This document shows positions 1 through 64,000 of a stretch of DNA of 64,000 nucleotides, piece by piece. Below the pieces are notes generated by a model. The model did not search any database. It was not told where the DNA came from and saw only the letters and a program-made list of their open reading frames with translations. This DNA is from a virus: positions 1-64,000 of IMG/VR virus record IMGVR_UViG_3300020034_000009; one strand, given 5' to 3'. The position numbers were made by a program, and so were the translations under genes. Numbering within the stretch: the first letter of the stretch is position 1; each line of letters begins with the position of its first letter.

Positions 1-154
1 CTCCTCCACCACCAATCAAAAAAGAGGTGATTTTGGCTACAACGACATTTAAGTTGTCTCCATTGGATATATTAAAACCAGCAATATGGTCTCCAGAGTA
101 GTAAGTACACGTACCCGGAACTTGCCATTTACAGGCAGAAGTCATACAAGCCAT
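1..154 (-). CDS. Tail-fibre-like protein, N-terminal fragment (runs off left edge)
   Basis: The first 51 residues are visible, from an ATG at 154. The N-terminus starts MAC and carries a Cys-x(n)-YYSG...I..GD.L..V pattern. The same pattern occurs near the N-termini of the two fibre proteins at 32199-33617 and 33641-34705 (CxxYTG, then I..GDxL). I infer a shared virion-attachment module, so this is probably another tail or head fibre. It lies downstream of the giant cargo genes and has its own weak promoter candidate. The function of the missing C-terminal part cannot be judged. Confidence 0.6.
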   Translation of the reverse strand, partial: MACMTSACKWQVPGTCTYYSGDHIAGFNISNGDNLNVVVAKITSFLIGGGG

Positions 155-170
155 AAATAATTGGGGATTG

Positions 171-178
171 AAAAGGTA
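171..178 (-). promoter_or_regulatory. Candidate -7 promoter element (TACCTTTT)
   Basis: On the minus strand this reads TACCTTTT, one base from the Bacteroidetes -7 consensus TAnnTTTG and sharing TACCTTT with the better promoters at 54324 and 32051. It lies 17 bases before the ATG of the truncated fibre gene. No TTTG -33 box is seen at the right distance, so this is weak. Confidence 0.3.
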
Positions 179-191
179 AATATAATAAATC

Positions 192-218
192 TAGGGCATA
201 TCTTCCTATACTGCCCTA
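192..218 (-). terminator. Hairpin after the last cargo gene
   Basis: A 7-bp perfect stem (TAGGGCA/TGCCCTA) lies between the cargo gene ending at 251 and the next start at 154. It is followed on the minus strand by an A/T-rich run but not by a clean U-tract. It could be a weak terminator or a processing hairpin. Confidence 0.35.
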
Positions 219-239
219 TCTAGAAGCAAAATTCTGGCC

Positions 240-253
240 TTAATATAGCATTA
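240..253. repeat. Dispersed 14-mer TTAATATAGCATTA, copy 1
   Basis: Exact copy of a 14-base motif also found at 42168-42181, 49498-49511 (inverted) and 55372-55385. Copies 1 and 2 match over 17 bases (CCTTAATATAGCATTAG) and both contain the stop codon of the gene they border. The motif is a partial dyad (TTAAT-N5-ATTA), which suits a regulator-binding site. Confidence 0.7.
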
Positions 254-3200
254 GTTCCTCCTAGCCTTGGTAGAAGTACTAAGCCCATATTCATTAGCTA
301 TCTCATTGGAAAACAGTCCCAAATAGGTAGTAATCTCCTTTGTAATAGGAAGAGCTTTAAAGAGGTATTTAGATGTTTTGGTTTTATTCTGACCGGCCTC
401 ATCTCCTATGATGGTATAGCCTAAATCTTTCATAGCATTAATAGCAAATTTTTCTAAGTCGATAATGGCTCCCAAGGCAGGGAATACACTACCATTAGCA
501 ATAGATGACATAGCCATAGGATTATAGAAGAAGGACAATTCATCTCTAGCCCTATCTGCTAAACGGAGGGCATATTTCCATGATCCCTTAGTAATAGCAT
601 CATCGTCATCAGGAGCAAATTGATGAAGTCCCCACATCATAGCCAATAAAGCCATAAATGTTAATACTTCCTGAATAGTTCCTGTGACAGCATCAACATA
701 CATATCCACAAATTGTGCCTCATTCATAAATTGATCAGGATTTTCCACACCAGCCTTCTTAACAATATACAGCTTTTTAGCTTTCTCAATAAGAGATTCC
801 TTGCCACTCATAATACCTATAAGACTTCCAGTACCAGCAGCAATGTTGTGAAGCAAACCATGGCTCATCATTCTATATCTTCCATATTCCCAATCATCTT
901 TACCCACCTCCCAACGAAGTTCACCAAATCTCTTATCAGCCATTCTAGGAATCCAGTTCTTAAACATCATAGCACTACTAGTGAGCACACTCATTCTATA
1001 TTGGTATATATCCTGAGGGTCCATATTACCCAATGCATCCTTGGTAAATTGCTCTATTCTAGTCTTAAAATCATATACTGTAGGAGAGAGTCTATCAATT
1101 CCCGGAATAACTAGCCTATCATTAACAACTGTAGTTGTCTTGATAAGGCTTCTGGTTTCTTGTAGCTCCTTAATTTCATCTTCAATTTTCTTATCTAATG
1201 CCTTTCTGTCAGCTATAGAGAGCTGATATTTATTACCGTAGTCATTTTTCTTCCTGACAAACTCTCTTATATTAACAAGTTCTCCATTCTCCACCATTGT
1301 ATTTCTGGTAAAGGCAATGAACACTGGAATCTGGACAAATCTTTCTGACTGTCTTTGGAACCAAAATAGGGCATCTGTACTTAGATTGGCTACTGCATTA
1401 TTAACACTTAAATCCCTGCCCTTAAAGACCTTCTCATCCTCAGTTAAAGGAAGGAAGTAATCAAGAAGTCCTGCAATATGCTTTCCCTCCTTATCACTAA
1501 ATTTACCACTCATCATTCTCAATTGTCCAAAGGCAATATCTCCAGCATCAATAAATTTTCCCGAGTTAATGAGAGTATTAGTAGTACCACCCAAAAAGTT
1601 AGTTAAAGCAGAAGGTAAGTTACCACCCAACACCTTCATCTGGAAGTAGCTACCAAATTTCTTAATAGTTTTAGAGGCACTAACATCTACAAAGTCTTCT
1701 TCAGGTTTAGGCAAAGGACGGAATCCTAATGTCTTTTCAAAAGCATCATTAATTTTTCCTACATATTTACCTACAGGAACCTTAGCACTGAAATCTCCCT
1801 TCTCTATATACTTATTATCATACAGAGAATAGTTCATAAAGTTCTCTAAATAAGGAGCATTACCACCACGCTCTCCAAGTTCCTCTTCTCCTCTTTTATT
1901 AATAGCCCTAATAACATCCTTACCTCTCTCTACTTCAAGAAGAAGCCTAGCTTCAGCCTCAATATCATTACGAAGCTTAAACTTAATCATTTCATCATTC
2001 CATAGATACATTACACTAAACAAGTCATCACTCTTATTAGTGAAGTCTACATATTTTTCATCCTTCTCATCCTTGCTATCCTTACCAAGACTATATACAT
2101 ACCTAGGTGTAATAGTACTAACAGGCTTACCAGTAATAGTATCAATAGAGTCACTATCTGGATGCATTGCAAAGGCAGCTAAGTATCCATAAGGAGTTTT
2201 ATCTCCCTTATTTTTTGTATCTCCATAGAGCATTTTATCCAGCAAACTCCTTCTGATATTAGGTACAAAGGAAGAATACCCTTTAGCTTCAATCATACCA
2301 AGTCTGGTAGATTCTTTCATTGTATCTCTCCAATATTGATAGAATTCAATAAGAGCTGGTTCCTTAGAGATTTCTTGATATTCCTTAGACTGCCATTTTT
2401 CTAATGGATATTTATAGAACTGGTCATTAGCTCTACTAAACGCACTAGGATTAGATATATCATAAGTCCTTTTAAATCTATCTACTCTCTTTTTAATTTC
2501 AGCTTTATTGTTCTCAGGATCAAGAGAATCATATATTTGGTCAGCTTGCCATTTAATAGTTTTTGCTTCTTCTTCTTTATACCACTCTTCATAAGCAGCT
2601 ATATCAATATTGTCTCTAATCCATTGAACATCATTATTCTTAGCAGCATCCTCTAATCCCTTATAGAATTTAGCATCATATCTACCAATAAGTTTACCCT
2701 TCCATCTTCCTTTAGAGTCTACAGCAAGTAATTTTTTAAGTACGTCCTTTGTACTTATATTAAGCTTTTTAGCTACTTTTTCTATGTTTTTCTTATGCTC
2801 TTCTAGAACAGCAGCTCTCTCACTTAGTTCAAGCTCAGACTGTTTAGATATTCTATTAACCATCTTATAAAACACCTGAGCAGGTTTAGTCATAGCCTGT
2901 GATAAGCTCCTGAAATTCCTTTGCAGAGACTTAACAAGCATCTCTGGCTTAAGCATATCTCTAATATTGTATCCATTACCTATAGCCTCAGCTGCCTCAG
3001 CAAGTAAACCATTCTTAACATCATCGGATACATCTCTAGCCTTTCTAGATACAGCCTCAATCTTAACCCTATCCTCATCAGAAACATCAAAGGCTTTGAA
3101 CTTACTATCTAAGTTCTCAAATATACTAAGGAAGTCCTTGTTTTCTAAGATTTTACCTGATATATCATTCAACTTAGCATTGGGATCATTCTCTAATTGA

Positions 3201-4945
3201 TCTTTAAGTGTGGCTATATCCTTCTCTACAGTATTAATAAGTTGTTCAGCAATAATAAGCAGTTCTCTAGTTTTACCCTGTACCTGAAGAGTTCTAATAG
3301 CTCTTTCTACAGAATTCAACTTATCAATCTTTACATCCCTTCTACCCTCCTGTACCTTCTCTTTCTTAAGTCTTTCATAAAGTTCATTGAGTTGCTTGAT
3401 AAGTTTATCCACACCAGCATTACCTGTAGTCTGATCCTTAGTAGATACAGGAACAAGGGATAAGTCAGTCTCATCCTTAGGATTAGCTTTACCTACAATA
3501 ATATTCTTCAGATGGAATCCTTCTTTGGTCTTATAATTCTTGAATGTATACTTAGTCCTAATAGGAATACCCATGGTTTTACCAAACTTAGTAACACCAT
3601 AGTTCTGCTTTAGGATTCTTTTGTATTCTCCAATCTGAATATTAATAGATGTTTTCTTATACCATGGCACATCCTGATCAGGCTGTTCTCCATAGATTTC
3701 CATAAACTTGTAATCCCTAATATCTACAGTACCGTCTTCAGCTATGGCTACTAAATCCATAGTACCAGCTCTGTCCTTAGCTGCATCCCTCACTCTTACT
3801 TCAGAGAGGAATCTAGTTGAGGCCGGATAAGTATCTAATACATCCTTAAAATAAGCATCAAGCTTATTAATAAAGGCAGGATTATCAGGATTAAGCACAC
3901 TTACCGGCATCTCTAAAGGAACAGGTCTTTTATTTCCCTCATCATCTATATACCTATGGAAGATGTTTTCTAAGTCCTTGTGCCCAGAAGTACCTTTTTC
4001 TTTCTTGGTTTCTTCTATAAGTTCATCTAATTCACTTTTAGTGATGTCATTATTCTTAAATGTCTTAGTACCCCATTCATGTGTTAAATCACTCACCCTA
4101 CCCTTAATCTCCTTACCATCAATACTATACACATCTCTCTTCTGACTGGCAGAATATGCGAGGCTAATCTTCTGGCTAGTCTGCTGTATAGTCTTATATA
4201 CTTCATCCTGTTTAGCAGAAGAAGGATTAGCAGCTTGTAAAGCCACACCCTCTGTAACCACACCAGCTGTATTTGTATCCTCTATAATACCAATAGCTTC
4301 CTGAAAAGGTTTGAATCCAGCTTTACCAAATATAGATTTAAGAAACTCAATGAATTGATCCAGCCAATCTGTAGCCTTAATATGTAGAGCTGGATCAGTA
4401 TCCACTGCCTCTCCATTATTCATATACAGGGAGGCTAAAAGCTTACCAATAGCTTCCTTTTTCATCATTGGTACATCTACTCTCCCATCCTTCTGATATA
4501 ATTGTCTATAGACAGGATTATATAGCACGGTGTCATATATCTCAAATCTGCCAATCTGGTTCATCATTGTCTTAAACAGAGTAGGATTAGTCTGTTCAAT
4601 AATTTCTACAGCGAAGTGCATAGCCTCCTCAGTAATAGCTACATCCTCTTTACCCTCAACTATTTGTATAAGTTGTTCAGTAAAGTCTGCCATAGCATTG
4701 GCATCCATAACTTGACCACCAATACGAATTTCTCTAACTAATTGTAAATCAACTCCTATCCTCTTTAGAAATTCCTTCACTTTAGCTATTGTCTCTGGTG
4801 TAGCCTTAGGTCTTTCATCAGGAACAGTTTCCTCTCCAGTTTGGAGCATAACATCACTATCCTGCTCTTTAAGCATTTCATCTATTTCTTCAATAGAATC
4901 AAATTCCTTATTCTGAAACGATATACTACATCCAGTTTTAGCCAT
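251..4945 (-). CDS. Giant virion cargo protein with RecB/Cas4-like PD-(D/E)XK nuclease domain
   Basis: 1564 aa. Residues about 320-445 carry the motif series of a RecB/Cas4-type nuclease: H near 322-330, E382, D397 in a GTMDLVA strand, D411-Y-K413, and Q437-x3-Y441 (the QxxxY motif of that group). An upstream TEEAMHF helix (residues 105-111) resembles zincin-type motifs seen in phage polyvalent proteins but lacks HExxH. The remainder is mostly helical and charged. The gene follows the polymerase gene with a one-base TAATG overlap, so the two are translationally coupled. Length and position fit the large cargo proteins packed with the crAss-like virion polymerase. The nuclease might act on host DNA at entry or on concatemers; that role is inferred. 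Confidence 0.8.
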   Translation of the reverse strand: MAKTGCSISFQNKEFDSIEEIDEMLKEQDSDVMLQTGEETVPDERPKATPETIAKVKEFLKRIGVDLQLVREIRIGGQVMDANAMADFTEQLIQIVEGKEDVAITEEAMHFAVEIIEQTNPTLFKTMMNQIGRFEIYDTVLYNPVYRQLYQKDGRVDVPMMKKEAIGKLLASLYMNNGEAVDTDPALHIKATDWLDQFIEFLKSIFGKAGFKPFQEAIGIIEDTNTAGVVTEGVALQAANPSSAKQDEVYKTIQQTSQKISLAYSASQKRDVYSIDGKEIKGRVSDLTHEWGTKTFKNNDITKSELDELIEETKKEKGTSGHKDLENIFHRYIDDEGNKRPVPLEMPVSVLNPDNPAFINKLDAYFKDVLDTYPASTRFLSEVRVRDAAKDRAGTMDLVAIAEDGTVDIRDYKFMEIYGEQPDQDVPWYKKTSINIQIGEYKRILKQNYGVTKFGKTMGIPIRTKYTFKNYKTKEGFHLKNIIVGKANPKDETDLSLVPVSTKDQTTGNAGVDKLIKQLNELYERLKKEKVQEGRRDVKIDKLNSVERAIRTLQVQGKTRELLIIAEQLINTVEKDIATLKDQLENDPNAKLNDISGKILENKDFLSIFENLDSKFKAFDVSDEDRVKIEAVSRKARDVSDDVKNGLLAEAAEAIGNGYNIRDMLKPEMLVKSLQRNFRSLSQAMTKPAQVFYKMVNRISKQSELELSERAAVLEEHKKNIEKVAKKLNISTKDVLKKLLAVDSKGRWKGKLIGRYDAKFYKGLEDAAKNNDVQWIRDNIDIAAYEEWYKEEEAKTIKWQADQIYDSLDPENNKAEIKKRVDRFKRTYDISNPSAFSRANDQFYKYPLEKWQSKEYQEISKEPALIEFYQYWRDTMKESTRLGMIEAKGYSSFVPNIRRSLLDKMLYGDTKNKGDKTPYGYLAAFAMHPDSDSIDTITGKPVSTITPRYVYSLGKDSKDEKDEKYVDFTNKSDDLFSVMYLWNDEMIKFKLRNDIEAEARLLLEVERGKDVIRAINKRGEEELGERGGNAPYLENFMNYSLYDNKYIEKGDFSAKVPVGKYVGKINDAFEKTLGFRPLPKPEEDFVDVSASKTIKKFGSYFQMKVLGGNLPSALTNFLGGTTNTLINSGKFIDAGDIAFGQLRMMSGKFSDKEGKHIAGLLDYFLPLTEDEKVFKGRDLSVNNAVANLSTDALFWFQRQSERFVQIPVFIAFTRNTMVENGELVNIREFVRKKNDYGNKYQLSIADRKALDKKIEDEIKELQETRSLIKTTTVVNDRLVIPGIDRLSPTVYDFKTRIEQFTKDALGNMDPQDIYQYRMSVLTSSAMMFKNWIPRMADKRFGELRWEVGKDDWEYGRYRMMSHGLLHNIAAGTGSLIGIMSGKESLIEKAKKLYIVKKAGVENPDQFMNEAQFVDMYVDAVTGTIQEVLTFMALLAMMWGLHQFAPDDDDAITKGSWKYALRLADRARDELSFFYNPMAMSSIANGSVFPALGAIIDLEKFAINAMKDLGYTIIGDEAGQNKTKTSKYLFKALPITKEITTYLGLFSNEIANEYGLSTSTKARRN

Positions 4946-7900
4946 TAGTTACATTCTTTTTTAATAGGGTCTATATTGTATAGATACCTACTCTCTGTCT
5001 TATCTACAAATTTTGCTGAATATTTATTATTAGCCACAAAATCTTTCCAATTCTGAAATCCTTCTCTCTTGGCAAAAACATCAAATGTTATGAATTTACC
5101 ACCACCAAGCTCTATACCCTTTTCTCCAACACGCACTTGAGATACAAGCTTAATCCCAACTTGGGTTTGGTCAGAGAGATTATACACGCCATTAGCCAGT
5201 TTCTCAGTTCTAATAGTTGTCTTAACAGTACCATTTTTAATCTTTTCAATATTATCAGGATGCATTGCTAATACTCTGGTTCCAACACTACCACCGCTAT
5301 TAGTCCCACCGGGAAGATTTCCATTCATAGCTGCCATAATATCTTCAGTAGTAGACTCAGCACTAGGCTTATATGTACCATTATCATGTAAAGATTGTCT
5401 AGGTGTATTATAATACTCCTGAGCTGAGTATCCATCACCCCAAGCATTAATAGGAAAATACACTACCATATCATATTTAGGATTCTTATTCCTTAAAATA
5501 TATGGAGTACCATCCTCATTATCAAGCCTTTTAACCAATACTCTCTCTAAGAAGGAAAAGTCCTTCTTTTTAGCCATAGCATTACGTTCCTTAAAACCTA
5601 TGCTGGCCTTATTTCTTTGAACAGTTAAATATTTACGTTTAGCATTCATACCCCTAACACCTACTTTATAGGCATGATAACTCTCCTCCTTAGGAATTCC
5701 AGCTTTTTGATATATAGCATCCATTACTGACACAGCTCTAAACCTATTACTCTTAGTAACCCTACCATCTTCTTTAATATGCTTTTCCTTAATCATAGGA
5801 ACAATATCAGTATCTCTCCAGTTATTCCTAATAAAACCGTCAATATCAGCAAAGCTACTATATTTAGTTGGATCAACCAAATTTGTCAGCAAACTGTTAA
5901 TCATAAGACCATAATCATCAGCAGGTATCAGGTCTGTATAAGAAAATGGAGTCTTAGAAATACCACTCTGAAGGAAGGCAGCTCTCACTACATCTCCATA
6001 GAGCCCTATATCATATTCCTTAAGTTCAGCCAACCCCTCAGTAATAACACCACTAGTAAATGTATCCCCATTAACCCTGATAGATAAAGCCAAATTTTTA
6101 GTAGAATTCTGGTTATTACCAAACACACCTGCCACATTCTGTAGGAAAGCATTATTAGCCAAGTCAGAATTAGGATTCTTCTTAGCATCATTAATAGCTG
6201 CTGTAATCCTAGTAGCTATATTGGTATTAGGGTCAATTAACAGTCTATTAAGCTCAGCATTAAGTCCTCTCTTAGTCTGTATGAGGTAGGAAAGGAACCC
6301 TTCTTCTATTTTCCTAACAGTCTTAATATAGGACTTCTCAGTCATAAAGGCATTATCAAATATATCTACTACTCTACCAAGAACAGCTTTAACAGCAGGA
6401 GCCCTTAATTTAAACAGGGTAGTACCAATAGCATCATTAGCCTTTGCAGTAGCATTAGTAATACTCCCTACATGGGAATTACCCATATAAGTGTCTGGAG
6501 AAGAAAATATATTTTGTTCCCTTGCCCTAGCAGTTTTCTTTTCCTTCCTATCACGTAAATTAGGATCAGAGAAATTAGCTGTATCATAGTTAGTAGCCTG
6601 AGTGAATTCCAGCAAATGAGTACTCATCATGGAATATTTCAGGAACTCATCAAGTATAACTTGCTGCTCTGCATTCTTAGCATCAGAAAGCTTACCATTA
6701 GTATAAAACTCAGCAATATTACTCCTAAGTCCCTTAACATTAATCTCAGTTATTCCTGTGGCTGATGTAGCAAACATTCCTTTAACAAGGTCTATATTAT
6801 CTGCTTTAAACAAATAATTGTAATCCCCCAGTACTCTCTGATATTCCCTTATAATAGGTTGATTCATGAAATATACTACAGTATCAATAGGCACACCAAG
6901 CTTAGCCAACATCAAGAATGTACCAGCCCTATTAGGATTAGCTCCAAGCTCAACAATAAAGGGGTCTTTGGCTATATCCACATATCCGTCAATAAACTGG
7001 GCAACAATATTAGATATAGTTTTTCCAGCTGTATTCTTTATTTTAGACAATGTAGCTACAGTTCTACCCTTAGCATCTACTGTAGTGTTGTGGGGAAGCT
7101 TAATAGATAAGTCACCAAGGAATTCTTGTTCTTCCTTAGGCAATTTCTCTAGTTTATCAGGATCAACCATAATCCTAGAGAGCTGATTTACAGCATGGTT
7201 AGTTTGAGCAATAGCTGCAATAGCTACACCACCCTTACCAATGATAAAGTTGTGCCTTGTCTGAGATACATAAAGACGATTAAGAATATTCTTATCCTTA
7301 GCTCCTTCATTAGGAATAATATCTAATATATCATCCCTTAAGTCCTTAAGCTCCTGAGCACTGTTAGGTGTAATCAGTCTTTCAAAGTTCTGTGGAAGAA
7401 GAATAAGCCTTTCTACACTGTTAAAATATTCATTCTCAAGGGCTTGTGCAAGTTTTCCCTCAGCAAACATCTCTCTAGCTATATCCTGTATTTCCTTATT
7501 GGTGAGCTTGGCAATAGTTTCTTGCCTCTTAAGAATTCTATCTTCAAGTTCTTTTATGAAATCCTCATTAGTAGCATACCCCTCCAATAACTCATCAAGA
7601 TAATCAGCATTTTCCTCAATCTGCTCATCTGTTAAGAAATCAGAATCATAAGCCATGACTAAGGCCAAATTCTTACCTGTATTAGCAATTTTCTTTTTGT
7701 TAAAAGCAATAGCTTCTTCAATGGCCTTATCATAGAATTCTCTGTAATATTGCAGTGTGGATTCATCAGTTCCTTGATACTCAATTAAATGTAAATTCCC
7801 AGTCTTCTTAACATGGATATTCTTTAAATATGTATTTAATTTATCCACGTCAAAATCCGAACCAGCTTTGGTAGTAATCTCTTCAGGAACTATAATAGTA

Positions 7901-10900
7901 GAGCCATACTCTTCAGGCAAGAATCCCTTAATAATAAAGGCTTCCATAGAGTTAATCTCCTGAGTAGGAATACGGAATCCAACACCCCTCAGCATCTCTG
8001 GAGTCATTTTAGCAATAATCTCCTCATCTGTCATTCCAGTTCTTCTAAGTTTCTTACCTACCCAGTTAGGAAGCATTACTTCCATCCTACCTACAGCAGT
8101 TAATTTACCAGCACTATCATAAACAGGCTCATAGAACTTCAATCCTCTAGATACTACAGCAGTCTTCTTAACACCTTTTTCAGTATAATAAGTAACTTCT
8201 CTGGCTCCAGCCTTTTCCCACATAGCACCACTAACTTGTACCTTAGCTCCACCATTAACTTTAGGTTTGGAGATATACTTATCTACATAACTATAAAGAA
8301 TACTCTTAATTTGTCCATAGTTTGGAAGTGCCTCTAGAGCAATAGCAAATTCTCCTGCTTCATTAAGCTTAAGAGCATTTCTTAAGTTGTCAGGCATCTC
8401 TCTTCTAAACATCTCATCTCTAAGAAGTGTAAACACCTTGGTCTTATCTGGCATACTAAAGCTAGTACCGTCATCAATAAGTCCAAATTTATCAAGAAGT
8501 TTCTGGTATCCTATGTTAGTAATCTTGTCAAGGAGTTGCTTGTTATAGGCTATTTCCTTACCAATTTTAGATTCCTGTCCTTCTACATGGTCAATAGGAA
8601 TACCATCATCCATGAGATTCATAGTTACTTCCTTAGTAATCTGAGTACCTCTTGGTCCTTTATCCTTATTAGTATTAGTTTCCACTTGAATACCGTAGTA
8701 TCTGAATGGCACTTCTATAATACCATCAAAGAAATCATCATTAGGCTTAGCCTTACCAGTCTCATCAAATACACTATCCTTATCAGTAGTACCTACCTTT
8801 TGACCTGAAGCTACAATAGAATAGGAAATACCGTTATCTACCATTCTAAGATAATGATTAGTCAAGTTAGTAGCCTGTCCATTCACTTTAGTACCTGTAT
8901 ACCAAAGGGGTACAAGAGAAGTTTTGTGTAGGAATGGTAAATTTTCTCCATCGAATCCAGAACCAATAGGCTTAAGTACAGGGAAGAATGCCACTCTAGG
9001 ATTTCCTTTGGCTACTCTAGCCTTATCAACTTCTTGAAGCTCTTTTCTATAGGTAGAATTAGTTAATACACCATCCTTAAGCATCTCCTGCCTATCTCTA
9101 GCCATCATGTACTGAAACTGAGTTTCATGGGCATTAGTCCATCTATCACCACTTCTCTTCCAGATTTCTCTATAACCTGTCATAGTACCCCAACTCTGAC
9201 CATCAGCTGAATTTGAAGATTGATAAGCCTCTCTAATATTTTCTGGCATTTTAGAGAAATCAGAACTGGTAGATGTAATAATATCATCTACAGTAGCTAC
9301 AGCCATAACGTCATGGAATTGCCAATAACCATAATCTTTAGCCGTAAGCTTAATATCCCCTACTTTATTGGCCTCCTCATTAGTTATATTATTCCACTCA
9401 GGACTTCCATATAGAGAAGCTTCCCTTGGAGACAAGAAGGATTTAAATCTCTTAGTAGGGTCTTTATAAGCAGCGGGATCACCAAAGAATATCTTATGTA
9501 TTTCAGTATTATTAATTACATAGTTAATTGTAGTAAAGAGTAAAGCCTCTCTAAGAGCGTCATCACTAACAGTAGTACCAAAATTATCAAGAACAAAGTC
9601 ACTATTTAAGTGGGTAATATTCTTACCATTATTCAACAGAAATTTAAGCTGGTCATCTACTTGCTGTTCAATGTATTTTTTAATACCCTCAGAAATATCT
9701 GCACTCTTATAATTATTGGATGCGGCAGCAAGAAGTCTAGGTTTACCATCCGCTTTAAACAATGCCTTCTCTACTTGGTAATATTCGTTAAAAATTCTAC
9801 CTACAGTCTTCCACATTACAGATTTGTTCTCCAGAGCAGAGAAATCTATTTTGTTATCCATACCTAACATCCACTCTGTTTTAGAGTCAGCAGGAACCAG
9901 AACATAGTAGTTACCTACTAAGTTTTGATTAATTTCCTGAATAAGCCTATCAGAAGGAGAAAGCTTCTCTGTAGGAATATTAGGTTTATAGGTTTTACTC
10001 TGATCAATAGTACCCTGAATATACTTCACTTTAAATGAAGTTCTCTTGTCTGGATCATTTATATCCTTAAGGTATTGACTACCAGCAGAATACCCGTGAT
10101 ATTTTAAATGGGGAACTCTTCTATACAAATCATCCAAATCTGTGGCATTATTAAAATCATTAACAATATTGGATACAAAATTTACCAATACATGTTTCTG
10201 TACCTTTTCTCCTTCAATGTTAATAAATGTAGATTCCCATTCTTCTCCCTTAGCTCTAAGGAAGGCTTCAGCAATTTGTGTAAGAGAACCAGATATGTCA
10301 AGAGTCTTAGCAGAACTAGCTATAAGCTTATCTTTCTTACCAAGAGCAGATTTAAGTCCAGCTACAGCTTTATTAAAGTCACTCCTCTGTTTAGTACTAA
10401 GCAAATTGTACATTGCCTCTGTAAAGGCAATACCCATATCATTGAGCATCTTCACTTTATCAGATAATTTAGATATATTATACTTATCTAAAGCATCCTT
10501 CTTAACTAAGTATTCCTTATTAGTGATACCAATAGTAATAAGACTGCCAGTTTTTCCAGCAGTAGCCTTAAAGGACTCTACCCACTTTCTCACTTGGCTC
10601 TGAGCAGCATTAGACAAATCAGCATCTCCTACAAACACCTCTCCCATTTCATTAACATAGTTAATAATGGGTGAAGGCTGTTGTTTTGAGAATACATTAA
10701 AAAATCTAACTCTAAGTCTCCAATCATCCACAGAAATATTATCCTTATCAAACTTCAGGTAGCTGTATAACTTACGGAGTGTAGGATATTTAACCATCAA
10801 ATCACGAAGAATTTCTTTCTTCTCATCCATGGTATTACCTGTACTAACAGCAGTCATTACTTGGTTAAACACCTTGGTATACTGAGTTTGCTTTTCCAGA

Positions 10901-13900
10901 GAAGTAGCCTTATCCCTATCCAGTGTGTATTCTCCATTAATAGAGCCTACAGCTTCAGTTAAGTTGGCAAAAAGGAACTTAATAGATGCTGGAGCATTCT
11001 TCTTAATATCATATGCAAAATGGTCTCTTTCATATTCAGCACTACTCTTACCATCTGCCTTTTCTTCAGTAACGCCAATATTTTCAGTATCATCTATTTC
11101 ATCTGTATCCAGCTCATTCATTTTGGCTATAATACCATAAGTCCTAAGAGACTCTAAGGCATTCTCCTTAACTGAATCCCAGTTATTCTTAACATTTTCC
11201 CATACTGTAAGGTATTTTGCAAATTCCTCTGGAGAGATGTTGGGATTACGGAGAGGAAGTTGGACTTCATACCAATCTTGCATCTCATCATACACCATTG
11301 AGAACAGCTTACTAAAACCAACACCACCCTTTTCATCAAGTTCTACTAAGTGAGCAGAGCTACCATCCTTATTAATTTGACGTAAAAGGCTGACAGTTAC
11401 ATGTTTAGTAACAGTTTGTGCAATAGCAGACCTCCAATTAGGATCAATTCTATACTGTGGATCACCAATATTCTCATGGTTAATAGGAACAGCAGTCTTG
11501 TAATATCCACCATTGATCCTTCTAAACATGGCTTGCATAGGACTTCCTGTTTGAAATAATCCCTTAATGAAGTTAAGCAAGTCAGTAAACATTCTCTGAA
11601 GGAACCCCTTCTGAGGTTTCTCTGCCTTAATAACAAAGTCTCTGAATTCCTCAGCTATTTGTTCCTTAGCTTGTTGATCTGTAGAATTAGAGAAGGAAAG
11701 TGTAGCTCCAGTTTCTCTGTCCTTATAACTACCTTTTCTGGCCCTGAATTCTCCAAGGATATTATTCTTTTCCTTTAGGTCAGTAAACATAGACCATACA
11801 GCCTCAAATGCTTCATGATATGTAGTACCAGTTTCAGCATTCTCCCATATATAAACAGCAGCATTCTGGAACTTACCAAAAGCTAATCCAGCACCACCAG
11901 CATTAATAATATTCTTCACCCTCTTGAAAGGAATAGAGAAGTTCTTTTCAAACCATGATTGTTCCTGATCTAGGTTGGCTTGAATATAATCTCCGGGCTC
12001 TATAAAAAGTCTATAATCAGCATCCTTTTTAGCTACAGCTCCAGAGGCTTTTGCTTTAGCAATAAGTTCCTGAGCCTTAGTAAGTGTAGCAGCCTCTTGA
12101 ACAGGGGCAGTTACTACAGGTGTAGAAGGAGCTGGTGTAGATTCTTGTGCTGAAGGAGCTTGTTCTTGTTCAGACTTAATAATAGTAGCAGCAATATAAT
12201 CTCTGAGAAAAGCTTCAACAGCTTCGTCATCTGCTAGTCCCTGCTCCATATATGCTCCCACATTAGGATTAGCTAATAGACTGGCCTTAACAGCAGGACT
12301 TACTTCAGTACCAATAATATATCCCTGTGGTCCAAGTACAGCAGTAAATGGAACATCACCACCCTTAGTAGGAAGAATGTTCTGTGTAATACCATCAGTA
12401 ATATACTTAGTAGTAGCCTTCTTCTGTGTAGGAGTTTGAGTAGGTTCTTTCTTAACTGCTTCTTTCTTAGGAGCAGGAGGTGTTGATTCCTTTTTAGGCT
12501 CAAGCTTCTCTGGTTTAGGATAGAATTCTCCCACCAATGTAGCATATTTCTGCTCAAAGTTACTATCCAGAGGATCAACAGCAGTATTAATAGTTCTAAT
12601 AGATGTAGAGAGAGGAGCTTTTTCCCTTGCCTTTCCTTTTAATGGACTATCATCATCTTCTATTAAGTCATAAGTAGGAGACAACAAAAAATGCTGATAA
12701 GACTTCCATGTAATCATTACAGGTTCGCCATCCTTTACATCAATGATTTCATTGTAGGGCTTGTTATCCTTGAGTTTAGTATTATTAACATTATTGAATG
12801 AGCCCTTAAGCCATGCTACTACTTCAGGCTTAGCTCTGTCAAATCCACCTTCATAGAATGGAAAGGAGAAGTTTTTACCCAAATGCATTCTACCCTCTTG
12901 AATCCATATCTGATTTCTGCCTGCTTTGGCTGGAGATTCAGGTTGGCTGAAATAGAATACACCCTGTAAGAATCTGGTAAATCTCTTGTCAAGTGTTCCC
13001 TGTTTACCACTAGATACAAGTCCTCTAAGAGCTTTGTATAATGTATCTACCTCTTTGTCAGTAAATTGCCTATTATTGGCAAATTCTAATGTATCACCAT
13101 TCTGTATTACTACACTACCGGGAGGAAATGTAACACTGGTATCTTGATGATCAATTACACCAGTAGTAACTACCCTAACCAATCCCTGTTTGAATAAGTC
13201 AGATTGTTTGATTAATGCACCTACAATATTATTTTCTTCATAGACATTCTTCTTATCTACTTCCTTAATATTCTTCTTAGCAATACCTCTAGAGATATTA
13301 AATTCAAAGGCTTGGAATGTTCCATCTGTCCATGCAAGAATTTCAGCTCTCTTCTGTTTCCAAGCAGCCTGATGAGCAATAGCATCTTCAGGAGTTCCCT
13401 TACCATACCTAAGCTCTGTTGGCTTAGAGGGAATCATAAGAGAATCGGTAGGCATGGTGCTATAAGCAGCCTTATCAAGGATTGCCTGTGGATCAGTTTC
13501 AGTAATAGGATTACCCTCAGAGTCTATCCAAATAGGTTTACCATCTACTCCAGCTCTAGCATAAACAGTAGCAATAGTATTATCATCTCCACCCATTCTA
13601 GTTATAAGACCGGGGAGACCCATGGAAGCTTCAGTCTTTCTAGTTACAAGAACTACTCTAAGTTCTTCGGGATTCTTGAACCATTTAGCATTATTAAGCA
13701 GAAACTGCTCTCTAATATGATGAGGCTTATGATCCTTATCAGGAGAAGTATTGGAACGGAATAGTATTTCTATATCCTTAGCAGGAGGTCTAATATCTCT
13801 TACACCAGTTTCAGCAGCTGGATCACCAGACTCTGGTTCTAGTTCCTTTTGAGATTGAAAGAGTTTATCATGTATGGCCTTGTTAGCTTCAAATTCTGCC

Positions 13901-16900
13901 TGAGCCTTTTTGTCAGCTCTAGACTGTATAATAACTAATTCAAACTTATCATATACAGCACTCTTAGCTTTATACTCTACTTCCATATCCTTTAAAGACT
14001 TTTGTGCAGTATCCAAGTCAGCTCTGAGCTGAGCAAGTTTAGCCTCACTAGGTCTTATATCCTTATCTTCGGCCTCAGTTATAAAGTTCTCAAGAGTTTT
14101 TAACTCTTCCAAGAAATTAGGATTAAGCTTTAGGAAATTAGGATTAGCCCTGAAGAATGTAACCAATTCTGGAGACATGCTATCAGTAGGAGCTTTAGGA
14201 TATGTAGCTGTAAATCCACCAATAAGGCTATGAATGAAATCTATAGAGCTATCAATAGCCTTTTCCAAATCGCCAATAAGCTTAGTAGCCTTGTTAATAG
14301 AATCACCTGTCTTAACAATTAAGTCTAATACATCTTCAGCCTGTTCCTTAATTTCTTCAAGGAATTCAGTACTATCTGTAGGTAGATTATCAATATCAGC
14401 AGCTACATCATCAAAGTAGGCTAAGTTCATTTCAAGCTGATCTCTCTCAGATTCAAGAGAAGTATTCTCTGTTACCCACTCATCTCTCATTCTAGAGAGT
14501 TTCATAGCAGTTCTTACAGCCTGTCTTGTAGTAGGTTTAAACTTCTGCTTTTCTTCATCTATTTCTCCCTTAGTAATCTTATCAGAAAGCTTAGCTAACT
14601 GGCCCTCAGACTCAAGGAGAGACTTATTATTCTCATCAATACGTTTATTAACAGTATCTATTCTAGCTCTATGGTCAGTAACAAGCTGCCCTATAAGAGC
14701 AAGTCTAGCTTCTCTCTTCTTATTCACTCTATCATCATCCTTGGCAGCAGCCATTTCTTCAAGAGCTGTTTGCTGTACAGGTGTTAGTGTACCAATTTTC
14801 TGAATAAGAGGCACGGAGAATCCTTTCTTTGGAAGAAACTGATCCCCAGTTACTTCAATCCTTTTAAGCTTTCCTTTCTTGTCTACATAGACAAATTCCA
14901 TCTTATTCTTGGCAGCATTAAACTGAAGTCTTCCTCTTTGTTTACCGCCCTTTTTACCAAAATTGAATGTAAATATATCATTGATATGCTCAAGATAGAA
15001 CTTAGCTTTCTTGTTTCTAGCTACATCACTAACTTTACCAAGCTTGTAACCTTTAAATTCATCAGCTGGAACATCTCTGATTTTACCATCAGCCTGTTTA
15101 ATCTTAATACTTCCATCTGAATTAGTTCCAAGAATAGTAAGTCTAGGGAAACGATATACTTCCTTACCATTCTTATCATACTTAACCACACGGCCTAAAT
15201 AGTATTCCTCACCAACTTGTACATTTTCTTCTCCATCAGCTGTAGTAATAGTAGCCGTAGTAGGAGGAACAATCCCATTTTCTGGAGGAACAGCACCAGC
15301 AGCTGTAGTTTCTTCAGGTTCTCTGAAGGATACAGGATTATTTTTAAGTTCTCCAAACTCGTCAAGGAAATATTTTCTCCTCATACCCATTTCAACAAAA
15401 TCATTCAAATCCTGTTCAAGGGCTTCCTTAGTAGCATCAATCAATGGAAGTTTACCAATAGCTTCTCTTAAATCCTTATAGGCTTCCCCTGTATAGTCCT
15501 GAACATCAAATGAATTAAGAGCAAGAGTATTAATACCAGAGTTAGTCAAATAAGACATTACAGCAGGAATTCTTTGGTTATAATCTTCTACCTTAGAGGC
15601 AGCATATACCATCTTGTCAATAATATTATCAGAATAAACTCTTGACTTATCTGCATTGACTAATCCTTTGTAACGCAAATTAAAAGACTCATAGAAAGTC
15701 TTCATATTATCTGCATGTTTCTCAAAATTATCCAGCCTAGCAAGGAATGATCCTTTAGTATCAGTTTCAGCAGCTTTGCCCTCAGCCTGTAATTGAGCAA
15801 ACCCCTTATCAGTACTAGCAAGAGTTTTCATTGTCTGAATATCATCCTTAACCAAGTCATATCTACCATACTTAATCCTAGGATTCAAGTAGTTATGAGC
15901 ATAATCTCTCTCCAAATCCTTGGCCTCAACAATATCTCCCTGTCTAATAGCAGCTTCTTGCTGCTCTTGAAGGGTAATACCTCTATTAACACCATCCAAA
16001 GTCTCCTGCATAAAGCCAGAGAAGGATTTACCAATAGTATTATCATTAAGAGCTTGGATAGCCTGAGCTGTATTACTCTTAAGGGCCTTGTTCTTATTAA
16101 ATGTTCCCTTAACTTGAGAAATGGCTCCAGAGACACCACCAATAATAAGGGATTCCCACCCCTCCTTAGTATTAAAAGCCTTGCTATAACCAGCACCAAC
16201 TAAGTCACTCATGAAATCAGTATCTGATCCCCTGTATTTTTTATCATAATAGTTCTGAGTACCAAACTGAATAGCAGTCTGACTCACTTCTTCTATAGCT
16301 TCAGAAGGAGCAAAGGAATATTCTAGTGCTGTTTTAGCACCCTTGTAAAGTTTGGGGAATTTGATTTCTCTAATAAGACCACTCTCTGTATCCTTAACTA
16401 GTTGATTAGTAGTTACAGCAAAGTCATTAGCAATAGACTTAGAAGCCTTATAGCTAGTTCCAAGTATCTTTGGAAATTGAATATAATTGGTTACGGTGAG
16501 TAGTGCAGTATTAAGAAGGAAGGATGCCTTGCCTACATCAGCAGCTTTAGCATCAATAAGTCTCATTTCCTCACCTGTTGGAAGTCTACCAACTCTATCC
16601 CTAAAGGTTTGAATAGAAGCTTCTCTTGCTGTATTAGCATTAGTAAGAGATTCAAATGAAGCTTCACCTACAGTAGACAGTCCAGCACTAAGAACTCTTT
16701 GTCCTGTACTGAGAATATTATATTTCTGAATAGCATTAGCAGATATATCAGTAAGTGCTCCCTGTAATTGTGTAATTTTTTCAAGACTATTACCACTAGC
16801 AGCAAGAGCTTTCTCAGCAGCCGCAGCAGCTTCAAAGGATTTACCAATGGATGTTACCTTCGATAAAGAGCCTAAAGCACTAAGAGCCTTGCTATAAACT

Positions 16901-17574
16901 CCTCCAGAGAGATATGCTCCAGCAGCAAATCCTAAGTTTTTAACAACTTTATCAAACAGAAAATTAACTGTCATCCAGTTATCAGGACTATACCACTTAG
17001 CATCAGTCTCAGCCTGAGAGTAGTAGTTTGGTAAATAGTTCTTATCTAATACATCATTGAAGCCAGTTAAAGCTCTATTAAATCCATTATCATAGAATCC
17101 ACTCATCTTTCCTGTAGCAATAGCTTTTCCTACACCGGCTACTAATCCTACAGTACCCTGTAAAAAGGTTGTTCCAGTAAGTACTAATCCTTTCAATACA
17201 GCGTTACTAGCTTTAGCTAAACCACTTTGTCCAGCAGCAGCTGCATCCTCATTATTAACACCAAGAGAGAAGAACTTAAATCTTCCACTTGTATCAATTT
17301 CAGTAACAGGAACATTAACAGAGGAGTTAATATCAAAAGCTCCCTTAGGAGTTTTACCTACTACAGCAGCCACACTAGCAAAGGGGTCATTAGATGTATT
17401 AGCAGATGCTTTTCCACCACCACTACCTACTGCTCCAGTATCTAATATCTTAGCTTCTAAAGTCTGATTAGGATCAGGAAATGTCGAAGCATCTAAATCA
17501 GGAATTGGTATCTGTTTTAGGAATGTATTAAAATCTGGTCTCTGTAAATTTATATCTGCTACCGGAGCTGCCAT
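4945..17574 (-). CDS. Virion RNA polymerase polyprotein, crAss-like, 4209 aa
   Basis: At D3240-F-D-V-D3244 the protein has the metal-binding DxDxD motif of double-psi beta-barrel RNA polymerases, in the single-chain form described for the crAss-like phage phi14:2. In that phage the enzyme is carried in the virion and transcribes early genes. Other visible parts: a hydrophobic Gly/Ala-rich stretch near residues 125-150, coiled-coil Lys/Glu-rich segments, two Pro/Thr/Lys linkers near residues 1660-1780, a zincin-like HEAFE motif at H1920, and a C-terminal ASCH-like segment (roughly the last 110 residues: DNIEKIKNGTVKTTIR, later GFQNWKDF). It is one uninterrupted frame of 12.6 kb. It lies between two other cargo genes, 9 bases after the 885-aa gene. 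Confidence 0.9.
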   Translation of the reverse strand: MAAPVADINLQRPDFNTFLKQIPIPDLDASTFPDPNQTLEAKILDTGAVGSGGGKASANTSNDPFASVAAVVGKTPKGAFDINSSVNVPVTEIDTSGRFKFFSLGVNNEDAAAAGQSGLAKASNAVLKGLVLTGTTFLQGTVGLVAGVGKAIATGKMSGFYDNGFNRALTGFNDVLDKNYLPNYYSQAETDAKWYSPDNWMTVNFLFDKVVKNLGFAAGAYLSGGVYSKALSALGSLSKVTSIGKSFEAAAAAEKALAASGNSLEKITQLQGALTDISANAIQKYNILSTGQRVLSAGLSTVGEASFESLTNANTAREASIQTFRDRVGRLPTGEEMRLIDAKAADVGKASFLLNTALLTVTNYIQFPKILGTSYKASKSIANDFAVTTNQLVKDTESGLIREIKFPKLYKGAKTALEYSFAPSEAIEEVSQTAIQFGTQNYYDKKYRGSDTDFMSDLVGAGYSKAFNTKEGWESLIIGGVSGAISQVKGTFNKNKALKSNTAQAIQALNDNTIGKSFSGFMQETLDGVNRGITLQEQQEAAIRQGDIVEAKDLERDYAHNYLNPRIKYGRYDLVKDDIQTMKTLASTDKGFAQLQAEGKAAETDTKGSFLARLDNFEKHADNMKTFYESFNLRYKGLVNADKSRVYSDNIIDKMVYAASKVEDYNQRIPAVMSYLTNSGINTLALNSFDVQDYTGEAYKDLREAIGKLPLIDATKEALEQDLNDFVEMGMRRKYFLDEFGELKNNPVSFREPEETTAAGAVPPENGIVPPTTATITTADGEENVQVGEEYYLGRVVKYDKNGKEVYRFPRLTILGTNSDGSIKIKQADGKIRDVPADEFKGYKLGKVSDVARNKKAKFYLEHINDIFTFNFGKKGGKQRGRLQFNAAKNKMEFVYVDKKGKLKRIEVTGDQFLPKKGFSVPLIQKIGTLTPVQQTALEEMAAAKDDDRVNKKREARLALIGQLVTDHRARIDTVNKRIDENNKSLLESEGQLAKLSDKITKGEIDEEKQKFKPTTRQAVRTAMKLSRMRDEWVTENTSLESERDQLEMNLAYFDDVAADIDNLPTDSTEFLEEIKEQAEDVLDLIVKTGDSINKATKLIGDLEKAIDSSIDFIHSLIGGFTATYPKAPTDSMSPELVTFFRANPNFLKLNPNFLEELKTLENFITEAEDKDIRPSEAKLAQLRADLDTAQKSLKDMEVEYKAKSAVYDKFELVIIQSRADKKAQAEFEANKAIHDKLFQSQKELEPESGDPAAETGVRDIRPPAKDIEILFRSNTSPDKDHKPHHIREQFLLNNAKWFKNPEELRVVLVTRKTEASMGLPGLITRMGGDDNTIATVYARAGVDGKPIWIDSEGNPITETDPQAILDKAAYSTMPTDSLMIPSKPTELRYGKGTPEDAIAHQAAWKQKRAEILAWTDGTFQAFEFNISRGIAKKNIKEVDKKNVYEENNIVGALIKQSDLFKQGLVRVVTTGVIDHQDTSVTFPPGSVVIQNGDTLEFANNRQFTDKEVDTLYKALRGLVSSGKQGTLDKRFTRFLQGVFYFSQPESPAKAGRNQIWIQEGRMHLGKNFSFPFYEGGFDRAKPEVVAWLKGSFNNVNNTKLKDNKPYNEIIDVKDGEPVMITWKSYQHFLLSPTYDLIEDDDSPLKGKAREKAPLSTSIRTINTAVDPLDSNFEQKYATLVGEFYPKPEKLEPKKESTPPAPKKEAVKKEPTQTPTQKKATTKYITDGITQNILPTKGGDVPFTAVLGPQGYIIGTEVSPAVKASLLANPNVGAYMEQGLADDEAVEAFLRDYIAATIIKSEQEQAPSAQESTPAPSTPVVTAPVQEAATLTKAQELIAKAKASGAVAKKDADYRLFIEPGDYIQANLDQEQSWFEKNFSIPFKRVKNIINAGGAGLAFGKFQNAAVYIWENAETGTTYHEAFEAVWSMFTDLKEKNNILGEFRARKGSYKDRETGATLSFSNSTDQQAKEQIAEEFRDFVIKAEKPQKGFLQRMFTDLLNFIKGLFQTGSPMQAMFRRINGGYYKTAVPINHENIGDPQYRIDPNWRSAIAQTVTKHVTVSLLRQINKDGSSAHLVELDEKGGVGFSKLFSMVYDEMQDWYEVQLPLRNPNISPEEFAKYLTVWENVKNNWDSVKENALESLRTYGIIAKMNELDTDEIDDTENIGVTEEKADGKSSAEYERDHFAYDIKKNAPASIKFLFANLTEAVGSINGEYTLDRDKATSLEKQTQYTKVFNQVMTAVSTGNTMDEKKEILRDLMVKYPTLRKLYSYLKFDKDNISVDDWRLRVRFFNVFSKQQPSPIINYVNEMGEVFVGDADLSNAAQSQVRKWVESFKATAGKTGSLITIGITNKEYLVKKDALDKYNISKLSDKVKMLNDMGIAFTEAMYNLLSTKQRSDFNKAVAGLKSALGKKDKLIASSAKTLDISGSLTQIAEAFLRAKGEEWESTFINIEGEKVQKHVLVNFVSNIVNDFNNATDLDDLYRRVPHLKYHGYSAGSQYLKDINDPDKRTSFKVKYIQGTIDQSKTYKPNIPTEKLSPSDRLIQEINQNLVGNYYVLVPADSKTEWMLGMDNKIDFSALENKSVMWKTVGRIFNEYYQVEKALFKADGKPRLLAAASNNYKSADISEGIKKYIEQQVDDQLKFLLNNGKNITHLNSDFVLDNFGTTVSDDALREALLFTTINYVINNTEIHKIFFGDPAAYKDPTKRFKSFLSPREASLYGSPEWNNITNEEANKVGDIKLTAKDYGYWQFHDVMAVATVDDIITSTSSDFSKMPENIREAYQSSNSADGQSWGTMTGYREIWKRSGDRWTNAHETQFQYMMARDRQEMLKDGVLTNSTYRKELQEVDKARVAKGNPRVAFFPVLKPIGSGFDGENLPFLHKTSLVPLWYTGTKVNGQATNLTNHYLRMVDNGISYSIVASGQKVGTTDKDSVFDETGKAKPNDDFFDGIIEVPFRYYGIQVETNTNKDKGPRGTQITKEVTMNLMDDGIPIDHVEGQESKIGKEIAYNKQLLDKITNIGYQKLLDKFGLIDDGTSFSMPDKTKVFTLLRDEMFRREMPDNLRNALKLNEAGEFAIALEALPNYGQIKSILYSYVDKYISKPKVNGGAKVQVSGAMWEKAGAREVTYYTEKGVKKTAVVSRGLKFYEPVYDSAGKLTAVGRMEVMLPNWVGKKLRRTGMTDEEIIAKMTPEMLRGVGFRIPTQEINSMEAFIIKGFLPEEYGSTIIVPEEITTKAGSDFDVDKLNTYLKNIHVKKTGNLHLIEYQGTDESTLQYYREFYDKAIEEAIAFNKKKIANTGKNLALVMAYDSDFLTDEQIEENADYLDELLEGYATNEDFIKELEDRILKRQETIAKLTNKEIQDIAREMFAEGKLAQALENEYFNSVERLILLPQNFERLITPNSAQELKDLRDDILDIIPNEGAKDKNILNRLYVSQTRHNFIIGKGGVAIAAIAQTNHAVNQLSRIMVDPDKLEKLPKEEQEFLGDLSIKLPHNTTVDAKGRTVATLSKIKNTAGKTISNIVAQFIDGYVDIAKDPFIVELGANPNRAGTFLMLAKLGVPIDTVVYFMNQPIIREYQRVLGDYNYLFKADNIDLVKGMFATSATGITEINVKGLRSNIAEFYTNGKLSDAKNAEQQVILDEFLKYSMMSTHLLEFTQATNYDTANFSDPNLRDRKEKKTARAREQNIFSSPDTYMGNSHVGSITNATAKANDAIGTTLFKLRAPAVKAVLGRVVDIFDNAFMTEKSYIKTVRKIEEGFLSYLIQTKRGLNAELNRLLIDPNTNIATRITAAINDAKKNPNSDLANNAFLQNVAGVFGNNQNSTKNLALSIRVNGDTFTSGVITEGLAELKEYDIGLYGDVVRAAFLQSGISKTPFSYTDLIPADDYGLMINSLLTNLVDPTKYSSFADIDGFIRNNWRDTDIVPMIKEKHIKEDGRVTKSNRFRAVSVMDAIYQKAGIPKEESYHAYKVGVRGMNAKRKYLTVQRNKASIGFKERNAMAKKKDFSFLERVLVKRLDNEDGTPYILRNKNPKYDMVVYFPINAWGDGYSAQEYYNTPRQSLHDNGTYKPSAESTTEDIMAAMNGNLPGGTNSGGSVGTRVLAMHPDNIEKIKNGTVKTTIRTEKLANGVYNLSDQTQVGIKLVSQVRVGEKGIELGGGKFITFDVFAKREGFQNWKDFVANNKYSAKFVDKTESRYLYNIDPIKKECN

Positions 17575-17583
17575 TATAATATT

Positions 17584-20241
17584 TTATTTTTGTTCTACAA
17601 ACTTTGCGATATTATCTTCTGAGATATTATCCAAAGCCGACATTACTTCATCTTCAGTGAGAAGGTTTCTGTTAGAAAGACTCATTGGTTGTCCCTCAAC
17701 TACCCATTTCTCTTTTGATTTGTCATAAACAAATAAGTTAATTTCATATGCTCCATCAACTTCTTTTAAGTGACACTTCACTTTAAAATTACTTGCGCCA
17801 CCTGCTATCTGTACTCTAACTGGGAATGCATCCTCCTTAGTAGTACCAGTAACTTTCCTTCCAAGGAATCTATCCTTAAATGGCTGGAATGGATCACTGA
17901 GTTGTACACCGGGAATCTGAGCAAGTTCTTGATCTGTAAGCTTTATTTTAACCCTATCTTTACCTATACCAGTTCCTAGTGTTAAGAAAGATTCATTGCT
18001 ATTCCTATCTCTTTCTAATTTATAGATAACATTTTTAGCCTTCTCATCATCATCAAGTAATTCTAAAACATCATCTGCATCTACACCACCTTCAAGACCG
18101 CCATTGTTCTGTGTCTTATTACTTAATACACTTCTAGCAAGGCTATTAATCCATCCTCTCTGTTCAGCTGTTTCAGCTTTAAATGTAGGAGAGAAACTTT
18201 GCTTGGCACTATTCATTTTATTGTAGTCAGACTCTCTAGCTTCAAATACACCTGCTAAGGCTGCATCTGGATTTAGTGCTTTTAACTTAGTATACATAGT
18301 TTTTATCTTACTATCTGGTGTACTAACTCCAGCTACTGATGATGTACCAGCTATAGGTGTAGAACCACTTATTTGTGATATGGCTCCTGCTAAGTCATTA
18401 TATCCATCATCTCCAAGCCTCTTTTTCAGTCTAGCTTTAGCTGCATCTTTTTGTACATCATTGCTAGAAGTATCAACTATATTAAAATCAATTAAATCCA
18501 CCTGTGAAAATGTAGCTTTATGACTACCCTTTGCATCAGGAACAGTAATTTCTATTGACTCTGGTATACCAAGAGATTTAGCCTTCTTAACAAATTGAGA
18601 AATCTGTGGAGCATACCTAGCTTCGATCTTATCTTTTTGTTCTCTTTCAGAGTTAAGCTGATTTACTTCATTATCCCATGTATCAAAGAATTGTCTTACT
18701 GAACCACTCTTAGCCTCACCCTTATCATATGCCATTTTTACTTGAACAAACTTTTCATGGGCAGCTTGTTTAGCAGCAGCTGCATTAGCATGAGCACTAT
18801 CTGGAAAACCATTTGCTCTTGTTCTATAGGTTATATTTCCATTTTCAATAGTATAAGGTGCAGCTCTTTCATCCTGAAATAGATCATTAACAAATGTATT
18901 AAGATGGAGCATATAGTTTCTTTCTCTATCAGATAATGATTGATTAACAGCAGCACTACCCTGTTTAACAGCAGCAGTATTAATAGGATCAGGAAGCGCC
19001 GTATTGAAGAGGCTATTCTCAGTTCCGGGTTTGCCTGTTTTAGATTTAGCTTCAGCAGACATTCCAGCTTTTATAATTTCAGATTGTCTGTCATTAGCAT
19101 CATTAAGCTGCCTATATTCAAATTCTTTAACCTTTAGGTTATAGTTAGCTATATCCATATTATGGTCAAGGTTCTTCATGAAAGATTCATAAAGTGGATT
19201 AGCCAATATCTTTTGTTGTTTATTAATATAGGAATAGGCATTTGCATACCTCTGCTGGAAGTTCCTTGTGTAGAACTGTATCTTATAGTTTTCAGGGTCT
19301 TTATCCAAAAGGTCTATATCCTGATTATAGGCTAAGAGCATTCCTTCAGATTCTGACTTTAGAGAAGCTAAATCGGATTGTGCTTTGTCTCTCTCAGATT
19401 TAGACCCATTATTAACAATAGTCTGTAGTTGGTCAATTTTAACTTGGTTCTCTCCAAGAGCATTCTGGTAGTTGGCCTTAGTTCTGTCAAACATTCCTGT
19501 CTTATCTACACCACGAAGTTCAGCCTTAGCATTAATAGCAATTTGAGAGGCAGCTCTAGGATCATTAAGAACAGTAGCTACAGCATCTCTAATCTTCTGA
19601 GGATCAACACCCTTGGCTTCTTCCTCAATCATAGCCTCATTAATAACATAAGTATTCTTCTCAGCATCCCATCTATAGGGATTCTGTGTAAGTGTGCCAC
19701 TAGGAGTTCCTCTCACTGCATTAACAGCTTCTCTCATCACCTTATCTACATCGTAGAATTCCTGATAAGAACTATTAAACTGTGCATTAACATCCTGACT
19801 ACCAGTGAACTTGGCTACCTCATCCTGAAATACTATTTCATTATAAGGAGAACTCTTTCCTTCAGTCTTGGCTTTTTCCATTTTAGCTGTCTCAGACTGC
19901 AATTTAGTAGCCGAAGCTACAGCATTTCTAACAATAGGGTCATTAGGAATTTTACCAGCTAGCCCTGAAATGGATTTAATAAGAGGAGTTTGACTAAAAT
20001 CTGCACCAGCAACCTTGTTAATTTCTGTAGTAAGTTGTCCTAGTTTCTGGTTTAAATACTGTTTTTGGGTCTCATTAGCTACAGGAAGACCACCAATAGA
20101 ATCTACTAGCCCTTGAACAGCCTGTACCCCTTGGTCATATTTTTGCTGTTTAAGCATACCCACTTGGGCATATGTCTCAACAGGAACCTGCTCAACATAT
20201 GGGTTAAATTGTATAAGGGAATCTTGCCAGCTAGTTGCCAT
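17584..20241 (-). CDS. Cargo/tail-injected protein, helical, 885 aa
   Basis: Long Gln/Ala/Lys-rich helical and coiled-coil protein starting MATSWQDSLIQFNPYVEQ. I recognise no enzyme motif. It sits directly upstream of the virion RNA polymerase gene, 9 bases apart, a position usual for crAss-like cargo proteins stored in the tail barrel and ejected with the DNA. The start ATG is well placed, with a short intergenic gap (20242-20317) before it. A structural role is likely; any catalytic role is unsupported. Confidence 0.75.
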   Translation of the reverse strand: MATSWQDSLIQFNPYVEQVPVETYAQVGMLKQQKYDQGVQAVQGLVDSIGGLPVANETQKQYLNQKLGQLTTEINKVAGADFSQTPLIKSISGLAGKIPNDPIVRNAVASATKLQSETAKMEKAKTEGKSSPYNEIVFQDEVAKFTGSQDVNAQFNSSYQEFYDVDKVMREAVNAVRGTPSGTLTQNPYRWDAEKNTYVINEAMIEEEAKGVDPQKIRDAVATVLNDPRAASQIAINAKAELRGVDKTGMFDRTKANYQNALGENQVKIDQLQTIVNNGSKSERDKAQSDLASLKSESEGMLLAYNQDIDLLDKDPENYKIQFYTRNFQQRYANAYSYINKQQKILANPLYESFMKNLDHNMDIANYNLKVKEFEYRQLNDANDRQSEIIKAGMSAEAKSKTGKPGTENSLFNTALPDPINTAAVKQGSAAVNQSLSDRERNYMLHLNTFVNDLFQDERAAPYTIENGNITYRTRANGFPDSAHANAAAAKQAAHEKFVQVKMAYDKGEAKSGSVRQFFDTWDNEVNQLNSEREQKDKIEARYAPQISQFVKKAKSLGIPESIEITVPDAKGSHKATFSQVDLIDFNIVDTSSNDVQKDAAKARLKKRLGDDGYNDLAGAISQISGSTPIAGTSSVAGVSTPDSKIKTMYTKLKALNPDAALAGVFEARESDYNKMNSAKQSFSPTFKAETAEQRGWINSLARSVLSNKTQNNGGLEGGVDADDVLELLDDDEKAKNVIYKLERDRNSNESFLTLGTGIGKDRVKIKLTDQELAQIPGVQLSDPFQPFKDRFLGRKVTGTTKEDAFPVRVQIAGGASNFKVKCHLKEVDGAYEINLFVYDKSKEKWVVEGQPMSLSNRNLLTEDEVMSALDNISEDNIAKFVEQK

Positions 20242-20317
20242 AATGTAAAATTAACTGATTCTGTGGATATTACAAAATCTTTTTAAGTGTTTCTGTGAGA
20301 TTTATTAACAGACTTTG

Positions 20318-21421
20318 TTACCTAGAGAAGTTAGGAAGTAGTCTCCTGAGAAGAGGGGTTTTAGTCTGGAGATTCTGTATTTGAAGCTGTTCCTTCTGTG
20401 TTTGAGTAGCAGATGGAGTACTCACCCTACTTCTCTTAAGGTTACCAAATTGATCATAATCCTTTGTAGTTCTAGCATTAGGGTTGGATTGGTTAATAGT
20501 GTTACCAGCAGCATCCGTAAATACAGCTGCATCACCATAATAGTTAGCCTGTAATCCACCATCACTAGTAGAATCAAACCTGAAGTCATACAGATTCTCA
20601 TAGGCTGCAAGCTTCTTATTATTGTTCTGGTTCTGCAACACTTTACTGGCAATAGACTGCATAATCATTTGATCCTTAGCAGCTACATTGGAGAGGGCTT
20701 TATCCTGTCTAACATATTGTTGGTCAGCAAACCCCAAGTTTTTTAGTTGGGCATCATTAAGAGTCTGTATATTCTGGTTAAGTACTTGATTACTAGTACC
20801 TTGGTTAATTCTAAATTCCTCAGCATTCACAGAATTATCTGCCTCATACTTCTGAGCAGCAAGGCTGGCTAGGGCTGTAGGGCTCTGTCCTAGTTGTCTT
20901 TGGACAGAGTTAAATGTTCCGGTGTTAGCATTCCTTCTATCCTGTAGGCTAATTTCATAGTCTTGTAAGAGGGTAGGAGTGTATTGCTGTAAAGGAACTG
21001 GAGAAGGTTTATTCCTCAATCCTGTCAACACTTCAGGCAAATACTGCAATGGACTCAGTTTTTCAGCATCAGTAGGTCTAACTCTCCTATCAGGAACATT
21101 AATAGTTCCCAATGGATCAATTGTACCCTTATTAACAATCTGCTCCTTAACAGGATCATTAACAACAGTTCTGTCAGAAAGACTAAACTTAGCAGCTGGT
21201 TGGGCTACAGGAGAAGTAGTTTTTGGTGCAGAGACAGGACTAACTGGGCTAGTTACAGATGTAGTCTTAGGCTGATTACCTACAATTTTCTTCAAGTATT
21301 CGTTAGGAGTTTCCTTATCAGAGCTTCCAGAGATAGATTTAGATATAGAAGCATCAAGTGCCTTAGGATCATTCTTTACTTTATTATACCCACCCTCACC
21401 AAGTCTGTGTACACTACTCCC
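20318..21421 (-). CDS. C-terminal extension (367 aa) of the 672-aa virion protein, reached through an amber codon
   Basis: This reading frame continues the upstream gene in the same phase, separated only by one TAG (21422-21424). It has no ATG for about the first 200 codons. The only early alternative start is a TTG at 21295, inside conserved-looking sequence (NEYLKKIVGN) rather than after a gap. The simplest reading is a single 1040-codon protein made by readthrough or suppression. The extension has a Pro/Thr/Ser-rich linker, then a Gln/Asn/Ala-rich helical segment and a small beta-rich C-terminus. It ends at TAA. A recent amber mutation or a sequencing error remains possible. Confidence 0.75.
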   Translation of the reverse strand, partial: GSSVHRLGEGGYNKVKNDPKALDASISKSISGSSDKETPNEYLKKIVGNQPKTTSVTSPVSPVSAPKTTSPVAQPAAKFSLSDRTVVNDPVKEQIVNKGTIDPLGTINVPDRRVRPTDAEKLSPLQYLPEVLTGLRNKPSPVPLQQYTPTLLQDYEISLQDRRNANTGTFNSVQRQLGQSPTALASLAAQKYEADNSVNAEEFRINQGTSNQVLNQNIQTLNDAQLKNLGFADQQYVRQDKALSNVAAKDQMIMQSIASKVLQNQNNNKKLAAYENLYDFRFDSTSDGGLQANYYGDAAVFTDAAGNTINQSNPNARTTKDYDQFGNLKRSRVSTPSATQTQKEQLQIQNLQTKTPLLRRLLPNFSR

Positions 21422-21424
21422 CTA
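21422..21424 (-). other. In-frame amber (TAG) between two halves of a virion protein
   Basis: The minus strand reads GTT TAG GGG AGT AGT GTA. The frame is open for 672 codons before it and 367 codons after it. TAG is rare as a stop in this window, where TAA dominates and TGA occurs a few times. The codon falls just after an ESSGRYD motif that resembles the catalytic Glu region of lytic transglycosylases, so a domain would be split if translation stopped here. Confidence 0.8.
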
Positions 21425-23440
21425 AACAGAGGAGGCTACATCATACCTACCAGAAGACTCAGCATCACCAATCTTTCTCTTAATACTACTAAGGAACATA
21501 TCACTATCTTCACCATCTGTAGGTTCTTCAGTTGCAGGAGCAAATGTATCAGACCAACTAGTTAATCCCGGACCATCCTGTGGGATTGTTTTAGGAGTGT
21601 TCTGAGCTGCTTCAAGCCACTGCTTATTATTCTCTACCATCTGTTCAAGAGCAGAAAGCTTTTTCTTTTTAGGTCCGGGACCACCAGCAGCCATTATTTT
21701 AGCACCATTCTTAGCCTTTCTCTTACCACCTTCAGAATAACTAATAGGATCATAACCAGCCTCATCTGCTTCAGAAAGAATAGCATTCTGCATATCAGAC
21801 AAATACTGTTTCTTAGCCGCAAGGTCTTTAAAACCTATATCAGCACCAGTCATCATAATTTTACCTGTAGCAGCCTTAAGTCTATCAAACTTATTATGTC
21901 CCTCAATTTCGACATTATAGTTTGCCTCACCCTTCTGCATAAGCTTGGTGTACTTATTCTCTTGTTTTGCTATATTCTTTGACACGGTTTTAAATTTAGT
22001 TTTAGTACCCGGAATAGACATGTTTCCCATAATATTGAAACTACCATCTGGTCCAGCAACACCTGTTTCAGCCCCTTCCACTTCTACATTAGTTCCATCA
22101 TAGTTAATATCTATACCACCTTCTTCATGGCTATCACCTACAAACTCCTTAGTACCACCATCATATGGATTATGACTAAGTTGTTTAATTGATCCACCTG
22201 CATCCATTTGAGTAAGTAGTCCTCTACCCTGTTGTTTCTGTGATTCTACATCACTAGAGCCATTATATATATCTGTAGGGCCATAACCATACTTATTAAC
22301 AGTATTCTTAATTTTAGAATTCTGTGGAAGAGAAAAGTATCTCTGTATCTTTTGGTCTGGAGACATGGATTTATTACCTGCATCCTGATTGAAAAGACTT
22401 ATCTCACTAATAAGTTGCTGAGCATCTCCCTGTCCAAACTGGTCTGAAGCTCTTTGAAACAAACTCCTTCCATGCATATTCTCCAAAGGATTACCACCAT
22501 TAACAAGATTGTAACTAATAAGCTCAGAGAGTTCTACATTATCCAAGTCCTTAGCTGTGGGATTGTATATACCCTCAGTCTTTCCTCTAGTAGGAACACC
22601 ATTAACAGGCTTAGCAGGATCAGGACCCATAGAGAGTCCAGCATCTGCCTTACCAGCAGCTACTAATCCAAAAAATCCTCTTTGCTTCTTAGTAAGTTTC
22701 TTACCATGGGCAGTTCCATCTCTTAACATTTCCTTTGCTTTTTCTGGTTTCAAATCACCACCAGCCTCATGTTTCCACTTCTTTGCATTCTGTGCAAACT
22801 GCTTCTTTTTCTTAAGAGAAGGACTATCTCCTTCATGAATTGTAAGCTTAGAGGAAGGAATCTTCTTGTCTCTATCTACACCTACAGCATCATGGAGTGT
22901 TCCCCTCTTTGAAGCCTTAATATGTATACCAGCTTTACTAATAGCTTGACTACCAGTACCATATGGATTAGGATTATATCCCTGAGCTGGCTGCACTGTA
23001 TTTCTTCTCTTAATAGGCTCACCGGGAATAATAGCATCAATAGCTGCTAACCCTGTAGCTATAGACATTGATGGATTAATATCAGGAAGCTGTCCTCTAT
23101 TTCTATCCCACCATGGAGAATTTTGGTCTTCAGGTTGTGGATGTTGCTGATAATTACTAGCATAATCATAGTTCTCTACCAGCCCATTGGTTTCAAATCC
23201 ACTATCTATAGCTGTAGCAGGAGACATTATAGGTATCCTAGGAAGAGCTGTTGTCTCCATATTAAAAGCCATAGGCTTATACTTATCCTTTTCCTTTGGA
23301 ATAGCACTAAGCAATCCTAAATCTTCTTGGCTAGGTTGTTTAAACTTGAGAGTATCAGGTTTCTTTTTAGGCTTGGGATCACCAAACTTAGTAAAGGAGG
23401 CTCCAGCTACACACTTAAATGGGGATTCTTTCTTCTTCAT
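21422..23440 (-). CDS. Virion protein, 672 aa before the amber codon, with transglycosylase-like ESSGRYD motif
   Basis: Lys-rich N-terminus, then a segment GTAHGKKLTKKQRGFFGLVAAG that resembles a motif shared by phage virion proteins, a Gly/Asp-rich beta region, a Lys-rich patch (MAAGGPGPKKKK), and at the extreme C-terminus IGDAESSGRYDV, which looks like the start of an SLT-type lytic transglycosylase. The frame continues past the TAG. The gene abuts the muzzle gene (stop TAA and start share 23440). I infer a cargo protein that helps locally open peptidoglycan during DNA entry; a full SLT domain is not proven. Confidence 0.75.
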   Translation of the reverse strand: MKKKESPFKCVAGASFTKFGDPKPKKKPDTLKFKQPSQEDLGLLSAIPKEKDKYKPMAFNMETTALPRIPIMSPATAIDSGFETNGLVENYDYASNYQQHPQPEDQNSPWWDRNRGQLPDINPSMSIATGLAAIDAIIPGEPIKRRNTVQPAQGYNPNPYGTGSQAISKAGIHIKASKRGTLHDAVGVDRDKKIPSSKLTIHEGDSPSLKKKKQFAQNAKKWKHEAGGDLKPEKAKEMLRDGTAHGKKLTKKQRGFFGLVAAGKADAGLSMGPDPAKPVNGVPTRGKTEGIYNPTAKDLDNVELSELISYNLVNGGNPLENMHGRSLFQRASDQFGQGDAQQLISEISLFNQDAGNKSMSPDQKIQRYFSLPQNSKIKNTVNKYGYGPTDIYNGSSDVESQKQQGRGLLTQMDAGGSIKQLSHNPYDGGTKEFVGDSHEEGGIDINYDGTNVEVEGAETGVAGPDGSFNIMGNMSIPGTKTKFKTVSKNIAKQENKYTKLMQKGEANYNVEIEGHNKFDRLKAATGKIMMTGADIGFKDLAAKKQYLSDMQNAILSEADEAGYDPISYSEGGKRKAKNGAKIMAAGGPGPKKKKLSALEQMVENNKQWLEAAQNTPKTIPQDGPGLTSWSDTFAPATEEPTDGEDSDMFLSSIKRKIGDAESSGRYDVASSV

Positions 23441-26400
23441 TATTTAAAAGATGTTTGATTCTCTGAGAGAACAAATTGACTTATGAGCTTATAGTCTGAG
23501 GTATTATCAAGGATATGTCTGATTTTAACATCCTTTCCTCTAATGGGAGTTTTCCTTCCCTGTAGAGTGTAATTCATGTTTTCTTCATTCAAATCCTTAT
23601 CTAATACAGAACAATTCTCAGTAAATATAGGGAGCGACTTATCCTTAACAACATCCCATATCATATTATAGGAGTATAAGTTATCACTCTTAGTGAAATA
23701 AATATTAATACCATCCTCTACAGCCTTGGGATATTGACGTAATAGCTGTAGATTCTTAATAGGTTTAGGATATAAATGCCTTAATCCTGAGCAATGCTCA
23801 TCATTATAGATGATAGACTTGTTAAAGAATATGTCATCTATAGATATAGCAGAGGTTTCAGAAAGTTGTTTATACACCTTAGTATAACTCCTAACATCCT
23901 GTAAAATCATATCCTGAGCCTGATATACAAGAGGAGTTTCTAATATATATGGAGATATTATTCCATAGTAATTGTTATACAAAGAGACATTATTCTCATG
24001 TATCCACAAATCCTTATTACCAGAATAGAAGTTCTTTACACCGTCTATATAGTAGTTAGGAAGATAACTGTGAAAGCTAACCCATCTACCTGTATCAAAA
24101 TTAAACGATATACTGAAACTATTAGGGCAGAAATATGTAGGGTCAAAGAGGGAAATCTTTTTAGTCCCCAAATAAAACTCTCCATTAACATATTTAATAT
24201 CATCATTAGTTGGTTTATAATCTAGTTTAGTTAGAATGAATCTCCTGCCATTGAATACACCATGAAGACCGACATTCTTATAGTTATTATCTATGTCAAA
24301 GGTAGGGAATTTCTTTGATATTTCAAAGGGTAGATGCTGCCTAAAGAAACTAGATACACCACTTTGTTCATCAGTTATATCCTTAGCCTTGTTGCCAGAA
24401 AGAAGAAATACTCTTCCTCTCTTGGCATCTACACTAATATGACCAAACTCAGTCTTAAGGAAGAATACATGCTGTGATCCATTATAACCAATTTCAGTTT
24501 CAGCAAAATCCAAAGGAGGAGCACCCTTAAAGAGTTTCTCATTTCCAATATAAGCTGCCTTAGGAGTAGAAGTGTCAATAGTCACTAATGCATTGTAAAT
24601 CATAGACCTATCAGCAAACCTAACTAGAATAGCCCTATCCTCTAATGCTTCTATAGATGTAAGAGGCCCAAATGTCTTTGGAAGATCAAAGGAGGAGGCT
24701 GGTCTATATATGAGCCAGTTGTTCCTAGGTTGAGTATCCTCTTGGTCTGAATATATAATCTTAAACCTATTACGCTGATTAAGATCATTCTTCTGCAAGT
24801 TGGTAAAATCCAGTGGTATCTTACTATAGAAATGTTCCTTATTCTGCTTAGAATAACTCTTATTATAGTTGTAGCTATTGTCATGCTGTATAGATACAAG
24901 GTATTCTTGTAACCACTCATCAGGAATAGTACTACCAACATGAGGATAGAAGTCTCCCTCCTTACTATTATATGCCTGTCTTAAGTCTATATTTACCTCA
25001 CTCTCTACAAAGAAATAAGGAATACCGTAAGCAAATAAGAATATGAAGCCAAAATCATTAAAGAACCTGTTTCTAGGCCAGAAGAAATGTTTAGGTCTTA
25101 TACCAAATATACTCTTAAGCACACTAGTACCCTTAGTAGCATCAGTTGAAAACCAATATTTTACACGTCCTACATTGGATAATTCATTATAGAATATATC
25201 TGATTCATCAGGGAATATATCTGTACCATCTGGATTAACTCTATTGTCAGTAAAGAATGGGAACTTGCTCTTATAAGCAAATCTGTTAATAAATACATCA
25301 CCTCCAAAGACAGTTTCTGTAGGTGTCTCCTCATCCTCAAGATTAAAAAGCTTGGCATATCCTGTATCTATAGGCTCATAGGAATAGATTTGTCCCCACT
25401 GATTAGGAATATTTTTCTTAATAGAGGCATAATAAGAAGCCACAGTAGATTCATGATCATCCATATCTGCAAAAATGGTTTTGCTTCTATCCTGTGGAGC
25501 TGTAGTCTGTTCATGAGTATAGGGAAGTCCCACCTGAGTTCTTAGATAAACTGAAGACTCTCTCTGAAAGTTATTAATAGGTTTATCATCTCCTACATTA
25601 AACTTACCCGGAGCTAAATAGGTAGCTATATCCAGATTTCTTATCTTATTACCGCTATTTCCAACAGGTGAAAAATCATAATAATCACCTACAGCATTTA
25701 TCTGATGAGCAAAATTTCTTCTAGGTGTGAGCTTAAAAATAATATCCAATAAGGTTCTATATGTAGTAAAGGCTGCTCCTCCATCAAATGGCTGATCAGC
25801 AACACCATACATACCAGATGCAAACCCTACAATAACACCACTAATAAGTGCTGTAAGGAATGTATTAGCATTGATCATTTGATACTTAGCATGTCTCTTA
25901 ACTTCAGATATATGACTAGTACTCCTCCCCTTCTCTACAGATTCTATTTTAAGAATGTTTCCCAGTGTTGGTTGATAGAAGGATGTATCAGGAGAATGCA
26001 TAGTATACCTAAACTTATTAGACTCATCATATATAAGACCAGCTCCCTGTTCATTCTTTAGAAGAATGAAGGGGTCTCTAACTCTTACGTCATTAAATAA
26101 GTAGTTAGGAAAATAAGATTCTCCATCCGTAGTAATATCTAATAAGCTACCAGCATCTTGATTCTCAGCTATAGAAGCTGCTAAATCAGCTGCGGCTTCT
26201 TGCATAGAGAGAGACACATCAAGCAAGGACTGTAACACTTGAACAATAGATTCTACATAACTCTTCTTATCATTAGTAGATAGTTCTTCATAATAGGCTT
26301 GGAAGGCATCAATACCAGTTTGAACCATTCCATTAAATTCATCAGTACCAATTTTATCCTTATTATCCTTAATAATATCCAGTTGCGGCTTAGCATGGTC

Positions 26401-28746
26401 ATAGGCAGGTTGATTACCAGAAGCCACACCGGGACCAGCTCTTTTAAGTAATGCCTGAGCTTGTTCTATAGATGTTGTAACAATATCATCATTTCTACCT
26501 ATTGTAATTTTAGTATCAATAAGCCTATTATTAGATGTATACTTCAGTACATTGTTAATCAACCCCTTAGCTACAACACTCTTATTATTAACTCTATTAC
26601 CACGCAATAGCTTTATACCTACAATTCTTTTCTTTTGAGCTTCTGTAAGATCAGATGCATTAATAGCATCAATAAGCTGCTGTACATTAAACTTAATCCC
26701 AATAGGGTAAATATAACCTTCTTTGTCATGGTGATGGGTTATAAGATTATCTGGAAATTTATGGTGTCTTATAGGTTTCCCTGCCAATTCTCCCCAAATA
26801 GATTCATCACAGTCATAAGTATCTATAGATTCCCAATATGCCATTGATCCATATTCATAAGGACCAGTATAGCAATCATCCATACAAGGATATTGTACTA
26901 CCTGAGCTACTGGAGGTTCTCCCTTAATAACAGATGGAGCACCAGTAGGTATATTATACATGTAAATAGGCTGGTTAGTCGTAAATACAATATTCTTATT
27001 AGCAGCATTATTAGCCTTTATGAATAGTGTATCAATAGGAATAAAACAACCATGGCATATCCATGTATTTGCAGCAGGATTAGTCCATGCTTTTTGTTTT
27101 ATATCTTGAGTATGTGGTATAGTAATAGTTGCTGTATTAGCAGGAATCTCGATAACAAAAGGACTGCTTGGAATACTATAATAGTTATTTATTTCTACTC
27201 CGGGTGGAAGTTCATGTAATTCGAAACCCATACCTCTCCTAATATTACCAATTTGAGTGTATTTCTGTATCATACCAATCTCTAAATAGATAGGTGTAGA
27301 AACTGGTTGTTCTATATTAATAGTAATATTTGGCTTTCCTTGCTGAGTACAATTATCATCATCACATGTTATAAAAATAGTAGCATTAACAGTATTAGTG
27401 CTATCAGCAGTTCCACCACTCCATTGAATTTCTTCACAAGTTGGTATATAACTACCAAGTTTTTCTCCTGTATTGTAGGTTTGCCATTTTGGTTTTCCTT
27501 GCGTAGGAGTAGAACATGGACCTTCACCAGTTACAGAATCTTGATTATCAATCACTATCATATCTGATCCATAGGATTGTCTACCGGGAATATGATGCCT
27601 ATCAGATTCAGCACCATCATCAAACATTAATACACCCTCAATAGGATATATCTCATCCCTCATATAACCACGTTTATTAGCAGCTACAAGAGGATTTTTA
27701 TAACCATCTCCAAATTCTCTATGAGTTTCCCATTGAAGCTCTAGTTGATTAAATATTTTCTGATAGGAAATTCTATCCTTCTCTTTTAAATCAGCCCATC
27801 CTAATATTTCTTGTACAGCAAATACATCCTTAGCTGTATCATATATGGGAAATATTTCAAATAAATCATCAGCACTTAAATCTAATAATGACTGTCCAGT
27901 GTACACTAAATTGATTTGGTTCCTAATATCATAAGTACCTACTAATTGAAAAGAGCTTATGTTATTAATAGTCTTAATAACACATACATTTACGAAGTCA
28001 TAAATTCCACTTTTATCTAAGTTGGTTACTTCAAGGGATATGGATTTACTTACAGGATAATCAAAATCCTGTGTGGTCTTTAAGGGATCATGAATTGGGA
28101 TAGGGTTAGTCTTACTGAAATATTGAGTGTAAGGGTTAGAATTTGAGTCAGAATACTGCACTGCAAACTGGTATGTACCAGCTCTAAGTTCTGCATCTCC
28201 TTCAATGGCTACTGCCTTAATTTGTGGGATAGCGAAACTAGGTTGTACTTTGAGTTTATTACAATCTACTTCTGCTGTAATAAAATTCTCACAGTTAATA
28301 TCATTATACACCTCAAGGAATGGGGGATTATCTAAATCAATATAACGTCTAGGATTGAAGTTATCTGTGAAGTAGATTTGTCCACCTCTTGGCACAGATT
28401 TCTTAATAGGATGATCTATAGAGAAGTTAAGACATTTGGCATTGATAAATGTGGTGTAGACACAATCCTTAACTGTAGCAATTTCACTATCACCATGTAC
28501 AGTATCAACAAGAAATAATACAAGAATATCCCTGTCTGGAAGAGATTTTTTACCTATAACAGTATATCCACTCTTTACTTTACAGCAAAGTTCATTACCC
28601 TGTTCATTCTGATAGGTAATACTATTGCCATCAAATCCTTGTACTACAGCATTTAATGCATAGGTAGTCTCACCTTCTTTGACTTGTAGGGGAGTGTTAT
28701 TAAGATTAAGACCAGCAACACTACTGTTATTCTTTATTTCGCTCAT
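23440..28746 (-). CDS. Tail muzzle / tail stabilisation protein, 1768 aa
   Basis: The largest beta-rich protein of the window. The N-terminus (SVAGLNLNNTPLQVKEGETT, then YALNAVVQG) matches the opening typical of crAss-like tail muzzle (stabilisation) proteins, which form the distal tail barrel and hold the cargo. It contains Cys-rich patches (residues about 450-470 and 600-680), a helical coiled-coil insertion near residues 780-870, a hydrophobic Gly/Ala/Val stretch near residues 955-980, and an aromatic-rich C-terminal half. Its start overlaps the upstream gene's TGA by four bases (ATGA). Family assignment rests on size, order and N-terminal pattern. Confidence 0.8.
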   Translation of the reverse strand: MSEIKNNSSVAGLNLNNTPLQVKEGETTYALNAVVQGFDGNSITYQNEQGNELCCKVKSGYTVIGKKSLPDRDILVLFLVDTVHGDSEIATVKDCVYTTFINAKCLNFSIDHPIKKSVPRGGQIYFTDNFNPRRYIDLDNPPFLEVYNDINCENFITAEVDCNKLKVQPSFAIPQIKAVAIEGDAELRAGTYQFAVQYSDSNSNPYTQYFSKTNPIPIHDPLKTTQDFDYPVSKSISLEVTNLDKSGIYDFVNVCVIKTINNISSFQLVGTYDIRNQINLVYTGQSLLDLSADDLFEIFPIYDTAKDVFAVQEILGWADLKEKDRISYQKIFNQLELQWETHREFGDGYKNPLVAANKRGYMRDEIYPIEGVLMFDDGAESDRHHIPGRQSYGSDMIVIDNQDSVTGEGPCSTPTQGKPKWQTYNTGEKLGSYIPTCEEIQWSGGTADSTNTVNATIFITCDDDNCTQQGKPNITINIEQPVSTPIYLEIGMIQKYTQIGNIRRGMGFELHELPPGVEINNYYSIPSSPFVIEIPANTATITIPHTQDIKQKAWTNPAANTWICHGCFIPIDTLFIKANNAANKNIVFTTNQPIYMYNIPTGAPSVIKGEPPVAQVVQYPCMDDCYTGPYEYGSMAYWESIDTYDCDESIWGELAGKPIRHHKFPDNLITHHHDKEGYIYPIGIKFNVQQLIDAINASDLTEAQKKRIVGIKLLRGNRVNNKSVVAKGLINNVLKYTSNNRLIDTKITIGRNDDIVTTSIEQAQALLKRAGPGVASGNQPAYDHAKPQLDIIKDNKDKIGTDEFNGMVQTGIDAFQAYYEELSTNDKKSYVESIVQVLQSLLDVSLSMQEAAADLAASIAENQDAGSLLDITTDGESYFPNYLFNDVRVRDPFILLKNEQGAGLIYDESNKFRYTMHSPDTSFYQPTLGNILKIESVEKGRSTSHISEVKRHAKYQMINANTFLTALISGVIVGFASGMYGVADQPFDGGAAFTTYRTLLDIIFKLTPRRNFAHQINAVGDYYDFSPVGNSGNKIRNLDIATYLAPGKFNVGDDKPINNFQRESSVYLRTQVGLPYTHEQTTAPQDRSKTIFADMDDHESTVASYYASIKKNIPNQWGQIYSYEPIDTGYAKLFNLEDEETPTETVFGGDVFINRFAYKSKFPFFTDNRVNPDGTDIFPDESDIFYNELSNVGRVKYWFSTDATKGTSVLKSIFGIRPKHFFWPRNRFFNDFGFIFLFAYGIPYFFVESEVNIDLRQAYNSKEGDFYPHVGSTIPDEWLQEYLVSIQHDNSYNYNKSYSKQNKEHFYSKIPLDFTNLQKNDLNQRNRFKIIYSDQEDTQPRNNWLIYRPASSFDLPKTFGPLTSIEALEDRAILVRFADRSMIYNALVTIDTSTPKAAYIGNEKLFKGAPPLDFAETEIGYNGSQHVFFLKTEFGHISVDAKRGRVFLLSGNKAKDITDEQSGVSSFFRQHLPFEISKKFPTFDIDNNYKNVGLHGVFNGRRFILTKLDYKPTNDDIKYVNGEFYLGTKKISLFDPTYFCPNSFSISFNFDTGRWVSFHSYLPNYYIDGVKNFYSGNKDLWIHENNVSLYNNYYGIISPYILETPLVYQAQDMILQDVRSYTKVYKQLSETSAISIDDIFFNKSIIYNDEHCSGLRHLYPKPIKNLQLLRQYPKAVEDGINIYFTKSDNLYSYNMIWDVVKDKSLPIFTENCSVLDKDLNEENMNYTLQGRKTPIRGKDVKIRHILDNTSDYKLISQFVLSENQTSFK

Positions 28747-29582
28747 CTAATATTAAACTTGTTAAGACGGTTTGCTTCCCTCTTCATGCTTTTAACCTTC
28801 TGATCTAGAGTTTGTTTCTTGATTTCTATATCTGCCATTACCTGAGCTTCATACATATCAGCTTTATAGTCTTGCTTTTTCTTATCTAATTGGTTAAATG
28901 TCTCATCAGAGACACCATTCCAAAGGGTTTCAAATATCTTATATTTGATATAGGCTTCAACAAAGTTGCTGATTCTTAAATTGTCTGGTATTAATACATT
29001 ACCATCACAATCTGATTCTTCTGCATAATAAGTTAAATATACATCTCCCTGTCTAAAATTTGTGACAAACTTACCCTCTCTAATATCAAATGTATCTGAG
29101 GAGCTTGATCCTCTATTACTACAAATATCACCACAATGATTAAAGGCAGAGATGTTTCCCGGCCTTAATAGGTGGCTAAGCTTATTAGTGTATGTGATTT
29201 CTTCATTGATTTTATAAACAAACTGAAGTTGTTCAGGAATACAAACCACTTTACACCTATCCTTATTAGGGTTAAGTAGGTTGGCAGCAAGCATATAATG
29301 ACTTCCAGCATTTCTAATAGTAGTGGGAGCTGTATTAGTACAAGCCCAAGCTTCTCTTACATATTTAAATCCTACAGGCAAAACAGCTGTATAATCCTCT
29401 AGATAGAGAACAGTTTCTGCAATAGGAAGTGTAGCCCTTGACAGCCTGCCTAATGCTTTCTTAGTCCATAGGGGAAATAGCAAATCGTCAATAGCCCCTG
29501 TATCGAAATATGATTTAAGTTCTTCCTTAATCATAGCATACAGAGGCTCAGTAGAAACAAACTCATATTTGTAATAGCTCAT
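28743..29582 (-). CDS. Tail ring/adaptor protein (tail tubular-like)
   Basis: 279 aa from the ATG at 29582. An in-frame TTG at 29594 is also possible, but the ATG overlaps the previous TGA (ATGA), the usual coupling here. The protein has an N-terminal helix that opens with YYKYEFVSTEPLYAMIKEEL, a beta-rich middle (DYTAVLPVGFKYVREAW), a Cys/Ser patch, and a C-terminal long helix rich in Lys, Asp and Gln. Its place between the IHF-like gene and the muzzle matches the crAss-like ring/tubular proteins that join portal to muzzle. The exact ring number cannot be assigned by eye. Confidence 0.7.
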   Translation of the reverse strand: MSYYKYEFVSTEPLYAMIKEELKSYFDTGAIDDLLFPLWTKKALGRLSRATLPIAETVLYLEDYTAVLPVGFKYVREAWACTNTAPTTIRNAGSHYMLAANLLNPNKDRCKVVCIPEQLQFVYKINEEITYTNKLSHLLRPGNISAFNHCGDICSNRGSSSSDTFDIREGKFVTNFRQGDVYLTYYAEESDCDGNVLIPDNLRISNFVEAYIKYKIFETLWNGVSDETFNQLDKKKQDYKADMYEAQVMADIEIKKQTLDQKVKSMKREANRLNKFNIR

Positions 29583-30061
29583 TTTTTGGTCCAAGTTTTA
29601 TATATTTGGAAATAGAAGGAGTTTGGTTTCTTTAAGTATTCCTTTAAAATCCTAGAAGTTTTTCTTGCGGTCTTAAAATTCCATATAGAGTATGCCCATC
29701 TAGCATCTTCTCTTATCCATAGCCATTTGTATCTACAGCCCTCAGTATGGGAATTCATGTGATAGATATACTTACCAGCTTTCTTAGTTTCATACCAATC
29801 TATAGGTAGGTTAATATGGGTTTTACCATCCTTAGTAGTTTTGGTCTTCTTTATTTTCTTTTTATTAATAGTAAATGAACCTAACCCAAAGGGAAGCTTC
29901 ACTTTATCTCCAGTTTCTAGGATATAGTCCCTGAAGTTATATGCATACACTTCTAATATCTTCTTCCAATCCTTGAAACTAAGTTTAATATCAGGATATG
30001 TTTTGCAGAATTTCTCATAAACTTCTCTGCTTGCTGTCCTATAATCTACATGTACTCTCAC
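29579..30061 (-). CDS. HU/IHF-family DNA-binding protein, crAss-type
   Basis: 160 aa. Residues about 8-70 show the HU/IHF fold pattern: an amphipathic helix pair (KDWKKILEVYAYNFRDYILETG), then VKLPFGLGSFTINKKKIKK, where the G-x-G-S/T-F strand turn and basic arm are typical. Aromatic/Lys-rich C-terminal half (KTARKTSRILKEYLKKP). Presence of an IHF-like gene inside the tail block is a known conserved feature of crAss-like phages. It may bend DNA during packaging or regulate late transcription; the sequence does not decide. Confidence 0.85.
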   Translation of the reverse strand: MRVHVDYRTASREVYEKFCKTYPDIKLSFKDWKKILEVYAYNFRDYILETGDKVKLPFGLGSFTINKKKIKKTKTTKDGKTHINLPIDWYETKKAGKYIYHMNSHTEGCRYKWLWIREDARWAYSIWNFKTARKTSRILKEYLKKPNSFYFQIYKTWTKK

Positions 30062-30073
30062 TGATCCTCCTCT

Positions 30074-30757
30074 TTAAGCTCTATTTACAGTATCATCTTT
30101 ATTATCCGAGGTGTGATCCATTGGTATTTTAAAATAAGTACCAAGCAATTTGTTTGACGCCATTTCTATGGCTGTGGAGATAAGATAGCCGGGGACTTTG
30201 AATTCTCTATCTAGCTTAGATTCACAGGGCTTCTTATTTGGATTACATCCACATTCAGGATGCAAAAGATAATCACTAGGGTCTGTATCAAAAATAGCTA
30301 TAATTTTAGCTAATGCTACATTAGGTTTAGTTACAATTAATCTATTATCATGAATAAAATAATATACATCTCTTCCACATAGTCCAAGCTTCTGTAGATT
30401 AATATATCGGTTTAGGGGAGCATATTTAAGGTCTTGGCTAAATCCTATATCATATACACCCATAATAAGTGGATAGTTAGATTCTGCTATAGTAGGAAGC
30501 TCTAACTTACTACGAGAAACTAACTGAGTACTAGATATACCGCAACATTCCCCTAAAGGAACAGTCTCCATTTCAATACATGGTATTGGTGTAAAAGCAC
30601 TAGGGCTGTTCCAAAGTTTCCTCTGGTCAGCCTTTTGCTTCATTAATATTAGAGCGTTACCCTTCACTTCAGCAAGGATAGCCCTATCTGTTATTCTAGA
30701 GTCACCTAAGAGCTTGTGAATGGTCCTTACCCTACTAACTGTCTCCCTATTTGTCAT
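30074..30757 (-). CDS. Structural ring/tail-completion-like protein, 227 aa
   Basis: Globular protein with an N-terminal helix (NRETVSRVRTIHKLLGDSRI), a middle with several Cys, an HPECGCNPNKKPCES knot-like patch near residues 170-185, and a C-terminal amphipathic helix. It overlaps the phosphoesterase gene by 11 bases and precedes the IHF-like gene by 12. Conserved placement suggests a connector ring component. No enzyme motif is visible. Confidence 0.65.
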   Translation of the reverse strand: MTNRETVSRVRTIHKLLGDSRITDRAILAEVKGNALILMKQKADQRKLWNSPSAFTPIPCIEMETVPLGECCGISSTQLVSRSKLELPTIAESNYPLIMGVYDIGFSQDLKYAPLNRYINLQKLGLCGRDVYYFIHDNRLIVTKPNVALAKIIAIFDTDPSDYLLHPECGCNPNKKPCESKLDREFKVPGYLISTAIEMASNKLLGTYFKIPMDHTSDNKDDTVNRA

Positions 30758-32018
30758 TTATTATTGTTGTTGTAAAGTTGCCAATTTCCCCTTTATCTAA
30801 ATCATAGAGGAAGGCTTTAGCTTGTTTTAGTGCCAAATATCCTTTAGAGTAATGCCATTCATCAGTACCACTGAGAGAAGGCAGTATCTCCACTTGAAAT
30901 CCATTATGTGTGTCCACAGAAATAAATTCTGTTTTTTTACTCTTATGCAAGTGACCTAGTTTAGCAAATCTAAACTTAGTATCTCCCCACAGCTTTGGCT
31001 GTTCTGTAGCAAAAATGATACCTAAATCGGACTGTTTCTCTTTGTCTCCATGAGTGAAAAGAAAGCTATTAAGACCAAACTGGTAATACTTCCTAAACTT
31101 AGGATCATTGTTAACATTAACATTATAATCATTGTGATACCATGCTTCTAGGATTTCTCCTAACATAAACATTGATGTAGAATCATGATTACCTCTGATG
31201 ATGGTTACATCTACAGGAGCAATTAGTTTCAGTTCATCAATAACTTCAATAAACAATTTCTTAGCAGCTTTAACAATTTTAGGAAATCTACCATCAGTAT
31301 CTTGAGGGGTTCCTGCTGTAGTAAGGTTTTCCGCGTTGTCTACATGGAGGCCGTCGTTGCCTAATGGTAGATGTATTCTTCCTATTTGTTCTAAGTTTAC
31401 TCTGCTAAGGAGTTCTTTAATAGCATCCTTATAACGAGATATAGCTATATCAATATCGTAATCGTTTCCTGATTCTGGATTCCATGCTAATTTACCTATG
31501 TGAATATCTGGAATAGAGAGTTCATAGAGTAATCCCTTCTTCTTACCATGCCTTATATTCCAAGCCTTAGCTGGTTTCTGTTCCCTAATTTCTTTGAGGA
31601 GAAGTTCCTTCTGAAGGATAAAGCTATTATCTACTTTCTTTTTACTTAGAAATGCTTTTACTTGCCAGTGCGGATGATCTTCATTTCCCCAGTAATTTTG
31701 TACATATTTGTCTATATTCCAAACACTTATATCAATCTTAGTGTACTCAATTAGTTCTTCTAAATTATGTATTTCTCTTTTAACTTCTGCTGTCAACTCT
31801 GCTGTTCCCTTCTTTATATCTTCAGTGAAGGTTCTAGCTTGTACTGTAATTTGTGGTCCTTTTGTGACTGTTAGCTTACCAGTTTCCTTGGTAGTTTGAC
31901 CCATGATTGAGTGAAAGTATTCGTTAAAAGCAACTGGGGACATTCCAAACTTTTCTGCTATATATCTTTTCCCTTTCTTCTGCTTCAAATACTTCTCAAT
32001 CTCTTGTTTTGCTGTCAT
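30747..32018 (-). CDS. Calcineurin-like metallophosphoesterase with N-terminal HTH
   Basis: 423 aa. Metal-binding motifs are complete: D171-I-H173, GND near 220-222 (as GNDGLHVDN), GNHD at 276-279, TH at 322-323 followed by GD, and GHLH at 355-358. Residues 1-40 look like a helix-turn-helix (KYLKQKKGKRYIAEKFGMSP). The substrate cannot be read from sequence; relatives include Mre11/SbcD-type nucleases and nucleotide phosphodiesterases. It is the first gene after the promoter at 32051-32083 and leads the tail/cargo operon. Confidence 0.85.
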   Translation of the reverse strand: MTAKQEIEKYLKQKKGKRYIAEKFGMSPVAFNEYFHSIMGQTTKETGKLTVTKGPQITVQARTFTEDIKKGTAELTAEVKREIHNLEELIEYTKIDISVWNIDKYVQNYWGNEDHPHWQVKAFLSKKKVDNSFILQKELLLKEIREQKPAKAWNIRHGKKKGLLYELSIPDIHIGKLAWNPESGNDYDIDIAISRYKDAIKELLSRVNLEQIGRIHLPLGNDGLHVDNAENLTTAGTPQDTDGRFPKIVKAAKKLFIEVIDELKLIAPVDVTIIRGNHDSTSMFMLGEILEAWYHNDYNVNVNNDPKFRKYYQFGLNSFLFTHGDKEKQSDLGIIFATEQPKLWGDTKFRFAKLGHLHKSKKTEFISVDTHNGFQVEILPSLSGTDEWHYSKGYLALKQAKAFLYDLDKGEIGNFTTTIINDK

Positions 32019-32050
32019 GTAAATGGTTTATAGATTTACTTAAAACTAGG

Positions 32051-32083
32051 ATAAAGGTAGGTATTATATATCAATGTGCCAAA
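32051..32083 (-). promoter_or_regulatory. Bacteroidetes-type promoter for the tail/cargo operon
   Basis: Minus strand: TTTG (32083-32080), 20-base spacer, TACCTTTA (32059-32052), starting about 33 bases before the ATG at 32018. The consensus is TTTG-N19-21-TAnnTTTG; only the last base differs. The -33 box lies in AATTTGG, as in the promoters at 54324 and 50914. It sits just after the terminator at 32138-32166, so a transcription unit ends and a new one begins here. Confidence 0.75.
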
Positions 32084-32137
32084 TTGTTCATTAACTATTT
32101 TCGTTAATTTGAAAATAAATTAACAGAATCCGTTAAC

Positions 32138-32197
32138 AAAAAAGCCTACAGGTTTCCCCATAGGCTAAACTTGGCTAAACCAATAAAAACCAAGTTT
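32138..32197 (-). terminator. Double hairpin terminator after a fibre gene
   Basis: Just after the stop at 32199, the minus strand forms a first hairpin (AAACTTGG/CCAAGTTT, 32190-32197 with 32167-32174) and a second (AGCCTA/TAGGCT with inner GG/CC, 32143-32166) followed by TTTTTT. The second is a standard intrinsic terminator. Confidence 0.85.
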
Positions 32198-32198
32198 A

Positions 32199-33617
32199 TT
32201 AAAGTGTTGTAGTACTTGTTGTTGTGCTTGATGTAGTACTAGTAGTTGTAGTAGTTGTAGTAGAAGGAATACAGCTATTAACCATGGCACAGAAGGAGGA
32301 CTTAGCTGAAGGGTTGGCATTCAAGTAGTTAAGGAGTTGAGTCCAAACTATACCAAAATCCACAGCATTATTAATAGTCATCTTATTGTTACCATTGTTA
32401 GTACTTACTACAGTAGTAATACCTGTAGAATTAGTACCAGCTTCCATTTTATCTTGTAAATAAGATGCAACAGGATCAGCTGATCTAACTTTAACCAGAC
32501 TATCATCCCCACCACCAGTACCTCCAGTACTATTAATAATAAACTTACCGGGGCTGCTAGATACATCAAAGCTAATTCCAGAGCCAGCTTCTAATTTTTC
32601 CTGAAGAGTTCCGGGATCAGCATCAGCACCATTAACAGCTACCCACTTATCTTGCTGAGAGGCAGGAGCAAGAGATACTGTTTTACCAGCACACACATCT
32701 CCTCCATCAGTTTGTCCAACAATAAAGTCAGCCGAGAAGGTTAAATTATTCTTAGTAAGAATATTCACCTTAGCTAACAAGGCTCCAAAGGCAGCTTGTA
32801 GGTTGTTGGCAACAGAGGAAGGTTTTGTTATACAATCCCATGTCAAATTGTTAATATCAAAAGCAGGAACTGCACAAGCCCTAGCCTTTAAGAGATTAAC
32901 TGTTGTAACTAAGCTATCATTAGTAGTTCCTCCAGAGAGACAACTAGCAGCATTATTAAAGCTAGGTAGTCCTGAAGGATCAGTACCAAGACCAAGCTCA
33001 TTTTTAAGTGTAAATATTTGAGCAATAACGTTATCAAATCCTTCTGCAATATTTGTTGGTGTACTAGACCCTGTATAAACAGCATCCCAATCTACAGTAG
33101 AAAGATTAATTTTACTATATAAATCAGAAAAGGTGACACAAAACTTATTAATAACTCCGGTAATACCATCATTAGGATTAATACCTGCTGAAGTACATGT
33201 AATACCTAAAGCATTAAGAGTATCCAGAGTAGCTTGTGTATTAGACCTGAAATTTTCAAATGTAGTATTAATAAATGTATCTAAAGTAGTAGTGAGATTA
33301 CAAGCATACTCTGAAATACCCTCAACAAAATCTTGTTCAGTATTAATAACCAATCCTAGACAGGAAGTATCATATAAAGAATAGTTACCAGATATGCTAC
33401 AAATCTTTTGATCCACCTTAATAAGAATATCTTCCAAGGAGTCGTTAGTCCTGATAGAAGAGCATGGGAGATTTGGACCAGTGTAGAAGGTACATCTAGC
33501 ATCTATAGTAGTAGCACAATCCCCACATCCCTCACAGCAATCACAGTCAGAGAAGACTGAATTGAAAGACTGAAGTGTGACAGGATTAATATTACTTTGA
33601 CAAGGAAGACAAGCCAT
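32199..33617 (-). CDS. Fibre protein with C-terminal Thr/Ser-rich tail
   Basis: 472 aa. MAC N-terminus with a Cys cluster (DCDCCEGCGDC), then the CTFYTG...SIRTNDSLEDIL module shared with the proteins at 33641 and at 1-154. The middle is Asn/Thr/Leu-rich, suggesting repetitive beta or helical fibre. The last 20 residues are nearly all Thr/Ser after CIPS. This follows the pattern of receptor-binding or head-fibre proteins with a shared anchor and variable shaft. It ends at the double-hairpin terminator. Confidence 0.7.
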   Translation of the reverse strand: MACLPCQSNINPVTLQSFNSVFSDCDCCEGCGDCATTIDARCTFYTGPNLPCSSIRTNDSLEDILIKVDQKICSISGNYSLYDTSCLGLVINTEQDFVEGISEYACNLTTTLDTFINTTFENFRSNTQATLDTLNALGITCTSAGINPNDGITGVINKFCVTFSDLYSKINLSTVDWDAVYTGSSTPTNIAEGFDNVIAQIFTLKNELGLGTDPSGLPSFNNAASCLSGGTTNDSLVTTVNLLKARACAVPAFDINNLTWDCITKPSSVANNLQAAFGALLAKVNILTKNNLTFSADFIVGQTDGGDVCAGKTVSLAPASQQDKWVAVNGADADPGTLQEKLEAGSGISFDVSSSPGKFIINSTGGTGGGDDSLVKVRSADPVASYLQDKMEAGTNSTGITTVVSTNNGNNKMTINNAVDFGIVWTQLLNYLNANPSAKSSFCAMVNSCIPSTTTTTTTSTTSSTTTSTTTL

Positions 33618-33640
33618 TTATTATTTATTTTAATATTAGT

Positions 33641-34705
33641 TTACGGAATATACATCATCCAGAGAGCTGCTATAGAGGGCTGTCTTACACTAATAGGTAC
33701 ACCATTACCAGTGCTACCTAATGTTATGTTTGTTAGTGAGGGCCTAGTATTAAGCTCTCCTTCTGTATCATTATTACCTACTGAAGCCTTACCTCCACCA
33801 TTAGCATCATCTTTAGATGTGTCTATCCCATGAAAGTGGCCCGGATCAACAACTGAGTGAGTATGTGAGGGGAGTTCTGGAACACTAAGTTTATGGAAGT
33901 TTTCTCCATTCTTATCACCTACACCATAATTTACATTAGCAGTACTATTAACAGCAGCATTTGGATTAACTACACCATCAAGGGCAGCACCGGGAACATT
34001 TCTAACAGCTCCTACAGTAACTCTACCTCTCTTATCTGGTGTACCATGTAACCCATTACAGAGAAATACTCTATCATAACCAACTGAAGCAAGTCCTGCT
34101 CCTGTAGAATCAAAATTAGCTAAAGAACCCCAATATTCATAGGCAACATTCTTAAGCATCTTTTCCTTTTCCTGAGGAATGTTATTACCACTACCATCTG
34201 GATTCTCTGGAGCAACATAGGTGATTTCCTTTACAAGTGTTGGTAAGTCATTCAGTTTAACATATGTAGTAGGAAGGGCATCAATAATTGACTTATGATA
34301 ACAAAGTAGATTAACAGCAGAGGCTAATATCTGATTAGACGTTGGGTTAGCTGGTAGACCAGTTAAACAGGCCGTATTAAAACTTACAGCAGGAGGTTTA
34401 GCAGCATCAACTAGATTCTTAAGAGTTTGCTGAGTATCTATTAATAGTTGAACTAAATTGACCAAGTTCTTTTCCTTGGCCTTAAATATAGTAAGCAAGA
34501 ATGGAGCATTATCTAATGTTACATCCTTAAGAACAATACCAGTGCCATTTAGAGCTGCAATTAAGTTATCTATAATAGCTTTATTAAGAAGAGAAAGTGG
34601 GTCACCCTTACATATATCAAAAAGAGGAATATCTTCTCCAGTATATTTTACACACTTATCTGGTAGAGGATCACCACAATTATTAAAACAGTCCTTACAG
34701 GCCAT
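33641..34705 (-). CDS. Tail fibre with phage tail-collar domain
   Basis: 354 aa. N-terminal Cys-rich anchor (MACKDCFNNCGD, then CVKYTGEDI). The C-terminal third has the collar-type signature: DKRGRVTVGA, LPSHTHSVVDPGHFHGI (a His-x-His pair like the metal-binding motif of short tail fibres), and the terminal VRQPSIAALWMMYIP. Such domains trimerise at fibre tips. The shared anchor with the neighbouring fibre suggests both attach to the same virion site. Confidence 0.8.
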   Translation of the reverse strand: MACKDCFNNCGDPLPDKCVKYTGEDIPLFDICKGDPLSLLNKAIIDNLIAALNGTGIVLKDVTLDNAPFLLTIFKAKEKNLVNLVQLLIDTQQTLKNLVDAAKPPAVSFNTACLTGLPANPTSNQILASAVNLLCYHKSIIDALPTTYVKLNDLPTLVKEITYVAPENPDGSGNNIPQEKEKMLKNVAYEYWGSLANFDSTGAGLASVGYDRVFLCNGLHGTPDKRGRVTVGAVRNVPGAALDGVVNPNAAVNSTANVNYGVGDKNGENFHKLSVPELPSHTHSVVDPGHFHGIDTSKDDANGGGKASVGNNDTEGELNTRPSLTNITLGSTGNGVPISVRQPSIAALWMMYIP

Positions 34706-34711
34706 ACTTTT

Positions 34712-34975
34712 TTATATTAATGTTTTGATTTTGGAAACGATTTGCTTATAGGAATAATTTCTGTAGAATTTCTTATTCTGTGCCAACCTCTTTAACATAC
34801 TCTTATAGAATATGAGATCACTTAATAGTCTTTCATTGGCCTTGCATTTAAGCATATAGGTTTCTTGATTGTATACACAGTTAGTTAACTCGCTGATTTT
34901 CTTATCAATAAGAATCAGAGTTTCCTCTGCTGCACTACAATTAAGACATTTCTTAAGAGAAAAGGATATGAACAT
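34712..34975 (-). CDS. Small helical protein, 87 aa
   Basis: Short helical protein (SLKKCLNCSAAEETLILIDKK) with a CxxC pair near the N-terminus and a basic C-terminal half (KKFYRNYSYKQIVSKIKTLI). Its start is overlapped by the end of the zinc-ribbon gene. Function unknown; its place in the fibre block suggests a virion accessory protein. Confidence 0.65.
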   Translation of the reverse strand: MFISFSLKKCLNCSAAEETLILIDKKISELTNCVYNQETYMLKCKANERLLSDLIFYKSMLKRLAQNKKFYRNYSYKQIVSKIKTLI

Positions 34976-35087
34976 ACTTAATTATTCTTTGTGCTATTCC
35001 CTGACATGCAGGGCAAAGCCCATTTATTGTTTGACAAAATTTAACTCTTGCACCACATCTGGTACAACTTACAAATCCACAGCCCAT
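34953..35087 (-). CDS. 44-aa zinc-ribbon protein
   Basis: ATG at 35087 to TAA at 34953. The sequence contains C8-x2-C11 (SCTRCG) and C25-x2-C28 (CPACQG), with further Cys at 3 and 18, so it can bind zinc. It starts next to the stop of the 179-aa gene and overlaps the next gene by 23 bases in another frame, a typical tight phage arrangement. Too short for default gene callers. Possible role: small virion or regulatory protein. Confidence 0.7.
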   Translation of the reverse strand: MGCGFVSCTRCGARVKFCQTINGLCPACQGIAQRIIKYVHILFS

Positions 35088-35088
35088 A

Positions 35089-35628
35089 TTATTTGGTTTT
35101 TAAAAAGTTATCAAGCATAGACTGAGCTAGTCTAAGCTTGTTCATAGCAGCTATATCATTGCACAAATTGGCATCAGCTATAGCTCCATTAATTAAATGA
35201 ATAATCCTATCCAGAGCATGTTTATCTTGATTTTTAATAGTTCCAGTACAGTTAGATATATCAGTAGCAAGGAAACCTTCCCCAAGCTGCCTTTCAATAG
35301 CCATGGTTCTGATAAAACTCTTCTCTACAAAATATTTGTCTGCTGGAGCTATAGTATATTTTACTTTCCATATACCATCTGGTAAATCTATCTGTCCACA
35401 TTCAGGATCAGGCTCAGTACATGATATACCAAGAGTGGTGCTGTTATAAATAGTTAGGTTTTTAGAAGTAAATGGTAGAGTAATTTTAGGATAGCTTGGA
35501 GGAGTAATTTGAATTGTAGGAGTAATAATTTGAAAGTTATCAGGATACCAACTGGTATCCCCAATGCCAAGCAATTCTACTTCCTGAGTCTCCAGTATTA
35601 GTAAATTAAGGTTAACCTTATTGTTCAT
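35089..35628 (-). CDS. Virion-associated protein, 179 aa, function unknown
   Basis: N-terminal beta-rich, Pro/Thr-rich half (IITPTIQITPPSYPKITLPF) and C-terminal helical half (HALDRIIHLINGAIADANLC). It overlaps the endolysin-like gene upstream by 11 bases. No motif that I recognise; context suggests a small capsid or fibre accessory protein. Confidence 0.65.
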   Translation of the reverse strand: MNNKVNLNLLILETQEVELLGIGDTSWYPDNFQIITPTIQITPPSYPKITLPFTSKNLTIYNSTTLGISCTEPDPECGQIDLPDGIWKVKYTIAPADKYFVEKSFIRTMAIERQLGEGFLATDISNCTGTIKNQDKHALDRIIHLINGAIADANLCNDIAAMNKLRLAQSMLDNFLKTK

Positions 35629-36157
35629 TATTAGATATTTTACCTGAGCTGTCTATAAAGATTCTCCTAACATTCTTAGGTTTTTCTATTTCATATAAAT
35701 TTCTAGCAGCTACTAGTCTATTTTTAGCTATTTCTGTAAATCCATAAGCATCAGATTGGTTTCCACCAAGTACATGATATGTATTCTTGGATTCAGCAAC
35801 ATAGAGACCTACATGTCCTCCTTCTGGCCTCTTAAATACAAGAGTGTCACCAAGTTCTGGTGTTTCCACAGGGTTTCCCCATTCTGCATATTTAAGAGCC
35901 CTAATTATATCATAGTTTCTAAGTCCCAATGGCTTACCTGAACTAATAATAACATAAGCATGAGCTGTAGCACACCAAGCCATTTCATCATCCTTAACAA
36001 TAGATTCTATTCCTAAGGCTTTAGCCCATTCTAGGATTATAGGATTATGTCTTGATCCTTTAACCTCTCTGATACCTACTAACTTAAGTGCCTCTAGAAG
36101 CATCCTAGGGGCTGGCTCATCTAGCAAATAACTGTATTTAGCTGGTACTGTACTCAT
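35618..36157 (-). CDS. NlpC/P60-CHAP-like peptidoglycan hydrolase (TIGR02594-like)
   Basis: 179 aa. Catalytic triad candidates: C62 in EMAWCATAHAYV, H115 in GGHVGLYV, and N133 in LGGNQSDAYGF. This order and spacing match the TIGR02594 group of phage cell-wall peptidases. No signal peptide. It starts 11 bases after the U-run of the terminator at 36168-36198, so its expression probably relies on partial readthrough. It could be an endolysin or a virion-borne wall hydrolase. Confidence 0.8.
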   Translation of the reverse strand: MSTVPAKYSYLLDEPAPRMLLEALKLVGIREVKGSRHNPIILEWAKALGIESIVKDDEMAWCATAHAYVIISSGKPLGLRNYDIIRALKYAEWGNPVETPELGDTLVFKRPEGGHVGLYVAESKNTYHVLGGNQSDAYGFTEIAKNRLVAARNLYEIEKPKNVRRIFIDSSGKISNNEQ

Positions 36158-36167
36158 GGTTTAAAAT

Positions 36168-36198
36168 AAAAAAGGGATAGGGAGTTTTTCCCTACCCC
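36168..36198 (-). terminator. Strong intrinsic terminator after the abundant virion protein
   Basis: Minus strand: GGGGTAGGGA, loop AAAAC, TCCCTATCCC, then TTTTTT. It is a 10-bp stem with one G.U pair, 31 bases after the stop at 36229. Confidence 0.9.
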
Positions 36199-36228
36199 TG
36201 TTAGGATAAAATATTGTTCTGTCTACTA

Positions 36229-37389
36229 TTAAGGAATCAGCGGAGCTGTAGTCGAAGTAGTAGTTGTAGAAGTTGTAGATGTGGTAGATGTGGTAGAGAC
36301 ATCAACACCAGAAGCATTCTGAGGAGCAGAACCAAGAGCTGCTGTAAGAGCAGTTTCAAAGGTTGTACCTGTACCAGTGGGGAAAGCTACAATAACTGTA
36401 AAGTCTTGGGCCACCTTATCTGTCCAGCTGAAATCATCATCATACTCTCTAGCAACGATATAATAAGTATCATAATATGCACCATCAACTACATAGGAAG
36501 TGAAAGCACCATTCCAATCTGGATTTTTATGTAAATGTTTGAAGTGGCCTGTCTGATAGCTGTAATACCTCTGTTCAAGCAACTTAATCTCAGCAGATGT
36601 ACCTGTGGGATATGTAGCCCTCTGGTTTACTGTGAAAGTACCAACTTGTTCACAAGAATCAGGAACATAAAAGTCAACACTCAAATCAGTACCAACTGTA
36701 ACAAAACCCCTGAAGGTAATTCTGTCTTGCTGGAATTGATTAGCTGTAATGTCAGAAGCCAAAGGTGACTGAACTGGCTGAGCCTTAGCAGCAGCCCTGA
36801 TAGCCGAAGTTGCACCACTACCTGTCCTAGAGAAGGAGAGGAAGGTAGACAACCTAACATCAGTACCATTAAACCTGTCTGGACCAGCTGCATTCAGTTT
36901 ACCTACTGCCTGATCAACAATATCCTGAATTTGCTGTGCTGAAAGTGTAGCACAAGGACTGTCACCACAATTGCAACATGGAGCCTTAACAACTACGCTT
37001 CTTGTAAAGCCGTTGTAATATCCAATGTTTACAATGTTGGAATGAATCCTAAAAGTGAAGATGATATTGTCATCACACTGGAAACTAAAGCCACCTAGTG
37101 TACCAATTTCCAAAGAAGCTGTATCTTCAGCGACTACTTTATACCAAGAGCTAATCCTAGTGGCCGCAATCTTATCTGATTTCTTACTTCCAAGACCGGG
37201 AACTTGCTCTCTTCTACCCTGAGCAATCTGAAACCATTTGGCAGCAGCAAGGTTACCTGCATTACCAATACTATAATCTGGTCTATACAAACCTATTGCT
37301 CCGGGAGCTAGGTCAGCAGCTATACCAGATGAGGCAAGAGTGCCATTGGTAGCTACAAATACTGTTACAAGAGAAAATCCGTTACCCAT
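36229..37389 (-). CDS. Abundant virion protein with Thr-rich C-terminus (candidate auxiliary capsid or head protein)
   Basis: 386 aa. Hydrophobic Gly/Ala-rich N-terminus, a CCNCGDSPC Cys patch near residue 138, a beta-rich C-terminal half, and a tail made of STT/TTS repeats. Its codons are richer in G/C-ending triplets than its neighbours, as in the major capsid gene, and it has its own strong terminator; both suggest high expression. The virion role (auxiliary capsid protein, head fibre or sheath-like) is not settled by sequence. Confidence 0.65.
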   Translation of the reverse strand: MGNGFSLVTVFVATNGTLASSGIAADLAPGAIGLYRPDYSIGNAGNLAAAKWFQIAQGRREQVPGLGSKKSDKIAATRISSWYKVVAEDTASLEIGTLGGFSFQCDDNIIFTFRIHSNIVNIGYYNGFTRSVVVKAPCCNCGDSPCATLSAQQIQDIVDQAVGKLNAAGPDRFNGTDVRLSTFLSFSRTGSGATSAIRAAAKAQPVQSPLASDITANQFQQDRITFRGFVTVGTDLSVDFYVPDSCEQVGTFTVNQRATYPTGTSAEIKLLEQRYYSYQTGHFKHLHKNPDWNGAFTSYVVDGAYYDTYYIVAREYDDDFSWTDKVAQDFTVIVAFPTGTGTTFETALTAALGSAPQNASGVDVSTTSTTSTTSTTTTSTTAPLIP

Positions 37390-37415
37390 TTTTATGAAAT
37401 TTTTTGTTTGTTTTT

Positions 37416-38141
37416 TTATTCGTCATTTTGTTTCCTACTCTGACTTGATTGAGCAGCAGGAATATTATCTGTGGACATTGCTAAGTCCTCTACTACTAAA
37501 TTAACCAGAGCTTCTTTTAGGTAGTACTCTAGTTCACAATCTTGTGTAACACTAATAGTACCATCTAGGTGTGTGTATCCCTCAATGTCAACCATCTGAG
37601 GGTACCTTATATAAGAGACGTATAGTTCTTCAGGTGTAAATGTACCATCTGTATATACTTCAATTTTATTACTTGTTAGAGTTGAGAATGTTTCCCTCCA
37701 GTCAAAATCTGGCCTCTCATTACTGTTGTTAAGGATTAACTGAACATCCTTGTGTTTAGCAAGGGAATTATTAACACTTAATCTGGCTCTACAGTCACCT
37801 TTCTTAGCTATAAGATAGGCATCTATATAGAACATATAAATGGGTACTAAATCTAATAAACTTGCCTCCCACTTATTTAAGTACTTATCAGCTAATTTTG
37901 GCTCTAGAGAATGGTTATCATAGGGTTCGATTAAGTTCTCTATGTCTTGGTATCTCTTTATGTTGCCCTCAAATCCTAACTGTAATATATTATTAGGGTT
38001 GAGTTTTGAAAGTACAAGTTTAATCTGATTACTGTTAATCGAAACTATCTTGTTTTCATCTGGAATAAACTGATGTTGTGAAGTGGCCTGTTTATTTAGT
38101 TTTAAGTCAATATCGTATAACAGGTCTTCAACTTTTATCAT
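37416..38141 (-). CDS. Head-tail connector/ring protein, 241 aa
   Basis: Acidic protein with an N-terminal helix (IKVEDLLYDIDLKLNK), a middle helical segment with aromatic residues, and a beta-rich C-terminus (YVSYIRYPQMVDIEGY). The pattern 'helices, then a YxxYIRYP strand' is common in crAss-like connector proteins that follow the capsid gene. Start and previous stop share base 38141. Confidence 0.65.
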   Translation of the reverse strand: MIKVEDLLYDIDLKLNKQATSQHQFIPDENKIVSINSNQIKLVLSKLNPNNILQLGFEGNIKRYQDIENLIEPYDNHSLEPKLADKYLNKWEASLLDLVPIYMFYIDAYLIAKKGDCRARLSVNNSLAKHKDVQLILNNSNERPDFDWRETFSTLTSNKIEVYTDGTFTPEELYVSYIRYPQMVDIEGYTHLDGTISVTQDCELEYYLKEALVNLVVEDLAMSTDNIPAAQSSQSRKQNDE

Positions 38142-39085
38142 TACAATTTTGTTGGTAAATCTTTAACTGCAAGCTTTTGTTCAAGCTCTACAAGGTCCAG
38201 TTGGTTTTTCTTATCCATGAAGTGAGCAAGCAAACTGTCCTTTCCTTGGAATACTGTTTGTTCTCCTTCCATGATTTTACCAGCTTTTCCCACTCTATAG
38301 ATTTGAGCACTTATGGCTTGGTTTACAATATCGTTAATCATAATCTTCTCATCATCCATACCAGCAAACTGGTTAAAAATAACAAGACTATCTGAGTTCA
38401 TGTATGGTCCTGTTTTCACAATACCATCTTTGAGGAATTGGTCAAGCATGTTATATACAACCTCTTCTCTCTCATTCTCAGTTATGGGTAGACCAACAAG
38501 CCTAGCTATTCTCCTACGTTTTTCTAAACCCCATGAGTTAATCTTAATGATTGCATCATTAGCAAGTTTACGTTTATTGTAGTTAATTTGAGTTTCTACT
38601 TCATCATCCTTCACATAGAAGTGTGTGTCAGCAGGATATTCTCCTCTCAAATAAGCTTCATAACTTGAAGCAATAGCTGGATGTACTCTAAGCCAATAAA
38701 AATCAATGGCTTGTGCAGGTTCATCTAGGTTAAAAATGTTATCACCATCTTTAAGTTTAGCTGGATTAAGTGTATCCCAATATCTGGAATAAGGACCTAA
38801 ATCTACATCTTCACCTAAGGCTAGTTTAATTTCCTTGAGTCTCTCCCTAATCTCTGCTTGTTTCTGCTCTCTAGTCTCTTTATCCTTAATGGAAAGAACT
38901 GATGGAGCTTCTGGATCAAGACCTGTTCTTCTTCTACCTGACCTATCCTTGTGGGGAAAAATCATTCTAAAGGTTCCGGGAAACATACTCATTCCTCTGT
39001 CCCTAAGGGATTTATCCATTGTGGCAAATTGAGCTTTGCTGTAGTCTTTAGGAATTACACTGATAACACCTGTTTTAGTACCCAT
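38141..39085 (-). CDS. Conserved crAss-like virion/assembly protein downstream of capsid gene, 314 aa
   Basis: Charged protein with a basic patch (FPHKDRSGRRRTG, residues 44-56), a long Lys/Glu helix, and a helical C-terminus. Its location, directly after the major capsid gene and before the connector, is conserved in crAss-like phages. No catalytic motif seen. It starts after a 170-base gap that holds the capsid terminator. Confidence 0.65.
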   Translation of the reverse strand: MGTKTGVISVIPKDYSKAQFATMDKSLRDRGMSMFPGTFRMIFPHKDRSGRRRTGLDPEAPSVLSIKDKETREQKQAEIRERLKEIKLALGEDVDLGPYSRYWDTLNPAKLKDGDNIFNLDEPAQAIDFYWLRVHPAIASSYEAYLRGEYPADTHFYVKDDEVETQINYNKRKLANDAIIKINSWGLEKRRRIARLVGLPITENEREEVVYNMLDQFLKDGIVKTGPYMNSDSLVIFNQFAGMDDEKIMINDIVNQAISAQIYRVGKAGKIMEGEQTVFQGKDSLLAHFMDKKNQLDLVELEQKLAVKDLPTKL

Positions 39086-39160
39086 AATATGTAGTTAATT
39101 GATTTTGTTAAGTTCCTCAGTATAGTAACGAGCTATAAACTGTTCTGCACAACTAAGGAA

Positions 39161-39208
39161 AAAAGTTTGAAGAAAGTCCCATAAGGTGGGAAACTAGGGA
39201 CTCTCTTC
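39161..39208 (-). terminator. Strong intrinsic terminator after the major capsid gene
   Basis: Minus strand: GAAGAGAGTCCC, 16-base loop, GGGACTTTCTTC, then AAACTTTTTT. The 12-bp stem has a single G.U pair and is followed by a six-T run. It would uncouple capsid expression from the downstream connector genes. Confidence 0.9.
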
Positions 39209-39215
39209 GGTGGGG

Positions 39216-39249
39216 AATAGCTAGTGACAAGTTTAGACCCCTAGCTATT
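39216..39249 (-). ncRNA. 3' UTR hairpin between capsid stop and terminator
   Basis: A perfect 9-bp stem (AATAGCTAG/CTAGCTATT) with a 16-base loop begins six bases after the capsid stop codon and precedes the terminator hairpin. CCCTAG at 39239-39244 could instead pair with CTAGGG at 39194-39199, so alternative folds exist. It may stabilise the capsid mRNA 3' end. Confidence 0.55.
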
Positions 39250-39254
39250 ATTAT

Positions 39255-40811
39255 TTAGAATGCTGGTTCTTCTTCAATCAGCACACATCTAGACAAATCT
39301 TCGACAAATACATCATACCTGTCATCCATAAAGATTGTGTATGCATCCAGCTTCTGTCCTGCACTATGCCCCTTAGAGGCTGCAAAACCAAGGTGATGTC
39401 TACGACCATCAATATAACCCCAAGTCATAGAAGGTCTTCCCTCCATTCTAACTTCTCTGATGTTACCCTTAAGGCTACCATCACCATCAGGAGATACATC
39501 AAACACCATATAAATAGGTGTAGATTTCAGGTTCTGACCATACTGTGTTGAGTTCTGTGGCAAATCAAGTTCTCTCAAGTGGGACAATGTAATCTCACCA
39601 GTTTCCCTTGTAACCATTCCAGAGAATGCATAGTCAAGAACCAAGTTCTGACCGGAGCCTCTGATGAACCTATTACCCTCTCCAACATTAAAGCTGAAGC
39701 TAGAGTTGTTGAAAGCTTCGGTTTTCACAGCTTCTGAGAACTGATCCCATCCGGCTTCATTTGTGAAAATCCTAACTCTACGTCTGGAAATATCTACTCT
39801 CCTGTAGAACAAGTCACCAAATACTGTCCTAAAGATAGTAGGTGTGAAGCTTCCTCTTGGATAAGAAAGATAGTTACCGTTATATTTCATCCTGTAGTAT
39901 ACACCAGCAGAAATCTTTTTAACTTCTTGTTTAGTTCCCCTTTCCTTTGCAGTACCGGGTTTTGCCCAAATCATCCTACCAACCTTCATGGAAAGCAACA
40001 TAATTTTCAGCTGAGCTTCAACAAATGGTTCCCATTTCACCATCGACTTAGTGATTGGGGTTTCGTTAGTTCTCCTGTTAACATACATGATAAGGTCAAG
40101 AGGATTGCCTGTTTGAGCATCTCTCAAAGTCCTATCATCAGCCCAACCAGTAATGCTATGCTCAGCACCAAGACCTGATCCAAGTGATTCATACATAGTG
40201 TACTTATCACCAAAACCTGGGAGTCCCGGTAAATCCTGAGTAAACTCACCTGTTGTAATGTTGATCACTTCATATTCAACACCTACATTCAACCATCTCT
40301 TATCTACGAAATCTGTAGCAGGGTTAAGGGTGACAAGGGTGAGGGTATAAAGCCATCCACTATTATAAACTTCAGCTTCTTTGACAATTACAAATTGCTG
40401 ACCATACATCTTATCAGCTGTGATAATCTGATTGATGGAGAAATCCTGCTTGTCAAAAACAAGTTGGAAAGTCTGTTCATCAATACCGATTCTAGCTTGA
40501 TTATAAGTATCTGCTGGTACTGCAACAAGTTTAGGCTGTCTGTAAGGAGCCTGAATGTCATACTGGAAAGCATCAGTGTTCCCCTTAATAAGGAAAGGAG
40601 TACTGTCATTCAGCATGGTCAAGAAGTCATTGGCATACAATGAACTCTGTGTGTAGAGAGTAATAAGTTTCTTGTCGTAATCAGCAGGAGCTTCACTATG
40701 AAGTGATTCCAAGTGATTGGTGTCAGTGAACCTACCTATAGCTCTTTGATCTAGAGATGATACTCTGGCGTACTGAAATCCGGTAAATCCGGGAAGGGTG
40801 TTTAAAGCCAT
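39255..40811 (-). CDS. Major capsid protein
   Basis: 518 aa, mixed alpha/beta, with G/C-enriched codons suggesting strong translation. Sequence features such as YARVSSLDQRAIGRFTDTNH near the start and EVRMEGRPSMTWGYIDGRRHH near the end agree with crAss-like HK97-fold capsid proteins. Position after terminase, portal and scaffold-like genes, and the strong terminator behind it, support the call. Stop TAA; the start ATG follows an A/G-rich stretch 35 bases after the scaffold-like gene. Confidence 0.9.
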   Translation of the reverse strand: MALNTLPGFTGFQYARVSSLDQRAIGRFTDTNHLESLHSEAPADYDKKLITLYTQSSLYANDFLTMLNDSTPFLIKGNTDAFQYDIQAPYRQPKLVAVPADTYNQARIGIDEQTFQLVFDKQDFSINQIITADKMYGQQFVIVKEAEVYNSGWLYTLTLVTLNPATDFVDKRWLNVGVEYEVINITTGEFTQDLPGLPGFGDKYTMYESLGSGLGAEHSITGWADDRTLRDAQTGNPLDLIMYVNRRTNETPITKSMVKWEPFVEAQLKIMLLSMKVGRMIWAKPGTAKERGTKQEVKKISAGVYYRMKYNGNYLSYPRGSFTPTIFRTVFGDLFYRRVDISRRRVRIFTNEAGWDQFSEAVKTEAFNNSSFSFNVGEGNRFIRGSGQNLVLDYAFSGMVTRETGEITLSHLRELDLPQNSTQYGQNLKSTPIYMVFDVSPDGDGSLKGNIREVRMEGRPSMTWGYIDGRRHHLGFAASKGHSAGQKLDAYTIFMDDRYDVFVEDLSRCVLIEEEPAF

Positions 40812-40845
40812 TTTCTTTTTTCTTTTTTAGAAACTATTAGTTCGT

Positions 40846-42078
40846 TTATTTAGTCCATGACCATGCAGAGGACTGTTGTTTATTTGGGTCTTCTTTTTTA
40901 CTTGTTGTTTTCAGTCCAGCTTTTTTAACAGCTTGAAATGCTTCCTTGTTTTCAATAGAAACTGTTTTCTTCTTAAACTTAGAGAGAGTGGGATCAGTCT
41001 TTAACATCTTCAGTAACATAGCCAATTTCACTTTCATTGGGAAATTTTCCGGTCTCTGAAGTTCTAGTATTTCCTTATCGAACTCTGTAATTCTAGTTCC
41101 GTCATTTAACGCAAACCCTTCATTTGTCAGCATCTTATTCACTTCAGAAGCAAATGCCTGATCTACAGGTATACCATCAAATTCCTTAGTAGTGATCTTC
41201 TCATTCAGGATTTTAGCAACTTCAGATGTATAATGCTTCTTAGCCGCATCCTTCCTAGCTATATCCTGTTGTTTCTTAGCAGTTGTTTCAGCCAGAGCAT
41301 CTTGTTCTCTTTTAACGAGGATAGCTTTTGCTTCTGTAGCTTCTTCTTCTAAGTCTGAGTAGTCTTTAAGTCTCTGAATTTTCTTATTAATATATTCAGT
41401 ACTACGTTTTTCACTTCTTAATAGTTCCCTTACAATTTTCTCCTGATTGGTTTCTTCAGTTAAATCTATAGAACTAATGTCCTTTATAGCTGAATACCTC
41501 TGGAAGTAATCTTCAGGTTCTATGCCAGATACAAATACGTTTTCAAAGAATTCAACCTTATCAGGTCCAAACCTTGAAAGAAACTGTTGGAGGTAGTTTT
41601 CAGCGTGTTTATACACTTCGCTATCAAACCTTGCTACAAAATCCTCTGGAGTAGAAATCTTAATGTCTTCTTCTCCTTCATCCTTTGTAAACCTTCCTAG
41701 GTTAAACAAGTCCTCAGAAAATACTTCATAGAGATTTACATCTTCTTTGTTATCGTCAGGCTTACTGTCATCAGTTTTGTTGTCTTCATTTCCTTCTTCA
41801 TCACCCTCTTTCTTTTCTTCTCCGTCATCTAGAAACTCATCAAGTTCATTCTTGTCAAGTTCTTGTTTAGGTTCAATAACAGTCTTAGGTTCTGTTTCTA
41901 CAGTAACTTCTTTCTTAATAGCTGGCTCTTCCTTTTTAGGAGGAGTAGCAGGAGTAGAGGCAGGTTTAATCTCATTAGGGTCAGAGGATAAGAAGTTATC
42001 TAGTTCCTCACCACTAATAGTACTAGGAGACTCAATTCCCGATAAGGCGTTTCTGAAGTCAAATGGACTATCTGGCAT
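40846..42078 (-). CDS. Scaffold-like protein, 410 aa
   Basis: The N-terminal half is strongly acidic (EEKKEGDEEGNEDNKTDDSK, residues about 85-105), the C-terminal half is a Lys/Glu coiled coil ending in a basic tail. Low complexity, acidic-to-basic polarity and a place directly before the capsid gene are the usual marks of a phage scaffold. No protease domain is visible in it. Confidence 0.7.
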   Translation of the reverse strand: MPDSPFDFRNALSGIESPSTISGEELDNFLSSDPNEIKPASTPATPPKKEEPAIKKEVTVETEPKTVIEPKQELDKNELDEFLDDGEEKKEGDEEGNEDNKTDDSKPDDNKEDVNLYEVFSEDLFNLGRFTKDEGEEDIKISTPEDFVARFDSEVYKHAENYLQQFLSRFGPDKVEFFENVFVSGIEPEDYFQRYSAIKDISSIDLTEETNQEKIVRELLRSEKRSTEYINKKIQRLKDYSDLEEEATEAKAILVKREQDALAETTAKKQQDIARKDAAKKHYTSEVAKILNEKITTKEFDGIPVDQAFASEVNKMLTNEGFALNDGTRITEFDKEILELQRPENFPMKVKLAMLLKMLKTDPTLSKFKKKTVSIENKEAFQAVKKAGLKTTSKKEDPNKQQSSAWSWTK

Positions 42079-42108
42079 ATGTAGTTTTTTATCAGTTTGT
42101 TATGTAAA

Positions 42109-42143
42109 AATATACTAAGTTAAGTTAATGGCAAAGGATTAAG
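42109..42143 (-). promoter_or_regulatory. Weak promoter candidate before the scaffold-like gene
   Basis: On the minus strand, TTTG in CCTTTGCC is followed after 19 bases by TATTTTTA, which resembles the -7 form used at 32051 (ending in A). It lies in the 100-base gap that separates the small portal-adjacent gene from the scaffold-like gene, next to 14-mer copy 2. Boundaries are approximate. Confidence 0.3.
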
Positions 42144-42167
42144 GGGTTAAAAGGGTCTTTTTCGTCC

Positions 42168-42181
42168 TTAATATAGCATTA
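42168..42181. repeat. Dispersed 14-mer TTAATATAGCATTA, copy 2
   Basis: Identical to copy 1 over 17 bases (42166-42182), and like copy 1 it includes the TAA stop of the bordering minus-strand gene. See the copies at 240, 49498 and 55372. Confidence 0.7.
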
Positions 42182-42517
42182 GTCATCGTCATCCTCAGAA
42201 TCTTTTCCATCATCTTCGTTAATTTCTCCCTCTTTAGACTCATCTAGGTCCAAAACAAGGTCTTCCTCATACTCATCTACCCATTTCTTATGGACACTGG
42301 CATAGGGCTCGTCTATTAACACCTTCTCAAAAACGGTTTCTATAATAGTCTTAGTAGATGTATATTTAATAATAGTAATAATATCTTCGGTCCTCATAGT
42401 AATCATCCTATACACCCACTTGGCATTCTGTGGGGGTATACCTAATTCCAGTCTCTCATTTTCCATATCTGACTCTGACATGAGAAACACTTTAGCCTTT
42501 AGTTGGATAAGTCCCAT
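42179..42517 (-). CDS. Small acidic-tailed protein between portal and scaffold-like genes
   Basis: 112 aa. Beta-rich core (VYRMITMRTEDIITIIKYTS) and an Asp/Glu-rich C-terminus (EDEYEEDLVLDLDE region, ending DDDD). Start coincides with the portal stop (base 42517). Function unknown; the acidic tail suggests a DNA-mimic or scaffold helper, but that is only inference. Confidence 0.65.
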   Translation of the reverse strand: MGLIQLKAKVFLMSESDMENERLELGIPPQNAKWVYRMITMRTEDIITIIKYTSTKTIIETVFEKVLIDEPYASVHKKWVDEYEEDLVLDLDESKEGEINEDDGKDSEDDDD

Positions 42518-45102
42518 TATTTCTTTTTAGCTGGTTTTTTTGGTTTATTGCTGGCATTAATCCTAGCTACCTTCTCATCATTAGTCATTTGCTCCCTTTC
42601 TACTTTAATCTTTTCCCTCTCTAAGTCATTCTTACTTAATAGTTCCTGTTGCTTCATAGCCAGTTCTTGTTGTTTCAGTTGAGTGGCTGTTCTATGCTGA
42701 TCCTGTTCCATACCAAGCCTAGAAGCTTCCAATACATCAGGTATAGAGTTAGAATTAGTATCCTCACTCTCAACCTGTCCAAAGCCAGTTGCAGTAATAA
42801 TAGCCTTTCTCTCATTAGAAAGTCTATCCAGAGCTTTCTCCTGAGAAGACCAAACTCTTTCTTTTTCCTTTTCTTCAGCCTGAGCTTGGATTTGAGCAGC
42901 CACTCCCTGTTGCTGGCCCTCCATTTCCTGCTGTTGCATTTGTTGTTGCTGGGCAGCAAAGGCTTCTTGCTTCTCCTTAAGACTTTTAAATATATCCCTC
43001 ATTTGTCTAATACTACTAGTAGCATACAATGTTGAAACATCATATACACTGGCTCCATTTTGAAGCATAGCTTGAGCCAATTGACGCAATTCTTGGAATT
43101 TCCTTTCATCCTCAGCTCTAGATGTAACATAAAGCTTAAGCTTCCTCATAGAAAGCTCATCAGTATTAATACGCATAAAGGATTGCTCTCCCTGAGTATT
43201 AACATATGATAGTGTGGAGTCAGGTTTCTTTAGAGCCATATACTGAGCAGCATCTATTATCCCCTGATATACCTGATTCATAAAATACTCTTGCTGAGCA
43301 AAATATGGTTCTGTTTGAGCATAACTTTGTGTAAGTTCAGTTTGAGTAGCTGTAGCAGTTTGGGTTGCAGCTATGGCGCTAGTTCTGGCTGGTGATATAC
43401 CAACAAGAGCCCAAGCCTCCAGTTTCACTTGTAATGCAAGTTCCCATCTGGTTCTGATTTCCTCACTACGTCTCAAGTCCAACGCTTTATAGTTAAATAG
43501 ACCTTGAGGACCACCCTTGAGGTTTTCAGGACTATCATCTGCATAAACAGTACCTCTAGCTCTCATCTCCTGCTCCATTATATCTACAGCATCAGAGCCA
43601 TCACTATCCTTAGACATAGGGATAGTTCTAAGAGAACTTAAATACACCATACCATATTCCTTCTCTAACAGCTTGAATATCTGATTCATACAGATATTAT
43701 AGATAGTCTGGAAGTATTTAAGCATATCAAGGAAGCTTTTCACTTCACTGGTATTCTTAGCCTCATGTACTACACCAAACAATGGGCAATAGTCTAGAAG
43801 CTTGAAGGGCTCCATGTGGTAGATTTCTGAGCCTATGCGGAGTAGCTTATACCACTGGTTTACATATTCCCATTCAACACTCACTTCATTGGGTATCTTC
43901 TGGTAGCTATCATCTACATATGTGGTTTGTTCCACACCTTCTTCGTCAATATATGTTAATAGTCCTATTTTGGTCTTACCCAAATAGTATCCTTGGAGAA
44001 CAGTAAATTTGTTATCAAAGCTATTAGCATTAGCTGGATGTTTACCTAGGTAGGCATTGGCAAGTGTCTGGTTTCCCATAAACTGTCCATCAGTAATAAG
44101 CTTATCCTCTACTACTCCTTCGTGATATGTATCATATTTGAAACTGGCGTCCCCAGTTAAGTTAGTATGTAAGTTGGATTTTCTACCCACCATATTAGGA
44201 TACTCGTTACTAAGCTTCCTTAAATGATCTATTTCTTCCTTAGGTAGTTCAAAGTTCTGGATGATTTCAGAGATTTCCATAACATCCAGTATACCAGCAG
44301 CCCAAGCTCCATCATTTCTTCCAGAGGGATCAGACAAGTATTTAGAGTCATCAGACATGAGTTTCCATATCTTAACTGGATTCACTTCCTCTACAGCAAA
44401 ACCTATATCAGTCCTATTCTCTTTAATATGCATACCATTTCTGGCTACATATAAGAAGTCCCTCATAGTTTCCTCATTCTTCTCCTTCATGTTGAATTCT
44501 AGCTTAGACCACTCAAGGATTTTGCTAGACCATCTCTCAGCCATGGATGTGTAGTCAGTAATGTATTCTGCTACTTCCTCTAGGGTCATTCTATCCACTT
44601 CTTCATCTGAAGGTTGTTCCCCACCCTCTTGAGCTATAGACATAAGGATTTTATCCTTTGCTGTCTGGAGGATATATTTCTGCATTATCTGAGTCCTATA
44701 CTGAAGTTCTTCATTCTTGGACTGCTCATCAATAGCTTTGATCTTAGTGAAGTCTGGTCTTTTACCCAGTTCACCTATCATAGTGGAAATAGGAGGATTA
44801 AGGATTGAGTAATGTTTAACATGTTCAGGCAAATCTACCTCTTTAAGTAACATATCAATAAAGTCCTTAGCATCATCATTAGCTGACATGAAGAAGTCCT
44901 CTTTACGTAAAATACCCTTAGCTAGGTTATAGTTATGGGCAAATGTATTAGTATTGTTATGTACTTGTGAGTGGGCTATATTACCATAGTAATCACATAG
45001 CTGCTTAATATAAGCTTTTCCAGTCTTCTCTTTCTCAGGAACAAATAAGTCTGGTACAAACCTACTATCAATATCAGGGTAATCCGTCTTAGTTATTATC
45101 AT
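42517..45102 (-). CDS. Portal protein, crAss-like
   Basis: 861 aa. Central alpha/beta wing and stem region, then a long C-terminal Gln/Glu/Lys helix (QQQQMQQQEMEGQQQG) typical of a portal barrel that projects into the capsid, ending in a basic KPKKPAKKK tail. It directly follows terminase (one base between stop and start) and has the length normal for crAss-like portals. The motif VGISPARTSAIAATQTATAT in the crown region also fits portal families. Confidence 0.88.
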   Translation of the reverse strand: MIITKTDYPDIDSRFVPDLFVPEKEKTGKAYIKQLCDYYGNIAHSQVHNNTNTFAHNYNLAKGILRKEDFFMSANDDAKDFIDMLLKEVDLPEHVKHYSILNPPISTMIGELGKRPDFTKIKAIDEQSKNEELQYRTQIMQKYILQTAKDKILMSIAQEGGEQPSDEEVDRMTLEEVAEYITDYTSMAERWSSKILEWSKLEFNMKEKNEETMRDFLYVARNGMHIKENRTDIGFAVEEVNPVKIWKLMSDDSKYLSDPSGRNDGAWAAGILDVMEISEIIQNFELPKEEIDHLRKLSNEYPNMVGRKSNLHTNLTGDASFKYDTYHEGVVEDKLITDGQFMGNQTLANAYLGKHPANANSFDNKFTVLQGYYLGKTKIGLLTYIDEEGVEQTTYVDDSYQKIPNEVSVEWEYVNQWYKLLRIGSEIYHMEPFKLLDYCPLFGVVHEAKNTSEVKSFLDMLKYFQTIYNICMNQIFKLLEKEYGMVYLSSLRTIPMSKDSDGSDAVDIMEQEMRARGTVYADDSPENLKGGPQGLFNYKALDLRRSEEIRTRWELALQVKLEAWALVGISPARTSAIAATQTATATQTELTQSYAQTEPYFAQQEYFMNQVYQGIIDAAQYMALKKPDSTLSYVNTQGEQSFMRINTDELSMRKLKLYVTSRAEDERKFQELRQLAQAMLQNGASVYDVSTLYATSSIRQMRDIFKSLKEKQEAFAAQQQQMQQQEMEGQQQGVAAQIQAQAEEKEKERVWSSQEKALDRLSNERKAIITATGFGQVESEDTNSNSIPDVLEASRLGMEQDQHRTATQLKQQELAMKQQELLSKNDLEREKIKVEREQMTNDEKVARINASNKPKKPAKKK

Positions 45103-45103
45103 T

Positions 45104-47212
45104 TTATGTGAATAGTTTTATCCTACCCTTTCTTTTATTGGAAGGTATTATTAATGTTGCACCACCCCCTACTATACTGAGGGATACTCCTGATTTGTAA
45201 TGTTTATATAATCCCGATATTCTAGGGTCTGTGGAAGAAGTAAGTTTCCCTATTTTTCCATCTAGTGCTTCTGCCATAGCAAATGCTAAGGAAGCAGCTA
45301 TCACCCTATCAAAGTTATCTACGTCATTGAATTTGATGATTTCCTCTAGGAGCATAGGATCAAATATTCTATTAACACCCAATACTTCTCCTGTTACAGA
45401 GCCATTCTCATCCTTCATCTGTAGAATCACTTCTTCCATATACCTCTTAACACAACCATTAAGCCAATCTCTCACCTTCTCACTACTTCTATGGACACCA
45501 AAATCCTTACTAACAGTTGTAGTAGGGACTATTTCACGTAGCCATGCTGGTTGAGGCTCTAGATAGTGAGTATCATTCTTCTTCTTCATGTACTCTATGA
45601 ATGAGATTTCATCATTCTCTACCAGAGTTCTGGCATTGTACATTTTTATTAATAGTCTAGCCTGTTCATTCCACTCATCCTTCTTCTTGGGTCTCCCAAC
45701 ATAAGAGGCTACAATCATGTTCTGATACTTCTCTCCTATAAGACTATGTTGCCTTTTGAGGATGTAGACAGCTCCCAAGGAGTCTGAACTCTTAGCATCT
45801 GCATCCCTGTAACTATCCACACCTGCTACATATAAGTTAGCTGGAGGATTTTCACTAGGCCACTCATATATCACTACTGGTGTATCTGTAGACTGATCCT
45901 TTACAGGAAATTGGGTAACAGGTAGCTTATCAGTAAACTCATGAGCAATTTTTTCTCCATCATGGAATAGTCTAACATAAGTACCAGTTTTACCTAGAGC
46001 TGTTAATTTCTTTAATTGCTGCTTAGCTAAGTCTGTATCAAAGATATTACCCTCAACCATTAAAAAGCTATCTGAAGGAACTAAAGGCCAATAGGCTTTA
46101 AACTTCAGAATAGTCTTACTGTTTCCAGAGGATTTAGCTTTAGCAAACTCAGGTTCCCACCATTCCTTAAGAGCCCTTTCCTCATTAGATACAAGGATGG
46201 TAATTTTCTCTAGGTCTGGATGATGTATGCCTAAGTAGTCTGCAAGGGTTTGTTTTTCCTTAAAAGCCATCTTAGCCATAGTAGCAGGAATAAACCTACC
46301 AATTTTTTTAGGAATCTCTTCCCATGTGTTATCAAAGGATAACATGTTATAACCATCTGGTGTGCAAAACACTTCAGCAGCTTCCTTACCCTTTTCCATG
46401 TCTCCACCAGTTCCAGTTACCATAACCAGACAGGAAGGCTTAGTACCTCCACCTGACCACCAGCAACCATCACTATCCTTAATACAACCAATGAGGTTAG
46501 GGATAGTCCCTTCCTCATCTATTAAGTGGAATCCCGGTCTAGTACCATTAGCAGCCATGGTATTAGTACCATCCTGATAATTACGCACTAGGATTCTAGA
46601 GTTAGAACTTTTAGGATGTGCTAGCCCTGAAGTTTTTTCCTTCCAGCCAGCCCTAATTTCCTTTTTCCAATCACTCATCAATCTCTTCTTCTGAAGCATT
46701 GGATGAATATTAGTAAGGCCATCCTCAATCTTATCAGTAGCCAGCTTAATATAAGTGGCAGCACCTCCAGATATGACAGACTCTGAGTTACTAAACAGAG
46801 TGTATTGCCAACCAGCTCTAGAGGCAGCAATGATAGATTTACCAAAGTCACGACTTCCCACTAGGTTGTAGAACTTGCCCTGATCATCACAGGCTACGAA
46901 GTCTCCTCCAATAGTCCATTCCAAGTCACGTAGAAAAGGAGTGGCTATTATTCTAGGTTTTCTCTTTGTCTTAGGGTCTTCTACATACATGGCAATTTTC
47001 CAATACACAGTATGCCAATAAAGCCATCCTGATATATGCACTCTGTCATCAGCTAGATAGAAGCCATTACGCATTCTATTTAGTTCTCGTTTCCAATAGT
47101 TATTAAACCTAACTACACCAGCCTCATCTGTAGGATCATAGACTGGTTCTTTTTGTTCTGGAAACCAGATGTTTACGGTTTGTTGGGTATAGTCGTTAGT
47201 TGATGCTATCAT
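45104..47212 (-). CDS. terL: Terminase large subunit
   Basis: About 702 aa from ATG 47212 (a TTG at 47218 is also in frame). ATPase: Walker A GSRDFGKS near residue 120 and Walker B LIDEE near residue 230. The C-terminal RNase H-like nuclease begins at VAGVDSYRDADAKSSDS, with the first catalytic Asp near residue 466. It cuts and translocates DNA into the procapsid via the portal encoded next. It overlaps the small upstream gene. Confidence 0.93.
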   Translation of the reverse strand: MIASTNDYTQQTVNIWFPEQKEPVYDPTDEAGVVRFNNYWKRELNRMRNGFYLADDRVHISGWLYWHTVYWKIAMYVEDPKTKRKPRIIATPFLRDLEWTIGGDFVACDDQGKFYNLVGSRDFGKSIIAASRAGWQYTLFSNSESVISGGAATYIKLATDKIEDGLTNIHPMLQKKRLMSDWKKEIRAGWKEKTSGLAHPKSSNSRILVRNYQDGTNTMAANGTRPGFHLIDEEGTIPNLIGCIKDSDGCWWSGGGTKPSCLVMVTGTGGDMEKGKEAAEVFCTPDGYNMLSFDNTWEEIPKKIGRFIPATMAKMAFKEKQTLADYLGIHHPDLEKITILVSNEERALKEWWEPEFAKAKSSGNSKTILKFKAYWPLVPSDSFLMVEGNIFDTDLAKQQLKKLTALGKTGTYVRLFHDGEKIAHEFTDKLPVTQFPVKDQSTDTPVVIYEWPSENPPANLYVAGVDSYRDADAKSSDSLGAVYILKRQHSLIGEKYQNMIVASYVGRPKKKDEWNEQARLLIKMYNARTLVENDEISFIEYMKKKNDTHYLEPQPAWLREIVPTTTVSKDFGVHRSSEKVRDWLNGCVKRYMEEVILQMKDENGSVTGEVLGVNRIFDPMLLEEIIKFNDVDNFDRVIAASLAFAMAEALDGKIGKLTSSTDPRISGLYKHYKSGVSLSIVGGGATLIIPSNKRKGRIKLFT

Positions 47213-47519
47213 CTTCAAATGGTGTCAAGCCTTCATTTCCTCTGGCCTGCATCTTTTTCTTTTCCTCTCCTTCTCTGAGAGTGTTTACTGTAGCCAAAAG
47301 GCTTAAATAGTTTTTCATTGTTTCTTGTAAGAACTTACCCTGTACTTCAACAGTAGCAACCACAGAACTAAAAGAGCCTCCAGTTTTACTGCTCTTCATT
47401 TCTGTCCTGTCCACTAGAGTAGCTAATGGATGAGCATCTACATACTCTTTCCACTGTTCTAGTTGTGATTCGGCCCATTCAAGTTCATCAGTGATGAAGT
47501 TATTTGTCTTCCGTGCCAT
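47196..47519 (-). CDS. Candidate terminase small subunit
   Basis: 107 aa, mostly helical, with N-terminal ELEWAESQLEQWKEYVDAHP and a Lys/Glu-rich C-terminal helix. It directly precedes and overlaps terL, the normal place for the DNA-recognition subunit. No clear HTH is visible, so the call is by position and size. Confidence 0.5.
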   Translation of the reverse strand: MARKTNNFITDELEWAESQLEQWKEYVDAHPLATLVDRTEMKSSKTGGSFSSVVATVEVQGKFLQETMKNYLSLLATVNTLREGEEKKKMQARGNEGLTPFEDDSIN

Positions 47520-47520
47520 G

Positions 47521-47742
47521 TTAGAATTCGTCTTTTGGTATGGGTATTCCCATAAATAAATAATCTTTAAAGGTATCTAACCTATAATTAACAGATTTGA
47601 GTTCTTTAAATTTTCCCTTAAATTTCCTGATTAGATTTATAACCTCTAACTCAAGCTCATTGTCCTCTAATTCCTTTAGAGATAGATTTAAATAGCTGTT
47701 AGCTATAAGCTCTTGGGTAGGTCTACTGTCTAAAGTTACCAT
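47521..47742 (-). CDS. Small helical protein, 73 aa
   Basis: Leu/Glu/Lys-rich protein (LIANSYLNLSLKELEDNELE), one base from the TerS-like gene. Unknown function. ATG start is clear; a short A/T gap with a TAA upstream separates it from the next gene. Confidence 0.6.
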   Translation of the reverse strand: MVTLDSRPTQELIANSYLNLSLKELEDNELELEVINLIRKFKGKFKELKSVNYRLDTFKDYLFMGIPIPKDEF

Positions 47743-47771
47743 AATGTAGTTGTTTGTTAGTTACCTAACAT

Positions 47772-48038
47772 TTAATAGTCATCCTCTTCATCACCAATCC
47801 TTAAATCTACTGCATCAGCTATAATAGCTTCAATAGAGGGTTCAGGTTGGGTGTCATATTGAAGAGTATCACTATATTTTTTAATTGCCTCATAAAGGCT
47901 TTTATCATTCATAGACCAAATGTTTCCATATTCATCTGTGGCTGTAGAAATGTGCTTACCCATATTATATGTAGGGTGTTGCTTATGCAATTCCGTCAGT
48001 AGCTTTAGGGTTTCGGTATAATAGTTTTTCTTTGCCAT
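47772..48038 (-). CDS. Small protein, 88 aa, function unknown
   Basis: N-terminal basic helix (AKKNYYTETLKLLTELHKQ) and acidic C-terminus (GDEEDDY). Part of the closely packed small-gene run before terminase. No recognised motif. Confidence 0.6.
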   Translation of the reverse strand: MAKKNYYTETLKLLTELHKQHPTYNMGKHISTATDEYGNIWSMNDKSLYEAIKKYSDTLQYDTQPEPSIEAIIADAVDLRIGDEEDDY

Positions 48039-48041
48039 ATC

Positions 48042-48260
48042 TTAAAGAATAAGTCCTGTCAATTCTGCTTTCACTTTCTGTGTCATTTCTCCAGCTTCTC
48101 TAGCTATATTTTCTATAATGCCATTTTCAATTTCTAAAAGAATTTTGATAAAGCCATTAATAGTTTTAATATTATCTTGATTTACATTAGTAGTAGAGAT
48201 AAGCTGTCCATAGAATGTTAAAGCACTGTTTAACCTATCTAGTAATTTGTACTGATCCAT
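48042..48260 (-). CDS. Small helical protein, 72 aa
   Basis: Two predicted helices (DQYKLLDRLNSALTFYGQLI and a segment following it). Stop TAA is three bases from the following start. No known family that I can name. Confidence 0.6.
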   Translation of the reverse strand: MDQYKLLDRLNSALTFYGQLISTTNVNQDNIKTINGFIKILLEIENGIIENIAREAGEMTQKVKAELTGLIL

Positions 48261-48281
48261 ATTTAGTTATTCTTTTGGTTT

Positions 48282-48494
48282 TTAAATTACATCATCCGGA
48301 TTAACATCTGAATCAAGAATATTAATAATAGCAGGAGAGCCGTCTATAGGAGGATCATTCTCTCTGATATATACAGGTACTACAATAATACCACCTACTT
48401 CATCTAAAACTAGGTCCGCTAATCCGGTTCTTAAACCACAAGAAGACAAAGCCTGAATTAACTCTATTACTCTTACATTCTTAACTGTTACCAT
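48282..48494 (-). CDS. Small beta-rich protein, 70 aa
   Basis: Hydrophobic core pattern (VRVIELIQALSSCGLRTGLA) followed by acidic strands (DSDVNPDDVI at the end). It overlaps the preceding Cys-rich gene by 14 bases in another frame. Unknown function. Confidence 0.6.
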   Translation of the reverse strand: MVTVKNVRVIELIQALSSCGLRTGLADLVLDEVGGIIVVPVYIRENDPPIDGSPAIINILDSDVNPDDVI

Positions 48495-48768
48495 TTGATG
48501 CTTTATTTATTTCGTCTGATTCCTCTTTACTTACTACAGGCATCCATTTGTTAATAGGACACTGGCAGTGTAAACATCTTGTCTTTGTGTTAAGCATACA
48601 ACCACAATGTCCACACTGAGGAGATGCTCCTATTTTTCTAAAGTACTCACAGTTAACACATATAGACATTCTTTCCTTATGTGTCTCATCTATGATTTGG
48701 GCTAAATGAGCTGGAGGAAACATTTGGTTTCTAAGTCCTTCAGCTAGTCCTTTCCAATCCACTTTCAT
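48481..48768 (-). CDS. Cys-rich zinc-binding protein, 95 aa
   Basis: Three Cys clusters: C-V-N-C at 37-40, C-G-H-C-G-C at 52-57 and C-L-H-C-Q-C at 65-70, followed by PINKW. This double zinc-ribbon pattern, with an N-terminal MFPPAHL segment, recurs in phages of Bacteroidetes. Probably a DNA- or protein-binding small factor encoded just before packaging genes. It overlaps both neighbours. Confidence 0.75.
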   Translation of the reverse strand: MKVDWKGLAEGLRNQMFPPAHLAQIIDETHKERMSICVNCEYFRKIGASPQCGHCGCMLNTKTRCLHCQCPINKWMPVVSKEESDEINKASNGNS

Positions 48769-49114
48769 TCTGTCTCTCTTTTAGTTCAATCAGGTAATCT
48801 TCAGCATACTTAAGTCTGCTTTGTAACCCGATTCTTTTAGTTTCTGATAATTCGGTGTCCTCTAATTTAAGAGTTAGCTTATTAATAAGGGATTCTATTT
48901 CTCCTATTTTATTAATAAGCTTTGTAGGGGAAAGCAAAAACTTACCAAACCAGCTAATTTCTACACTGTTATTAGTCTTAGTAGCTTCTAGTAAATCCTT
49001 AAACTGGAAATTAATTACTTTTTCCACAAGCTGTTCAGGCTTTAAAGTCTTAATAGCTGTTTTAGTTATTAATACTTTCCTAATTTTATCTGCCCTAACA
49101 AATTCACTCTCCAT
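48740..49114 (-). CDS. HU/IHF-like N-terminal domain with coiled-coil C-terminus
   Basis: 124 aa. Residues 18-65 (IKTLKPEQLVEKVINFQFKD, then VEISWFGKFLLSP) follow the HU/IHF pattern of helix pair, strand, G-x-F turn. The rest is a coiled coil. crAss-like phages usually encode more than one IHF-like subunit, so this may pair with the protein at 29579-30061. Ends at TGA and overlaps both neighbours. Assignment is by pattern only. Confidence 0.5.
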   Translation of the reverse strand: MESEFVRADKIRKVLITKTAIKTLKPEQLVEKVINFQFKDLLEATKTNNSVEISWFGKFLLSPTKLINKIGEIESLINKLTLKLEDTELSETKRIGLQSRLKYAEDYLIELKERQNESGLERTS

Positions 49115-49445
49115 TAAGTAATTTTATTTGTAATACTATATCGTCACTAAAATCCAAGTCAAGGGTGGGGTCTAATCTATACATCCCATTTGTTTTTATT
49201 AATAATCCAATCTTAGCCAACTGACCCTTAAGATTCTCTATAGAGTCTAATGAGCTATTGAATATTTCTACGAATTCCTGCCTAGCTGGAAGAGGTGTTA
49301 TAGTTCCTCTTAGAGCTGTAAAGGATAGAAGCTCAATCTGTCTTCGGGTAAGTTTCCATCCCATTAAAGCAGAGAGTATGGCAAAGTATCTCATGCCCTT
49401 TTCTATTCTATCCTTTATGTTCCTATTTAGTTTCTGTACAACCAT
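49104..49445 (-). CDS. Putative HTH regulatory protein, 113 aa, first gene of the packaging operon
   Basis: Residues 30-85 contain WKLTRRQIELLSFTALRGT and a second helix pair SSLDSIENLKGQLAKIGLLI, which resembles a winged helix. It is the first gene after the promoter at 49453-49482 and has almost no 5' leader. As the leading gene of the capsid block, it may regulate late transcription; that is inference. Confidence 0.6.
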   Translation of the reverse strand: MVVQKLNRNIKDRIEKGMRYFAILSALMGWKLTRRQIELLSFTALRGTITPLPARQEFVEIFNSSLDSIENLKGQLAKIGLLIKTNGMYRLDPTLDLDFSDDIVLQIKLLNGE

Positions 49446-49452
49446 TGCTAAG

Positions 49453-49482
49453 CAAAGATACGAGTTTTATACATTGTTCAAA
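49453..49482 (-). promoter_or_regulatory. Bacteroidetes-type promoter for the packaging/capsid operon
   Basis: Minus strand: TTTG (49482-49479), 18-base spacer, TATCTTTG (49460-49453), an exact TAnnTTTG. Only seven bases separate it from the ATG at 49445, so the mRNA would be nearly leaderless. A copy of the 14-mer repeat lies just upstream (49498-49511) and a terminator beyond that. Confidence 0.65.
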
Positions 49483-49497
49483 ATTTTTATACATAAT

Positions 49498-49511
49498 TAA
49501 TGCTATATTAA
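49498..49511. repeat. Dispersed 14-mer TTAATATAGCATTA, copy 3 (inverted)
   Basis: The plus strand reads TAATGCTATATTAA, the reverse complement of copies 1, 2 and 4. It sits about 40 bases upstream of the -7 box at 49453, a fitting place for an activator site. Confidence 0.7.
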
Positions 49512-49514
49512 GCC

Positions 49515-49554
49515 AAAAAACCTCATTTTATAGAGGTTTTTCTACAAAATGAGG
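49515..49554 (-). terminator. Terminator with two mutually exclusive hairpins
   Basis: Minus strand: CCTCATTTT (49554-49546) can pair with AAAATGAGG (49529-49521), followed by TTTTTT; alternatively AAAAACCTC (49541-49533) pairs with the GAGGTTTTT that follows (49524-49516). Both are 9-bp stems and share GAGG, so only one can form. Either way it terminates the unit that ends with the hydrolase gene. Confidence 0.8.
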
Positions 49555-49560
49555 CTATAA

Positions 49561-50658
49561 TTAAATTTTTGTATTCTTATCTATGAATTTATTTGGGGCA
49601 TTATCAAAATCTACTCCTACTGTATTGTCTATCAGGTTTATAGTAGTAGATTTTATAGCATCTCCAATCAATGGCTTTAGCTCCTCACTTGTCCCATCTG
49701 TATAATGTATAAAAACAGAAATAACATAAGGCTTTCCTGTTCTTGATGTTGTTATATAATGTATTGTCTTATTCATATTAGACTTTTTAGTTGTTGTTGT
49801 GGTGGTGGTTGTATTAGGTTTCTTAGTAGTAGAAGTAGTCGTAGTTGTTGTGGCTGGAGGAGGACCATCAGTAGGAATAATTGGATGAAATCCATCAGCA
49901 GGATTAACTAGCCTAAATCCCGGAGCATTACTAAGTAGGAATTCACCCGGAGTTATAGTAGGTGTTGGAGTTGATCCTTCTACACCGGGAGAAAAGGCTG
50001 GTTTAGTAAATACAATAGGCAAAATAGAGTGTTGATTAGTTACTGGTGTTACACCATATATAGTAGTATAGGCTGTTCCTCCAGCATTATTAATCCATGT
50101 ACTCCATTTTTTAGTTACATCATACAGATTACCACCTACTTGTGTGTCATACTTACTAGTAAGAAACCATGAAGGAATACCTAATTCAGCCATAAGAGCA
50201 GCTGCCAATCCATTATTACCATTACCCGGAGCTACAAATACTACACCAGAGAGTTGCCTGAGGATTTCCAAATCGGCATTGTTCCAGAACCCATATCCAC
50301 CTAAGGAGTGAGCAATTACACTCACATAGTTAGCCTTTAGAATTTCCTTAGCATACTTAATAGCCCCAAGTATTTCTGTCTTAGTATATGTTAAATCAGG
50401 ACCAAGAGCTACTACATTGTAATTCAATGTATTAGCCTCAGCATAAATATTAGACACCACTCTCCTATCAATAGCTTCAAGTTGTGCTCTGACAGTTGCC
50501 CACTGTTCTATCCTTCTACCAGCTATTATCTCAGCCTTAGCCTCACCAATTCCGGGCATAATTACAATAGCGTGTTGTCCCTCTCTATAGTGGTCGTTTT
50601 TGAGCACTACCAAGTTGGCTGCTATTGTACTATTCTTCTCAAATATTAATTTTTCCAT
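49561..50658 (-). CDS. Alpha/beta hydrolase with Thr-rich linker and C-terminal domain
   Basis: 365 aa. Nucleophile elbow AHSLGG with S118, acid candidate D171 (SKYDTQV) and H210 (NQHSILP) give a plausible lipase/esterase triad. Residues about 270-295 form a Thr/Lys-rich linker (two TTTTTT runs), then a 70-residue beta domain (TIHYITTSRTGKPYVISVFI). The same Thr-rich tract occurs in two virion proteins here, so this may be virion-attached, for example a deacetylase acting on surface polysaccharide. That role is inferred. No signal peptide. Confidence 0.75.
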   Translation of the reverse strand: MEKLIFEKNSTIAANLVVLKNDHYREGQHAIVIMPGIGEAKAEIIAGRRIEQWATVRAQLEAIDRRVVSNIYAEANTLNYNVVALGPDLTYTKTEILGAIKYAKEILKANYVSVIAHSLGGYGFWNNADLEILRQLSGVVFVAPGNGNNGLAAALMAELGIPSWFLTSKYDTQVGGNLYDVTKKWSTWINNAGGTAYTTIYGVTPVTNQHSILPIVFTKPAFSPGVEGSTPTPTITPGEFLLSNAPGFRLVNPADGFHPIIPTDGPPPATTTTTTSTTKKPNTTTTTTTTKKSNMNKTIHYITTSRTGKPYVISVFIHYTDGTSEELKPLIGDAIKSTTINLIDNTVGVDFDNAPNKFIDKNTKI

Positions 50659-50890
50659 TATCCTCTGTTTTAGTCATTGTTCTATCCATACCAAATCCCT
50701 TCTGCTCAGTCCATTTAGGCTGAGAAGCGTCAGTAGTTATATACTTAGGAAAGGGATCATCCCTATATATAGGCTGTGTTGGTTTAGGGTCTTCCTTTAA
50801 TAGTGTTATAAGCTCATCTAATGTGATGTGTTTCTCATCTAATAGCCTCTTGACTATTAACATCTTCTGTTCATTATCTGTAATGGTCAT
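50639..50890 (-). CDS. Small protein, 83 aa
   Basis: Start chosen at ATG 50890 (MTITDNEQKMLIVKRLLDEK), which lies 23 bases after an exact promoter; the longer open frame to 50944 would include the promoter. N-terminal helix pair, C-terminal basic/acidic tail. It overlaps the hydrolase gene by 20 bases, so the two are coupled. Function unknown. Confidence 0.65.
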   Translation of the reverse strand: MTITDNEQKMLIVKRLLDEKHITLDELITLLKEDPKPTQPIYRDDPFPKYITTDASQPKWTEQKGFGMDRTMTKTEDNGKINI

Positions 50891-50913
50891 ATTATGTTTG
50901 TTTTTTATATGTG

Positions 50914-50945
50914 CAAATATACAATAACTATTCCAACTATCCAAA
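50914..50945 (-). promoter_or_regulatory. Exact Bacteroidetes-type promoter
   Basis: Minus strand: TTTG (50945-50942), 20-base spacer, TATATTTG (50921-50914). The -33 box is again within AATTTGG. It drives the 83-aa gene and the hydrolase, ending at the terminator at 49515-49554. Confidence 0.8.
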
Positions 50946-50951
50946 TTTATT

Positions 50952-51689
50952 CTAATCTCCTATAAACCAAGTTATATTAGAACTATACTCATCCTCATGT
51001 CTATAGTGGGGAGCATCAGGATTCTGCCTCAGTTCTGCTATCCTAGGCTTATTAATACTGGAGGCATAGGCCAATGGGCTAGATTGATTTCCTATGAATA
51101 GCTTACAACTATTAATGGCATTGAATGTCTCCTGTAGGTGGTGTGTCACCAGAGGGGGTACAAGTGCCTTTAGAGGAAACTTCTCCCATTGGGCTATATC
51201 TGTACACAGAAACTTAATATTGCCTAAATGCTCCTCTAATAGGTCCCACCACCTACTATTAGTATACTCTCCCCATGGCCTAATGCTACGATTAACTATC
51301 ACCCCCTCAAATTGCTCTATAGGATTAACTATCCATGCAAAATCTTTAGGTGGGTCTATGTCTGGTAGGAATGTACTGAAATACACATCAGTCCATGCTC
51401 TATTGAAGAGCTTAGGACTATTCCTAAATTCATAAAGCCTAACATCTATCCTCTCTCCGTGATATATCTGGAAGCTACTAACAAAGGGTTGAGCTAACAC
51501 CATTGGAGCCAGCTCTAAGAATGTGTTATATATTCCCGTTGTAAATCCATCCCCATGGGTAGACAAATATAAGTCTGCCTTTTCTCCTGTTTGGGAATAT
51601 ATATAAGAGGGTATTACCAAACTGTGTATGGTATCCCCTAATTTCCCACCCAACAAATATGATTTATTCATAATACTATTATTGCCCAT
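50952..51689 (-). CDS. Glycosyltransferase-like protein (GT-B, heptosyltransferase-like C-terminus)
   Basis: 245 aa (or 239 from ATG 51671, where MNKSYLLGGKLGD starts). GGKLGDTIHSL near the start resembles the GDxL/GDxI opening of GT9-type enzymes, and NSCKLFIGNQSSPLAYASSI near residues 205-225 matches their donor-site region. It ends with TAG, rare here. With the second glycosyltransferase nearby it could modify host or virion glycans. Substrate unknown. Confidence 0.65.
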   Translation of the reverse strand: MGNNSIMNKSYLLGGKLGDTIHSLVIPSYIYSQTGEKADLYLSTHGDGFTTGIYNTFLELAPMVLAQPFVSSFQIYHGERIDVRLYEFRNSPKLFNRAWTDVYFSTFLPDIDPPKDFAWIVNPIEQFEGVIVNRSIRPWGEYTNSRWWDLLEEHLGNIKFLCTDIAQWEKFPLKALVPPLVTHHLQETFNAINSCKLFIGNQSSPLAYASSINKPRIAELRQNPDAPHYRHEDEYSSNITWFIGD

Positions 51690-51746
51690 ACCATTGTCAC
51701 TATTATCATTGCTAATAATACAACCGTTACTACTATACCATCAATA

Positions 51747-52085
51747 TTACGCTTGTTCTTCACAATACTTAATATAAGATGCTTCAATTTCTTTCTCAAA
51801 CTTCTTCTTAGTCCATAGACACTCAAATACTCTTCCAGAGAATGTATTAACAATTGTAATATCAAAATGATCTGTTCTATCCTCAGGCTCAAATTCCTCG
51901 CCACCATCCTCAGTCCATCCTGATATGTCTGACATATGCACTCTAGCCTTTCCACTCACCCATGTAGGTTCTTCATCCACTATATCCTCTCCATCCTGTT
52001 TAGCCTTCCTAAGAGCTTCCTTAATAGCCTTCTGATCATGTACTTTAATCGGAAACTCAAAAAATCCTGATAAAAAACCCATCAT
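51747..52085 (-). CDS. Protein of unknown function, 112 aa
   Basis: Starts MMGFLSGFFEFPIKVHDQKA and contains acidic turns (DEEPTWVSGKARVHMSDISG). Overlaps the next upstream gene's TGA by four bases (ATGA). Compact, probably soluble. No motif recognised. Confidence 0.65.
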   Translation of the reverse strand: MMGFLSGFFEFPIKVHDQKAIKEALRKAKQDGEDIVDEEPTWVSGKARVHMSDISGWTEDGGEEFEPEDRTDHFDITIVNTFSGRVFECLWTKKKFEKEIEASYIKYCEEQA

Positions 52086-52552
52086 TTAATATTTAATAAT
52101 TTCTGTATTTGTCTAAACTCATTAATAGAAGGACACCTACCCACATAATGACTCTTAACACCATATATATCTAGTATTTCTCCATCCCAAGTGAAACTTC
52201 TTTCATCATCCTTACTGACAAATACCATAGGAGCACCATCTAATGATGTGGCAAACTCTCCCACTTGATGCCCACTAAACTTCCACCCCTCTCCTTCTAT
52301 TTGCTCCTTAGTTAAATAAGGAGTTCTAACATATTTAGGATTAAATCTTAATAGTCTCTCTACATGCTCATAAGACAACAGACTGCTTCCTACTTCATTC
52401 TCCATCCACTTTCCCTGATCTACTGTTTCTACTGTATATCCCACTTTTATATCCTCTATAGAGGGTGTGAAATACTTATTATAGTCAGGGATGGGAACTT
52501 TATTCATTCCTCCACCCCAGTCTCCTGTTAAATATCCGTCTTCTACTACCAT
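52082..52552 (-). CDS. Protein of unknown function, 156 aa
   Basis: Contains YLTKEQIEGEGWKFSG near residue 85, a phrase I associate with small proteins of Bacteroidetes phages, and a Gly-rich N-terminus (GDWGGGMNKVPIP). Its start overlaps the 3' end of the glycosyltransferase gene. Function not known. Confidence 0.65.
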   Translation of the reverse strand: MVVEDGYLTGDWGGGMNKVPIPDYNKYFTPSIEDIKVGYTVETVDQGKWMENEVGSSLLSYEHVERLLRFNPKYVRTPYLTKEQIEGEGWKFSGHQVGEFATSLDGAPMVFVSKDDERSFTWDGEILDIYGVKSHYVGRCPSINEFRQIQKLLNIK

Positions 52553-53607
52553 TCACAAAATGTTGACAACCAGACTCTTGCAGCCTTCTCGTTGTATTTG
52601 TTTAACGAAAATATTTGAGACCATTCAAAGAAATACTTAAATGACATGGCCTGTTCTATTTTCTTAACAATATCCTCCGCTGTATTCTCAGGGATTTTAT
52701 TAATAACTGGGGCCCACTTAATAGCATCACTCACCACTATAGGAACATGCTGCAATGTAGAATCAGCTGCTATAATATTAAAGGACTCACTGAATGAGCA
52801 CTGTAAATTTACATCCATTGATCCTAACAACTGTAGGAAATCAGTCCTGTTCATCCATGGCAATTCCACCAGCTTATGCTGAGGGAACTGTTTAAACAGG
52901 GAAATGATATTCTTATATACAGTTTCCCCACCCTGCTCCTGCCTTGTAGTATTCATAAAGAATGTCAACTCCTTATTATGCTTATTAGCATATGTAATGG
53001 CAGCAACAGCCTCTATTAACTGATTCTTTAGAGGACGAATAGCCCCAAAACATCCTACATTTACTCTCTTTAGGTGGGGTTTCTTAGGTGAGGAGAAAAA
53101 ATAAGCCAGCCTCTCTCTAGTAAACTTCCTATTGTTATATTCATTAGTCCCTACAGAGTGGTATATGTTAGGCAAATATCCTATTCTCTTATCCTTTCCA
53201 TACAAATTACGGAATTCATGGGTGGTTTCCTCAGAATTAAAGGCCACTCCTGTCTCCCCATCCTCAATATACTCCCCAATCCAACCCATAGCTATCCCCT
53301 CATTCTGTAGGAATGACAACTCAGAGTGAATTCTGACAATAAATTCGACATTAGAATGTAGTTTAGCCACTTCCCTTATTTTAGCTGGTGTCACCCATAA
53401 GGCTTCAATTACACACGCATCTGGCCTATAGTTATACACTTCCTTGTCTACACCATTACCATCTACACATTGAACCACCTTGGTTTCATAACCCAAATTG
53501 TAGAGTTCTTCGGAGAGGATAGTAGCTGAGTTGTACAGCCCACCCTTCTTAGAGTTGGAATAGTCTCCGTATTCCACACCCTTCTTCAATAAAAATAGTA
53601 TTTTCAT
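52546..53607 (-). CDS. Glycosyltransferase, GT-B fold, GT4-like
   Basis: 353 aa. N-terminal Rossmann start (MKILFLLKKGVEYGDYSNSKKGG), linker motif VGCFGAIRPLKNQ at about 200, and the C-terminal donor-site pattern SESFNIIAADS followed by VPIVVSDAIKW, which resembles the E-x7-E region of GT4 enzymes. It ends with a tandem TAG TAG. Phage-borne GT4 enzymes may glycosylate virion proteins or alter host surface sugars; the nearby Thr-rich tracts are possible targets (inference). Confidence 0.8.
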   Translation of the reverse strand: MKILFLLKKGVEYGDYSNSKKGGLYNSATILSEELYNLGYETKVVQCVDGNGVDKEVYNYRPDACVIEALWVTPAKIREVAKLHSNVEFIVRIHSELSFLQNEGIAMGWIGEYIEDGETGVAFNSEETTHEFRNLYGKDKRIGYLPNIYHSVGTNEYNNRKFTRERLAYFFSSPKKPHLKRVNVGCFGAIRPLKNQLIEAVAAITYANKHNKELTFFMNTTRQEQGGETVYKNIISLFKQFPQHKLVELPWMNRTDFLQLLGSMDVNLQCSFSESFNIIAADSTLQHVPIVVSDAIKWAPVINKIPENTAEDIVKKIEQAMSFKYFFEWSQIFSLNKYNEKAARVWLSTFCEW

Positions 53608-53621
53608 AGTGTTAAGTTTTA

Positions 53622-53762
53622 TTATTGTGATATTGTTCCTAGTAATTTACCAATAGTCTCAAGAGTTTGTTTCCTTATATTCTCATCCAATACCTCGTAT
53701 TTAAGTACTATTAACAACCTAGTTAATGTATCAATAGCCTGAGCTGCTTCCTGTTGTGTCAT
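53622..53762 (-). CDS. 46-aa helical protein
   Basis: ATG at 53762 to TAA. Sequence begins MTQQEAAQAIDTLTRLLIVL: one or two amphipathic helices. It fills the gap between the glycosyltransferase and the next gene. Too short for default callers; kept because spacing and start context match its neighbours. Confidence 0.55.
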   Translation of the reverse strand: MTQQEAAQAIDTLTRLLIVLKYEVLDENIRKQTLETIGKLLGTISQ

Positions 53763-53780
53763 ACTAATTTATTTATTGGT

Positions 53781-54065
53781 TTATATTGGGACAACTTTTA
53801 TGCCATTTGTCTTCTTACTCTTAGACGGAATCCTTATTAATAAGTATTTAGACGTCATTTGCTCTGTCCATCCTCCATCCAGTTCTATAGCATGATCTAT
53901 AATAATATGTGTAGAAATTTTGGCTAACCTACCATGCTGCTTTATAAAACTCATGATTTCATTATAGCCATGCTCATTGGTAAGTATTAATACTGTCTTA
54001 GCTTCCTTAAATGGGTGGGCCAGCTCCACTACTATATCCTCCACCTTACTAAATCTCTGTATCAT
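53781..54065 (-). CDS. Protein of unknown function, 94 aa
   Basis: Alternating strand/helix pattern (VEDIVVELAHPFKEAKTVLI, then HIIIDHAIELDGGW) suggests a small alpha/beta fold. One base from the upstream gene. No catalytic signature. Confidence 0.6.
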   Translation of the reverse strand: MIQRFSKVEDIVVELAHPFKEAKTVLILTNEHGYNEIMSFIKQHGRLAKISTHIIIDHAIELDGGWTEQMTSKYLLIRIPSKSKKTNGIKVVPI

Positions 54066-54066
54066 A

Positions 54067-54300
54067 TTATACTGTTAATAGTTTTACTTCCTTTACTTTA
54101 CAACTATCCACCCCATCAAATAATACTCCCCAATAGTTATTATAAACATCATAAAACACCTTAGCTTCAGTAAACCTGACAGCCATAATTGTTCCCTCTA
54201 GGAATTCATCAGTGATTCCAAGGGAATTCTGGTGTCTCTTCATAGGACGAAATTCTACTGCCTCTCCTATTGCAAAGGAGGAAAAAAACTCATTAGTCAT
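54067..54300 (-). CDS. Small beta-rich protein, 77 aa, first gene of the leftward arm
   Basis: Starts MTNEFFSSFAIGEAVEFRPM; SH3-like strand pattern (GTIMAVRFTEAKVFYDVYNN). It is the first leftward gene and lies 24 bases after the exact promoter at 54324-54355. Function unknown. Confidence 0.65.
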   Translation of the reverse strand: MTNEFFSSFAIGEAVEFRPMKRHQNSLGITDEFLEGTIMAVRFTEAKVFYDVYNNYWGVLFDGVDSCKVKEVKLLTV

Positions 54301-54323
54301 AATTGGTTGGTTTTAATTTAGAT

Positions 54324-54355
54324 CAAAGGTAGTACTAATCAATTTTAATACCAAA
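54324..54355 (-). promoter_or_regulatory. Exact Bacteroidetes-type promoter, start of leftward transcription
   Basis: Minus strand: TTTG (54355-54352) in AATTTGG, 20-base spacer, TACCTTTG (54331-54324). Upstream (54356-54413) the minus strand is almost pure A, like an UP element. Confidence 0.85.
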
Positions 54356-54421
54356 TTTTTTTTAAGTTTTTTTGTTATTTTTTTTTCTTTTTATATTTTA
54401 TTCCTTTTTTAGAATTTTTGG
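54353..54421. other. T-rich asymmetric tract between the divergent arms
   Basis: About 65 bases that are mostly T on the plus strand (A on the minus). It separates the leftward and rightward transcription units. It probably acts as an UP element or easily melted region; I see no gene in it. Confidence 0.6.
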
Positions 54422-54435
54422 GATATTTATAGGTG

Positions 54436-54521
54436 GTAGATTGACCCCACCCAAGCCACCCCCACTAAATGTTGTGGTCGGGGGGTATCCCCACACTTAA
54501 ACAATTAAAACTTAAACAATT
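54436..54521 (+). promoter_or_regulatory. Structured GC-rich leader with direct repeat
   Basis: Upstream of the 122-aa gene there is a C-rich run (CCCCACCCAAGCCACCCCC, from about 54453) and a G-rich run (GGTCGGGGGG, near 54476) that can pair, while the same G-run can pair instead with CCCC at about 54490. Right before the ATG the 12-mer ACTTAAACAATT occurs twice, three bases apart. No TAnnTTTG promoter is seen on this strand. Confidence 0.5.
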
Positions 54522-54890
54522 ATGAAACGTTTCACTATCGTATCAGTAAACAAGACAGCTGCTGGCAATTACTCAGGTTATTCTAGCATGGGAGAGAGAG
54601 TCCACATCTATGGCAAACAGTATGAGAATGCTGGCAGTCCAACTGGCACATTCTACGTTACTGCTGAACCAGTAGAGTATGATGAAACCGATGACAAGGA
54701 TCAGCCAACTGGTGTCAAGTTTGTCAGGCTCACAGCTCGTGGAGTGTTTGCAAATGCTGCTGCTTACGCTGATGCTGCTACTGCTGACATGGCTCTGGAC
54801 ATTGCAGTCCTTGCTGCTCGCAAGAAGATTGGCCTTGCCAATAAGCTTGATGATGCTGAGCTGTCTAGGCTTCTGGCACAGTCTATCTAA
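54522..54890 (+). CDS. Early protein of unknown function, 122 aa, codon usage unlike neighbours
   Basis: First rightward gene. N-terminal beta-rich part (MKRFTIVSVNKTAAGNYSGY, later VKFVRLTARGVF) and a C-terminal Ala/Asp/Leu helix pair. Its codons are visibly richer in C/G-ending triplets (GGC, CTG, GCT, AAC) than the A/T-rich early genes around it. It has a structured leader and its own terminator, so it is probably a very abundant early product. An OB- or SSB-like role is possible but not shown. Confidence 0.8.
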   Translation: MKRFTIVSVNKTAAGNYSGYSSMGERVHIYGKQYENAGSPTGTFYVTAEPVEYDETDDKDQPTGVKFVRLTARGVFANAAAYADAATADMALDIAVLAARKKIGLANKLDDAELSRLLAQSI

Positions 54891-54896
54891 TATTAA

Positions 54897-54922
54897 GGGG
54901 AGGCTAACGCCTCTCCCTTTTT
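54897..54922 (+). terminator. Intrinsic terminator of the 122-aa gene
   Basis: GGGGAGGC, loop TAAC, GCCTCTCCC with one bulged T, then TTTTT. It begins seven bases after the stop codon. Confidence 0.85.
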
Positions 54923-54947
54923 CCATATATAGATAGTCAGCTTAAAC

Positions 54948-55072
54948 ACTATTAATACATAATATTGAATAGATTAAACAACTGATGTATTTCTTTAGAG
55001 GAATACTATATACAGTAGTCTAATATGGTTAACGCCCAATTAGGTGACTATTCTTTGTTATGTATTAATAGT
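54948..55072 (+). ncRNA. Structured RNA element A (15-bp closing stem)
   Basis: ACTATTAATACATAA (54948-54962) pairs perfectly with 55058-55072. Inside, GAATAG/CTATTC (54967-54972 with 55048-55053) continues the stem. Two hairpins branch from it: GTATTTC/GGAATAC (54987-55006, enclosed by ACTG/CAGT) and CTAAT/ATTAG (55020-55043). There is no open reading frame. Multi-branched fold, function unknown. Confidence 0.6.
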
Positions 55073-55222
55073 TTTATACATTTTCACCGGTAAAATACCG
55101 CCATTCACCGAGATTGTCCAAAAACACCGAGAAAACACTCCATTATATATAGTATATACATAGACATACATATATTCACTCTATAGACACCATATTTATT
55201 AACACTATTAACACTATTTATC

Positions 55223-55288
55223 ATGGATGAGAAAGAATTAGGCGATTTCCTTTGCATTTATACTGCAAATTGGGATAATAATGACTAA
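55223..55288 (+). CDS. 21-aa candidate peptide
   Basis: ATG (55223) to TAA: begins MDEKELGDFLCIYTANWDNN. It follows the A/T-rich AACACTATTAACACTATTTA leader that precedes most genes of this arm. Very short, so only moderately likely. Confidence 0.4.
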   Translation: MDEKELGDFLCIYTANWDNND

Positions 55289-55345
55289 AAAGAGTGTAAA
55301 TTGTTAATAGTGTACACATAACACACTATTCTCTTAATACTCTTT
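55289..55345 (+). ncRNA. Nested hairpin element
   Basis: Outer AAAGAGT/ACTCTTT (55289-55295 with 55339-55345) encloses an 8-bp hairpin AATAGTGT/ACACTATT (55306-55313 with 55323-55330). It directly follows the 21-aa frame. Confidence 0.4.
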
Positions 55346-55371
55346 ACGCTTAAAATAGTCCTAATACAACA

Positions 55372-55385
55372 TTAATATAGCATTA
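55372..55385. repeat. Dispersed 14-mer TTAATATAGCATTA, copy 4
   Basis: Exact copy on the plus strand, overlapping the 5' arm of RNA element B. The other copies are at 240, 42168 and 49498. Confidence 0.65.
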
Positions 55386-55501
55386 ATATACAATTCATTG
55401 GTTTATATCCTTCTAGAAGGTTATATTCTTAACCTATTGTCTCATAGAAGACAACTGAGAACAACTGGCTAAACAGTGGGGATGTATTGTATATTAATGT
55501 T
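55379..55501 (+). ncRNA. Structured RNA element B, four-way cloverleaf
   Basis: The closing stem (55379-55394 with 55486-55501) has 16 pairs, one of them G.U. Three hairpins lie inside: CCTTC/GAAGG with flanking ATA/TAT (55405-55424), TTGTCT/AGACAA with a 6-base loop (55437-55454), and ACTG/CAGT with a 6-base loop (55464-55477). The layout resembles a tRNA cloverleaf, but the acceptor stem is far too long and there is no T-loop consensus. Confidence 0.6.
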
Positions 55502-55521
55502 CTTTGTTTTAGAGAGCCAAT

Positions 55522-55604
55522 GACTATGGCTGTACACTATTTAGTGTAGATATAAGGATTTATTCCATAGTTCCTGATAATGCTAGCAAGAGGGTAAAGG
55601 CTAG
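55522..55604 (+). ncRNA. Further hairpins downstream of element B
   Basis: GACTATGG/CCATAGTT (55522-55529 with 55565-55572) encloses TACACT/AGTGTA (55533-55548). A second hairpin CTAGC/GCTAG lies at 55583-55604. With element B and the nested hairpin, about 320 bases here are nearly all paired and carry no long reading frame. Confidence 0.45.
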
Positions 55605-55663
55605 ATAGGTATCACTACTCTTTTTATTAATGTTCTTTTTATTCACTTATTAATACCAAAACT

Positions 55664-55852
55664 ATGTTAAATACTGCAAACCCAGTTAGTTCTTTAGAAA
55701 CTGTTACATATTCAAGTGGTTTAGATGAGAATGGTATAGTATATTATATTAATACTCCTGATGGGGAATTAACATTATATACTGAAGCATTTAGTCTATT
55801 CTGTTCTCTTATGGCTCAATTGGAGAAGAATTTAGTTCGTATTGATTATTAA
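55664..55852 (+). CDS. Small early protein, 62 aa, paralogue of 57602-57805
   Basis: Contains IVYYINTPDGELTLYTEAFS, which aligns with VYTIQTPGNPLELFSGEMVD in the protein at 57602, followed in both by a hydrophobic FxxLMAQL / FLLQSL helix. Duplicated small early genes are common in this arm. Function unknown. Confidence 0.65.
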   Translation: MLNTANPVSSLETVTYSSGLDENGIVYYINTPDGELTLYTEAFSLFCSLMAQLEKNLVRIDY

Positions 55853-55865
55853 CTCATTATTATAT

Positions 55866-55935
55866 GCCGGATTAGTTTTAATTGGTAGAACACCTAGTGC
55901 GCTAGGAGATGGGGGTTTGAATCCCCCATTTGGCT
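55866..55935 (+). tRNA. tRNA-like element with 4-base anticodon loop (possible degenerate tRNA)
   Basis: Acceptor GCCGGAT/ATTTGGC (7 pairs), D arm GTTT-TAATTGGTA-GAAC with the conserved GG, T arm GGGGG-TTTGAAT-CCCCC. The anticodon arm is CCTAG-TGCG-CTAGG, leaving a four-base loop, or six if the last pair opens. The whole is 70 bases with no encoded CCA. It cannot decode normally as drawn. Confidence 0.5.
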
Positions 55936-55936
55936 G

Positions 55937-56003
55937 CTTGAATAGTTATTAACGAGGCGTCAGTATACGCCTACAATGAGCTTAGTAGTTCAAGAGATTC
56001 AAG
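55937..56003 (+). ncRNA. Hairpin element following the tRNA-like sequence
   Basis: CTTGAAT (55937-55943) pairs with ATTCAAG (55997-56003). Inside is a perfect AGGCGT/ACGCCT hairpin (55955-55972). The 7-bp closing stem is acceptor-like, but no T arm follows. Confidence 0.4.
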
Positions 56004-56036
56004 ATACATATTATTAATACATTTAATTCAATTGTT

Positions 56037-56294
56037 ATGATATATAACTCAGCTCCAATGACAATGGATAAGTTATTCTCTCTTGGTAAGTGTAATTTAC
56101 GTGATATTATCTCTGCCGGAGAAGTGTGTTCTCTACTAGATGGAGATGATTACATGGCTCTTGGTTGGCTGAATGCGGGTATTAAGTTGCCTTCTTATCA
56201 GTTTGAAGAGTTGTATTCTAACCGGAGTGGCTCTTACTGTATTTATATCAATAAACAGTTCAGAGCCTACTATTGTGTAGATATGGGTGATTAA
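56037..56294 (+). CDS. Small early protein, 85 aa
   Basis: Contains NLRDIISAGEVCSLLDGDDY and a C-terminal GSYCIYINKQFRAYYCVDMG strand pair. Leader ATTAATACATTTAATTCAAT before the ATG. Function unknown. Confidence 0.65.
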   Translation: MIYNSAPMTMDKLFSLGKCNLRDIISAGEVCSLLDGDDYMALGWLNAGIKLPSYQFEELYSNRSGSYCIYINKQFRAYYCVDMGD

Positions 56295-56305
56295 CTCACT
56301 CTCTA

Positions 56306-56358
56306 GAGGATATAACATATAGATGTGTTATTTATAGGTTCGATTCCTATTATCCTCT
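56306..56358 (+). ncRNA. 53-nt minimal tRNA-like RNA (acceptor, one hairpin, T arm)
   Basis: GAGGATA pairs with TATCCTC (56306-56312 with 56351-56357). The T arm is ATAGG-TTCGATT-CCTAT (56334-56350), with a canonical TTCRANY loop. Only one hairpin, TAACA/TGTTA with an 8-base loop, replaces both D and anticodon arms. It begins 12 bases after a stop codon. Confidence 0.55.
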
Positions 56359-56387
56359 CATTTATTAACTCACTAAACTGTTATTAT

Positions 56388-56477
56388 ATGACTCATTACT
56401 TAACATATGTATATACATGCTCTGTAAATGGTGTAATTCCATGTTCTATAGAGAGGTGGAGAATACAGTTTGGATAA
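56388..56477 (+). CDS. 29-aa candidate peptide
   Basis: Begins MTHYLTYVYTCSVNGVIPCS and ends WRIQFG, then TAA. The leader TTATTAACTCACTAAACTG before the ATG is like those of longer genes here. Its stop codon lies inside the first stem of the pseudoknot. Confidence 0.45.
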   Translation: MTHYLTYVYTCSVNGVIPCSIERWRIQFG

Positions 56478-56530
56478 CTAGTAGATGTAAAATACTAAGC
56501 AATAATGTGGTGAGTTATCCCTCGTATTGC
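56472..56530 (+). ncRNA. Candidate H-type pseudoknot
   Basis: Stem 1: GGATAACT/AGTTATCC (56472-56479 with 56513-56520). Stem 2: GCAATA (56499-56504, in the loop of stem 1) with TATTGC (56525-56530). A small AGTA/TACT hairpin lies inside the first loop. All pairs are Watson-Crick. Confidence 0.5.
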
Positions 56531-56546
56531 CCATGTTTTCTATTAT

Positions 56547-56665
56547 TAAGCGTTAGTATACAATAGTTTGGATGTGTTAAGCATGTCATAACCTCTATCG
56601 GCAGATAAGAGTAGGTGTCAATCATGCCCATTCTAAATACTAGTTCTATTGTGTACTAATGCTTA
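56547..56665 (+). ncRNA. Structured RNA element D (20-bp closing stem)
   Basis: 56547-56566 pairs with 56646-56665 over 20 positions, two of them wobbles. Inside, GCATG/CATGC (56581-56585 with 56623-56627) encloses ACCT/AGGT and TATC-GGCA-GATA. It fills the 225-base gap between the 29-aa frame and the gene at 56703. Confidence 0.6.
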
Positions 56666-56702
56666 TTTATTACATTGATTATTAACCTTTTATACATATT
56701 AT

Positions 56703-56927
56703 ATGATACTCAAAGCTGGTCAATCATTTACCTTTTATACTAATGAGTTTGTTGAAAAACTCAATACTCTTGAGCCTATAGAGAGGGTTAAACTTCTGCT
56801 TACTGCTGCTGAAGAAGAAATTAGTGATTATAGAAGCGAAGTAGGTATAGGCTATTCAGCTGATATGATCTACAATAAAGCTCATGGTCTTATTTCTGAA
56901 GCTCTATCTACACTTGGAAGAGACTAA
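56703..56927 (+). CDS. Small helical early protein, 74 aa
   Basis: Glu/Leu-rich helices (VEKLNTLEPIERVKLLLTAA, then EEEISDYRSEVGIGY). Unknown function; clear ATG after the A/T leader. Confidence 0.65.
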   Translation: MILKAGQSFTFYTNEFVEKLNTLEPIERVKLLLTAAEEEISDYRSEVGIGYSADMIYNKAHGLISEALSTLGRD

Positions 56928-56951
56928 TTATTAACCATTTAACTATATATT

Positions 56952-57167
56952 ATGCTTAAAGTATATTGTATTCACCATAATGAATATGGATTTTGTACTC
57001 TTGATGACTATAATGATAGTAAATCAGGGGCTAATCCCTCTGGAATGCTTAGAGTAGAGTTTAATACATTCACTCAGGCTGTTCCACTTAATACTATTAC
57101 TCTTGTTGATGATGAGGAGCCAACTGAAGCTGATTACTGGAGTGGTGAGGCTGAGTATCCACAATAG
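56952..57167 (+). CDS. Small early protein, 71 aa, ends in TAG
   Basis: Starts MLKVYCIHHNEYGFCTLDDY, beta-rich with an acidic C-terminus (VDDEEPTEADYW). It stops at TAG; reading through would add two residues before TAA. Function unknown. Confidence 0.65.
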   Translation: MLKVYCIHHNEYGFCTLDDYNDSKSGANPSGMLRVEFNTFTQAVPLNTITLVDDEEPTEADYWSGEAEYPQ

Positions 57168-57216
57168 AATTAAGGGGGTGGAATTCCCCTATTATTCATT
57201 AATAAAACTAATACAA

Positions 57217-57459
57217 ATGAAGAAAGTAATAATAAATAAGCCTAAAGCAGACTCTATATATTTAGAAGATGTTTCATTACTCAATCAGATTCTAACATTT
57301 AATAGTAATAGTGGCAGTTGGGGTATTATATTTGAAAAAGGCAATGGTTGCCCTAAATACCGGATTAAATGGACTGATGGTAGTGAATGTATGAGTGAAT
57401 ATGATAGTATTAAAGAATTAATGATTGATATGCCTTCTGTAGACTATTATGTACTATAA
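57217..57459 (+). CDS. Small early protein, 80 aa, paralogue of 57912-58151
   Basis: Start set at ATG 57217 (MKKVIINKPKADSIYLEDVS); the open frame extends further upstream but into the preceding gene. GSWGIIFEKGNGCPKYRIKW and EYDSIKELM match GNWGYVIYNKASWRIFWL and SSLHELID in the protein at 57912. Function unknown. Confidence 0.7.
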   Translation: MKKVIINKPKADSIYLEDVSLLNQILTFNSNSGSWGIIFEKGNGCPKYRIKWTDGSECMSEYDSIKELMIDMPSVDYYVL

Positions 57460-57470
57460 ATTAATATGTT

Positions 57471-57596
57471 ATGAACAACTTACTATTAACACTAAATGAG
57501 CCATTTTGGGTATATGGACATATTGTACCAACTAAATACAATGTATTCCCTGCTCCTATAATGAGAATTGATAATATTCCTTATAATCTAAACTAA
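57471..57596 (+). CDS. 41-aa protein
   Basis: ATG to TAA, begins MNNLLLTLNEPFWVYGHIVP. It occupies the entire gap between the genes at 57217 and 57602, so it is likely real despite its size. Unknown function. Confidence 0.55.
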   Translation: MNNLLLTLNEPFWVYGHIVPTKYNVFPAPIMRIDNIPYNLN

Positions 57597-57601
57597 TTGT
57601 T

Positions 57602-57805
57602 ATGTTTAAAGACAGCTCTTTAGAGCCCTTACTCAAGCCTGTTAATCCTATAGTATATTATTCTGTAGAATTTGAAGGACTTGAAACTCCTGTTTATACT
57701 ATTCAGACACCGGGAAATCCATTAGAACTATTCTCTGGAGAAATGGTAGATTTAATATTCCTTCTACAGTCTCTTGGTATAAAAGTGGAGAGAAAACAAG
57801 ATTAA
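57602..57805 (+). CDS. Small early protein, 67 aa, paralogue of 55664-55852
   Basis: VYTIQTPGNPLELFSGEMVD and a following hydrophobic helix match the gene at 55664. Acidic/basic tail (KVERKQD). Unknown function. Confidence 0.65.
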   Translation: MFKDSSLEPLLKPVNPIVYYSVEFEGLETPVYTIQTPGNPLELFSGEMVDLIFLLQSLGIKVERKQD

Positions 57806-57825
57806 TCACTATTAATACTACTATT

Positions 57826-57909
57826 ATGTTAACAACATTCATTGTTGGAGGTGTATTATTCATATACCTCAATGGTAAACTTATTGATAAACAGCTTATT
57901 AAACTATAA
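57826..57909 (+). CDS. 27-aa single-pass membrane peptide
   Basis: Begins MLTTFIVGGVLFIYLNGKLI: a hydrophobic segment followed by a basic C-terminus (DKQLIKL). It fills the gap before the next gene, with the usual TATTAATACTACTATT leader. Confidence 0.5.
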   Translation: MLTTFIVGGVLFIYLNGKLIDKQLIKL

Positions 57910-57911
57910 AA

Positions 57912-58151
57912 ATGAGAAAAATCGTAATTAAAAATGAAATTACTATCTCTCTCCTAGAGGTAGATATTAAAAAACCTATTCTTGTTCAGACTTATCAAGG
58001 AAATTGGGGATATGTAATATATAATAAAGCTTCATGGAGAATATTCTGGTTGACAACTAATATATTCGGTTCTTTTAGTGTATCCTCATTACATGAGCTA
58101 ATTGATTACTATTCCAAAGAAAGCTATACATTTTATAGTGATATAATCTAA
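57912..58151 (+). CDS. Small early protein, 79 aa, paralogue of 57217-57459
   Basis: GNWGYVIYNKASWRIFWLTT and SSLHELIDYYSKE match the 80-aa protein. It begins two bases after the membrane peptide. Beta-rich; unknown function. Confidence 0.65.
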   Translation: MRKIVIKNEITISLLEVDIKKPILVQTYQGNWGYVIYNKASWRIFWLTTNIFGSFSVSSLHELIDYYSKESYTFYSDII

Positions 58152-58158
58152 ATCATTC

Positions 58159-58262
58159 TATTCTCAGTATCTAGTTGTAATATGTCTACAAAGGCTCTTA
58201 GCGGAGTACTTGTATCGTGACCTGATTCGTACTCAGGATATTATAACTGGATACTGAGGATA
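58159..58262 (+). ncRNA. Structured RNA element E (25-bp stem enclosing a T-arm-like hairpin)
   Basis: 58159-58183 pairs with 58238-58262 over 25 positions with only G.U exceptions. Inside, CCTGA-TTCGTAC-TCAGG (58221-58237) abuts the 3' arm just as a T arm abuts an acceptor stem. The remaining part is a second hairpin (TACAA/TTGTA, then GCTC/GAGT with loop TTAGCG). The plan is 'acceptor, one arm, T arm', as in the element at 56306. Confidence 0.65.
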
Positions 58263-58293
58263 TTTATTAACTAATCTATTAAATATATTTAAA

Positions 58294-58521
58294 ATGAAAG
58301 CAACAATAACAGAAAATCTATCTAAATTTAAGCCATTTACTCTCTCACTTACTGTAGAGGCAGAGGATGAAGAGAATGCATTGTATGCTATTGGTAATGT
58401 AAATTATAAAAGACTTATGGAGCTATTAATAGAATGTACTGCATTTGGAGTAAGACCTAGAAGTGAGGCTGCTTTAAGTGAAGTAACAGGTATTATATAT
58501 AGAGCTATAAAGAATCGTTAA
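58294..58521 (+). CDS. Small early protein, 75 aa
   Basis: Begins MKATITENLSKFKPFTLSLT, with an acidic helix (VEAEDEENALYAIGNVNYKR) and a basic end. Unknown function. Confidence 0.65.
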   Translation: MKATITENLSKFKPFTLSLTVEAEDEENALYAIGNVNYKRLMELLIECTAFGVRPRSEAALSEVTGIIYRAIKNR

Positions 58522-58540
58522 CATATTAAAACTAATTACT

Positions 58541-58684
58541 ATATTTTATCCAGAACATCCAACTAATGATCCAAATTTTACATTTGTCTCAGTAATAGGG
58601 CTTATGCTTATTACTGTTATTGGTGTATTATGGATTGGTTATGAATTACTTAAATCTTATTGTTTTAAACAAAATACCGATTAA
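58541..58684 (+). CDS. 47-aa membrane protein with apparent ATA start
   Basis: The open frame has no ATG before its transmembrane segment (VIGLMLITVIGVLWIGYELL). The spacing after the TTAAAACTAATTACT leader points to ATA at 58541 as the start, where neighbours have ATG. Either a rare ATA start or a mutated start. Confidence 0.45.
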   Translation: MFYPEHPTNDPNFTFVSVIGLMLITVIGVLWIGYELLKSYCFKQNTD

Positions 58685-58685
58685 T

Positions 58686-58979
58686 ATGCTACTAGAAATG
58701 ATGATGTGTCCTCTCATTTTAGAAATGAAGGACCAAGAAGGTGATTTGACTGAAAAAGAGGCTGATAACCTTGCAACTGAAGTGGTTGCTAATGATCCTG
58801 CGGCTACAATAGATAATTTTAGGGATGCTGCTGCCATGATTAGAAGTAATGTAGAACAAGCTATTATATTTTTTGAATATAATGAGGAAGAAACTAAATT
58901 TATTAGGCAGTTCTTTAATAGAATGGCTGCATTAGTACTTCAAAAAGCAATGGATAGAAATAAAACACAACTAAACTAA
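58686..58979 (+). CDS. Helical early protein, 97 aa
   Basis: Start chosen at ATG 58686, one base after the previous stop. Met-rich start (MLLEMMMCPLILEMKDQEGD), then acidic and hydrophobic helices ending in MDRNKTQLN. Unknown function. Confidence 0.65.
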   Translation: MLLEMMMCPLILEMKDQEGDLTEKEADNLATEVVANDPAATIDNFRDAAAMIRSNVEQAIIFFEYNEEETKFIRQFFNRMAALVLQKAMDRNKTQLN

Positions 58980-58984
58980 ATTTT

Positions 58985-59455
58985 ATGACATACAACGAAG
59001 CTTATAATAGAATTATAACAGCTTATTTTAAGGATGAAGTGAAACCATTTGAACCATGTGCTTGCTTTATTGGCAATTTGCTTGGTGGTAAAGATATATG
59101 GGCAAATGCTAGAACAAAAGACCCTTTCTTAAATATGTTTGTACCGGCTAAATATGAAATAGGTTTCTATGGTTCTAAAGATTCAATTGATAAAGGTTTA
59201 AAATATATTAAAGACCTTTCTAATGATGTATTAACAATAGAAGATATATGTAGAATAGAAAATGTTTTTATGAAGATTATTTGGGGACATACTTCAAAAT
59301 CTAATATAGGCTATTTTAATGATGGTTGTGATCAGGAAGAACAGTTATTTGAAGCTATGTCAGCTGGATTAGATATGCTTAAGACTATATATGAAGAGAA
59401 AGGATTACCTACAGAATCTATTGTATTTAATAAAAGAGAATTAGTTAACGCTTAA
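58985..59455 (+). CDS. Early protein of unknown function, 156 aa
   Basis: Contains EPCACFIGNLLGGKDIWANA near residue 25 and EEQLFEAMSAGLDMLKTIYE near residue 118, phrases typical of small proteins shared by crAss-like phages. Mixed helix and strand; no catalytic motif. One of the larger early products. Confidence 0.7.
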   Translation: MTYNEAYNRIITAYFKDEVKPFEPCACFIGNLLGGKDIWANARTKDPFLNMFVPAKYEIGFYGSKDSIDKGLKYIKDLSNDVLTIEDICRIENVFMKIIWGHTSKSNIGYFNDGCDQEEQLFEAMSAGLDMLKTIYEEKGLPTESIVFNKRELVNA

Positions 59456-59464
59456 ATTATTTTT

Positions 59465-59641
59465 ATGCTTAAATATTCTGAACTCTATGATTATCTACTT
59501 TCTACTGCTAAAGTAGGAAAAGGTATAGCAGTAATTGGTGATTATGCATATATTACCGAATATTCTAGAGCCTATCTTATTGCTGTAGAAATAGGTAATC
59601 TAGGCTATGTATTTCGTATTAAATCACTAAAAACCAAATAG
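59465..59641 (+). CDS. 58-aa early protein, ends in TAG
   Basis: Begins MLKYSELYDYLLSTAKVGKG, then beta strands (IAVIGDYAYITEYSRAYLIA). It stops at TAG two bases before the next start. Unknown function. Confidence 0.6.
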   Translation: MLKYSELYDYLLSTAKVGKGIAVIGDYAYITEYSRAYLIAVEIGNLGYVFRIKSLKTK

Positions 59642-59643
59642 TT

Positions 59644-59802
59644 ATGATACTTATTCATGATTTTATATGTATATTAGGAATAGTATGCTTTTTGACCTCA
59701 GGATTAACAGCTATTACTACTCCTTATAGACAGTATTCTAGTAGTTTTTATAAAACTGGACTAGGTATTGCTTGTTTTATTTACCTCTCTCAACAATTAT
59801 AA
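59644..59802 (+). CDS. 52-aa membrane protein
   Basis: Two hydrophobic segments (FICILGIVCFLTSGLTAI and GLGIACFIYLSQQL) joined by a polar loop with TTPYRQYSSSF. Probably two-pass inner-membrane protein. Confidence 0.6.
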   Translation: MILIHDFICILGIVCFLTSGLTAITTPYRQYSSSFYKTGLGIACFIYLSQQL

Positions 59803-59803
59803 T

Positions 59804-59995
59804 ATGGAAAGACTATATAATTTTATATTAGCTCTAATAGTAATATTATTTATATTCATTCTTATGCTTAATAATGAGATAGTTAATAATGAAAATAGGC
59901 TTAAAACTCTAGGGGAGGAGAAACGATTAATAATTGTCCCTCCCCTAGATACTTCTGTTAATGCTGTTAGATTTATTTATAAACCAAAACAATAA
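59804..59995 (+). CDS. 63-aa single-pass membrane protein
   Basis: Start set at ATG 59804, one base after the previous stop. N-terminal transmembrane segment (FILALIVILFIFILML) followed by a coiled Asn/Glu/Lys tail. Could be a signal-anchored spanin- or holin-like accessory protein, but nothing specific supports this. Confidence 0.6.
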   Translation: MERLYNFILALIVILFIFILMLNNEIVNNENRLKTLGEEKRLIIVPPLDTSVNAVRFIYKPKQ

Positions 59996-59999
59996 TTCT

Positions 60000-60254
60000 A
60001 TGGAAAAGGATAAATTTGATTATTTAATGGATATTATTGAGGAGAATATTAATTCTAAATCTGTGCTTGGTACTATTGAAGTAAGGCCAACTGGTTTACT
60101 CCTTTTGATGCTACAAGCTAAAATTGCTTATGAGAAGGATCATCCAGAGATATATTGTCAACACCTCTATCCTGTACATTCTTATTCTGAGGCCATAAGA
60201 GGTCTTGTAAAATGTACTAAATGCGAATTACCTTACACTGTTAAAGGATTATAA
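60000..60254 (+). CDS. 84-aa early protein with C-terminal Cys/His cluster
   Basis: Start at ATG 60000. N-terminal acidic helix (KDKFDYLMDIIEENINSK), then IEVRPTGLLLLMLQAK and a C-terminal C-x-H...H...C-T-K-C arrangement that may bind zinc. Unknown function. Confidence 0.6.
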   Translation: MEKDKFDYLMDIIEENINSKSVLGTIEVRPTGLLLLMLQAKIAYEKDHPEIYCQHLYPVHSYSEAIRGLVKCTKCELPYTVKGL

Positions 60255-60256
60255 TT

Positions 60257-60484
60257 ATGGATAGTAAACAAATAGCTGATATAGTACATGCAAAACTTGG
60301 TACATTTCCTAATGTATGGATAGAAAGAAAGGTTGTTAAAGAAACCCTAACTGAAATATTCGACAATATTAACAGTGAAATGCCATTTTCAGAGGATTAT
60401 TTCCATAAAGATACATATGAGAAGCATAAATATGCTTGGGATAAACAAATTACATTATTGAATAATATTATTAACTCTCTTTAA
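60257..60484 (+). CDS. 75-aa early protein
   Basis: Polar helical protein (DSKQIADIVHAKLGTFPNVW, then EKHKYAWDKQITLLNNIINS). Two bases after the preceding stop. Unknown function. Confidence 0.65.
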   Translation: MDSKQIADIVHAKLGTFPNVWIERKVVKETLTEIFDNINSEMPFSEDYFHKDTYEKHKYAWDKQITLLNNIINSL

Positions 60485-60493
60485 ACTATTAAC

Positions 60494-60745
60494 ATGGAAC
60501 TATATTTTATGGTAGATGTAAGTAAGGGATATGATTTAGAAAAAGCCATTGAATTCATTAGTGCTGAGGATGAGGTAGCATATTCCCATATAGTACATAA
60601 AGTGGAAGATGATTTTGTTACATATAAGCTATATACAGATGCTGATGAATTGGATATTCCCGGTGTTAGTGTAACTGTCATGGCTGGTCTAATAGGTTTT
60701 AGGCTAGGATGTGTATTTGCTGCACAATTAATTAAAAATCGTTAA
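60494..60745 (+). CDS. 83-aa early protein with hydrophobic C-terminus
   Basis: Acidic/beta N-terminal part (VDVSKGYDLEKAIEFISAED) and a C-terminal hydrophobic helix (VMAGLIGFRLGCVFAAQLI). Preceded by the exact leader TTAAACTATTAAC. Unknown function. Confidence 0.65.
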   Translation: MELYFMVDVSKGYDLEKAIEFISAEDEVAYSHIVHKVEDDFVTYKLYTDADELDIPGVSVTVMAGLIGFRLGCVFAAQLIKNR

Positions 60746-60757
60746 ACTATTAACAAA

Positions 60758-61042
60758 ATGAAAGTAGTAATTGAACAAAAGCATACTGTTAATGCTAGAT
60801 ATATAGATAATCGAGATTGTCCTCTATTTAGAGCTATTAAAGAACAACATCCAGAATTTCCTCTTAAGTCTGTAGCTGGTACATGGATAAGAGATACAGA
60901 AAATAATCTCTATGCTTTTAATAATGCAAATTGGAACAGCGAGGTAATGAAAGATTTAAGGGAGGGCATTGTTAATCCTATAGAAATAGAGATTGAGAAT
61001 GATCCATTTAAAACTCCAGTAGTAACCTTTTCTGAATTTTAA
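60758..61042 (+). CDS. 94-aa early protein
   Basis: Begins MKVVIEQKHTVNARYIDNRD, later CPLFRAIKEQHPEFPLKSVA and an acidic C-terminal strand region. Leader GTTAAACTATTAACAAA. Unknown function. Confidence 0.65.
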   Translation: MKVVIEQKHTVNARYIDNRDCPLFRAIKEQHPEFPLKSVAGTWIRDTENNLYAFNNANWNSEVMKDLREGIVNPIEIEIENDPFKTPVVTFSEF

Positions 61043-61068
61043 TTAATTACAACTAAACTATTAACAAA

Positions 61069-61452
61069 ATGGATAAGTATGATGAACAAATAGCTTATTT
61101 AACTAATAATCCTAACCAGATTAATAAATTATGGGATAAGGCAGAAGGACTATTTAAAATATTAGGCAAAAATTCAAATTTAAGAAGAGCAGGTTGTCTC
61201 ACCATGATAAAACCTGATGAAAATAGGGCTGTTCCATATTATCCTTTAGATGAAAAGGGAAATATATTGGTAGAGCTTAATAAGGAAATTATAAACGATT
61301 CCGGTATTCCTAATGATCCTTTTCTTATTACTATTGAAAAATTGCCAAAATTTGCCTACTATCAACGTAAATATGATGCATTAGTAGCTGAAACTACCCA
61401 TAATGCTATAGATGATAATGATTTTCATCCTGATAGAGATTGTTATAACTAA
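61069..61452 (+). CDS. 127-aa early protein
   Basis: Begins MDKYDEQIAYLTNNPNQINK; helical first half, beta second half with Pro and Asp. Leader CTAAACTATTAACAAA just before the ATG. Unknown function. Confidence 0.65.
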   Translation: MDKYDEQIAYLTNNPNQINKLWDKAEGLFKILGKNSNLRRAGCLTMIKPDENRAVPYYPLDEKGNILVELNKEIINDSGIPNDPFLITIEKLPKFAYYQRKYDALVAETTHNAIDDNDFHPDRDCYN

Positions 61453-61466
61453 AAAAACTTAAAATT

Positions 61467-61673
61467 ATGCCTATTTATCCCACTTTTAATGAAGGTCCAG
61501 CTACAGCTGCTTTTTATATTTCATTACTATTAATGATAGTATTTGGAATTTTAACGGGCTATTTTATGGTTAAATTAGAGGAGAAAACTAAGAATGGTTG
61601 GTATATAACAGGAGCTATATTATCTGGTATTCTTTTTGGAATTTCTACTATTTCTGGACTTTTAAACTCTTAA
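61467..61673 (+). CDS. 68-aa two-pass membrane protein
   Basis: Two transmembrane segments (AAFYISLLLMIVFGILTGYF and ITGAILSGILFGISTISGLL) with a KLEEKTKNGW loop. Holin-like size and topology but no further evidence. Confidence 0.65.
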   Translation: MPIYPTFNEGPATAAFYISLLLMIVFGILTGYFMVKLEEKTKNGWYITGAILSGILFGISTISGLLNS

Positions 61674-61684
61674 AAATTAAATAT

Positions 61685-62125
61685 ATGTATACAGTAGATT
61701 ATTTTATTGATTTTTTCTCTTCAATTCCTGAGCAGAATTTTAGAGTTTGTCCATCAGATGGAGAATATAACCCTACATTAGGATGTGCTTTACAGCATTT
61801 AAATAGGAACGAAGACCCCTTAGAAATTTACTCATCTACTAAGAGTATGGCTTTAGCTAAATTATTAATGGTACTTCCTGCAAATAATTTTAATGGTGAA
61901 CTTAGTGGTGTTTCTAGAGCATGGCTATTAAATGACGATGATAAGCCACAAGAAGCTGATACCTCTTATGGCAGAAAGAAATCTACTTGTAGAAGTAGAA
62001 TGTTGGCTGCACTACAGGATGTGAAGAAAATGCAGCAGGAACAGAGAATTAATGAAGGAAACAATATTCTTAATTCATTTAACCCTCCTATAGGTCAGGA
62101 ATTACCAGTTAAACAGCTGGTTTAA
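61685..62125 (+). CDS. 146-aa early protein, same family as 62827-63108
   Basis: Start set at ATG 61685; the open frame upstream overlaps the membrane gene. The pattern IPEQNFRVCPSDG...GCALQHLNRNEDP and the C-terminal SRMLAALQDVKK match IEKEKWIVGTDG...FCAVLHLIRNKHE and ARVMALLNDLL of the 93-aa protein. A 'KW..G....CALGHL' family is common in Bacteroidetes phages; function unknown. Confidence 0.65.
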   Translation: MYTVDYFIDFFSSIPEQNFRVCPSDGEYNPTLGCALQHLNRNEDPLEIYSSTKSMALAKLLMVLPANNFNGELSGVSRAWLLNDDDKPQEADTSYGRKKSTCRSRMLAALQDVKKMQQEQRINEGNNILNSFNPPIGQELPVKQLV

Positions 62126-62135
62126 TAATATTCTC

Positions 62136-62234
62136 TCTTCTATAGATAGTGTAATAGTGTAAACCAGTGACTAATATACCTGAGCTGCGTTACTTAATGG
62201 GACTGCTCCCTGCTATTATACTATCTATAGAGGA
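62136..62234 (+). ncRNA. Structured RNA element F (22-bp closing stem)
   Basis: 62136-62157 pairs with 62213-62234 over 22 positions, two of them G.U. Inside are GGGA-CTGC-TCCC (62199-62210) and a weak GTAA/TTAC stem. It ends seven bases before the tRNA-like sequence at 62242. Confidence 0.65.
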
Positions 62235-62241
62235 TATTTAA

Positions 62242-62325
62242 GGGGAAGTGGTGGAACTGAGTATACACCTCTGGCATGACTTTCTGTAAGGCCAACAATT
62301 GCAGGTTTGAATCCTGTCTTCCCTA
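62242..62325 (+). tRNA. tRNA-like element with abnormal anticodon arm
   Basis: Acceptor GGGGAAG/CTTCCCT, a GTGGAACTGAGTATACAC D-arm region like that of tRNA-Leu, and T arm GCAGG-TTTGAAT-CCTGT. The anticodon region pairs only as TGGC/GCCA with a four-base bulge and CTT/AAG around TCTGT, so the anticodon is unclear. 84 bases; no CCA encoded. Could be a degenerate tRNA. Confidence 0.5.
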
Positions 62326-62354
62326 CTATTTATTAACTAATTAAAACTATTAAT

Positions 62355-62678
62355 ATGTTCGGAAAAAAGAAAGAGCAGCCTAAAGAGGGTGTTTTATTTA
62401 CTGTCTCTGGAGTAGATTTGTATATATCGGACCTTAAATCTAACAATTTAAATGGTAAAAGAGTTATATATCAAGGAGTTGAGTTTAAAATTGAGATGGA
62501 AACTACTACTCTTTATGCTCATTTTAGGGTTAATGGAGAGTTAACAAGTCATTCTGTTCGTTTTGAAGATAGATATGATCTAAAAACATTTGCTCCTACA
62601 GCTCTAAAGGCTATTAACTCTTACTTGAGCAAAAAAGCTATAGAAAAACAATTCAAAAATTGGGATGGTAAATTATAA
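62355..62678 (+). CDS. 107-aa early protein
   Basis: Begins MFGKKKEQPKEGVLFTVSGV, beta-rich middle (VYQGVEFKI-like strands), basic C-terminal helix (LSKKAIEKQFKNWDGKL). Leader AATTAAAACTATTAAT before the ATG. Unknown function. Confidence 0.65.
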   Translation: MFGKKKEQPKEGVLFTVSGVDLYISDLKSNNLNGKRVIYQGVEFKIEMETTTLYAHFRVNGELTSHSVRFEDRYDLKTFAPTALKAINSYLSKKAIEKQFKNWDGKL

Positions 62679-62690
62679 AAACTACTAAAA

Positions 62691-62825
62691 ATGAATGAAT
62701 TAATAACAACATTAAAAGGTTTATCAGATGTTCAGGCTATATGTGCTACGGTTATTATTGTTGCTGCAATAGCTGGTATATCATGGGTATTAGTTAGATA
62801 TTTTCATGAAATTACAAAAGATTAA
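62691..62825 (+). CDS. 44-aa single-pass membrane protein
   Basis: Begins MNELITTLKGLSDVQAICAT, then a transmembrane segment (VIIVAAIAGISWVLV) and a short basic/acidic tail. It fills the space between its neighbours. Confidence 0.6.
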   Translation: MNELITTLKGLSDVQAICATVIIVAAIAGISWVLVRYFHEITKD

Positions 62826-62826
62826 T

Positions 62827-63108
62827 ATGGACAATAAACAATTAGTACAAAGAGCTATTGATATATTAGAACCTATAGAGAAGGAAAAATGGATTGTAGG
62901 TACTGATGGTTCTGCTGATAAATTTTGTGCAGTTTTACACTTAATTAGAAATAAACATGAAAGTGTATATGCTCTAAATTCCCTAGCCCTACAAAAAAAA
63001 GGAGTATTAATAACTTCTGTTAATGATGGAGAATGGCTAGATAAATATCCTCAATCCACTCCAAAGGCTAGAGTAATGGCATTATTAAATGATCTTCTGG
63101 CAAGTTGA
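62827..63108 (+). CDS. 93-aa early protein, same family as 61685-62125
   Basis: Start at ATG 62827, one base after the previous stop. KEKWIVGTDGSADKFCAVLH and the C-terminal STPKARVMALLNDLLAS are shared in pattern with the 146-aa protein. Its 3' end overlaps the oppositely oriented HNH gene by 24 bases. Unknown function. Confidence 0.65.
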   Translation: MDNKQLVQRAIDILEPIEKEKWIVGTDGSADKFCAVLHLIRNKHESVYALNSLALQKKGVLITSVNDGEWLDKYPQSTPKARVMALLNDLLAS

Positions 63109-63696
63109 AAAATCCTTATAGGCTGTTTTGCCTCCATAAGTAGGAGTCTTTCTATGACATTTTTGACATAATGTTTTTCCATTATCCAAATCCCATATTG
63201 GGTGGTTGCCGTAAACTTGTTTAACATCTGTTATATTATACATATAAAGAAGTTGTTTAAAAGGAATTATGTGGTCTGCATTTAGAGTTACTTGTATATT
63301 TTTACAAGACCTAGTTCCACAATTCTGGCAAGTGTAATTATCTTTTTCGTAAACATTTTTACGCCAATTTCTACATTCTTTAGAATTTCTTATTAAAGTA
63401 GCTAATTTAGAGCCTCCTTTCCAATTCCCATGATCAGTACCTCTTTTTTGACATGTTCGTGGTTTTCTCTTGTTTTTATCCTTAGTGCCTTTAGGCTTCC
63501 CTCTTTTTAGAGAAAATTGGCTTAATTTAACTGCATCTTTTAAAGATTTTAAAGGTATATTTCTATTTATAAGTATTTTCCTTATATTTAGATATACTGT
63601 TTTATATTCTCTTCCTAAAGAAGCTAGGGTATAGTTTCCTGAAAGATACTTTTCACAAATCTCATCTTTTTGAGATTTTGTCAATTTTACTGCCAT
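63085..63696 (-). CDS. HNH homing-type endonuclease
   Basis: 203 aa from ATG 63696 (a TTG six bases earlier is also in frame). N-terminal helix-turn-helix (TLASLGREYKTVYLNIRKIL), basic linker (RGKPKGTKDKNKRKPR), then an HNH core: CQNCG, LNADHIIPF, LDNGKTLCQKCHRKT, with zinc-binding Cys pairs. It is the only minus-strand gene in the early arm and overlaps its neighbour tail-to-tail, as expected for a free-standing mobile endonuclease gene. Confidence 0.85.
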   Translation of the reverse strand: MAVKLTKSQKDEICEKYLSGNYTLASLGREYKTVYLNIRKILINRNIPLKSLKDAVKLSQFSLKRGKPKGTKDKNKRKPRTCQKRGTDHGNWKGGSKLATLIRNSKECRNWRKNVYEKDNYTCQNCGTRSCKNIQVTLNADHIIPFKQLLYMYNITDVKQVYGNHPIWDLDNGKTLCQKCHRKTPTYGGKTAYKDFSTCQKII

Positions 63697-63734
63697 AAGC
63701 AAATTTACTAAAAAATTACTAAAAATAACTAATT

Positions 63735-64000
63735 ATGTCAATTAAACTTAATCATCCAGAGAAAGGAGAAATATCTCTAACATTCTTTGAAATAAGACTT
63801 GCAGATTTGAAAAATAAGAAGTTCTGGACAGATATAAGTGAAGGAGAACTTAAATGTCTTATTGATAAGATAAAAGAACAGGATGCTGAACTTAAAGACG
63901 GAGAAGAACAATTTAAAATTCAAAAATCTCTTGGTCTAGCAGTTATTGAAGAGAAAAATAAGGAAATAGAATCAATGAATGATGCTCTTAGTGCTTATAT
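63735..64000 (+). CDS. Early protein, N-terminal part (runs off right edge)
   Basis: Starts MSIKLNHPEKGEISLTFFEI; 88 residues visible, then a Lys/Glu coiled coil. Leader AAAAATTACTAAAAATAACT before the ATG. Unknown function; the end lies outside the window. Confidence 0.65.
   Translation, partial: MSIKLNHPEKGEISLTFFEIRLADLKNKKFWTDISEGELKCLIDKIKEQDAELKDGEEQFKIQKSLGLAVIEEKNKEIESMNDALSAY

Follow-up and report, generated by a model that had tools for sequence, protein, structure and literature searches.

Long stems and tRNA-like sequences between the early genes of a phage record: a possible punctuation of the early transcript

The early arm and its noncoding elements

The window analysed here, a stretch of 64,000 nt, covers bases 1-64000 of a virus record, from a crAss-like phage, with a total length of 71,435 bases. 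Both the terminase and the major capsid protein give matches to phage families; the capsid proteins of the closest records found are about 60% identical, and that of Leptolyngbya phage Lbo-JY46, the only cultured relative found, is 25.5% identical. Late genes run leftward up to about 54.3 kb; the rest of the record, from 54.5 kb on, carries small early genes that run rightward. The rightward arm is termed early by analogy with crAss-like phages, and it is probably incomplete, since related records reach 126 kb. A canonical intrinsic-terminator-like hairpin (54897-54916, plus strand) follows the first early gene and lies upstream of element A; it is part of the context and not one of the long stems.

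Five elements on the plus strand, A, B, D, E and F, each comprise a core enclosed by a long closing stem. The stem of element A (54948-55072) spans 25 positions, with 22 Watson-Crick pairs, one G.U pair and two mismatches, around a core of 75 nt. Element B (55379-55501; core of 83 nt) is closed by 20-21 positions that hold 18 Watson-Crick pairs, one G.U pair and one mismatch, or 18, two and one when the stem is taken one pair longer. Twenty pairs (18 Watson-Crick, two G.U) close the 79-nt core of element D (56547-56665) and 25 pairs (22 Watson-Crick, three G.U) the 54-nt core of element E (58159-58262), while the 55-nt core of element F (62136-62234) is closed by 22-24 pairs, of which 20 are Watson-Crick and two, or four when the stem is extended, are G.U. 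All five sit in gaps between genes and none is covered by a reading frame; the first-pass annotation of this DNA had stated that none holds a long one. Their spacing is uneven, with 3.8 kb between E and F. Element E starts about 8 nt past the stop codon of the gene at 57912-58151, and element F about 11 nt past the stop of a gene ending at 62125; A, B and D have no stop codon directly ahead.

Three tRNA-like sequences, also on the plus strand, are mixed in with these elements, and their recognition in the first-pass annotation is borne out by scores above the gathering threshold (29 bits) of the Rfam tRNA family RF00005. The sequence t1 (55866-55937) scores 44.1 bits at 55866-55935 and possesses acceptor, D and T arms together with an anticodon hairpin bearing a 4-nt loop; t2 (56306-56358; 33.3 bits) is only 53 nt long and retains the acceptor, the T arm and one other arm; t3 (62242-62325; 31.3 bits), which begins 7 nt behind element F, is Leu/Ser-like with an oversized anticodon hairpin. 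ARAGORN reports no tRNA genes and calls none of the three. A decoding-competent anticodon arm (5-bp stem, 7-nt loop) is found in none of t1-t3, and the next ATG lies 29, 58 and 99 nt downstream of the window's tRNA-like sequences.

Excess of long stems and asymmetry of their wobble pairs

The whole record was scanned for every ungapped helix with an inner distance of at least 30 nt and an outer distance of at most 260 nt. The top five helices of the early arm are exactly those of A, B, D, E and F (scores 40.5, 36.0, 42.0, 50.5 and 47.0, respectively), and the sixth-best scores 29. Five helices of at least 36 are thus observed in this arm against 0.13 expected from 60 dinucleotide shuffles; the same scan finds no helix scoring at least 36 in the late arm, which is three times longer, and the five are the best long stems of the entire 71.4-kb record. 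When whole elements were folded with RNAfold, the z-scores were -5.8 (A), -4.4 (B), -5.1 (D), -6.5 (E) and -7.1 (F), and for each of the five 0/300 shuffles were as stable as the element. The five long stems are real; they had been described in the first-pass annotation, and the comparison with shuffled sequence that it proposed upholds them. A sixth candidate, element C (56373-56474), folds at chance level (z -0.56) and was rejected.

Because rewarding G.U pairs biases such a scan, it was repeated with an equal penalty for G.U and A.C. The same five helices came out on top, four of them at a score where 0.02 are expected, and together they contain 100 Watson-Crick pairs, nine G.U, no A.C and three other mismatches. 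The earlier remark that deviations from complementarity are mostly G.U wobbles therefore survives wobble-neutral detection, and the 9:0 asymmetry is significant (P = 0.002). It is very improbable that the stems arose by chance in AT-rich noncoding sequence: the gaps are rich in TATTAA-like repeats that ease pairing, and the arms of B and D are no more alike than random intergenic 22-mers, but chance at the level of the stem is refuted by the helix scan, in which dinucleotide shuffles give 0.13 helices at a score where five are observed, by the wobble-neutral scan and by the folding of the elements.

A G.U pair reads as A.C on the opposite strand, and the asymmetry therefore suggests that it is RNA of the transcribed strand that pairs. 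Taken with the excess of stems, their confinement to gaps and their position on the transcript strand, it supports the suggestion of the first-pass annotation that selection acts on RNA pairing of the stems; strand-biased mutation is a possible partial cause of the asymmetry. DNA-level inverted repeats, left by recombination or forming replication or mobile-element ends and only resembling RNA stems, are an improbable explanation. Such repeats also form as DNA, and the related record G026 carries a 29-position inverted repeat (45939-46192), which we set aside among the stems as it encloses an ORF. The five sequences here are, however, unrelated and not copies of one element, no further copies of their arms occur in the genome, and the 9:0 ratio of G.U to A.C in the transcribed strand argues against this origin.

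Cores, related phages and known RNAs

Folded on their own, without the closing stem, the cores give z-scores of -1.24 (A), -0.37 (B), -0.56 (D), -0.47 (E) and -0.80 (F) and are no more structured than shuffled sequence. The one to three inner hairpins proposed earlier are therefore not confirmed, and the departure from randomness is confined to the closing stem (z of -4.4 to -7.1 for the elements against about -0.4 to -1.2 for the cores). The five elements have no sequence in common beyond chance; the best motif matches among the cores, or between the cores and the gaps of relatives, are at chance, and so is complementarity of the cores to the phage genome. The arms of B and D agree at 14/16 positions with differences that keep the pairing, a likeness of P 0.0115 against dinucleotide shuffles and P 0.19 against random intergenic 22-mers from the same arm, so that common descent of these two stems is unproven. 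None of A-F (54900-62400) matches any of 4227 Rfam families at E <= 3, a scan for intrinsic terminators (a short GC-rich hairpin followed by a T run) finds none among A-F, and no TAnnTTTG promoter box or otherwise recognisable promoter context lies ahead of them. No homologues of the elements or of neighbouring genes were found among INPHARED phages, IMG/VR and the seven capsid relatives. The "family" of the first-pass annotation accordingly holds for the shared architecture and fails for shared sequence or core structure, and the idea of a new small RNA family with homologous members finds no support.

Comparable stems occur in related phages whose capsid proteins are about 60% identical. G005 carries three stem-closed elements in the gaps behind its first early gene (z -4.9, -5.0 and -3.4) and G001 two at the start of its early arm (z -5.8 and -5.1), all of them picked from scans; across the relatives' arms as a whole, long stems are only mildly in excess. 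The stems are similar and their sequences unrelated. No comparable cluster was found in phi14:2 or crAss001 (first 49 kb of each) or in Lbo-JY46, which hold a few isolated long stems. G001 (59506-59366) and G006 (72232-72338) share an orthologous long-stem RNA in which internal primary motifs are conserved; counted by eye, the 15 pairs of its closing stem include one in which both sides have changed, two with a change on one side and one that is broken. The same two records share a conserved 58-nt tRNA-like sequence that keeps the acceptor, D and T arms and lacks the anticodon arm, with the first acceptor pair swapped from T-A to A-T between them, and a 95-nt tRNA-like pair with a rearranged anticodon region. 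In 8/18 cases where a tRNA or tRNA-like sequence of G001 or G006 precedes an ORF, an ATG lies 0-4 nt past the tRNA 3' end (2.8% at random positions), a count that includes orthologous pairs and amounts to about five independent cases. Maturation of these 3' ends would free the 5' ends of messages in G001 and G006; the abutting ATG is a pattern of the relatives only, as the distances in the window are 29-99 nt.

A separate observation concerns G001, G006 and Lbo-JY46, in which a DUF7788/DUF2828 gene is followed by tandem RNA units. In each unit the two arms of a 7-8 bp stem flank ACAGCAAA and a variable payload, in that order, and the second arm is followed by TGATAAG or TGTTAAG. Among 44 motif-tail pairs, selected regardless of complementarity, 24 pair at 7/7 positions and comprise 21 different arms, whereas mismatched arms do so in 1.1% of cases, and the ACAGCAAA motif is also found in the first codons of the DUF7788/DUF2828 gene at about half of the loci examined. 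Rfam reports Dictyostelium Class I RNA (RF01414) at 39.7 bits (E 1.5e-5), just below its threshold of 41.5, and YrlA of the Y RNAs (RF02553) at 31.9 bits (E 1e-4), far below its threshold of 69. These matches explain the arrays better than our first reading of them as permuted-tRNA decoys, and the arrays, which lie in the early arms of the relatives, are best described as Class I-like or Y-like RNA arrays. In the literature, Class I RNAs are seen as seemingly confined to dictyostelids (PMC7919456). The DUF7788/DUF2828 protein is encoded by 24 viral contigs and has a helical-plus-vWA layout with a DTSGSM motif in its second half. This layout, in our view, recalls Ro60; a Ro60-like protein would fit Y-like RNAs, and the resemblance is tentative, as there is no sequence match in the PDB and the AlphaFold model of a relative's protein is poor. 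Neither RF02553 nor RF01414 matches within 54900-62400 of the window at E <= 3, and the DUF7788/DUF2828 family has no match in the window's record, which is probably incomplete.

Proposed punctuation of the early transcript and its alternatives

The reading we favour, tentatively and at a little short of even confidence, is that the long stems are double-strand (RNase III-type) marks which, with the tRNA-type marks, punctuate the early transcript. Each element would present a nearly or fully uninterrupted double-stranded stalk of 20-25 bp in an untranslated gap of a long early transcript; host RNase III, or a similar double-strand-specific enzyme, would most likely bind and cut the stalk; blocks of small early genes would thereby come apart, and the enclosed loop would be released or discarded. 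The tRNA-like sequences would be equivalent marks for RNase P and RNase Z, which act at tRNA ends. Transcription as a single unit, the cutting, the enzymes and a benefit to the phage are inferred. RNase III often destabilises messages, and cutting need not benefit the phage. Long blocks between elements, such as the 3.8 kb from E to F, also mean that this is not a one-gene-one-site code.

A selected double strand of 20-25 bp, placed in gaps and enclosing an unselected loop, argues for such punctuation. Stems of 20-25 positions are of about the minimum size used for an RNase III target (22 nt; PMC5371410), B and D being slightly short at 20-21 ungapped positions. T7, lambda and rRNA precursors contain targets of RNase III, and the enzyme releases rRNAs and cuts T7 phage RNA (PMC5371410, with reference to Dunn & Studier 1973 for the early RNAs of T7). 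Of the three roles put forward in the first-pass annotation, processing sites fit best, on account of the non-random stem, its length at the RNase III minimum, the position of E and F near stop codons and the tRNA-like punctuation of relatives, whereas decoys, taken as baits for anticodon-targeting defences, are disfavoured, because the anticodon arm is aberrant or missing in t1-t3 and absent in a pair from relatives, and homologous small RNAs find no support.

The likeness to known systems is partial. The early R sites of T7 are likewise double-stranded signals between genes of an early polycistronic RNA; folded here from the early gene gaps, they are compact bulged hairpins that are alike between sites, whereas the stems of A-F are longer and uninterrupted and their loops large and unrelated, so that A-F are not T7-type R sites. 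Long complementary arms also close a large loop in bacterial 16S and 23S precursors, where RNase III acts on them. This likeness is one of outline only, as the cores there are large, highly structured rRNAs and those of A-F measure 54-83 nt and fold at chance. The T4 species 1 and 2 RNAs (rnaC and rnaD) are phage noncoding RNAs of 119-139 nt beside tRNAs, with a tRNA-like T arm at the end of rnaC; neither fold has a closing stem of 20-25 bp, and the plan is not the same. The nearest relation of t1-t3 is tRNA itself, from which they differ by aberrant or missing anticodon arms.

The main rival to punctuation is that each element is a separate stable small RNA or decoy, in which the stem joins the ends and the loop engages a target in the host or the phage. 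Selection at the RNA level, the tRNA-like sequences in the same gaps, the conserved noncoding RNAs in relatives' early arms (among them the G001/G006 long-stem RNA) and the relatives' conserved tRNA-like sequences without a normal anticodon arm would all suit this reading, which we consider possible and somewhat unlikely: the cores are at chance for structure, have no common motif and are no more complementary to the phage genome than expected by chance, no promoter signal was found, and anticodon decoys are at odds with the missing normal anticodon arm. Less probable again is that the stems are uncut structural barriers that keep exonucleases away from upstream message 3' ends or, between genes, obstruct ribosomes or polymerase. 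The high stability of the stems and the start of E and F a few nt past stop codons are consistent with a barrier, but the same position is missing in A, B and D, large open loops (54-83 nt) would be unusual in such a role, and compact GC-rich hairpins are absent.

A broader form of the punctuation reading would hold that the clade marks its early transcript with double-stranded stalks and with tRNA mimics devoid of a working anticodon arm, that host RNases cut the messages free, and that structure alone is selected while sequences turn over completely; we regard this as speculative and, as a whole, unlikely. For the most part, the early arms of these phages lack annotation of noncoding RNA, and the association of DUF7788/DUF2828 genes with RNA arrays is more surprising than the long stems themselves. 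Should the stems prove to be cutting sites, host RNase III would organise the early transcript in crAss-like relatives as in T7, though by a different design that is free of sequence; the tRNA mimics, for their part, would represent a tRNA-punctuation mode outside organelles.

Paired elements in the window and in G026

Between the long-stem RNA elements A (54948-55072) and B (55379-55501), the window carries a weaker, perfect stem of 12 bp (55202-55313) with a short ORF (~55223-55287) inside it. The RNAfold stability of the whole element relative to shuffled sequence corresponds to a z of -3.15, and its core, the element without the closing stem, is at chance level. The early arm of G026, a related phage, contains a group I intron at 5768-5983 of stretch L081, matched by Rfam RF00028 at 91.9 bits. 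An inverted repeat of 29 positions (25 Watson-Crick and 2 GU pairs) occupies G026 45939-46192 (L080 10940-11193); one arm falls within an 88-codon ORF and the second just behind it.

tRNA-like elements and tRNAs abutting start codons

Two orthologous 58-nt tRNA-like elements without an anticodon arm occur in the related phages G001 and G006 (L012 12961-13018, minus strand; L021 3196-3253, plus strand), each with its 3' end 2 nt ahead of the ATG that opens an ORF of 668-670 codons; their first acceptor pairs differ by a compensatory swap. G001 and G006 also have large tRNA clusters (L014 4810-5983 and L019, minus) in which several of the tRNAs run right up to the start codon, ATG, of a small ORF, an arrangement which suggests leaderless messages once the tRNA 3' end is processed.

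RNA unit arrays behind the DUF7788/DUF2828 gene

Downstream of the gene for a DUF7788/DUF2828 protein, phages carry arrays of Class I-like or Y-like RNA units, including G006 (L047 5800-6664), G001 (L048 5199-6087) and the only cultured relative found, Leptolyngbya phage Lbo-JY46 (L037 6920-7290), with further arrays in L049, L050, L051, L052, L054, L056, L057, L058 and L064. In the literature, Class I RNAs are apparently confined to dictyostelids (PMC7919456). Each unit consists of a stem arm, ACAGCAAA, a variable payload, the second stem arm and TGATAAG. The arms differ in nearly all units; among 44 units chosen blind, 24 showed 7/7 arm pairing, against 1.1% expected.

Part of the payloads are permuted tRNA-like modules, the 3' half preceding the 5' half (G006, L020 12898-13320; G001, L013 1980-2210, minus strand); one is closed by a GAAA tetraloop and others are extended by a stem of 19-20 positions, while yet other array payloads resemble single anticodon stem-loops. 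One payload holds AATGGCCCTAAGGT(A/T)G (G006, L020 ~13505-13680; G001, L013 ~2180-2320, minus strand), which may resemble the part of 23S rRNA surrounding ACGGTCCTAAGGTAGCG.

The DUF7788/DUF2828 gene itself opens with the codons ATG TTT GAC/AAC AGC AAA (at ~3001-3015 in L047, L048, L049, L050, L054, L057, L061 and L070, the last with the variant ATG TTA AAC AGC AAA; at ~31-45 in L059), so that its mRNA start bears the ACAGCAAA motif seen in the RNA units. By this likeness, the gene may possibly be autoregulated through mimicry of the RNA units.
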